From the NCBI RefSeq assembly GCF_900162665.1, contig NZ_LT727811.1, positions 1-37,763 on the forward strand: DNA of 37,763 nt, in the 5' to 3' direction. This DNA comes from Oceanobacillus sojae. GTDB taxonomy: Bacteria > Bacillota > Bacilli > Bacillales > Amphibacillaceae. A program made the position numbers and the translations under genes. Under the pieces are notes generated by a model that was given only the letters and a program-made list of their open reading frames with translations, did not search any database and was not told where the DNA came from. Positions 1-37,763 of the stretch are shown here, piece after piece. Every line of letters starts with the position of its first letter. Position 1 is the first letter of the stretch.

Positions 1-476
1 TTTCAAGTGGATCTTCAGCTCGCCCTGTTCCCATAGGAGTCTACGTGGTTGGCCTGCGCTCTAATAGGATTCTACAGCGCATGGAAGAAATAATATCCTG
101 ATGAAGTTAGATGAAATCATCGTTTTTGAGCCTAAATAAACAATCATGCTGGTGTTTCAAATGGTTTTTAACAGTTCAAATCATGACAGCATGAATAATT
201 CATATCGAGAATAGCTTTCATGCACCAAAAATAAGGATTGCTGAGCATGTTTTACCATGCAACACGAAAATTTGTTCCGTCGGATCTACCTTTTATTTGT
301 TCAGTTATTTCAGTATAGAATATCCTGCTAGCGGAGGTGGACCGTTTTGACTCCTGAGGGATTAGCACCATCTGAAGATCCACTTTTGCCAAGTGATCTT
401 CTTGGCAAAAGTTAGCTGAAGAGCGTGCCCCTAGGAAAGCAAAACGGTCCACCGTAGCGGTCGCTTTACACTTTAC
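1..476. repeat. Composite repeat, left copy (truncated at window start)
   Basis: This stretch is nearly identical to 37290-37763 in the same orientation. By eye I count about 13 substitutions and one 2-base indel over roughly 475 bases, so about 97% identity; the first 120 bases are identical. The unit holds the right half of one palindromic element (1-60), an AT-rich spacer of about 270 bases and a second palindromic element in opposite orientation (331-458). There is no coding capacity. The window begins inside the repeat, so the left edge of this copy is missing. Confidence 0.9.
331..458 (-). repeat. Palindromic intergenic element, copy E2 (left)
   Basis: Two nested perfect stems are visible. 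The outer arms are GGTGGACCGTTTTG at 336-349 and its exact complement at 440-453 (14 bp). The inner arms are ACTTTTGCCAAG at 382-393 and its complement at 401-412 (12 bp, 7-base loop). Read on the minus strand it carries the blocks shared with other copies in this window: CGCT near each end, GCTTTCC, TTCAGCTAACTT and AGGAGTC. Confidence 0.85.
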
Positions 477-759
477 CTTCTATCTTTGTCAACAGATATA
501 TGGAAGAAATAATCAACCCCTGTTCCTATGGATAAGAAGTTACTTTTTAAAGTGCGAAAGTTGAGTAATTAAGTAAATTTATATTATTCACTATAATATT
601 TGGTCATACATCACTCCATTTTCTTGTAATAAATCAGTATTTATCATTTAATCAAAGATTTTCCGAGCACCTAAAAAAGCAGTAAAACTATTTTTTATCA
701 TTGTTCTACTGCTTTTTCTATATTTATAATATTTAAAAAATAAATTGCGTGGAGATTTT
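477..759. other. Intergenic stretch between left repeat and spoIIID
   Basis: AT-rich and without a credible gene. It contains ATGGAAGAAATAAT near 499, a fragment also found inside both end repeats, so it may be a decayed extra copy. GTGCGAAAGTTGAGT at 552-566 recurs inverted at 37096-37110. The spoIIID terminator lies at 674-717. Confidence 0.6.
674..717 (-). terminator. Rho-independent terminator after spoIIID
   Basis: The stem pairs 674-688 (AAAAAGCAGTAAAAC) with 703-717 (GTTCTACTGCTTTTT), with one mismatch and a 14-base AT-rich loop. On the minus strand it ends in a run of T. It lies about 43 bases beyond the spoIIID stop codon. Confidence 0.75.
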
Positions 760-1092
760 TTAACTTCCTTGTGCTTTGGATCTGTTTGATGAGGCGAGGA
801 ATTTTTGTGTGATTTTTGCTTCTTTTAAAGTATTTTCTTCATCCTTGGATATTTTGTATTTTTTCCTTGTTGCTTCGCCTCCGCGTAAATGGCGGATTGC
901 TTTATGGTACTCGAGTATTTCTTTTACTTCCTGGGCCAGTTTAGGATTAATTTCGGGCAGCCTTTCTGTCAGATCTTTATGGACTGTACTTTTAGATACG
1001 CCGAACTCTTTTGCAATCGTCCGGACTGTTTTTCTTGTCTCTACAACATGCCTCCCTATTTTAATTGTCCTTTCTTTGATGTAATCATGCAC
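760..1092 (-). CDS. spoIIID: Stage III sporulation protein D, transcriptional regulator
   Basis: SpoIIID is the small DNA-binding regulator that acts in the mother cell after sigma-E, activating and repressing sigma-E genes and helping switch on sigma-K. The 110-residue product matches the family from MHDYIKERTIKIG onward. A helix-turn-helix lies at about residues 23-42 (RTIAKEFGVSKSTVHKDL), followed by the conserved stretch LPEINPKLAQEVKEILEYHK and a basic tail containing RHLRGGEATRKKYK. The tail is about 17 residues longer than in Bacillus subtilis (93 aa). The start is GTG (1092-1090), preceded by an AGGGGGG ribosome binding site; no ATG fits better. A terminator follows. In B. subtilis spoIIID lies next to mbl; here the repeat-rich window edge follows instead. 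Confidence 0.95.
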   Translation of the reverse strand: MHDYIKERTIKIGRHVVETRKTVRTIAKEFGVSKSTVHKDLTERLPEINPKLAQEVKEILEYHKAIRHLRGGEATRKKYKISKDEENTLKEAKITQKFLASSNRSKAQGS

Positions 1093-1138
1093 ACCGTTCG
1101 CCCCCCTAAGTTGTAATTCCGAGGTGTCGCTTGGACAG

Positions 1139-1169
1139 GGTGTATGTTTTGGGATAGGACTTATTGATA
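1139..1169 (-). promoter_or_regulatory. Candidate sigma-E promoter of spoIIID
   Basis: On the minus strand CATACACC (1146-1139) closely matches the sigma-E -10 consensus (CATACAnT). A weaker -35-like TATCAATA lies about 15 bases upstream (1169-1162). The predicted start is about 40 bases before the GTG codon. The -10 is convincing and the -35 is weak. spoIIID is sigma-E dependent in B. subtilis. Confidence 0.45.
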
Positions 1170-1618
1170 AGCGGCTGACTATTTTTTATGTAGTCATTAG
1201 AATATAAAAGAATAAAGGTTCCACTTAAGATGAATGGTATTTATAAATTACATGTCTTTTCACCTCAGACAATTCGATTGCATGGTTTGTAATATCATCA
1301 TATTAAAAAAATCGTTCCTTTATGCTTAAGTTTTGTACAAATAATCATGGGGACAAGGTGTATTTAAGAAAATCTTGAAACGGAAGTTCCATTTTTCTTA
1401 CTGTTATCATCCATAAAATGAAAACTTCATTCATTTATTTTTTCCAGTGAACAAATATTTCTTCTCTTCTTTGAATAATTGCAATTAAATTCATCAACGT
1501 TCATTTTTTTCTTTCTTCCTGACCTTTTTGTACCGGGAAATCAAAATAGTTAGCTCAAAGATTTAAAAGGTTATATGAATATTTAAGTTCAACTTATATA
1601 GTCAGATAATATTTAATA

Positions 1619-1647
1619 TTGACAATGATGTACGCATAATTTATCCT
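1619..1647 (+). promoter_or_regulatory. Candidate sigma-A promoter upstream of the BCCT cluster
   Basis: A perfect -35 (TTGACA, 1619-1624) is followed after exactly 17 bases by TATCCT (1642-1647), 4 of 6 matches to TATAAT. It reads toward the BCCT gene, with a long untranslated leader. The dyad at 1668-1686 would lie about 20-40 bases downstream of the start, a position suited to repression. Confidence 0.4.
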
Positions 1648-1667
1648 TTAATTAAATAACGGTATTG

Positions 1668-1686
1668 TATTCCTATTATCGGAATA
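1668..1686. promoter_or_regulatory. Dyad TATTCC-N7-GGAATA, possible operator
   Basis: Two perfect 6-base inverted arms are separated by 7 bases (1668-1673 and 1681-1686), just downstream of the candidate promoter. The last gene of the plus-strand cluster encodes an IclR-type regulator, and IclR proteins bind short palindromes, so this is a possible autoregulatory site. I did not find a second good copy upstream of the aldehyde dehydrogenase or iclR-type gene. Confidence 0.25.
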
Positions 1687-1971
1687 TAGATAAATTATCA
1701 ATATAAATTATTGTATTATTTATTGTTTCTATCTTTTTTGAAAACCCTTACATTTTTTTATGTTGATATCTTCTAACAATTAATTTCATAACTGACTGGA
1801 ATAGACTTCAAGTTTTATTCAGATCAAAAAGCAGCAATAACCGTTATTTTTTTAAAGACTGTCCGTCATTATTATTCGGAGCTTGTCTGTCTCTTACTGG
1901 TTCACTTGGCGCAAGGTTTTTTCCCTGTCACAGCTTAAATGGAATTATAAAAATAACGAGGAGGAATTCTA

Positions 1972-3543
1972 TTGAAGTACATGAAAGGAAGTACCCGAAC
2001 AATTGACTTACCTGTCTTTCTAATTAGCGGCGGTCTTTTATTAATCTTTGTCGTTGCCGGCCTTTTCAACCAGGCGTTTGTAACTGATATGGTAAATGCG
2101 TCTTTTGCATTCTCCGTAAAATACTTTGGTTCTGTGTATCAGTTTCTTATGCTCGGTACATTCGTTATTGCCCTTTTCTTAGGATTTTCCAAGTATGGAC
2201 GAATTCGATTAGGAAAATTGACTAAGCCGGAAATGAGCAACTTTAAATGGATTTCTATTATTATGTGTACTTTACTTGCAGGCGGAGGCGTATTTTGGGC
2301 AGCTGCTGAGCCATTAAGTCATTTTTTGAGTACCCCTCCTCAATTTGGGGATATTTCATCAGGATCTCAGGAGGCTGTGGGTCCGGCACTTGCTGCAAGC
2401 TTTGTCGACTGGGGATTCCTTGCTTGGGCCATTTTGGGAACGCTTGCCACCTTCGTACTGATGTATGCACACTATCATCGCGGAGCGCCGCTTAAGCCAA
2501 GGTCATTACTGTATCCTTTTTTTGGCGACAGAATTATGAAAAATAGTGCATTGGGTACGTTTGTTGATGTTTTTTCGATTGTAGCGGTTGCTGCCGGAAC
2601 CATTGGTCCTATCGGGTTTCTCGGCTTGCAGGCCGGATATGGATTAAATGCTTTGTTCGGATTACCGGATACGTTGATTGTTCAGGTTATTATTATCCTT
2701 TTGATTGTTATTGCTGCAGCAATTTCTGCTGCGTCTGGTATCCATCGGGGAATCCAAATTCTAAGCCGTTATAATGTCATTTTAGCACTGACCCTTGTTG
2801 CAGCTATGCTGATCCTTGGGCCCGGGTTATTCATCTTTGACTCTTTTCTGGAGTCCTTCGGTTTATACTTGCAGAACTTTGTCAGTATGAGCACATTTCG
2901 CAGCGATAGTGCATGGCTTAGCGGATGGACGGTTTTCTTTTTTGCCTGGTTCCTTGGATATGGACCCATGATGGCGATATTTGTCAGCCGTATCTCCCGC
3001 GGACGGACGATTAGGGAGATTGTCACAGCAGTTGCCGTTATTGCACCTGTCGTAACAGCATTTTGGTTTACTGTTGTAGGCGGTACGGGGATTTTCCAGG
3101 AAATTGCTAATCCCGGTTCTGTTTCCGAAGCGTTGAACAGTAATGGAGCTCCTGCCGCTATGATTGCCATTACGCAGCAATTGCCTTTAGGCACGATTTT
3201 AGGCTTTTTGTTTCTGCTGGCAACCATCATCTTTGTACTCACAACAACAGACTCTATGTCACTGACCATATCGATGGCCATTACCGGTACTGGTGAACCG
3301 CCGAAAGCGATGCGCGTATTCTGGGCATTACTGATGGGCGCGGTTGCTGCTGTTTTGTTAACAATTGGCGAGAGCAGTGTCAGTTCATTACAGTCCTTTA
3401 TTGTGGTAACAGCTGTCCCGGTTTCTATATTATTGCTGACAACCTTCTGGACGGCACCACTCGTTTGCAGAAAACTTGCTGAGGAACAGGGAATCACCCC
3501 GCCTAAGAAGGAAAGCATCTACGAGAATGAAGAAGCCGGTTAA
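1972..3543 (+). CDS. BCCT family (betaine/carnitine/choline-type) transporter
   Basis: A secondary transporter that should import a quaternary-ammonium or related zwitterionic compound with sodium or protons. The 523 residues form about twelve hydrophobic segments, the usual BCCT length. Family signatures are the GGGVFWAAAEPLSHF block (about 104-118), VDWGFLAWA (about 145-153), the cytoplasmic SRISRGRTIREIV loop and the TTTDSMS segment near the end. The start is TTG at 1972 with GAGGAGG 7 bases upstream; the in-frame ATG at 1981 is too far from that site. It heads a plus-strand cluster of six genes and is the likely entry route for the compound degraded by the rest. Osmoprotectant uptake alone is the alternative, but BCCT osmoporters are normally not followed by catabolic genes. 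Substrate cannot be read from the sequence. Confidence 0.92.
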   Translation: MKYMKGSTRTIDLPVFLISGGLLLIFVVAGLFNQAFVTDMVNASFAFSVKYFGSVYQFLMLGTFVIALFLGFSKYGRIRLGKLTKPEMSNFKWISIIMCTLLAGGGVFWAAAEPLSHFLSTPPQFGDISSGSQEAVGPALAASFVDWGFLAWAILGTLATFVLMYAHYHRGAPLKPRSLLYPFFGDRIMKNSALGTFVDVFSIVAVAAGTIGPIGFLGLQAGYGLNALFGLPDTLIVQVIIILLIVIAAAISAASGIHRGIQILSRYNVILALTLVAAMLILGPGLFIFDSFLESFGLYLQNFVSMSTFRSDSAWLSGWTVFFFAWFLGYGPMMAIFVSRISRGRTIREIVTAVAVIAPVVTAFWFTVVGGTGIFQEIANPGSVSEALNSNGAPAAMIAITQQLPLGTILGFLFLLATIIFVLTTTDSMSLTISMAITGTGEPPKAMRVFWALLMGAVAAVLLTIGESSVSSLQSFIVVTAVPVSILLLTTFWTAPLVCRKLAEEQGITPPKKESIYENEEAG

Positions 3544-3605
3544 GGAACTACCTGCTAAATATGCAGTTATTAAATAAATAATCTTAGTTTTTGGGGGTGT
3601 ACAGC

Positions 3606-5321
3606 TTGATAGAAGTAAAGCATGAAAATCATAAATTGCGTCCCGCTTCCGAAGTAATGAAACTGGAACGCATCGGTGCATTCCGCCTGACAAGCTTGAG
3701 TTTTCTGCGCATATTATTAAGACATATGATGCGGGAAAATTGGCAGGTTGATCGGACATTATTTGAATTAAATAAGGATGGACATGGCCATAGTGTATAT
3801 CGTATTCAAACACCAAGGCATACATTTTCCTTTGTAGTTGTCTCCACAGAAATAAAGGAAGATGAACGAAGCGACCGTGTTATTTCCCAAAAATGGGATG
3901 TCACCTTTGCATTAAGTGAAGGCATCGTCTCCACTGAAAAAATAGAAAGTTTAAAAAGAGAATTGCCTAAGCAGGAGGCAGGGCGCGGCGATGCGTTTGA
4001 CCTTGTCTGGTCACGCGCCAACAGAAGCAACCGGATTTTTGATTATGTTATTGACTGTCTTGCAGCACAAAAGCAGCCCGACCCAAAAGTTTTAAATGAG
4101 GTTGGTTATCTATTACGGACAACAGCCGTTTATGGCAACGGAAAATTCGGGCTTGCTCCTTATGAAAAAATTAAAGATAATCATCCCTTCAGCGGCCCCT
4201 TTCAGGCTCAGATGTTTGCGGTGTATATGCTGCGGCATTTCAGCTTTGATCTTGTGGAGCATATTGCCTTACAAAAAAATCCGGATGCCGTTCTGCTGGC
4301 TCCGGAAATAAAGCGTTTTATAGGTACCGGAAATGCAACTGGTCTGGGGATGGCCCCTTTTCTGATCGCGCATCCCAGATTGATTCACCAGTGGGTCTAT
4401 ATCAGAGAGAAAGCTATCGCCAGAGTAAAGGACATTCAACCGTCCCGGGATGATCTCGCACTGATGAGATATTGGCTGAATCGCACTGCAACCTATTTTG
4501 ATGATTCAAGACTGATCGACAGGGAGATCTTTTTCAAACCGGAAAAGCTGGCGGAACAATGCAGATTTCTAAATAAGATTGTTCTTGAATATTTAAAAAG
4601 CGGCACCTTAATGAAGCAGCCTACACAAGACATGTGGCATGATTTGTCTGTTCTTGCAGAGAGAACAGCCTCTATCGAGATGCAGGAGCTGCTGCACACG
4701 CTTTTACTTGAGCTGTATACGGATCATGTTATTGATTTGGAACGGAGGATGAACGTAGAAGAAACATACCAGATTGAACCGCGAATGAAAATCAGGGAAC
4801 TTATTGATTTAATCAAACAGCAGTATACCTGGGTATTTCAATATGATTTTACCAATCCGGATGAAAAATATTATTTTTGGTACCGTTCTGAAGAAAAAGA
4901 GGAACCGCGCATCGGAGTTCGTGACCAGGAACCCGGCAGTGACAAGGAGCTGCCGATGAATATAGCGGAAGAGGTGCAGGAGCTCTATCAAGCTTTAACA
5001 GCTGCTCATCCTGAGGAGATTGTTATATCTTTTATTTTGAAGTATCCGCACTATAAAGGTATCATACAGCGGATTCAATCCTTGGACGGTTTTGAATATG
5101 GAGAAGTGCAGGCCAATCTGTTAAGCAAGGATTTACTGCCTGTCAACCTGCTCCGATTCAAGTTATCTTTTTTTGGAGCTGAGCGCTTCAATCCAAAATC
5201 CAATCGCTGGGTGCGTATTACGTTATTTCAGGGAGCACCGCTTGTCGAAGAAATCGGGCAGCCTTTCCCTGATAATTGGGTATTTCCACAATTACCGACA
5301 TGGAAAGGAGATCAACCATGA
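3606..5321 (+). CDS. Conserved hypothetical protein, 571 aa, unknown function
   Basis: I do not recognise a characterised family. The predicted protein is soluble, with no signal peptide or membrane segment. Striking stretches are a basic amphipathic start (residues 19-47), RANRSNRIFDYVI (138-150), LLRTTAVYGNGKFG (169-182), GPFQAQMFAVYMLRHFSF (197-214) and a glycine-rich GTGNATGLGMAPFLIAHP (240-257). These look like conserved core motifs, and I recall similar uncharacterised proteins in proteobacteria, which is memory and not a search. The C-terminal third is charged and more variable. The start chosen is TTG 3606, six bases after GGGGGTG; TTG 3591 is possible but lies upstream of that site. 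The stop overlaps the next start as ATGA, so it is translationally coupled to the M19-like gene. Context suggests an enzyme or enzyme subunit acting on the BCCT substrate. Confidence 0.75.
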   Translation: MIEVKHENHKLRPASEVMKLERIGAFRLTSLSFLRILLRHMMRENWQVDRTLFELNKDGHGHSVYRIQTPRHTFSFVVVSTEIKEDERSDRVISQKWDVTFALSEGIVSTEKIESLKRELPKQEAGRGDAFDLVWSRANRSNRIFDYVIDCLAAQKQPDPKVLNEVGYLLRTTAVYGNGKFGLAPYEKIKDNHPFSGPFQAQMFAVYMLRHFSFDLVEHIALQKNPDAVLLAPEIKRFIGTGNATGLGMAPFLIAHPRLIHQWVYIREKAIARVKDIQPSRDDLALMRYWLNRTATYFDDSRLIDREIFFKPEKLAEQCRFLNKIVLEYLKSGTLMKQPTQDMWHDLSVLAERTASIEMQELLHTLLLELYTDHVIDLERRMNVEETYQIEPRMKIRELIDLIKQQYTWVFQYDFTNPDEKYYFWYRSEEKEEPRIGVRDQEPGSDKELPMNIAEEVQELYQALTAAHPEEIVISFILKYPHYKGIIQRIQSLDGFEYGEVQANLLSKDLLPVNLLRFKLSFFGAERFNPKSNRWVRITLFQGAPLVEEIGQPFPDNWVFPQLPTWKGDQP

Positions 5322-6313
5322 TACAACAAAACGAGATTGTCATTGATGCTTTAGAGTTAAGCAGCTGGGACAGAGAATTTGTGCATCTTTTAAAAAAAGG
5401 TGGTGTCACCTGTGTTCACGCGTGCTGCGGATTATGGGAAAATGCCCGGGAAACACTTCGTAAAATCGGCGAATGGCACCGGTTCTTTCATGAAAATGAT
5501 GACCTGGTCATGCAGGTATTTCAGGGCAGTGATATTTTAAAGGCAAAACAGGCAGGAAAAATAGGTGTTATTCTGGGCACACAAAATACCTCTTCTCTGG
5601 AGGATGAGCTTTCTCTTGTCTCTGTTTTTAACCAGCTCGGTATTAAAGTGATGCAGCTGACCTATAATAACCAGAATTTAGTCGGGAGCAGCTGTTATGA
5701 AGAGAAAGACAGCGGTCTTTCCCGCTTCGGCAAATTAGTTATTCAGGAAATGAACCGGGTGGGAATGATTGTGGATCTTTCACATGTTGGTGAACAGACT
5801 TCTCTTGACGCGATAGCTGTATCAGAGCGGCCGGTGGCAATCACACATGCAAACCCGAGCTGGATTTATCCAACAAAACGCAACAAGTCTGCAGAGGTGC
5901 TTCAGGCTTTAAAAGAGAATGGCGGTGTACTTGGGGTCTGCGCCTATCCGCATCTTGTGAATGGAAAGAATACAACACTGGAGGAATTTTGCAGTATGAT
6001 TATCCAAACGGTTGATTTTATGGGGATTGATCAGGTTGGCCTCGGCACCGATTTAACATTAAACATGTCTACAGACTTTCTGCACTGGATGCGGATGGGC
6101 AGATGGACACATGATATGGACTATGGAGCCGGTTCAAAGGAAAATCCGTCATGGCCGGAGTGGCCATCATGGTTTCAGACTCCGAAGGACTTTCCGAATA
6201 TTGCAGAAGGGCTCATTCAACAGGGAATGTCCGGCGAGGATGCAGCAAAGGTAATGGGCGGCAACTGGTTACGTTTCTTTACGGAGGGCTTTAAAGAGGA
6301 TGGTCAAAAATAA
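5318..6313 (+). CDS. Atypical membrane dipeptidase (peptidase M19)-like protein
   Basis: A 331-residue TIM-barrel hydrolase-like protein of the renal dipeptidase (M19) family. The start is ATG 5318, overlapping the previous stop by four bases and preceded by AAAGGAG; upstream in-frame codons lie inside the previous gene. The family core is clear: VDLSHVGEQT (H156), AITHANPS (H177), KRNKS (R188) and GLGTDL (D245), ending in MGGNWLRFF. The normal zinc ligands in the first half are absent: the HxD motif is replaced by DALEL at 10-14 and the bridging glutamate by Gln89 (GTQN). It is therefore unlikely to be an ordinary binuclear dipeptidase. It may be a mononuclear hydrolase or deaminase-like enzyme acting on the imported compound. 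I recall M19-like genes of this kind near dimethylglycine/betaine catabolism genes in pseudomonads, which is unverified. Confidence 0.88.
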   Translation: MIQQNEIVIDALELSSWDREFVHLLKKGGVTCVHACCGLWENARETLRKIGEWHRFFHENDDLVMQVFQGSDILKAKQAGKIGVILGTQNTSSLEDELSLVSVFNQLGIKVMQLTYNNQNLVGSSCYEEKDSGLSRFGKLVIQEMNRVGMIVDLSHVGEQTSLDAIAVSERPVAITHANPSWIYPTKRNKSAEVLQALKENGGVLGVCAYPHLVNGKNTTLEEFCSMIIQTVDFMGIDQVGLGTDLTLNMSTDFLHWMRMGRWTHDMDYGAGSKENPSWPEWPSWFQTPKDFPNIAEGLIQQGMSGEDAAKVMGGNWLRFFTEGFKEDGQK

Positions 6314-6328
6314 AAAGGAGGCGGAGAA

Positions 6329-7099
6329 ATGCGCGTATCCTATGTAGAGCTGTTTATTCACTGTAAAAAGGTCTTCCGTGCATGCGGCATTCCTTACGGG
6401 TGCGCAGATGATGGTGCCGGAGTGGTTACATGGAGTGAATTCATCGGTTTAAATGGTATGCAGGTATTGCTGAAGGAAATTCCCAATATAAAATCACAGA
6501 GTATGAAAAATGTTCATCTCCTGCAAGAGGAAAATGGTTTATACCGTTTTGATGGAGAAGCACAAAGCGCTATTATTCTGGGCAAGCTGATGGCAGACTT
6601 TGCTTTAGGAATGTCTGAAACAAAAAATACAGTACGGGTTCATATGCAAAATACGACCCATTCCCGGCTCCTGGCACAGCCGGCCCATTATATCGCTTCC
6701 AGAGATAAAGGATGTCTGGTTAATTATAAAACAAGTCAGGGCGTTCCAATATGGATTCTTTCTACACCGGAAATTGCCTACCCATTATTTGCGGAAGGAG
6801 ATGCCGCAGAGCAAATCATGGAACAAAATCTTACCGCAGAGCTTGGACAATATGAAACGGCCAATATGACTAGCGATGAGTTTTGGCTTGTTTGTACCTC
6901 GGAAACAAAATTGATCACTTCCTGTGTAAGAAAACTGAGGCAGGCAGCTGGAAATGGAGCGATCAAACTGACAGAATCTGTGCATTTAAAGGCTACCTTT
7001 GAAAAGGCGTACTTGTACGGGGCCGAAATTGATATGAAATGCTGGAATGAACTTGATCAAATTGGACGGGAAACACTTGTTGAAGCTATGGAGGAATGA
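6329..7099 (+). CDS. DUF3726-like protein of unknown function
   Basis: 256 residues with no signal peptide or membrane segment. The first 45 residues (VSYVELFIHCKKVFRACG, then IPYGCADDGAGVVTWSEF) resemble the N-terminus I associate with DUF3726 proteins, in which an amphipathic helix is followed by a GxxxGxADDxGxxxxW-like pattern. This assignment is from memory and moderately secure. The remainder has no motif I can tie to a reaction. It begins 15 bases after the M19-like gene with AAGGAGG in front of the ATG, so it belongs to the same transcript. Constant company with the M19-like and 571-residue proteins would suggest an accessory or second subunit of one enzyme system. Confidence 0.7.
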   Translation: MRVSYVELFIHCKKVFRACGIPYGCADDGAGVVTWSEFIGLNGMQVLLKEIPNIKSQSMKNVHLLQEENGLYRFDGEAQSAIILGKLMADFALGMSETKNTVRVHMQNTTHSRLLAQPAHYIASRDKGCLVNYKTSQGVPIWILSTPEIAYPLFAEGDAAEQIMEQNLTAELGQYETANMTSDEFWLVCTSETKLITSCVRKLRQAAGNGAIKLTESVHLKATFEKAYLYGAEIDMKCWNELDQIGRETLVEAMEE

Positions 7100-7167
7100 T
7101 GAATATGTAATACAAACATGTTCTTAATAAACGTTATCAATAGATTAGAAATATTTAAGGAGGTATT

Positions 7168-8637
7168 ATGATGGCAGCGACAACAACTGTATCATTAAAA
7201 AACTTTATCAATGGAAAATGGGTATCCCCTTCAGGAGACGAATTAAGAGAAGGAGTGAATCCTGCTGACACAAGGGAAATTGTTTCATCCTATAATCAAT
7301 CGACCCCAGAAGACGTAAAAGCAGCTATTGATTCTGCCGGGCAGGCATTTCAATCCTGGAGACACACACCGGCCCCGCAGCGTGAACAATACTTATATAA
7401 CATTGCTGCGTTAATGGAGAATGACAAAGAGGAGCTTGCCCGGACAATTGTTATGGAAGAGGGTAAAACATTTCAGGATGCAATAAAAGAGGTCGGTTAT
7501 GCAGCAGGTATTATCCGCTTTTACGCCGGTGAATGCCGCCGTCTGAAAGGAACCATCATGGAAGCAGATATACCGGATGTTCAAATTGAAACAAAGCCGG
7601 AGCCTCTAGGTGTCGTCCTGGTAGTAACTCCCTGGAATTTCCCGCTTTCTATTCCGGCATGGAAGACTGCACCAGCCATCGCCAGCGGCAATACAGTTGT
7701 ATTAAAGGCCTCTTCACAGACACCGTTAACTGTCATGAAGTTTATGGAAATTGTTGAGAAGGCTGGTGTTCCTGCAGGTGTCATCAATCATGTCATCGCT
7801 CCCGGCAGATTTGTCTCTGAAATGATCCAGCATAAAGCAGTAAAGGCTGTGACCTTTACCGGATCTAATTCTTCCGGGAAAAAGGTTTATGCAGAGGCTG
7901 CCAAAGATATGAAACGCTGTTTACTTGAAATGGGAGGAAAAAATCCGCTTATTGTCATGGAAGATGCGGATATAGATGAGGCAGTGCAGATTGCTGCTGC
8001 GGGCGCCTATGGGCAAACCGGGCAGGCTTGTACAGCTACAGGACGGGTAATTGTCCATCAAGCAATTGCTGAGGCGTTCACAGATAAGCTTGTTGCAAAG
8101 ACAAAAGAGCTTCGCATCGGAAATGGCATGGAAGAAGGCATTGACATCGGTCCACAGGTAAGTGCGTCCGAACAGTCCTCTACCCTCGCACTGATTCAAA
8201 GTGCAGTGGAGGAAGGCGCCACTGTACTTACCGGAGGGAAAATCCCGGAAGGTCCGGAATTTGAGCACGGCTATTTTGTAGAACCTACCGTCATTCGAAA
8301 TGTGACCCCGTCTATGCGAATTTTTCAGGAGGAGGTTTTTGGTCCGGTCAATTGCATTACTGAGGTCAGAGGTATTGATGAGGCTATTGCTGCCGCTAAT
8401 GATGTAGATTATGGACTTTCATCAGCCATCTGCACCAAAAACCTGGAATATATGAATAAGGCGTTAAATGAGATTGAAGCAGGAATTGTTAAAGTGAATA
8501 TGACAACCACAGGTACATTTTATCAAGCTCCTTTTGGAGGCTATAAGCAATCGAGCACCGGAACCTTTAAAGAATTGGGCAGTGAAGCAATGGATTTCTA
8601 CTGCCAGTACAAAACAAGGTATATTAAAAGCAAATAA
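7168..8637 (+). CDS. NAD(P)-dependent aldehyde dehydrogenase, semialdehyde type
   Basis: Oxidises an aldehyde, probably a semialdehyde, to the acid with NAD(P)+. All catalytic parts are present in the 489 residues: oxyanion Asn157 (TPWNFP), cofactor Lys180, the TGSNSSG loop (231-237), general base Glu254 (LEMGGKN) and nucleophile Cys288 (GQACTATGR). The sequence resembles the 2-oxoglutarate semialdehyde / succinate semialdehyde dehydrogenase branch, such as B. subtilis YcbD, more than betaine aldehyde dehydrogenases. Two tandem ATG codons occur; the second (7171) is better spaced from AAGGAGG (7157-7163). It lies 68 bases after the DUF3726-like gene and probably performs the late oxidation step of the pathway. 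The substrate is not determinable from sequence. Confidence 0.93.
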   Translation: MMAATTTVSLKNFINGKWVSPSGDELREGVNPADTREIVSSYNQSTPEDVKAAIDSAGQAFQSWRHTPAPQREQYLYNIAALMENDKEELARTIVMEEGKTFQDAIKEVGYAAGIIRFYAGECRRLKGTIMEADIPDVQIETKPEPLGVVLVVTPWNFPLSIPAWKTAPAIASGNTVVLKASSQTPLTVMKFMEIVEKAGVPAGVINHVIAPGRFVSEMIQHKAVKAVTFTGSNSSGKKVYAEAAKDMKRCLLEMGGKNPLIVMEDADIDEAVQIAAAGAYGQTGQACTATGRVIVHQAIAEAFTDKLVAKTKELRIGNGMEEGIDIGPQVSASEQSSTLALIQSAVEEGATVLTGGKIPEGPEFEHGYFVEPTVIRNVTPSMRIFQEEVFGPVNCITEVRGIDEAIAAANDVDYGLSSAICTKNLEYMNKALNEIEAGIVKVNMTTTGTFYQAPFGGYKQSSTGTFKELGSEAMDFYCQYKTRYIKSK

Positions 8638-8700
8638 TCGACAGAGTAATATGATATAATAATTCGAAAAGTATGTTATCGATTCAATCTGGAGGTTCCT

Positions 8701-9438
8701 ATGAAAACAAAGTCAGACGTATCTGCAACTGTATTGCGGGCAATTAAAGTATTAGAACATCTGAAGGAAACACCGGGACCGCAAAGTGTCAGTTATATAA
8801 GCAAAGATTTAGAGATTTCCCAAACTATTGTTCATCGTTTGTTAACCACTTTAAAAATGGAAGGATTTGTACTGCAGGATACACATTCCAAACTGTATTC
8901 ACTCGGTCCGGCTTTTTTAGACTATGCAAATAAGATCATAACGGAGCTGCCTTTTGCACCAGTTGTAGAGCCCTGGCTGATCCGGCTGCGAAATCAGACA
9001 GGGGAAACAGCTGGATTCTATATACCGAATGGATACACGCGGCTATGTGTTATGGAATATGAAAGTCAGCAGGAAATCAGAAGGTCTGTAGGTGTCGGCA
9101 ATCAGTATCCTATCCATGCCGGTGCTACAGGCCGGGCAATTCTGTCCTATCAATCCGAAGAGATTCTTCAAAGTGTACTGTACAGTTTATCCCGGGAAGA
9201 GCGCGATATTTTAACTAAGAAAATAGAAACTACAAGAGAGCAGGGTTATGCAGTCAGCTTTGAGGAAATCAACGCAAATGTTTCGGCATTGTCTGCTCCG
9301 GTTTTTGATCAAAACCAGCGTGTTGTAGGAGCATTATCGATTTCAGGTCCGATTTTCCGCTTTAATAGCGAAATGATAGAGAAGCATATTCCGGCATTAG
9401 TTCATGCAACACAGGAAATTTCTAAATCATTTGTGTAA
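8701..9438 (+). CDS. IclR family transcriptional regulator
   Basis: 245 residues with the two IclR parts: an N-terminal winged helix-turn-helix (about 5-68; VSYISKDLEISQTIVHRLLT holds the recognition helix) and a C-terminal effector-binding GAF-like domain (about 80-245). The latter has the typical GATGRAILSY and GALSISGP segments. Such proteins usually control a nearby catabolic operon and respond to a pathway metabolite. It is the last gene of the plus-strand cluster, 63 bases after the dehydrogenase, with CTGGAGG before the ATG, so it is likely the local regulator. A TATAAT hexamer at about 8655-8660 lacks a good -35, so a separate promoter is uncertain. A terminator at 9579-9604 is the first plus-strand stop signal downstream. 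Confidence 0.93.
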   Translation: MKTKSDVSATVLRAIKVLEHLKETPGPQSVSYISKDLEISQTIVHRLLTTLKMEGFVLQDTHSKLYSLGPAFLDYANKIITELPFAPVVEPWLIRLRNQTGETAGFYIPNGYTRLCVMEYESQQEIRRSVGVGNQYPIHAGATGRAILSYQSEEILQSVLYSLSREERDILTKKIETTREQGYAVSFEEINANVSALSAPVFDQNQRVVGALSISGPIFRFNSEMIEKHIPALVHATQEISKSFV

Positions 9439-9501
9439 CGGAAATGCTTTATTAAAGAATAAGAAAAGAATCATTTCTTCTACATCCATTGGTAAATATA
9501 A

Positions 9502-9530
9502 TTGATAATTACCTAATGTTTGCGTATACT
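9502..9530 (+). promoter_or_regulatory. Strong sigma-A-like promoter with no gene downstream
   Basis: TTGATA (9502-9507), exactly 17 bases, then TATACT (9525-9530). Both boxes match consensus at 5 of 6 positions. The only plus-strand feature before the next terminator (9579-9604) is about 50 bases of AT-rich sequence, so the predicted transcript is roughly 68 nt. Confidence 0.45.
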
Positions 9531-9536
9531 GGAATC

Positions 9537-9604
9537 TTGTTATTTTTTTACTTGTCCTAAATTAATAATACACAAGAGCAGACCCTTTGTGGTCTGTTTT
9601 TTTG
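9537..9604 (+). ncRNA. Candidate small RNA between the IclR gene and spoIIQ
   Basis: Inferred only from a promoter-terminator pair: start near 9537, end at the T-run of the 9579-9604 hairpin. It has no ORF of useful length. It resembles no RNA family I recognise. It could equally be an unused promoter upstream of the cluster terminator. Confidence 0.25.
9579..9604 (+). terminator. Terminator of the plus-strand cluster
   Basis: CAGACC (9579-9584), loop CTTTGT, GGTCTG (9591-9596), then eight T. It is a compact rho-independent terminator reading rightward. Confidence 0.8.
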
Positions 9605-9609
9605 TGCAC

Positions 9610-9661
9610 AAAAAAACTGTTGCACGATCAGTTTCCTGATTGTGCAACAGCCTCTTTTTTT
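9610..9661. terminator. Bidirectional terminator, spoIIQ / cluster
   Basis: A 15-bp stem (CTGTTGCAC... at 9617-9631 against 9636-9650) with a short loop has one mismatch. It is flanked by A7 on the left and T8 on the right, so it works for spoIIQ on the minus strand and as a second stop for the convergent plus-strand cluster. Confidence 0.88.
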
Positions 9662-9683
9662 GGTTTTCCCAAGCAATATTCTT

Positions 9684-10559
9684 TTATTCTTCGGACTCGT
9701 CCAATTCTACGTCGATTTCTTCATCCGCTTCTTCGTCAGTTCCTTCGTCTTCACTTGGTGCTTCTTCCTGTTCTGTATCTTCTACGTTTTCTGCATCTTC
9801 TTCAGGATTTACAACATCTTCTCCTGAAGTTGGTTCATCACTTACTGCTTCATCTTCCGCAGCGCTATCTTCTACAGCAATGCTGGATGCCGGCTGATCA
9901 AAATAGCTTTCCGGGTTTACTTCTTTACCGTCTTTACGGATTTCAAAATGCAAGTGTGTTCCATTATCTTTACCAAACAAGTTTTTGCCTGCTGTTCCCA
10001 GCTTATCACCTTGTGCAACTTGGTCACTTACAGAAACTGCTACATCTCCAAGACTAGCATAATACGTTTTTAAGTCTTCACCATGAGATACCACAACTAC
10101 ATTACCCAGTAATGGATCTTCCTTCACTTCTTCTACTGTTCCGCTGATAGATGCTAAGACATCAAAAGTTTCTGCGTCTGCTGCTGCAATGTCTACTCCT
10201 GTACTTTGATAGTAACGATTGTTGTAAAGTACAAGTGCATTTTCTCTGTCGGCCTGCTCTGCGTTGTAATCAAAAAATTTAGTTACGATTTCTGCTTCAT
10301 CTGCGTTTTCCAGCGGCATTCCTACCAATTCCTGCTGATCCACTACCGGTACTGCATCTTCATCATTCATTGATGGAAGATAGTGATCCTCTGCATTCCT
10401 TTGGTCATCTTGCTCTGAAACATCAGTTCCTGCATTTTGATACCAAATGACTGACGCTAATAAAACAGCTGCAATACTTAAATACAATGCTGGGAAAAAC
10501 CATTTCTTACGGAAAATTTGGCTCCATTTATTTTTTGGGCCTTTGAATTCCTCTTTCAT
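9684..10559 (-). CDS. spoIIQ: Stage II sporulation protein Q, LytM/M23-type
   Basis: SpoIIQ is the forespore half of the SpoIIQ-SpoIIIAH channel/zipper across the engulfment septum. The 291-residue product has a short cytosolic N-terminus, one membrane segment (about 20-39), an acidic linker and a LytM (M23) domain (about 105-220). The zinc motif is degenerate: the first ligand histidine is replaced by Ser119 in the SxGVD motif (119-123) while HLH (202-204) is kept. As I remember it B. subtilis SpoIIQ has the same loss, so it is probably structural and not a hydrolase. The last 60 or so residues form a strongly acidic tail. The start is ATG at 10559, correctly spaced from GAGGTG; a longer reading frame to 10637 has no ribosome site. 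A terminator follows. Confidence 0.93.
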   Translation of the reverse strand: MKEEFKGPKNKWSQIFRKKWFFPALYLSIAAVLLASVIWYQNAGTDVSEQDDQRNAEDHYLPSMNDEDAVPVVDQQELVGMPLENADEAEIVTKFFDYNAEQADRENALVLYNNRYYQSTGVDIAAADAETFDVLASISGTVEEVKEDPLLGNVVVVSHGEDLKTYYASLGDVAVSVSDQVAQGDKLGTAGKNLFGKDNGTHLHFEIRKDGKEVNPESYFDQPASSIAVEDSAAEDEAVSDEPTSGEDVVNPEEDAENVEDTEQEEAPSEDEGTDEEADEEIDVELDESEE

Positions 10560-11021
10560 TTTCATCACCTCTGCAACCATTGTGAGCAGAAAAAGAGAAT
10601 TATATACATAACTATGAAAAAAATTTTTGATTTTCATAATAAATAGATTAAATAAAGGTTCTGGATAAGTTGAAATTTAGATTTTACCTTCTAGCATTCG
10701 CTCCGGAAAAACACTACGCTTTCCATGGGCTTGAGCTCAGCCTCCTCAAAAAAAGAAGTTCACTTTTTTTCTGCGGAGGCATACAGGATGTATGTCAGTT
10801 CGGTGTTGCGACAGGACGTCGCGAACTTAACCGAACTTCCTTCCGTTTTGCGCTTTCCCATAGGAGTCTCCGTGTTTTTCCTTCGCTGGTAATAGCGCTT
10901 AAACATGAAAAAACGATGTATTATGTCAGGAACAAAAGAAAGATTTATTATTTCAATTTATATAGTAGAAACGAAACACTTTCACCTTTGCAATAAAAGT
11001 AGTTTAGCCCATTTAGACAAT
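10560..11021. other. Intergenic region spoIID / spoIIQ
   Basis: About 460 bases. Most of it (10693-10887) is a large palindromic element; the rest is AT-rich. spoIIQ is sigma-F dependent in B. subtilis, but I could not pick out a convincing sigma-F promoter upstream of it. Confidence 0.5.
10693..10887 (+). repeat. Palindromic intergenic element, copy E3 with extra hairpin
   Basis: Outer arms GGAAAAACAC (10705-10714) and complement (10872-10881). Inside are GCCTCC/GGAGGC (10740-10745, 10775-10780) and AGTTCGGT/ACCGAACT (10797-10804, 10830-10837), the last enclosing a further near-palindrome TTGCGAC...GTCGCGAA. It shares CGCTCCGG, CGCTTTCC, CCCATAGGAGTC and a terminal CGCT with the other copies. 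It is longer than the others because of the extra internal hairpin. Confidence 0.8.
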
Positions 11022-11053
11022 AAAAAACCCCCGCTCAGTTAGAAACGAGGGTT
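11022..11053 (-). terminator. Terminator overlapping the end of spoIID
   Basis: On the minus strand AACCCTCG (11053-11046) pairs with CGGGGGTT (11033-11026) with one G-T pair, followed by a T-run. The left arm lies within the last codons of spoIID, before its TGA stop. Confidence 0.75.
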
Positions 11054-12252
11054 GGTGCGATTTCACTTACCTGGCTAATTTCCACATCTGTATAGTAGTA
11101 GTGAATAATGTCTTCATAATTTTTTCCTTCTGCCGCCATGCCATTTGCGCCATATTGGCTCATGCCGACGCCGTGCCCATAGCCCTGTGTCGTAAAAATC
11201 AGATGATTATCACTTTGTTCAATAGTAAAGTCACTGGATCTCAAGCCCAATTTATCACGAAATTCCGGTCCTGTAAAAGTATTTCCGGCAACTGTTATTT
11301 CTTTTACTCTGCCACTGTCTGTATGGCTGATTTCCATTGGGATTTTCTTATCATCCTGAAGCGGCACTTGCAATGCCTCAGACACCTCTGCGACACTCAG
11401 CGTTGTCTGACTGGTGAACTCTGGTGCATTCTTATCCCAGGGACTCTCTACGCTGCGCAGATAGGCAACCTCGCTCTCCCAATAATCCTCAGAGTTTTCC
11501 GTATACCCATTACTTGTGGAGAAGAAGGAAGCTGTAATCGGTGCCTTATTATACGTTATGATTTGTCCTTCTGTTTCTTTCACTGCCTGATTTATTTTAT
11601 TCATTTTTTCCTGATATTCCGCTCCCCATTGCTCCTGCAGCTCCTGTTCCCCTTTATATACCTGATGCTGTGTTGAATCAGTCAAATCATAGCTGCTATT
11701 CTTCTCTCCATTCAGCAGAAAGTTGACAGTAAATGTTCTCGCAGCAACTGCCTGGGCTTTTAATGCTTCCATTTCAAACTCTGTCGGCATCTCGGAAGAA
11801 ACCACCCCGGCAACATATTGCTCTACTGGAACATTCTCCACTTTCTCGTTGCTCACCCGCATGACAGAGACATCAAATGGAGATGCTCCGACTTCCACTG
11901 CTTCTTCGCCCGCTGCTGTTTCTTCAGAGGTATCCTCTGTTCCTTCTTCTTTATCAGGATTTTCTTCTTCTGTATCCACCACTTCTACACCTGTACTAAT
12001 TGGATTATCGGTTTTTGTGATCTGGACAATAATTGCAGGGACTGCCAGAATAAAAATGATCAGTACTGCAAAAACACCTAATATCATTTGCTTCCAAGGA
12101 GATGGGCGCTGATGATTATAATACGTTGATTTCCGGTTAGAAAAAGGTACGATTTTCTGTGTCGGCTGGTTCGGTATCCTTTTTTTCTGCTGCAGCTGCT
12201 TCATTTTCTTATGAATTGCTGTGTTTTTCTGTTTATACTTTTTGTTATGCAC
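11035..12252 (-). CDS. spoIID: Stage II sporulation protein D, peptidoglycan lytic enzyme
   Basis: SpoIID is the membrane-anchored lytic transglycosylase that, with SpoIIM and SpoIIP, thins the septal wall and drives engulfment. The 405 residues contain a basic cytosolic N-terminus of about 52 residues, one membrane segment (55-77), an acidic linker (92-120) and the SpoIID domain. SEMP carries the presumed catalytic Glu154, followed by EALKAQAVAARTF and, near the C-terminus, GYGHGVGMSQYGA. The N-terminal extension makes it about 60 residues longer than the B. subtilis protein (343 aa as I recall). The start is GTG (12252-12250) behind GGAGGAGG. The stop codon sits inside the terminator hairpin. 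Confidence 0.94.
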   Translation of the reverse strand: MHNKKYKQKNTAIHKKMKQLQQKKRIPNQPTQKIVPFSNRKSTYYNHQRPSPWKQMILGVFAVLIIFILAVPAIIVQITKTDNPISTGVEVVDTEEENPDKEEGTEDTSEETAAGEEAVEVGASPFDVSVMRVSNEKVENVPVEQYVAGVVSSEMPTEFEMEALKAQAVAARTFTVNFLLNGEKNSSYDLTDSTQHQVYKGEQELQEQWGAEYQEKMNKINQAVKETEGQIITYNKAPITASFFSTSNGYTENSEDYWESEVAYLRSVESPWDKNAPEFTSQTTLSVAEVSEALQVPLQDDKKIPMEISHTDSGRVKEITVAGNTFTGPEFRDKLGLRSSDFTIEQSDNHLIFTTQGYGHGVGMSQYGANGMAAEGKNYEDIIHYYYTDVEISQVSEIAPTLVSN

Positions 12253-12320
12253 GTTCCTCCTCCTTTTCTAAAACTTTCTGAACATCCTCTTAAGCTGTTT
12301 ATCTATCATGCCTACTATTA

Positions 12321-12350
12321 AATCTATACATTTTATTGGCAAAATAGACC
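12321..12350 (-). promoter_or_regulatory. Possible sigma-E promoter of spoIID
   Basis: On the minus strand GGTCTATTTT (12350-12341) and TGTATAGATT (12330-12321) loosely match the sigma-E -35 and -10 boxes. spoIID is sigma-E controlled in B. subtilis. The match is weak. Confidence 0.25.
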
Positions 12351-12416
12351 TTTTTCTTATGATAAAGTTAGAGAAAAAATTTTCAGAGTGTACATAACAG
12401 TTCAAAATATACAGTA

Positions 12417-12469
12417 ATAAAAAAACCATAGAAGTCTCTTTTAGCCGTTCAAAGAGCATTCTACGGTTC
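12417..12469 (-). terminator. Terminator of the dpp-ykf operon
   Basis: On the minus strand AACCGTAGAA...CTCTTT pairs with AAAGAG...TCTATGGTT across 12469-12424, with small internal loops, followed by seven T. It lies just after the ykfD stop codon. Confidence 0.85.
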
Positions 12470-12476
12470 TTTATAT

Positions 12477-13508
12477 TTATGCCTGAATTTCTTCTTCTTC
12501 CATTTCTTTCGTCCGCTGCGGCCCGGTCGGCGGGCTATCCTTATAATTCTGATCATACAGATGGCAGGCAACGCGGTGACCTGACTTTATTTCCTGCCAT
12601 ACCGGCTTCACATCCTTGCATATATCCATTGCCATCGGGCATCTTGTCCGGAATACACACCCTGAAGGCGGATTGATAGGGCTTGGCAATTCCCCTTCTA
12701 AAATAATCCGTTCTCTCTCTTCTTCTATATCCGGGTCTGGAATTGGAATGGCTGATAGAAGCGCTTTTGTATATGGATGCAATGGATTTTCATAGAGATC
12801 CTCGCCATCTGTCTCCTCTACCAGATTTCCTAAATACATCACGCCAATCCGGTCTGAGAATTGCTTCACCATCGACAAGTCATGCGCAATAAATAAGAAG
12901 GTCAGCCCTTTTTCCCGCTGCAGCCGCTTCATCAGATTCACTACCTGCGCCTGCACGGAAACATCTAATGCAGAAATCGGCTCATCGGCAATAATAAAGT
13001 CCGGGTTCAGTGCCAGCGCTCTAGCAATCCCGATTCGCTGACGTTGTCCGCCGCTGAATTCGTGCGGGTAACGGTTCACATGGTCCCTGCTCAGTCCAAC
13101 CTCCTCCAGCAGTTCATATACACGGTTCATGAGATCTTTTTTCTTCTTAAAAATTCCGTGTACCTCCAGAGGCTCAGAGATGATTTCCCTGATGGTAGAC
13201 CGGGGATTCAACGAAGCATACGGATCCTGAAAAATCATCTGCATTTTCCGGTAAAGCGCGAATTGTTCCTTTTCGCTTAATCCATGTACATTTTCATAAT
13301 TAAACCAGACATCTCCGCTTGTTTTCTCATATAATCCGAGAATTGTCCGGCCGATGGTAGATTTCCCGCAGCCGGATTCACCAACCAGACCATAGGTTTC
13401 CCCTTTAAAAATATGAAAGGATACATCATTGACGGCTTTTAAAATATCTGCCTTTCCCACATCAAAGTATTTCACAAGGTTTTTTACTTCCAGTATTTTA
13501 TCTTCCAT
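12477..13508 (-). CDS. ykfD: Peptide ABC transporter ATPase, YkfD/DppF type
   Basis: One of the two nucleotide-binding subunits powering the Dpp peptide permease. The 343 residues carry Walker A GESGCGKS (about 43-50), the signature FSGGQRQR, Walker B FIIADEP and the C-terminal Opp/Dpp extension with the Cys-rich [15 protein letters not shown] block plus one further Cys. That Cys pattern binds an iron-sulfur cluster in some structurally studied homologues. The start is ATG 13508 with GGAGGTG in front; the much longer reading frame overlapping ykfC has no ribosome site. It is the last gene of the operon, as ykfD is in B. subtilis. It probably pairs with DppD, which is encoded five genes upstream. 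Confidence 0.92.
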
Positions 13509-13512
13509 CTCT

Positions 13513-14448
13513 TCACCTCCAGTACCTTCTCGCTGCGCATAGCTCCCTTTCGTACTTGGTTCCTTGTAAAGGAGTGATTTCAATCCCTTTTCCTGTTTGC
13601 GGTGAATGCAGCATTTCTCCATTTCCTTTATAGATGCCGACATGATGGATTGCTCCTTTTCCATCCTGATGAGCAAAGAAGAGCAGATCTCCCGGCTTGA
13701 TCGCATCAAAAGCAATCTCTTCACCTGCATCTGCCTGATCTCCCGCATCACGGGCAATCCAATAGCCGTTTGCTTTATGCGCTGCATAGGCGAGCCCTGA
13801 ACAATCATAGCCAAAGGAGCTCATGCCGCCCCAGAAATAATCAAGACCGGTAAAGGGAAGACCGGCAGCCACAATATCTGCGCCGCTGCCAGGCTCTATG
13901 CCAACTTCATTCGTAACAGTTATTGTTTTTTCTTTAGCAATCTGCTGCTTTCCTGTCGGCGTCTGTACATACACATGCGTATCGTTCTCCCCTAAGTAAG
14001 GCAAAATGGTTAAATAACTCAGCTGCATCCTTGTTTGTCCGTCTGAGTCTTCCAGCCAGGCATCCTTTGCGGTAACGACGCTATATTTATCCTGGAGCCA
14101 GCTTTCTTTATTCACACGTGTCAATTGACGGATTGGTATATATCCCGGATAGCCTCCCGCATCTTTTTTGGACGGCTGAAATGGAGCGATAACATGTGCC
14201 CATTCTCCTTCTTCCTCCAGAACTATGACAGGCTCGCCGTACAATGTCTGCGACTGCACCAGATTGTCATTACACAGAGCCAAACCCTGCTCATAGGTTA
14301 AGCTGTTCACCCATTTAAGTATATCTGTCGGGCTTGAGACTCCATATTCATCCTCCGCTCTGGCTGACTCTGGATTAGTCCAGATTGTTGCAACCTGCAC
14401 ATTCGTCACATGAAACATTTCCGGGAGCTTCTCAAACATCTCTTTCAT
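13513..14448 (-). CDS. ykfC: NlpC/P60 gamma-D-glutamyl-L-diamino acid endopeptidase
   Basis: Cleaves the D-Glu-diaminopimelate bond of short murein peptides, releasing L-Ala-D-Glu. The 311-residue product has SH3-like N-terminal regions (about 55-180) and a C-terminal NlpC/P60 domain (about 190-311). The predicted triad is Cys216 (DCSG), His269 (HHVG) and His281 (LHSP). YFWGG (204-208) is the usual substrate-binding motif. I see no signal peptide, so it should act in the cytosol on imported peptides. The start is ATG 14448, one base after the ykfB stop; its AAAGGAG site lies within the end of ykfB, so the two are coupled. Its product is the substrate of the YkfB epimerase encoded upstream. 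Confidence 0.93.
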
Positions 14449-14449
14449 T

Positions 14450-15571
14450 CTACCAGCTCCTTTCATTTTTGATTGGTTCCAAATAAGCTTCCTTCACAGC
14501 TTTTATTCCAAGTCCCGGCTGATCAGGAAAAGTAATTTGATTTCCTTTTCCTTCGTAATGAATACCACCTTCTAAAATATCATCTGACAGCATCAGCGGG
14601 GCATCAAAGTCAAAGCGTGTGACTGCCGGGTGACTGGCTGCAAAATGAGCGGCAGCTGTAATTCCCAGCTTGGTCTCTATCATGCTCCCTGCCATACAGG
14701 AAACCCCATAAGCTTCACAAAGGTTTGCAATTTTTATCGCCTGATGGATCCCTCCAGCCTTCATCAGCTTAATATTAATCAGATCCGCAGCCCCCATTTC
14801 CAGGACACGTCGTGCATCGTGTACAGAAAATACTGCTTCATCCGCCATAATTGGTGTTGTCGTATGACTGGTAATATATTTAAGCCCTTGAATGTCATGG
14901 GCAGGAACAGGCTGTTCTACCAATTCAATATTTAAGCCCAGCTCTTCCATCTTTGTAATAGATTTAACTGCTTCTTTCGCAGTCCAGCCCTGGTTTGCAT
15001 CCAACCGGATCAGAACGTCCTCTCCTGCCGCTTTCCGGACAGCAGCTACCCGTTCAATATCTTTTTCTGCCGAGTCTTTGCCTACTTTTACCTTTAAAAT
15101 GTCAAAGCCATTTTCTTTATATAATTTTGCGTCCTTCTGCATTTGATCAATCTCATTCACGCTGACGGTGTAATCATTTTGGATAGTGGAGCTCGAGCCT
15201 CCCAAATATTGATATAAAGGCTGATTTGCTGCTTGTGCGAGACAATCATATAATGCCATATCCACAGCGGCCTTGGCACTGCTATTATGAACAATCGCCT
15301 TCTCCAGCTGCATAAAAATATGCGCATAGGATGATAGCTCTGCATCCTTTAAAATTGGACGGATGACCTGATCAATCGTGTAATGGATACTTGCCAGACT
15401 ATCGCCTGTAATCACATGCGTCGGCGGAGCTTCTCCCCAGCCGATGCTGCCATTATCGCAGGTTATTTTCACAAAAATACTTTCTGCAACAGTTACCGTC
15501 CGCAGTGCTGTTTTAAAAGGTGTATGTAAAGGGATCGAGCTATGATAAAGTCCTAAATCAATTATCTTCAC
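14450..15571 (-). CDS. ykfB: L-Ala-D/L-Glu epimerase, enolase superfamily
   Basis: Epimerises L-Ala-D-Glu to L-Ala-L-Glu so that murein dipeptides can be hydrolysed and used. The 373 residues keep the muconate-lactonising-enzyme layout. The catalytic lysine pair K160-V-K162 is present on one side and Lys268 on the other. Metal ligands are Asp191 (LDANQGW), Glu219 (VEQP) and Asp244 (ADEA). These match the B. subtilis epimerase numbering closely. The start is GTG at 15571 behind AAAGGGGC. It sits between ykfA and ykfC in the order known from B. subtilis, which supports the specific name over a general dipeptide epimerase. Confidence 0.93.
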   Translation of the reverse strand: MKIIDLGLYHSSIPLHTPFKTALRTVTVAESIFVKITCDNGSIGWGEAPPTHVITGDSLASIHYTIDQVIRPILKDAELSSYAHIFMQLEKAIVHNSSAKAAVDMALYDCLAQAANQPLYQYLGGSSSTIQNDYTVSVNEIDQMQKDAKLYKENGFDILKVKVGKDSAEKDIERVAAVRKAAGEDVLIRLDANQGWTAKEAVKSITKMEELGLNIELVEQPVPAHDIQGLKYITSHTTTPIMADEAVFSVHDARRVLEMGAADLINIKLMKAGGIHQAIKIANLCEAYGVSCMAGSMIETKLGITAAAHFAASHPAVTRFDFDAPLMLSDDILEGGIHYEGKGNQITFPDQPGLGIKAVKEAYLEPIKNERSW

Positions 15572-15604
15572 GATTAACGCCCCTTTCTAAGTATTTGACA
15601 TTCC

Positions 15605-16519
15605 TTAACGTACTCCCGGCGAAAGCTGAAGCGTCTTCGTCCTGCTGGATAAAGTTGCTTTTACTCCTAAAGGAATAGAGAAATGCGGAAAGCAGTGACC
15701 GATTCGGAAACCGGCAATAACCGGCTTTCTATAATTTCTAAAGTAATGCTTCCAGACTTCTTCCAATCTTAAACTTGGATGTACTTTAGGGTCTGCTTCT
15801 GCAAAATCACCGATAATTATCCCGGCAGCCTGCTGCAGCTTCCCGGTCAAACGAAGCTGATTCATCATCGCATCAATCCGATAAGGCTCCTCGCCAACAT
15901 CTTCTATGAATAACAGTTTATCCTTTGTACAAATTTCATAAGGAGTGCCCAGCGTTTGTACAAGCAGTGACAGATTTCCTCCGACAATTTTCCCTGAGGC
16001 TTCTCCTTCCCGATAGACAGTAAGCGGAGAAATACTCTCTGAATAAATGAGGTTAGTCGGTCCAAACAGCTGCCTGAATAATTGGCTGGAAAGTGTATCA
16101 AAGTCTTTTTTCACCATATCCGATGCCGGCATCGGACCATGAAAAGTAATTAAGCCGGTCGCTTGGCGGATGGCTGTATGTAAAAATGTAATATCACTGT
16201 ATCCCCAGATAATTTTAGGATTTTTTTTGATTAATTCCATATCTATTTTATCAATGATGCGACCTGTTCCATAGCCGCCCCTGGCGCAAATAATTGCCTT
16301 CACATTCCGGTCAGCAACCATTTGATGAAAATCCGCTAAACGGCTAGCATCCCTTCCTGCTAAATATCCGTATTGATCATATACATGTTCTCCAAGCTTT
16401 ATTTTTAAGTCCATATTTTCAAAAAAGGAGAATGATTTTTCCAGTTTTTCTTTTTCTACAGGACCAGCCGGAGCGATAATTCCGATGGTATCTCCAAATT
16501 TTAAACGATAAGAAAGCAA
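15605..16519 (-). CDS. ykfA: LD-carboxypeptidase, peptidase S66 (murein tetrapeptide)
   Basis: Removes the terminal D-alanine from murein tetrapeptides. The 304-residue protein has the S66 triad: Ser108 (GYSD), Glu206 (FIEDVGE) and His275 (RIGHCF), plus the ARGGYGTGR loop (79-87). No signal peptide is visible, so it is cytosolic and acts on imported peptides. The start is TTG (16519-16517), seven bases after AAAGGGGGA; there is no competing ATG. It is preceded by a perfect hairpin after dppE that may lower its expression relative to the binding protein. Confidence 0.92.
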   Translation of the reverse strand: MLSYRLKFGDTIGIIAPAGPVEKEKLEKSFSFFENMDLKIKLGEHVYDQYGYLAGRDASRLADFHQMVADRNVKAIICARGGYGTGRIIDKIDMELIKKNPKIIWGYSDITFLHTAIRQATGLITFHGPMPASDMVKKDFDTLSSQLFRQLFGPTNLIYSESISPLTVYREGEASGKIVGGNLSLLVQTLGTPYEICTKDKLLFIEDVGEEPYRIDAMMNQLRLTGKLQQAAGIIIGDFAEADPKVHPSLRLEEVWKHYFRNYRKPVIAGFRIGHCFPHFSIPLGVKATLSSRTKTLQLSPGVR

Positions 16520-16570
16520 GTATGTATCCCCCTTTTTTGAGAAATAAAAGAGTATATTTCTTTAAAATAG

Positions 16571-16615
16571 AGATAGGCTCAAGTGAGACCTGAATGTCGG
16601 TACATGAGCCTATCT
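16571..16615 (-). promoter_or_regulatory. Intercistronic hairpin between dppE and ykfA
   Basis: AGATAGGCTCA (16571-16581) pairs perfectly with TGAGCCTATCT (16605-16615) around a 23-base loop. On the minus strand no strong T-run follows, so it is more likely an mRNA stabiliser or partial terminator that raises dppE over the ykf genes than a full terminator. Confidence 0.6.
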
Positions 16616-16622
16616 GCTTTTT

Positions 16623-18305
16623 TTACTCTGCTTTGTCAGCGTATTTCAGGTCGAAGTATCCTACCGGATGACGAAGGATTCCTTCCACACCATCCGCTTC
16701 AAGTACAACAACATTGTAGTAGCGGATCGGCATGGCAATCATTTCTTCAGCCAGCATTCTTTCTGCCTCATACATATATTCATAGCGCTGTTCTTCGTCT
16801 GTTTCACTTTTACTTTTTTGAATAAGCTCATCGTATTCTGCACTTTCAAATCCGGTACGGTTCATATAAGAATTTGTCGTGAAGCTTTCCAGAAAGTTGA
16901 CCGGGTCAGCGTAATCATTGAGAAATGAGCTTCTGGAGAACTGTAATTCAAGATTTTGCTGCGCTTCCGAAAACACATTCCATTCCTGATTCTCCAATGT
17001 AACATCGATACCTAAATTTTCACTCAGCATATTTTGCATTGTTTCTGCTACAGCCTGGTTAACATCGCTGGTACTGTAAGTCAATACAACTGGCGGAAGT
17101 TCATCATATCCTTCTTCCTGCATCCCTTCTTCCAGCAGCTGCTTACCAAGCTCCGGATCAAATGACAGCAAATCACCATTTTCTTCACGGAAATCTTTTC
17201 CGTCCGGCGCTGTAAAGCCAGGTGATACAAAACCATATGCCGGCTCTACGCCTTGTTTTACGACATATTCCGCAATATCATCCCGATTGATTGCATAAGA
17301 AAACGCCTGTCTGATTTTCTTATTTTGGAATGGTTCTTCTGTAAGATTAAAACGATAGAATTCCAGGCCGCCGCTTTCACCGATAAATACATCGTCTCCG
17401 TCAATTAATTCATCTGACATTTCTGGAGGAATACTCGCTGTATCCAGCTCTCCTGTCTGGAACATTTGGTATTGTGAATTCGTGTTATTCACCATGGAAA
17501 AATGCACATAATCTAAATTAACTGCATCAGCATCCCAATATTCCGGATTCTTGGCAAAAATCATTTCACTGTCATGCTCCCATGATTCCAGCATGAACGG
17601 TCCATTTGCTACAAATGTATCTGCTTCTGCATACCAGTCCGGTGTTTCTTCAGCTACCTGATGGTTAATTGGGAAAAATGCCGGATTTGTCAGCAGATCT
17701 AAGAAAAATCCTGTCGGCTGAATCAAAACGACTTCTAATGTTTTGTCATCAACAGCAGTTACATTGACATCATCAGCGGACCCTTCCCCGCTATTGTATT
17801 CTTCGCCGCCCTCGATGTAGTAGGCTAGAAATGCTGCCTGGGAAGCTGTTTCAGGGTCCAGCATATGCTTCCATGCAAAAACAAAATCCTCAGCTACGAC
17901 AGGATCACCATTAGACCATTTGGCATCTTCACGCAAATGGAATGTATAGGTTAAACCATCTTCAGAAATATCCCAGCTCTCTGCCACCCCTTCTGCGGCT
18001 ACTGAATTTTCATCTAATCGGGTCAATCCTTCCATCAGGTTATTCAAAGGATCCCAGGATACCTGATCAAATCCAATGGATGGATCGAATGAAGCCGGTT
18101 CCTGGCCATTATTAATATATAATGTCTTTCCATCCAGATCCGGGGTTTCTTCTGCAGCTTCACCGTCTTCGCCATCTTCGCCATTACCTTCTTCTGTGTC
18201 TGTACCCTCCTGCGGCTCTCCAGCATCCTCATTCGCTGTACACGCAGCGAGAAAGAGTGCTGTTAACATCACCAGGAGTATCCATAAAAGCTTCCTTTCT
18301 TTCAT
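16623..18305 (-). CDS. dppE: Peptide ABC transporter substrate-binding lipoprotein
   Basis: Extracellular peptide receptor of the Dpp permease (SBP family 5). The 560 residues begin with a lipoprotein signal ending LAAC, lipidated Cys22. An acidic linker of about 35 residues (about 25-58) precedes the mature fold. Family motifs are the early TLYINNGQEPASFDPS segment, DISEDGLTYTFHLR and the NPEYWDAD stretch. The start ATG follows AAGGGGG. It lies between dppD and the ykf genes, as in B. subtilis. The acidic linker fits a salty external environment. Exact peptide preference (dipeptide, tripeptide, murein peptide) is unknown. Confidence 0.93.
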   Translation of the reverse strand: MKERKLLWILLVMLTALFLAACTANEDAGEPQEGTDTEEGNGEDGEDGEAAEETPDLDGKTLYINNGQEPASFDPSIGFDQVSWDPLNNLMEGLTRLDENSVAAEGVAESWDISEDGLTYTFHLREDAKWSNGDPVVAEDFVFAWKHMLDPETASQAAFLAYYIEGGEEYNSGEGSADDVNVTAVDDKTLEVVLIQPTGFFLDLLTNPAFFPINHQVAEETPDWYAEADTFVANGPFMLESWEHDSEMIFAKNPEYWDADAVNLDYVHFSMVNNTNSQYQMFQTGELDTASIPPEMSDELIDGDDVFIGESGGLEFYRFNLTEEPFQNKKIRQAFSYAINRDDIAEYVVKQGVEPAYGFVSPGFTAPDGKDFREENGDLLSFDPELGKQLLEEGMQEEGYDELPPVVLTYSTSDVNQAVAETMQNMLSENLGIDVTLENQEWNVFSEAQQNLELQFSRSSFLNDYADPVNFLESFTTNSYMNRTGFESAEYDELIQKSKSETDEEQRYEYMYEAERMLAEEMIAMPIRYYNVVVLEADGVEGILRHPVGYFDLKYADKAE

Positions 18306-18320
18306 TGTTTTGCCCCCTTT

Positions 18321-19325
18321 TTAAGTTTGTAGTGATTTAGCAGCCATAAGCTGCTTGGCCCGTTCATCCTGCAGCCAGCAATCCACTTGATGCGAATCAC
18401 TGATTTTTTCTGAAACGGGATAAACTTTATCGCACACCTCCATCGCAAAAGGACATCGTGCTGTGAATGGACATCCTTTTGGAGGTGAGAATAAATCAGG
18501 TGGAGTGCCGGCAATCGGCTTCAGTTCTTCTTTTGCGTCTAATCTTGGGACAGAATTCAGCAGCCCCTTTGTATATGGATGCTCCGGCCGGTAGAATATG
18601 TCCCGCTTGCTTCCGGATTCAATAATCTTTCCAGCGTACATAACGATAATGCGGTCGGCTATTTTGGCAACAACGCCTAGATCATGTGTAATCAAAATAA
18701 TCGATACACCCGTCCGCTCCTGGATCGTTGAAAACAGCTCCAGTATCTGTGCTTGAATCGTTACATCCAGCGCAGTTGTCGGTTCATCTGCAATCAGTAA
18801 ATCAGGATCACAGATAAGTGCAATAGCTATGACAATCCGCTGACGCATTCCTCCGCTAAATTGGTGCGGATATTGTTTTAAGCGTTCTTCCGGGTTGGGG
18901 ATACCAACCAGATCCATCATTTCGATGGCTTTTTGCTTTGCTTGAGATCCAGTAATTTTCTTATGTTCTTTTAAACCTTCCATAAGCTGCGTACCTATCG
19001 TTAAGGTTGGATTCAGCGCTGTCATCGGATCCTGAAAAATCATAGAAATATCTACTCCGCGAATATTACGCATTTTTTTCTCTGAGTAAGCTGCTAAATC
19101 CTGCCCTTTAAAAATAATCGAACCCTTTGTAATTTTTCCAGGGGGATCTGGAATCAGCCGCATAATGGCATTGGAGGTGACACTCTTGCCACATCCGGAT
19201 TCACCGACAATCGCCAGTGTTTCCCCTCTATCTAAGTGAAAATTGACACCTCTGACAGCTTGGACTGTCCCTCCATAAGTTGTAAATGTAACATGTAAAT
19301 CATTTACTTCGAGTATTCTTTCCAA
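18321..19325 (-). CDS. dppD: Peptide ABC transporter ATPase, DppD
   Basis: Second nucleotide-binding subunit of the Dpp permease. It shows Walker A GESGCGKS (about 41-48), signature FSGGMRQR, Walker B LLIADEPT, the switch His in ITHDLG and the C-terminal GCPFTARCPFAMEVC block with a later Cys. Two starts are possible. I prefer TTG at 19325, five bases after AGGTGG, giving 334 residues. GTG at 19334 directly abuts the dppC stop and has a poorer ribosome site. Tight packing with dppC indicates one transcript and translational coupling. Confidence 0.92.
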   Translation of the reverse strand: MERILEVNDLHVTFTTYGGTVQAVRGVNFHLDRGETLAIVGESGCGKSVTSNAIMRLIPDPPGKITKGSIIFKGQDLAAYSEKKMRNIRGVDISMIFQDPMTALNPTLTIGTQLMEGLKEHKKITGSQAKQKAIEMMDLVGIPNPEERLKQYPHQFSGGMRQRIVIAIALICDPDLLIADEPTTALDVTIQAQILELFSTIQERTGVSIILITHDLGVVAKIADRIIVMYAGKIIESGSKRDIFYRPEHPYTKGLLNSVPRLDAKEELKPIAGTPPDLFSPPKGCPFTARCPFAMEVCDKVYPVSEKISDSHQVDCWLQDERAKQLMAAKSLQT

Positions 19326-19334
19326 GTTGTCCAC

Positions 19335-20291
19335 CTACTTTCTTAATTTCGGATCAAGTGCATCCTGCAGTCCATCTCCCAGAACGTTGAAGGCAAACAT
19401 CGTAAAGGAGATAAAAAATGCCGGGAAGAATAGTGTCCACCAGTTTCCGGATAAAATAGCTCCCAACGAATCATTTGCCATTACACCCCAGCTGGCAAAT
19501 GGAGCCTGGATTCCGAGACCGATAAAGCTCAGGAATGCTTCGGCAAATATCGCTGATGGAATTGTTAATGTCATCTGGACAATAATCGGCCCCATCGCAT
19601 TAGGAAGGAGATTTTTCCGGATGATTCGGAATGTTTTGGTACCAAATGACTTGGAAGCGAGAATAAATTCATAGTTTTTAATCTGTAAGACCTGTCCCCG
19701 CACAATTCTGGCCATCCCTACCCATCCGGTAATCGTCAGTGCCAGAATAATGGTTCCGAGGCTCGGACCGAGCACAACTAAGAGTAAAATAACAACTAAT
19801 AAGTACGGTAAACCATATAAAACTTCAATAATACGCATCATTATATTATCGGTGCGGCCGCCTTTATAGCCGGATATCCCTCCCCAGATAATACCGATGG
19901 TTACGTCAATTAATGCAGCTATAAATCCTACAAATAAGGAAATCCGGGCACCATACCAGGTACGTGTAAAAACATCTCTCCCTGCATTATCTGTGCCGAA
20001 CCAATGCTCCATAGACGGCGGCTGGTATTGATCAGGAAGGCTCTGCCTGTTCACTTCATAAGGGGAAAGTATCGGACCGATAATTGCCATAATGGTAAGC
20101 AGCACCAAAAAGATAAGTCCAAGCATCGCCATTTTGTTTTTAACCAGACGGCGCCAGGCATCCTGCCAATAGGACAGGGATGGACGGGATACCTGCTCCA
20201 GCTTTTCTTTATCCCGTTCTTTCCAGGAAAACCATTCATCAGGGACATTGGCAGCAGTTTGCGTGTATTCGATCTCTTCTTTTGATTTCAT
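19335..20291 (-). CDS. dppC: Peptide ABC transporter permease, DppC
   Basis: Inner-membrane permease subunit, 318 residues. It has the cytosolic N-terminal extension typical of DppC/OppC, then about six membrane segments. The EAA-type coupling loop is near KSFGTKTFRIIRKNLLPN, which contacts the ATPases. GTDNAGRDVFTRTWYGARIS is the usual OppC signature. The start ATG at 20291 follows AAGGGGGC, which lies within the last codons of dppB; the gap is two bases, so the genes are coupled. Confidence 0.94.
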   Translation of the reverse strand: MKSKEEIEYTQTAANVPDEWFSWKERDKEKLEQVSRPSLSYWQDAWRRLVKNKMAMLGLIFLVLLTIMAIIGPILSPYEVNRQSLPDQYQPPSMEHWFGTDNAGRDVFTRTWYGARISLFVGFIAALIDVTIGIIWGGISGYKGGRTDNIMMRIIEVLYGLPYLLVVILLLVVLGPSLGTIILALTITGWVGMARIVRGQVLQIKNYEFILASKSFGTKTFRIIRKNLLPNAMGPIIVQMTLTIPSAIFAEAFLSFIGLGIQAPFASWGVMANDSLGAILSGNWWTLFFPAFFISFTMFAFNVLGDGLQDALDPKLRK

Positions 20292-20293
20292 CT

Positions 20294-21226
20294 TTACTTG
20301 CCCCCTTTTTGATGCATTTTAATCCGTGGGTCGAGTATGCCGTAAACAACATCCACAATAAAAAGCATAATAATCAAGAAGGCGCTGTAGAAAACAGTTG
20401 TCCCCATAATAACCGGATAGTCACGCTGATTAATACTTTCTACAAAGTATCTCCCCATTCCCGGTATTGCAAAAATCTGTTCAATGACAAAGGTTCCTGT
20501 TAAAATTCCGGCAAAAAGTGTCCCCATAATCGTTACTACTGGCATTAATGCGTTTCGGAGCGCATGTTTAAAGATTACCTTCCAGGGAGATAAACCTTTT
20601 GCTTTCGCCATTTTGATATAATCCTGTGTCAGCACCTCCAGCATGGTGGAGCGTGTCAGACGGGCAATGATTGCCATTGGGCCGGTGGCCAGTGCAAGCA
20701 CCGGCAGTACCATATGAGCCGGGCTTCTCCAGGTAGCTGTCGGGAATATTTCCAGGTTTACAGCCAGCTGCTGGATAAGAAGTGTCGCTAAAATAAAGTT
20801 TGGTATGGAAATACCTAAAACAGCAATCCCCATTGTTAAGTAATCCAGAAACCCGTTATGTCTGAGTGCGGCAATAATCCCAACTAATATCCCTGAAATT
20901 ACGGCTAAGACAATCGTGATTATCCCCAGCTCAAAAGAAATCGGAAATCCTCTCGATAAGAGATCATTCACAGTCTGGTTAGGCTGTTTGATAGAAGGTC
21001 CGAAATCAAAGGTGACGATCGATTTTATGTAGAGCAGATATTGTATGTAATAGGGCTGATCCAGATTATAATGGGCTTCCAGGTTGGCCTGCACCGTCTC
21101 ATTGGAGGACTGGTCGCTATTAAAAGGAGAGCCGGGTATATTAATCATCAATATAAAAGTTAGTGTAATAATCACCCACAGTGTGATAATCATAATTAAT
21201 AAACGCTTTAAAATATACTTCAGCAT
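20294..21226 (-). CDS. dppB: Peptide ABC transporter permease, DppB
   Basis: First permease subunit. About 310 residues contain six membrane segments, an N-terminal MLKYILKRLLIMI start typical of DppB/OppB and the coupling loop AKAKGLSPWKVIFKHALRNALMP. I place the start at ATG 21226, six bases after GGTGA. The frame can be extended by four codons to GTG 21238. It is separated from dppA by about 375 bases that contain a structured repeat element, unlike the compact dpp operon I recall from B. subtilis. Confidence 0.93.
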   Translation of the reverse strand: MLKYILKRLLIMIITLWVIITLTFILMINIPGSPFNSDQSSNETVQANLEAHYNLDQPYYIQYLLYIKSIVTFDFGPSIKQPNQTVNDLLSRGFPISFELGIITIVLAVISGILVGIIAALRHNGFLDYLTMGIAVLGISIPNFILATLLIQQLAVNLEIFPTATWRSPAHMVLPVLALATGPMAIIARLTRSTMLEVLTQDYIKMAKAKGLSPWKVIFKHALRNALMPVVTIMGTLFAGILTGTFVIEQIFAIPGMGRYFVESINQRDYPVIMGTTVFYSAFLIIMLFIVDVVYGILDPRIKMHQKGGK

Positions 21227-21389
21227 ATGTTTCACCACGCTATCCTAAAATTTTTCATACACTATTCCTGTTAGTTGACTCTGTCCTAAATAGAAGGAGA
21301 AAGTGAACTTGTAAAAATAAGAGAATAAACCGGCTTGTTATTAATAATAAATATGTTTGTCTTTTGTATTCATTACACTTTAAAAGGAT

Positions 21390-21596
21390 GTTCAAAAAGT
21401 CCATTAAAAATGACACGGCGAATTTCTGCGTTGGTTTGCTTTTCCGGTACTCACGTATGTTAAAGCATAGAGGAACTTCAGTTAAGACCGTCCACGTTCT
21501 GTGGACAACACAGAAGTCACCACATCCTGTGGAAGCCCGTTCCTCAAAGCGGCACCGCCTTGAACTTCTTGGTCCTATTTATCAAACTTTTTGAAC
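21390..21596. repeat. 207-bp structured element with 11-bp inverted ends
   Basis: Perfect terminal inverted repeats GTTCAAAAAGT (21390-21400) and ACTTTTTGAAC (21586-21596). Inside, GAGGAAC (21470-21476) pairs with GTTCCTC (21539-21545) and encloses three small hairpins: GTCCAC/GTGGAC (21490-21506), TTCTGTG/CACAGAA (21497-21515) and CCACA/TGTGG (21520-21532). The first two overlap and exclude each other. It has no ORF of interest, no transposase and no obvious target duplication. It lies between dppA and dppB, so it should be transcribed. Confidence 0.75.
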
Positions 21597-21603
21597 ACAC
21601 ACT

Positions 21604-22428
21604 TTAAGAAAAAGTTGTCTGCATGGCTAATTCTGTCATTACCAGCATGGCTTGATAGGCTTCTTTGATATCCTTTGCCTGGAAACGGACTTTTGTTGTG
21701 CCTGGAATCCACATTGTTCCCGGCATTAAGTTCGCCCATTCTGCCTGTCCGCTATTATTAAATTCCATTGTCAGCTCCGGGTTATCTGGAGGCACCAGCG
21801 GTTTTACAAGGCTGCGTTGATCGAGGGCCAGCTTAACTTTCTCTTTAAGCAGAAGCCCGGCTTTTTTTGGTGTTAAACTTTTTACGGATGACCTGGAAAT
21901 AGTTTCTTTCACAGCAGCAGTAGTCACATTGGGTATTAATTTTTCTGCCTCTGCAGCTGCCTGATCATCTCCTGCCACGAATAAAACAGGCACATCATAA
22001 TATCCGGCAAGATAGGCATTCATCCCCATTTCACCAATACAATGATCATTAATATAGAAATTCCGCACAGCATGTATCATGGAATGTGACATCACGCCAT
22101 ACTGTCCGGCTCTGGCATGATAGCCTACAAAAAAAGCGCCGCTATATGTATCATTTAATCCTTGCATCATTGAAAACGGTTTCACTTCTCCGGTTATTAA
22201 AAGCGCGTCCGGATGAATTTGATCAATGAGTAAATTATTCATCTTGGAATGACTGTCATTAACTAAAACTTCTTCCGCCCCGTAACCAAATGCTGCCTGA
22301 ATGACATAATTTGCTTCCTCTGTCATGATTTTTCGGGCTCTTTCGTAATTATGCTTCCTCCAGTCTACAAATGTAGCATCCGGTAGTCCTGTTATTCCTT
22401 CCATATCAACAGACATATAAATTTTCAT
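21604..22428 (-). CDS. dppA: D-aminopeptidase DppA, peptidase M55
   Basis: Zinc-dependent D-amino-acid aminopeptidase acting on peptides such as D-Ala-D-Ala. The 274-residue protein has the M55 zinc and catalytic residues at the positions known for B. subtilis DppA: Asp8 and Glu10 (SVDMEG), His60 (NDSH), His104 (GYHAR), His115 (SHSM) and Glu133. The C-terminus QAMLVMTELAM is also characteristic. Of three clustered ATG codons I chose 22428, which gives the MKIYMSVD start of the family; the first two overlap the ribosome site. It is the first gene of the dpp-ykf operon, but a repeat element separates it from dppB. Confidence 0.94.
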   Translation of the reverse strand: MKIYMSVDMEGITGLPDATFVDWRKHNYERARKIMTEEANYVIQAAFGYGAEEVLVNDSHSKMNNLLIDQIHPDALLITGEVKPFSMMQGLNDTYSGAFFVGYHARAGQYGVMSHSMIHAVRNFYINDHCIGEMGMNAYLAGYYDVPVLFVAGDDQAAAEAEKLIPNVTTAAVKETISRSSVKSLTPKKAGLLLKEKVKLALDQRSLVKPLVPPDNPELTMEFNNSGQAEWANLMPGTMWIPGTTKVRFQAKDIKEAYQAMLVMTELAMQTTFS

Positions 22429-22454
22429 TTTCATCATCCAATCAAAATATTAGT

Positions 22455-22469
22455 AATTTTCTCTAAATA
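22455..22469. promoter_or_regulatory. Possible CodY box 1 upstream of dppA
   Basis: AATTTTCTCTAAATA matches the CodY consensus AATTTTCWGAAAATT at 12 of 15 positions, about 30 bases before the dppA start. The dpp operon is CodY-repressed in B. subtilis. A weak promoter (TTCTCA-17-TATATT, minus strand) would overlap it. Confidence 0.4.
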
Positions 22470-22543
22470 TAGCATGTTTTTGCCAAAGTGAGAAGTGATA
22501 TATTATAAAAAATTGAATTGTGATTCATTTCTTTTCCTAACTT

Positions 22544-22558
22544 TTTTTTCAGAAAAAC
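22544..22558. promoter_or_regulatory. Possible CodY box 2 upstream of dppA
   Basis: Contains a perfect 11-base core TTTTCAGAAAA, and 11 of 15 positions match the CodY consensus. It lies about 120 bases upstream of dppA. Confidence 0.35.
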
Positions 22559-22730
22559 GTATAGACTGCTATTTAAGCATGACATATTACTAATCGTATC
22601 TATTTAATACGAATTCAAAAAATAATTCTTTGTGCCTATATATGCTGTATAAAAATATATACTGCTGCCATTTAGAGCATTCTAACAAATCATTTGATCT
22701 TTAAAGTTTTGGTGTTCTTGCCAAGAAGAT

Positions 22731-22850
22731 GTCCGCTCCGGGAAGCCGCTTTCCACGGGCAACGCCTCAGCCTCCTCGAAAGAAGACCACTTTCTGCGGG
22801 GTCTTCACCTGTTGCTTTTCCCGTAGGAGTCGGCTTCCCTCCGCTCCCAT
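22731..22850 (+). repeat. Palindromic intergenic element, copy E4
   Basis: Outer arms GGGAAGCCG (22740-22748) and complement CGGCTTCCC (22831-22839). Inner pairs are GCAAC/GTTGC (22759-22763, 22811-22815) and GAAGACC/GGTCTTC (22782-22788, 22800-22806). It shares CGCTCCGG, CGCTTTCC and GTAGGAGTC with copies E1-E3, but the stem sequences are its own. Confidence 0.85.
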
Positions 22851-23136
22851 CTATGAATAAATATGCTTCATTTTGCTTTCTTACAAGAAATGAAACTAAT
22901 GCAAGCGGACGTTTTTTTGGTGGAACGAATGATTGTAGTCCTAGTCCCATTGAAAAGAGTAGCGCGGAAATAAGTGTTCTTCTTTTTTATTTAGGAATAT
23001 AAGCGACACTTTAGCTTTGGCTGCACCTATAGTTTGGGAGCCACAGAAAACGTAGTGTAGTTCTGGGCCTAATAAGATTGCTTACCCAATCAAAACCCGT
23101 TGGAACTGCTACCTTTTATATAGATTATAATAAATC

Positions 23137-23173
23137 AAAAAAAGATGTACCTGGATAAGGCACATCTTTTTTT
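23137..23173 (-). terminator. Terminator of murA
   Basis: A near-perfect stem (AAAAAAAGATGT... against ACATCTTTTTTT) has a short loop and is flanked by A and T runs on the two sides. It lies 18 bases after the murA stop codon and could serve both strands. Confidence 0.82.
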
Positions 23174-23191
23174 CGATTTATTAATAATTAA

Positions 23192-24523
23192 TTATTCAGT
23201 GATAAATTCATTTAATTCGACATTTTCCTCTACGCCTAATGGCTGAATTACGACACCATTTTCATCAATGCGTCTAATGTCTGCGCCAAGATTCGCTAAT
23301 TTACCTACAATATCGACATATCCGCGATCTAAATGTTTTAATTCTGTAACCCGTGTGTAGCCTTCGCTTACAAGACCTGCAAGAATAAGTGCTGCTGCAG
23401 CACGTAAATCTGTAGCTGCTACTTCTGCACCTTGAAGTTCAGAAAGCCCTTCGATAATCACACTTCGGCCTTCAATTTTAATATTCGCATTCATACGGCG
23501 GAATTCCTCCACGTGCATGAAACGATTCTCAAATACCGTTTCTGTTATAACACTTGTTCCTTTCGCACATAACATCAATGCCATCATTTGTGATTGCATA
23601 TCTGTCGGGAAACCGGGATGAGGTAATGTCTTGATGTCTGTCGATTGAATAGCCTCGGAGCCAATAACCCGTAAGCCGCCATCTTCATCTAAAACCTGAA
23701 CGTTCATTTCCTCTAATTTTGAAACAACAGAACTCAAATGTTCACGTACAGCATTTTCTATTAATATGTTTCCATTTGTAATTGCTGCTGCAACCATAAA
23801 TGTTCCTGCTTCAATACGATCTGGAATCATTGTATGTTCTGTACCATGAAGTTTTTCCACGCCAATAATTCGAATTGTTTCTGTACCAGCTCCAACAATT
23901 CTTGCGCCCATTTTATTCAGGTAGTTAGCTAAGTCAACAATTTCAGGCTCTTTCGCTGCATTTTCAATAATGGTTTTCCCCTCTGCTAATGCAGCTGCCA
24001 TCATAATATTTTCTGTAGCTCCTACACTTGGCATATCTAAATAAATTTTCGCACCTTGAAGACGGCCGTTTGATTTTGCCTCTACAAAACCATTGCCGAC
24101 ATGAATGTCAGCGCCCATTGCTTCAAAGCCTTTTAAGTGTAAATCAATTGGACGTGATCCAATTGCACAGCCTCCCGGCATAGCTACCTTTGCGTGTCCA
24201 TAGCGGGCTAATAACGGTCCCAATACAAGCACGGATGCACGCATTTTTCTTACATATTCAAATGGGGCTTCTGTTTCCAGCTTGTTAGAAGCGTCAATCA
24301 TTACTGTATTCTCTGTTGAGTCAAATTCTACATTGGCATTTAAGTTTCGAAGTACTTCATTAATTGTGTATACATCTGCTAATACTGGCACTTCTTTAAT
24401 AATACTTCTTCCTTCACTAGCAATTAAGCTAGCAGCAAGTACAGGCAGGACTGCGTTTTTAGCACCTTCTACACGTACAGTGCCTTCTAACTTTCGTCCG
24501 CCACCAACGATGATTTTTTCCAT
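23192..24523 (-). CDS. murA: UDP-N-acetylglucosamine 1-carboxyvinyltransferase
   Basis: Transfers enolpyruvate from PEP to UDP-GlcNAc, the first committed step of peptidoglycan synthesis, in the cytosol; target of fosfomycin. The 443 residues have the two-lobed EPSP-synthase-like fold. Lys22 (GAKNAVLP), the catalytic loop with Cys119 ([15 protein letters not shown]), Asp-containing [12 protein letters not shown] and [11 protein letters not shown] are present. Cys at this position predicts normal fosfomycin sensitivity of the enzyme. The start ATG follows AAGGGGA. Its place downstream of ywmB and next to the spo genes matches the murAA copy of B. subtilis, not murAB. Confidence 0.96.
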
Positions 24524-24559
24524 GTCATAAATCCCCTTCAGAATCTAATTTCCCTATTA

Positions 24560-25357
24560 TTAATATTCATTGATCAGGATAGGTGTTCCTATCATAAAAC
24601 TCATTTCCCCTTGACGATCAGTAACAGCAGCAATTTGCACATTTTTTGGGGTATTTTCCATGTAATAATACTGTTCCCATGTTTTTGTATACCCGTATGT
24701 ACTTTTTTCAATCCTGGAATTTTCTATATTGTCATATTTAGTCGATATATGCTTTATATTAAGATACATTTTTGCTTTATTTACGAATACATCGTGATTC
24801 ATTATACCACTACCTTGTACAGATAGACAAGTATATAGTTGTGACTCTTTTGTTAAATAATTCTTTAGTATAGCTTTTTTTTCTTCCTGATACTTTTGAC
24901 TTATTTGATTGTCCCACTCAGTCCCGTGCAGTACAATAATTACTTCTGCCGATTCATTCTTATCCAAAGGAAGAATCACATTATATATTACGTAGAACGG
25001 ATCGTTTTTGTGACGACTTTCAAAAGTATATTTCAAACGGTTTTCATCCTTATCCTCATACGATGTATACTTTTCTTTCAAGCTTTGAACAAGATGCTCC
25101 GCACGTTCTGTTTCCAGCTGTTCCTTCATTGTAACCTCCCAAAAATTAATAGCGAAATCGTACTCTTCTGCAAAAGCTGCCAAGTCTTCCATTTCATCTG
25201 CATGATAAGGCAGACTGAAGGCTTGATTGACTACAAAGCAAATAACAAGCAGTAAGCAAAAAGCCTGCTTTTTCAGTTGAACCGGATTTCGAAAGGCATG
25301 AAGGGGCCTTACTTTCGTAATGGGAAAATTAGAACTAAAAAGAATTCTATGAAACAT
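24560..25357 (-). CDS. ywmB: YwmB family protein (TATA-box binding-like)
   Basis: A protein of unknown role conserved between ywzB and murA in Bacillaceae. The 265-residue product starts at ATG 25357, seven bases after AGGAGG; the longer frame begins inside the ribosome site. A hydrophobic stretch at about residues 29-46 (KKQAFCLLLVICFVVNQA) is a signal peptide or membrane anchor preceded by a basic tail, so the rest is probably outside the membrane. The remainder is a mixed alpha/beta domain with YGYTKTWEQYYYMENTPKNV-type motifs near the C-terminus. Assignment rests on sequence style and position. The 36-base spacing suggests co-transcription with murA. Confidence 0.85.
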   Translation of the reverse strand: MFHRILFSSNFPITKVRPLHAFRNPVQLKKQAFCLLLVICFVVNQAFSLPYHADEMEDLAAFAEEYDFAINFWEVTMKEQLETERAEHLVQSLKEKYTSYEDKDENRLKYTFESRHKNDPFYVIYNVILPLDKNESAEVIIVLHGTEWDNQISQKYQEEKKAILKNYLTKESQLYTCLSVQGSGIMNHDVFVNKAKMYLNIKHISTKYDNIENSRIEKSTYGYTKTWEQYYYMENTPKNVQIAAVTDRQGEMSFMIGTPILINEY

Positions 25358-25410
25358 AAAAAAACCTCCTATCAAATCTATTAATCTTAGTTTTGACAGA
25401 AGTGTTTATA

Positions 25411-25659
25411 TCAATACATATTTATGAAAGAAAAAAGATACATTAAATCGCCTGACCATTGTAATATATCCAGAAAAAATCTGCTTACTCCTGTTCCGAT
25501 AACAATCGTTATAAACAAAAGAAAAACTCTTGCTTCGGCAGTCCTTCCTTTTTTAAATATTGTTTCAATCCGAATCGCTGTGACTACTTTCCATGTCAGA
25601 TAAATAAACATGATATGTGAAAAGATACTGATTAAAGCTAATTGCCCTGCTGAAAACAT
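25411..25659 (-). CDS. ywzB: DUF1146 small membrane protein, YwzB
   Basis: 82 residues with two hydrophobic segments (about 3-25 and 45-65) and a final amphipathic stretch (DILQWSGDLMYLF). Length and topology fit YwzB-type DUF1146 proteins, which sit next to the atp operon in Bacillaceae. Start ATG 25659 follows AAAGGAG. Function unknown. It is separated from ywmB by about 53 bases and probably shares a transcript with ywmB and murA. Confidence 0.85.
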   Translation of the reverse strand: MFSAGQLALISIFSHIMFIYLTWKVVTAIRIETIFKKGRTAEARVFLLFITIVIGTGVSRFFLDILQWSGDLMYLFSFINMY

Positions 25660-26097
25660 AGTAATCTCCTTTCTTTAAATGTTGACTTGAAATGCATTTT
25701 CTAAATGATTAAGTATACTGTAATAGCGGCCACTGCACCAATACAGACTGGGAATAAAGCTGGGACTGGGACTGCGACTGGGACTGCGATTACTCGCCCC
25801 ACCGAAAAACATTTGCGATTACTCGCCCCATTGAAGGGCTTTTACGATTATTTGTCCCAATGAAAACCATGGAGATTACTTGCCTCGCCTAATACGTTTG
25901 TGCGCTGAAAACCACTGTACTGAATAATGTTTCATTTTATATTTTGTCTTATATTGCGGAATAATATTTTCAGTTAATCATTTCCCGGGAAATTATAACA
26001 TATTTCGTTTTATTATTTCATTAACAAATACTATTCAAACGGAGACTGGCAAACATGCAGCATGACTTGTTATTTTGAAGCCCCTTATTCTGTGTAT
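25660..26097. other. Intergenic region atpC / ywzB
   Basis: About 440 bases, with no gene. It contains hexamer and 29-base tandem repeats at 25762-25887; the remainder is AT-rich. Confidence 0.55.
25762..25887. repeat. Hexamer tract followed by 29-bp tandem repeats
   Basis: Five hexamers of the form G(G/C)GACT run from 25762 to 25791. From 25786 a block GCGATTACTCGCCCCA recurs with a 29-base period: 25786-25801 and 25815-25830 are identical, 25844-25859 and 25872-25887 are increasingly diverged. A GAAAAxC motif lies between units. There are only four units and no spacer variety, so it is not a CRISPR. Confidence 0.8.
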
Positions 26098-26139
26098 AAA
26101 ATAAACTCCCTGTCCATTATTCCGGAAGGGAGTTTATTT
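26098..26139 (-). terminator. Terminator of the ATP synthase operon
   Basis: AAATAAACTCCC (26099-26110) pairs perfectly with GGGAGTTTATTT (26128-26139) around a 17-base loop, with a T-rich minus-strand tail. It lies 13 bases after the atpC stop. Confidence 0.85.
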
Positions 26140-26151
26140 GAATGTTTCATT

Positions 26152-26553
<402 letters not shown>

Positions 26554-26564
26554 TTACCCCTCCT

Positions 26565-26608
26565 AACAGTTGAGGATGATTCATAATAATGCATCATCCT
26601 CAACTGTT
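26565..26608 (-). promoter_or_regulatory. 15-bp perfect hairpin between atpD and atpC
   Basis: AACAGTTGAGGATGA (26565-26579) and its exact complement (26594-26608) surround a 14-base loop. On the minus strand it is followed immediately by the atpC ribosome site and not by a T-run, so it should act in the mRNA (processing, stability or reduced atpC translation). Confidence 0.75.
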
Positions 26609-26610
26609 TA

Positions 26611-28029
<1,419 letters not shown>

Positions 28030-28045
28030 TTACCTATCTGTGTAA

Positions 28046-28924
<879 letters not shown>

Positions 28925-28937
28925 CTATAAGGAATGC

Positions 28938-29105
28938 GGGCCGAGTACTTTGGCTTACCGGCCCTTTTCACTTTTATCACGGTGTAACTGTCCGTTCATC
29001 TCCTGTTTTCAGATAGATAAAACAATTTGAGAAGGCAGAAAATCAGGTCAGTTCACACCTGGAATTATTCAACTGCAGCAGGAGATTGATAACATCCCCG
29101 CTGCA
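28938..29105 (-). promoter_or_regulatory. Hairpins in the atpA-atpG gap
   Basis: The gap is about 225 bases, long for an atp operon. It holds GGGCCG/CGGCCC with a further GTA/TAC pair (28938-28964), a small CAGGT/ACCTG hairpin near 29044-29060 and TGCAGC/GCTGCA (29074-29105). None has a T-run on the minus strand. Probable RNA processing or stability elements. Confidence 0.45.
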
Positions 29106-29132
29106 TGAAGTCTCATTCTATTCACAGGCATC

Positions 29133-30650
<1,518 letters not shown>

Positions 30651-30662
30651 TCACCCCTATCA

Positions 30663-31208
30663 TCATTTATTAGCAGACACAATACTACGGGAGATTCGAT
30701 CTAGTTTCCCTTTTACCGTACCGTCATAAATCGTATTTCCAACTCTGATTTTCATCCCTCCAAGAACGGAAGGGTCGACGATATTGTTCAGTTGAACTGC
30801 GCTTTTACCTAACCGGACTGCAAAAGAACGCTCTAAATGATTCTTTTCCTCATCCGATAATTTGCGTGTCGAATATACTGTAGCATCTGCCACTCCTTTT
30901 GCATCATTTACTAAAGAAATGAACTCGTCGATAATGGTTGGAATGATCGTTGTCCGATGGCGATCCACAAGTAATTGAAGTGTATTCAAAAGGGTTTGAT
31001 CTATCCCTTGGAATGCTTCAATTACAAGCTGTTTCTTTTTTGCATTATCAATTTTTGGATGCGTCAGGAATTTAGCTAATTTTTTATCATTCTGAAAAAC
31101 AGGCTGTACAATTTTAAAATCTGCGACAAACTGTTCTAATTTTTGCTGTTCTGCTGCAAGGCTGAAAAGAGCATCTGCATATCGTTTTGCAACTACTACA
31201 TTACTCAT
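30663..31208 (-). CDS. atpH: ATP synthase F1 delta subunit
   Basis: Joins the peripheral stalk (b subunits) to the top of F1. 181 residues: N-terminal helical bundle (about 1-105) and C-terminal domain ending in VDPSVLGGMKIRVGN, the family signature. The start ATG overlaps the atpF stop as ATGA (31208-31205), so the two are translationally coupled. Confidence 0.96.
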   Translation of the reverse strand: MSNVVVAKRYADALFSLAAEQQKLEQFVADFKIVQPVFQNDKKLAKFLTHPKIDNAKKKQLVIEAFQGIDQTLLNTLQLLVDRHRTTIIPTIIDEFISLVNDAKGVADATVYSTRKLSDEEKNHLERSFAVRLGKSAVQLNNIVDPSVLGGMKIRVGNTIYDGTVKGKLDRISRSIVSANK

Positions 31209-31732
31209 CGCTCTTCTCCTACCTCTTTAATGTATTCGTTGATCAACTTCTCTTGATCCTGCTCGCTTAATTCTTTCTCTATTACCTTGCTTGCGATCAA
31301 TACAGATAGAGATGCCACTTTATCTTGTAATGCCTGAATCGCTCTTTCTTTCTCGTTTTGAATATCTGCCTGAGCAGCTTCTTTAATGCGTTCTGCTTCT
31401 TTCTTCGCAGCTGCAATAATCTGCTCCTGCTGACTGGTGCCTGCTGATTTTGCATCTTCAATCATTTTTTGAGCTTCTGCTCTAACTTGATTTAATTGAT
31501 CAGCCGCTTCTTTAGAAGCTTTTTCGGCTTCAGCTCTGCTTTTTTCGGCTTCTTCAATTTCACTCGCCACATACTGCTCCCGCTTTTCCATCATATTCAT
31601 CAATGGACCCCAAGCGAATTTTTTCAATAATGCAAGAAGTATCAGGAAGAATAATAGCTGAACCAGCATATCTGGCCATCTTAATCCACCCACGCTTGCA
31701 CCAACTGTTAATAAATCAATGTATGAATGCAC
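31205..31732 (-). CDS. atpF: ATP synthase Fo b subunit
   Basis: Peripheral stalk dimer. About 175 residues: one N-terminal membrane helix (about 20-38, LVQLLFFLILLALLKKFAWGPL) and a long charged coiled coil rich in Glu, Lys and Ala. I place the start at GTG 31732, eight bases after AAAGGAG; GTG 31741 overlaps the ribosome site. Upstream is a hairpin separating it from atpE. Confidence 0.95.
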   Translation of the reverse strand: MHSYIDLLTVGASVGGLRWPDMLVQLLFFLILLALLKKFAWGPLMNMMEKREQYVASEIEEAEKSRAEAEKASKEAADQLNQVRAEAQKMIEDAKSAGTSQQEQIIAAAKKEAERIKEAAQADIQNEKERAIQALQDKVASLSVLIASKVIEKELSEQDQEKLINEYIKEVGEER

Positions 31733-31858
31733 GAACTCCACTCCTTTCGCTAAGACATTATCCTTAAACCAGAGAAAAAATTATTTCCTTCCTCATCTGG
31801 TCTATTTTCACACGGTAAACCCGCATAAACTGCTAAAATTGCTGTGCTTGCATAAAGG

Positions 31859-31893
31859 AATGGCGAAGATTCCATAAAACGAACTTCGCCATT
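31859..31893 (-). promoter_or_regulatory. Intercistronic hairpin between atpE and atpF
   Basis: AATGGCGAAG (31859-31868) pairs perfectly with CTTCGCCATT (31884-31893). It follows the atpE stop by 18 bases and has no minus-strand T-run. It may protect the 3' end of the atpE message, whose product is needed in about ten copies per enzyme. Confidence 0.65.
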
Positions 31894-31911
31894 ATATTTC
31901 TAAAATGCGGT

Positions 31912-32160
<249 letters not shown>

Positions 32161-32173
32161 TTATAATTTTTAT

Positions 32174-32950
<777 letters not shown>

Positions 32951-33340
32951 CTAATCTTCTTTCCTTTTACGCATGGCAATTTGATAAACAATGACATCTA
33001 CCGCCATCATTAGATAAGAAGAAACAATCCCAAAAATTACAGCATACAGATGAAAATACTCTTCAAAACGAATAGCTACGACGACTGCCAAGACTGCAGC
33101 AGCCATCCTGGAAAAGGTACCTAAACCAGTTCTGGCTTTTTCGCCTGCCGCAATTGTTTTCCCAAGTTTTTCCGACTTGTATTGCAGTAACCACAAGTTA
33201 TAAAGACTAATACTACTACCTAGAATTAAACCGAGAAAGATCCGGGTATAGGGTAGAAATCCAGCGCAAAGTACTAAGATTGCTAACCAGTAAAGCATCC
33301 ATTTTCGCTGACGGATAATCATATTATCAAAATTAAACAT
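32951..33340 (-). CDS. atpI: ATP synthase protein I
   Basis: Small membrane protein encoded first in most atp operons; implicated in c-ring assembly or ion handling, not essential. 129 residues with four hydrophobic segments: two early (about 15-50) and two late (about 85-120), then a basic tail. The start is ATG 33340; the longer frame to 33373 begins with TTG and has no ribosome site, while AGGAG lies about 13 bases before the chosen ATG, a rather long spacing. Confidence 0.9.
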   Translation of the reverse strand: MFNFDNMIIRQRKWMLYWLAILVLCAGFLPYTRIFLGLILGSSISLYNLWLLQYKSEKLGKTIAAGEKARTGLGTFSRMAAAVLAVVVAIRFEEYFHLYAVIFGIVSSYLMMAVDVIVYQIAMRKRKED

Positions 33341-33594
33341 TATTGCTGCTTCACTCCTAATGCTGCCCGTCAACTAGATACATCACTATCTCAGAACATA
33401 AGTTTGCATCCGTTTTCAATCAAGTTGGGGAATTTCTTGCTAGGCAATACTACTTGTAGTCTTAGATGCGGAGGTGTTACATACTATTTGCATCTATGTA
33501 TAGAAAGCAGAGAAATGCTGTCAGCATCCTATAGAAAGCATAAAAAATTCATATGGGCTCTACCTGCTCTCCCTTTTTCTCCACACTAAATAAG

Positions 33595-33622
33595 TTTACA
33601 ATACGCCTGTAACAGTTGTCAA
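33595..33622 (-). promoter_or_regulatory. Candidate sigma-A promoter of the atp operon
   Basis: On the minus strand a perfect TTGACA (33622-33617), 16 bases, then TGTAAA (33600-33595, 4 of 6 matches). It reads into atpI with a leader of roughly 250 bases. Confidence 0.45.
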
Positions 33623-33704
33623 TGTGTATAACGCAATATACGAGGTATTTCTCAAACCGTAATAAATTGCTTCAAATCAAGCTTTATGCTAATTAAATAA
33701 GCAC

Positions 33705-33738
33705 TTGTGAATCCCTTTTCCGGCAGAGAGATTCACAA
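33705..33738 (-). terminator. Weak terminator-like dyad after the subtilase gene
   Basis: TTGTGAATC (33705-33713) and GATTCACAA (33730-33738) form a perfect 9-bp stem with a 16-base loop. No real T-run follows on the minus strand, so read-through into the atp leader is possible. Confidence 0.4.
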
Positions 33739-33813
33739 ATGCTTCCAGTTCAATTTGACAGTTTTGTGAACTTGCCTTTTTGACTAGAAAAAAGCGTCGA
33801 ATTCCTGTTCAGT

Positions 33814-36012
33814 TTACTGTATAAAAATCATCGTTTCGACCTGTTCAAATTTTCCGTTTTCAAGCTCAGCAGTAATTAATGCAAGATAATATCCGGACGC
33901 TCCGGCTTCTTCTTTGCTGAGGACTCCCTCGTGCATTCCTTCTTCAAGCTCTGCTTCTTCAAGCAGCTTCCGTTCAAATACGAAAGTCTCCGGCTGGTAC
34001 AGGTTAATCTCCAGGCTCTTCACCGGTTCTGTTAAGTAATATTGATACTTATAATTTTCGTTTTCGAAGGGCTCCAGGTAAAATTCAAAACCAGCTGTTT
34101 TAGGCTGATCTGCCTCCTGATTTACAATAATGTATGGCAGAGCATAGTTTTTCTCGTCCGCTCTGAGCGTAAGCCATCCTTCATGAACACCTTCTTCGAG
34201 CCGGTCCCGGTTCATTGACAGCTTCAGCGTTATTTCCTTTTGTTCTCCCGGCTGGATAGTGAAGGTCTGCGGAAGCCCCCACACTAAACCGTCTTTTCGT
34301 TCCGGTGTTTCAAAATAATATGTTTGTTCTTTCTCCGATTTATTTTCTATTGTTACCGATTCGGTAAACTCTTCCTGGTAGCTGTTCAGCTTCCCAAATT
34401 CCAATTGCGGGTCATAGATAATTGCGGGAGTGTTTATTGCATTATCCAGCTGCAGGACTCCCATTCCCTGAGTCGTTGCATTTAACGGGGCCCCGTTTTC
34501 TTCAAAAGGCTGTGCAGTTGTTTTAAGAGCACCGATCAGCTGCTTGTCTGTCCAGTCTGGGTGTGCCTCTTTCAAAACAGCAAAGGCTCCTGCCACATGA
34601 GGGGAAGCCATGCTCGTTCCATCCATTGCCTGATATCCTCCTGGAACAGTACTCCAAATACCAGCTCCGGGGGCGGAAATATCCGGCTTAATCGCCCATT
34701 GGACGGCAACCGGTCCTCTGGAGCTGAAGGGAGCAATTGTTAGTACGTTGTCTTTTTGAGCAGCATCGATAAAATAAGTACTTTGATTTATTTGCGACTG
34801 CAGCCACTCTCCCTCTTCCTTTTGAATAGAAGCAACCGGAATATTTACAGGCTGCCGGTTATTCTGAACGGATGCCTGCAAAGGACCGGACTCCGAATTA
34901 TAGATAATTAAAGCCTCCGCTCCCATACTTTCAGCCTGCAGCGCCAATTCAAAGAAAGGAATTTCCTTACGCCTGGTTAAAGCAATTTTCCCGCGCATGG
35001 ATTGTCCCTGTTTCATATTATCCATATCTATCATCTGATAAGAACGGTTCAACTCCCATGCAGGAGCTCCTACAGCTTCTACTAAAGAAATTTCCTTCTT
35101 TTCAAATGTATCAATAAGCACAGGATTCTTCTGTGGTGTTGTGGATGCTCCTACGGATACAGACCGGTCTGCTGTTGCCGGTGATCCGACTGTCCATGCG
35201 TCGGGCCCGCTGTTTCCGTTGGCAATCACCACAATAATCCCAAGCTCACTGGCACGATTAACGGCAATACTTGTCGGGTAATCAGGAACATTTACGTCAT
35301 TTCCTAATGAAAGGTTTATAATATCAACCTCATCTTCTATCGCCTTTTCCATAGCAGCTAGTACTTGTACGGTAGAGCCTGTCCCTCCAGGTCCCAATGC
35401 ACGATATGCGTAGATTTCTGCATCTGGAGCTACACCTTTCATATCCCCGTCACCGGCAATGATTCCTGCAACATGCGTTCCATGTGAGGTGGCTGGGCCT
35501 TCCTCCGGCGTTGTTTCCATCGGCTCATCATCAAAATCGACGAGATCATAGCCGCCCTGATAATTCTTCTCTAAGTCAGGATGATTATAATCAATCCCTG
35601 TATCAATAATACCCACCTTCACTCCCTTACCGGTGTAAGCTGTTTTATTCAAATCATGCGCTTTAGACTTGGAAGGGTCCATCTTTTCAACTACATCCGC
35701 ATTATCAGTCTGGAAAGGCAAAGCTTGATAGGTTTGATTCTGATGAAATGCCTTTATCTGTTCTATCGAACCCAGCCCGGATAATTGTTCTGCTTTCCCT
35801 TCCACTGCCAGCCCCTTAAAAACAATATCGTAAACCGCTACCACTTCCACAAATGGATGATAAGCTTCTATTTCTTCTTTTACTTTATCAGGGTCGCCTT
35901 CCACTTCAATAATGAGTGTTTGCTTGAGCTCTTCGGCATGCGTATCATTATCAATCTGCATCTGCGTTAAAATCAAGCAGACAGCAAAAAAGCATATTAT
36001 CTTTTTCCACAT
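33814..36012 (-). CDS. Secreted subtilisin-like serine protease, Vpr type (S8)
   Basis: An exported protease. The 732 residues run: signal peptide (1 to about 26, ending near THAEE), I9-type propeptide inhibitor (about 30-90), S8 catalytic domain with Asp137 (IIDTGID), His177 (SHGTHVAG), oxyanion Asn267 and Ser467 (GTSMASPHVAG), an inserted PA domain (about 325-415), and C-terminal beta-rich domains (about 530-732). The PA insertion and overall plan match minor extracellular protease Vpr; the protein is somewhat shorter. Start ATG 36012 behind GAGGTGGAG. It sits between upp and atpI, which I remember as neighbours in B. subtilis, so it may be an insertion. It likely supplies peptides that Dpp-type systems import. 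Confidence 0.93.
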   Translation of the reverse strand: MWKKIICFFAVCLILTQMQIDNDTHAEELKQTLIIEVEGDPDKVKEEIEAYHPFVEVVAVYDIVFKGLAVEGKAEQLSGLGSIEQIKAFHQNQTYQALPFQTDNADVVEKMDPSKSKAHDLNKTAYTGKGVKVGIIDTGIDYNHPDLEKNYQGGYDLVDFDDEPMETTPEEGPATSHGTHVAGIIAGDGDMKGVAPDAEIYAYRALGPGGTGSTVQVLAAMEKAIEDEVDIINLSLGNDVNVPDYPTSIAVNRASELGIIVVIANGNSGPDAWTVGSPATADRSVSVGASTTPQKNPVLIDTFEKKEISLVEAVGAPAWELNRSYQMIDMDNMKQGQSMRGKIALTRRKEIPFFELALQAESMGAEALIIYNSESGPLQASVQNNRQPVNIPVASIQKEEGEWLQSQINQSTYFIDAAQKDNVLTIAPFSSRGPVAVQWAIKPDISAPGAGIWSTVPGGYQAMDGTSMASPHVAGAFAVLKEAHPDWTDKQLIGALKTTAQPFEENGAPLNATTQGMGVLQLDNAINTPAIIYDPQLEFGKLNSYQEEFTESVTIENKSEKEQTYYFETPERKDGLVWGLPQTFTIQPGEQKEITLKLSMNRDRLEEGVHEGWLTLRADEKNYALPYIIVNQEADQPKTAGFEFYLEPFENENYKYQYYLTEPVKSLEINLYQPETFVFERKLLEEAELEEGMHEGVLSKEEAGASGYYLALITAELENGKFEQVETMIFIQ

Positions 36013-36159
36013 AACATCTCCACCTCTGTAGAGTAGTTTTCGTGGATCGATGTTATTTTATGCAAATTTTTAAACCTTTAAAGTTATACACAACGTGCTT
36101 AGAGGATATTTTCTGATGTTTATCCACAGGAACGGAAGCTGTGATTTTCTGCTGGATAT

Positions 36160-36195
36160 AAAAACAGACTGAATACTATTATCCAGTCTGTTTTT
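36160..36195 (-). terminator. Terminator of upp
   Basis: AAAAACAGACTG (36160-36171) pairs perfectly with CAGTCTGTTTTT (36184-36195), 12-base loop, A/T runs on both sides. It lies just after the upp stop. Confidence 0.88.
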
Positions 36196-36202
36196 CATTC
36201 TG

Positions 36203-36844
<642 letters not shown>

Positions 36845-36865
36845 TTAAAATTATATATCGTTCAA

Positions 36866-36894
36866 ATTGTACTGAAAATCATGTGGGCTTTCAA
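36866..36894 (-). promoter_or_regulatory. Sigma-A promoter of upp
   Basis: On the minus strand TTGAAA (36894-36889), exactly 17 bases, TACAAT (36871-36866). The start would be about 25-30 bases before the upp ATG. Confidence 0.6.
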
Positions 36895-37289
36895 GTTAAT
36901 ATTCTTATCGTATTATTAATAGTTTATTTTAAAAATTTTAATTTCCTTTTTATTATCGCTTTGATTTGTGGAGAAATCAAGTTGGTATTACTTCAAAATA
37001 AATAGATATGCTTTGAATTAAAAATGCTTTTCTGGCCGGCGCTCCGGAAATACACTACGCTGGTTGTAACGTCTAACTAAAGATTGTTATCTTTCACTCA
37101 ACTTTCGCACCTAAGAATAAACATATAAACCTTGCTGTTCCAGGATGTACATGGTCTCTATTAACATGCTTGCTTTTAGTTAACTCATCTTTTTATTTTT
37201 TGAGAAGGTTATTGTGTATAGCTTCCGCTCCGGCCAACCACTCCGCTTTCCATGGGGACGGCTTCAGCTAACTTGAAAAGAAACCCGCT
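36895..37289. other. Intergenic region upstream of upp
   Basis: No gene. It holds a truncated palindromic element (37037-37062), a 15-base inverted match to 552-566 (37096-37110) and the left half of palindromic element E1 from 37221. Confidence 0.55.
37037..37062 (+). repeat. Truncated palindromic element, copy E5
   Basis: Only the left arm block survives: CGCTCCGG, then GAAATACACTACGCTGG-like sequence as in copy E3. No matching right half follows. Confidence 0.6.
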
Positions 37290-37350
37290 TTTCAAGTGGA
37301 TCTTCAGCTCGCCCTGTTCCCATAGGAGTCTACGTGGTTGGCCTGCGCTC
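37221..37350 (+). repeat. Palindromic intergenic element, copy E1 (complete)
   Basis: Outer arms GGCCAACCAC (37232-37241) and GTGGTTGGCC (37334-37343); inner arms ACTTGAAAAG (37271-37280) and CTTTTCAAGT (37288-37297). Shared blocks are CGCTCCGG, CGCTTTCC, TTCAGCTAACTT, CCCATAGGAGTC and terminal CGCT. Its right half is repeated at 1-60. Confidence 0.85.
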
Positions 37351-37763
37351 TAATAGGATTCTACAGCGCATGGAAGAAATAATATCCTGATGAAGTTAGA
37401 TGAAATCATCGTTTTAGCCTAAATAAACAATCATGCTGGTGTTTCAAATGGTTTTTAACAGTTCAAATCATGACAGTATGAATAATTCATATCGAGAATA
37501 GCTTTCATGCATCAAAAATAAGGATTGCTGAGCATTTTTTATCATGCAACACGAAAGTTTGTACTGTCGGATCTACCTTTTATTTATTCAGTTATTTCAG
37601 TATAGAATATCCTGCCAGCGGAGGCGGACCGTTTTGACTCCTGAGGGATTAGCACCATCTGAAGATCCACTTTTGCCAAGTGATCTTCTTGGCAAAAGTT
37701 AGCTGAAGAGCGTGCCCCTAGGAAAGCAAAACGGTCCGCCGTAGCGGTGGCCTTACACTTTAC
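37290..37763. repeat. Composite repeat, right copy
   Basis: Second copy of the unit at 1-476, same orientation, about 97% identical. It contains the right half of E1, the spacer and the complete inverted E2 element. The window stops at the base equivalent to 476. Confidence 0.9.
37618..37745 (-). repeat. Palindromic intergenic element, copy E2 (right)
   Basis: Outer arms GGCGGACCGTTTTG (37623-37636) and its complement (37727-37740). Compared with the left copy the third pair is C:G (37625, 37738) instead of T:A (338, 451). The inner 12-bp stem is unchanged. Confidence 0.85.

Follow-up and report, generated by a model that had tools for sequence, protein, structure and literature searches.

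Six genes follow one another on the plus strand at positions 1972–9438 of the window, by which we mean the whole 37 763-nucleotide stretch of Oceanobacillus sojae DNA that was analyzed. The first encodes a BCCT-family transporter (1972–3543, with a TTG start; PF02028, 506 bits), followed by a 571-residue protein of an unnamed family, here called HP (3606–5321, also with a TTG start), which gave no Pfam match over the cut-off. Thereafter come an M19-like amidohydrolase (5318–6313; PF01244, Peptidase_M19), a DUF3726 protein (6329–7099; 26.1 bits at a cut-off of 22.1), an aldehyde dehydrogenase (7168–8637; PF00171, Aldedh, 550 bits) and an IclR-family regulator (8701–9438; PF01614, IclR_C, 106 bits, and PF09339), the last holding the same position in 11 further loci of Bacillota. 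The gaps between the six genes are, in order, 62, −4, 15, 68 and 63 bases, with an ATGA junction forming the 4-base overlap of the HP and M19-like genes, and both this overlap and the positions of all six genes were, as judged by open reading frames and Pfam, those given by the first-pass annotation. An intrinsic-terminator-like hairpin on the plus strand (9617–9650; 15 pairs and a T-run), located about 180 bases past the IclR stop codon, was the strongest of 11 terminator-like sites found at 1000–9700, where shuffling gave an expectation of 7.9. Promoter-like sites were not more common than in shuffled sequences (17 found, 20.5 expected).

HP likewise gave no match to NCBIfam, and it represents a large and well conserved family standing outside both collections, as at least 7,990 of 8,000 scored candidates in a database search were relatives at E ≤ 0.001 and no Pfam domain was found among the 120 relatives listed. 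The closest named relative among the matches listed was that of Oceanobacillus timonensis, at 87% identity. The AlphaFold model of HP was confident (pLDDT 92.1, pTM 0.92), the predicted fold matched nothing in the PDB or among viral folds at E ≤ 0.001, and no oxygenase, flavin or metal site was recognized in the protein. The DUF3726 protein has the predicted fold, in shortened form, of the type-2 malate/lactate dehydrogenases (Ldh_2), a family that includes the Δ1-piperideine-2-carboxylate reductase 1wtj. In Ldh_2 dehydrogenases a Ser-His-Gly motif carries the catalytic His, but this motif was missing from all 80 DUF3726 sequences. Among the 120 relatives listed for one fused protein, 64 were fusions of HP with DUF3726, and DUF3726 is likely a partner subunit of HP.

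The M19-like protein matched its profile with 256 bits (cut-off 26) from profile position 40 onwards, leaving positions 1–39 unmatched. These first 39 positions hold the metal motif of the family, and the two-metal site of an active dipeptidase consists of DxHxD together with a bridging Glu. The M19-like protein does not carry that set, having a Gln aligned to the Glu of the dipeptidase 5lx0, while its H156, H177 and D245 were invariant in all nine members of a family alignment. The closest solved structure was 2i5g (243 bits), a named amidohydrolase that is presumably PA5396 of P. aeruginosa and that has the same IDxL...W start; because 2i5g is altered in the same manner, we regard the changed N-terminus as a subfamily trait. 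The loss of metal ligands pointed out in the first-pass annotation is hence real, as seen by both profile and alignment, but it is not unique to this protein. What does separate the M19-like gene from the 2i5g subfamily is its partners, which are HP and DUF3726 and not dgcAB. For the aldehyde dehydrogenase, the nearest NCBIfam models were those for 2,5-dioxovalerate and alpha-ketoglutaric semialdehyde dehydrogenases, with scores of 558 and 525 bits falling below the respective cut-offs of 750 and 770, so that the semialdehyde dehydrogenases of C5 keto acids are its nearest relatives by models that are both below cut-off.

A W-W-x-x-W box has a role in BCCT carriers of trimethylammonium compounds. 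The transporter of the window, despite its clear profile match, does not have that box but instead W-F-L-G-Y, as found upon alignment to solved BCCT structures. All 70 related BCCT rows above 400 bits (two of the rows being one gene) had the W-F-x-x-Y form, among them further BCCT genes from the same genome as the window (L002, and a single gene appearing as both L003 and L004). Since those other carriers have it too, the box is characteristic of a BCCT subfamily and is not confined to this pathway. The BCCT gene adjoining one Rhodobacterales cluster (L097) was of the W-W type.

The conservation of the cluster was assessed in 80 named loci, taken as the best 80 of at least 578 candidates encoding an HP relative and thus top-scoring rather than randomly drawn, which spanned Bacillota, Alpha-, Beta- and Gammaproteobacteria, Campylobacterota and Chloroflexota. 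For 57 of these the sequence reached beyond 6.5 kb on the upstream side of HP and beyond 4 kb on the downstream side, and in this subset profile annotation within 6.5 kb found DUF3726 near HP in 56, with the 57th (L091) being a fusion, together with M19 in 53, ALDH in 49, LysR in 48 and BCCT in 45. An additional sample of 20 alphaproteobacterial loci, one from each of 20 of the 39 HP-bearing genomes in the class of R. arenilitoris (the Ruegeria class) and mostly the better-scoring ones, had DUF3726 adjoining HP in every case and M19 close by in 18 (absent from L148 and L153). The order HP–M19–DUF3726–ALDH–IclR was kept in all 12 Bacillota loci, the window included, and a RidA-like gene followed the cluster in seven of them; one further Bacilli hit (G407) stands outside this count. 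In the Ruegeria class 39 of 289 genomes carried HP, as did 12 of 274 in the Halomonas class and 7 of 398 in that of the window, with centre genomes counted; in the genus of R. arenilitoris it was present in 52 of 54. The proposal that the three odd genes, HP, DUF3726 and M19, might travel together was borne out across phyla: far from co-occurring rarely they were neighbors in most of the loci examined, as given by plain counts made without a formal null model.

We also combined 55 named, 18 alphaproteobacterial, 5 Bacilli and 10 hand-picked plasmid loci into a set of 88 with full context, 29 of 117 having been excluded for short context. Within 6.5 kb of HP, M19 was found in 82 and ALDH in 69 of the 88, with 11 of the 19 loci missing ALDH being among the 18 alphaproteobacterial ones. 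RidA was present in 46 (alone in 44) and Ldh_2 in 22 (alone in 20), both occurring in two loci and neither in 22, and the window cluster has neither of them and IclR in place of LysR. On a FastTree phylogeny of 117 HP proteins these states were clumped, with at least three changes, so the mutual exclusion of RidA and Ldh_2 partly reflects ancestry. In one locus (L073) an Ldh_2-like protein without the Ser-His-Gly motif occupied the slot of RidA. Matches to SoxA- and SoxB-like proteins, which are relatives of N-methylglutamate dehydrogenase, were found within 6.5 kb in six of the 88 loci, using models that cannot tell sarcosine oxidase and N-methylglutamate dehydrogenase apart; annotated sarcosine-oxidase-like (SoxBDAG-like) genes stood beside L007, L009, L097 and L099, and none were found among the window proteins scanned.

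Some loci differed in their composition. Clusters of Shinella and Aminobacter had an OpuA-type betaine ABC transporter, and L006 had a branched-chain-type ABC transporter instead of BCCT. On a 1.41-Mb contig, in a stretch of 36% GC, locus L144 (2537–11921) had an OpuA-type betaine ABC transporter, ALDH, M19, HP and DUF3726 in a row, followed by a TPR gene on the opposite strand and then a GcvT-like protein. R. arenilitoris had two HP copies, one in the order LysR–ALDH–M19–HP–DUF3726–Ldh_2 (L076) and one as LysR–HP–DUF3726 with no M19 in the 12.7-kb stretch covered (L137). On pSymB of S. meliloti (L093, 8142–12393) there was a distant IclR–HP–DUF3726-like–M19 set followed by an ABC transporter, an aminotransferase and ALDH, which may make up a sister pathway acting on a different compound.

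The six genes belong to a catabolic cluster that is real and widely conserved and has an unexplained protein at its core. It can soundly be inferred that HP, DUF3726 and the M19-like protein would do the first chemistry on an imported compound, leaving an aldehyde, and the best reading is that HP with DUF3726 forms the predicted catalytic core, which would be the first to act on a ring compound carrying an N-methyl group. Our preferred reading, to which we give about even credence, is that the conserved cluster is a likely betaine-type catabolic operon, most likely for homarine, where HP and DUF3726, as a predicted complex, would open or activate the ring before the aldehyde dehydrogenase and the M19-like enzyme act. 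It is based on the genes present, their synteny and natural fusions and the motifs that have been lost, with the folds as predicted and all steps of the route as deduced. The BCCT carrier would import homarine, an N-methylated pyridine, whereupon HP and its DUF3726 partner would open the ring between C5 and C6 to give an N-formyl-N-methyl amino aldehyde, which the aldehyde dehydrogenase would convert to the acid. The M19-like amidohydrolase would then take off the formyl group, yielding 2-(methylimino)glutarate. Imines or enamines can be substrates of both RidA and Ldh_2 enzymes, and because one or the other recurs near HP, an imine intermediate is suggested; this could be hydrolyzed to 2-oxoglutarate and methylamine, with RidA in many related clusters, or alternatively be reduced to N-methylglutamate by the Ldh_2 of other clusters, for a sarcosine-oxidase-like N-methylglutamate dehydrogenase to produce glutamate. 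Control of the operon would fall to the IclR protein.

A known precedent is the trigonelline pathway of Acinetobacter baylyi (TgnABCDE), where ring cleavage gives a formamide aldehyde that is then handled by an aldehyde dehydrogenase and a hydrolase. The route proposed for the window would, by analogy, follow the same logic, but Pfam recognized no pair of flavin monooxygenases in the six-gene cluster and HP has no recognized relation to TgnA or TgnB. A more far-reaching idea, which we consider possible though rather unlikely, is that HP and DUF3726 constitute a new enzyme class with a fold absent from solved structures, opening an N-methylpyridinium ring without recognized oxygenase, flavoprotein or CoA chemistry and using a dead dehydrogenase as partner subunit. 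Should HP initiate the breakdown of homarine, or of a similar ring betaine, a widespread marine nitrogen compound would be handled by new chemistry.

A 2026 study on a conserved homarine pathway reportedly describes, according to its abstract, an operon named homABCDER that yields N-methylglutamate and glutamate, and is said to comprise five structural genes and a LysR regulator in Rhodobacterales, SAR11 and SAR116. Our Rhodobacterales loci L096, L097 and L099 have LysR, ALDH, M19, HP, DUF3726, Ldh_2 and BCCT, and the name homABCDER presumably fits these five genes plus LysR, with BCCT, as an agreement in number and not a comparison of gene-set identity. Compared to the hom operon as so described, the window has IclR and BCCT and is without Ldh_2. 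A literature search for homABCDER gave no match, and no search result tied homarine, or any other substrate, to the genes of the cluster. Excerpts of published work linked Mgd (N-methylglutamate dehydrogenase) to the catabolism of homarine (PMC13390433, with reference to a 2026 paper in Nature Microbiology), noted fast homarine drawdown by Ruegeria pomeroyi (PMC12817926) and listed homarine among compounds without a confirmed transporter in that organism (PMC9723723), with the excerpt of a further paper (PMC9038784) adding nothing on genes. Homarine is proposed as the likeliest substrate because of the betaine carriers, the recurring RidA or Ldh_2, the Sox-like genes, the link to Mgd, the use of homarine by R. 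pomeroyi, the presence of HP in nearly all genomes of the genus of R. arenilitoris and the nearness of the ALDH to semialdehyde dehydrogenases of C5 keto acids. Weighing against it are the lack of RidA and Ldh_2 in the window cluster and its IclR in place of LysR, the loci missing ALDH, the clumping of RidA and Ldh_2 on the HP tree, the motif loss in the Ldh_2-like protein of L073, the W-W-type BCCT at L097, the different transporter of L006 and the failure to recognize an oxygenase, flavin or metal site in HP. The first-pass annotation had presented the cluster as a possibly undescribed catabolic pathway; its catabolic nature is now strongly supported, but "undescribed" is doubtful, as the marine version may already have been published in the 2026 homarine paper and the pathway would then be known. 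The chemistry of HP and the working of the Gram-positive form with IclR and BCCT are predictions, and the Bacillota version offers a compact system for laboratory tests.

An operon of the same kind could instead serve a different betaine or N-methylated heterocycle, for which trigonelline, proline betaine, pipecolate betaine and some other N-methyl amino acid are candidates, with HP, DUF3726 and M19 being a general module tuned to each substrate. We find this a serious alternative, albeit less probable than homarine, considering the pSymB triad of S. meliloti with its IclR gene, solute-binding-protein ABC transporter, class-III aminotransferase and ALDH, the further loci with other transporters, the soil-type Pseudomonas, Brevibacillus and Paraburkholderia among the hosts and the two HP copies of R. 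arenilitoris. The distant rhizobial copies are, however, only about 28–34% identical to the Phaeobacter HP and were not among the proteins placed on the HP tree, so that they have little bearing on the substrate in the window.

Ordinary breakdown of glycine betaine or dimethylglycine, with the M19-like gene as a pepD-type companion of dgcAB loci, appears improbable. It would agree with 2i5g being the closest solved M19 relative, with the sarcosine-oxidase-like genes near some loci and with the pepD and hypothetical genes upstream of dgcAB in Vibrio and Pseudomonas, but HP and DUF3726 are not named for that set in the excerpt describing it (PMC12093977). Moreover, the BCCT box is unlike that of the solved trimethylammonium carriers, and a Rieske oxygenase, DgcA/B and Etf were all missing from the 25 window proteins scanned with Pfam, a set without those at 9684–13814 except for 13513–14466.

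Within the window's genus HP occurred in 2 of 28 genomes, the window's own counted. At 1092–9684 of the window the cluster lies between spoIIID and an M23-type peptidase gene, which are 8.6 kb apart. Of the 26 genomes of the genus that lack HP, 9 were compared in the spoIIID region, and there the distance from spoIIID to the M23-type gene, which was named by eye and not by Pfam, was about 0.4–0.6 kb in five and 1.7–2.0 kb in four. Since the two genes lie close together in relatives without HP, the cluster is an insert of patchy distribution within a region of sporulation genes. The nearest relative (G002, locus L157) had the cluster at the same spot with no BCCT match there, and BCCT took several positions in other loci, as if BCCT and IclR were chance neighbors and the genes not one functional unit, but this is very improbable, with BCCT–HP–M19–DUF3726–ALDH–IclR intact in L158 and the five genes from HP to IclR kept in order throughout the Bacillota loci. 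Farther along the window, at 12477–22437 on the minus strand, NlpC/P60, MR/MLE-type, S66 and M55 peptidase-type genes follow one another together with an oligopeptide ABC transporter, in a group that resembles a gene set for cell-wall peptide recycling.
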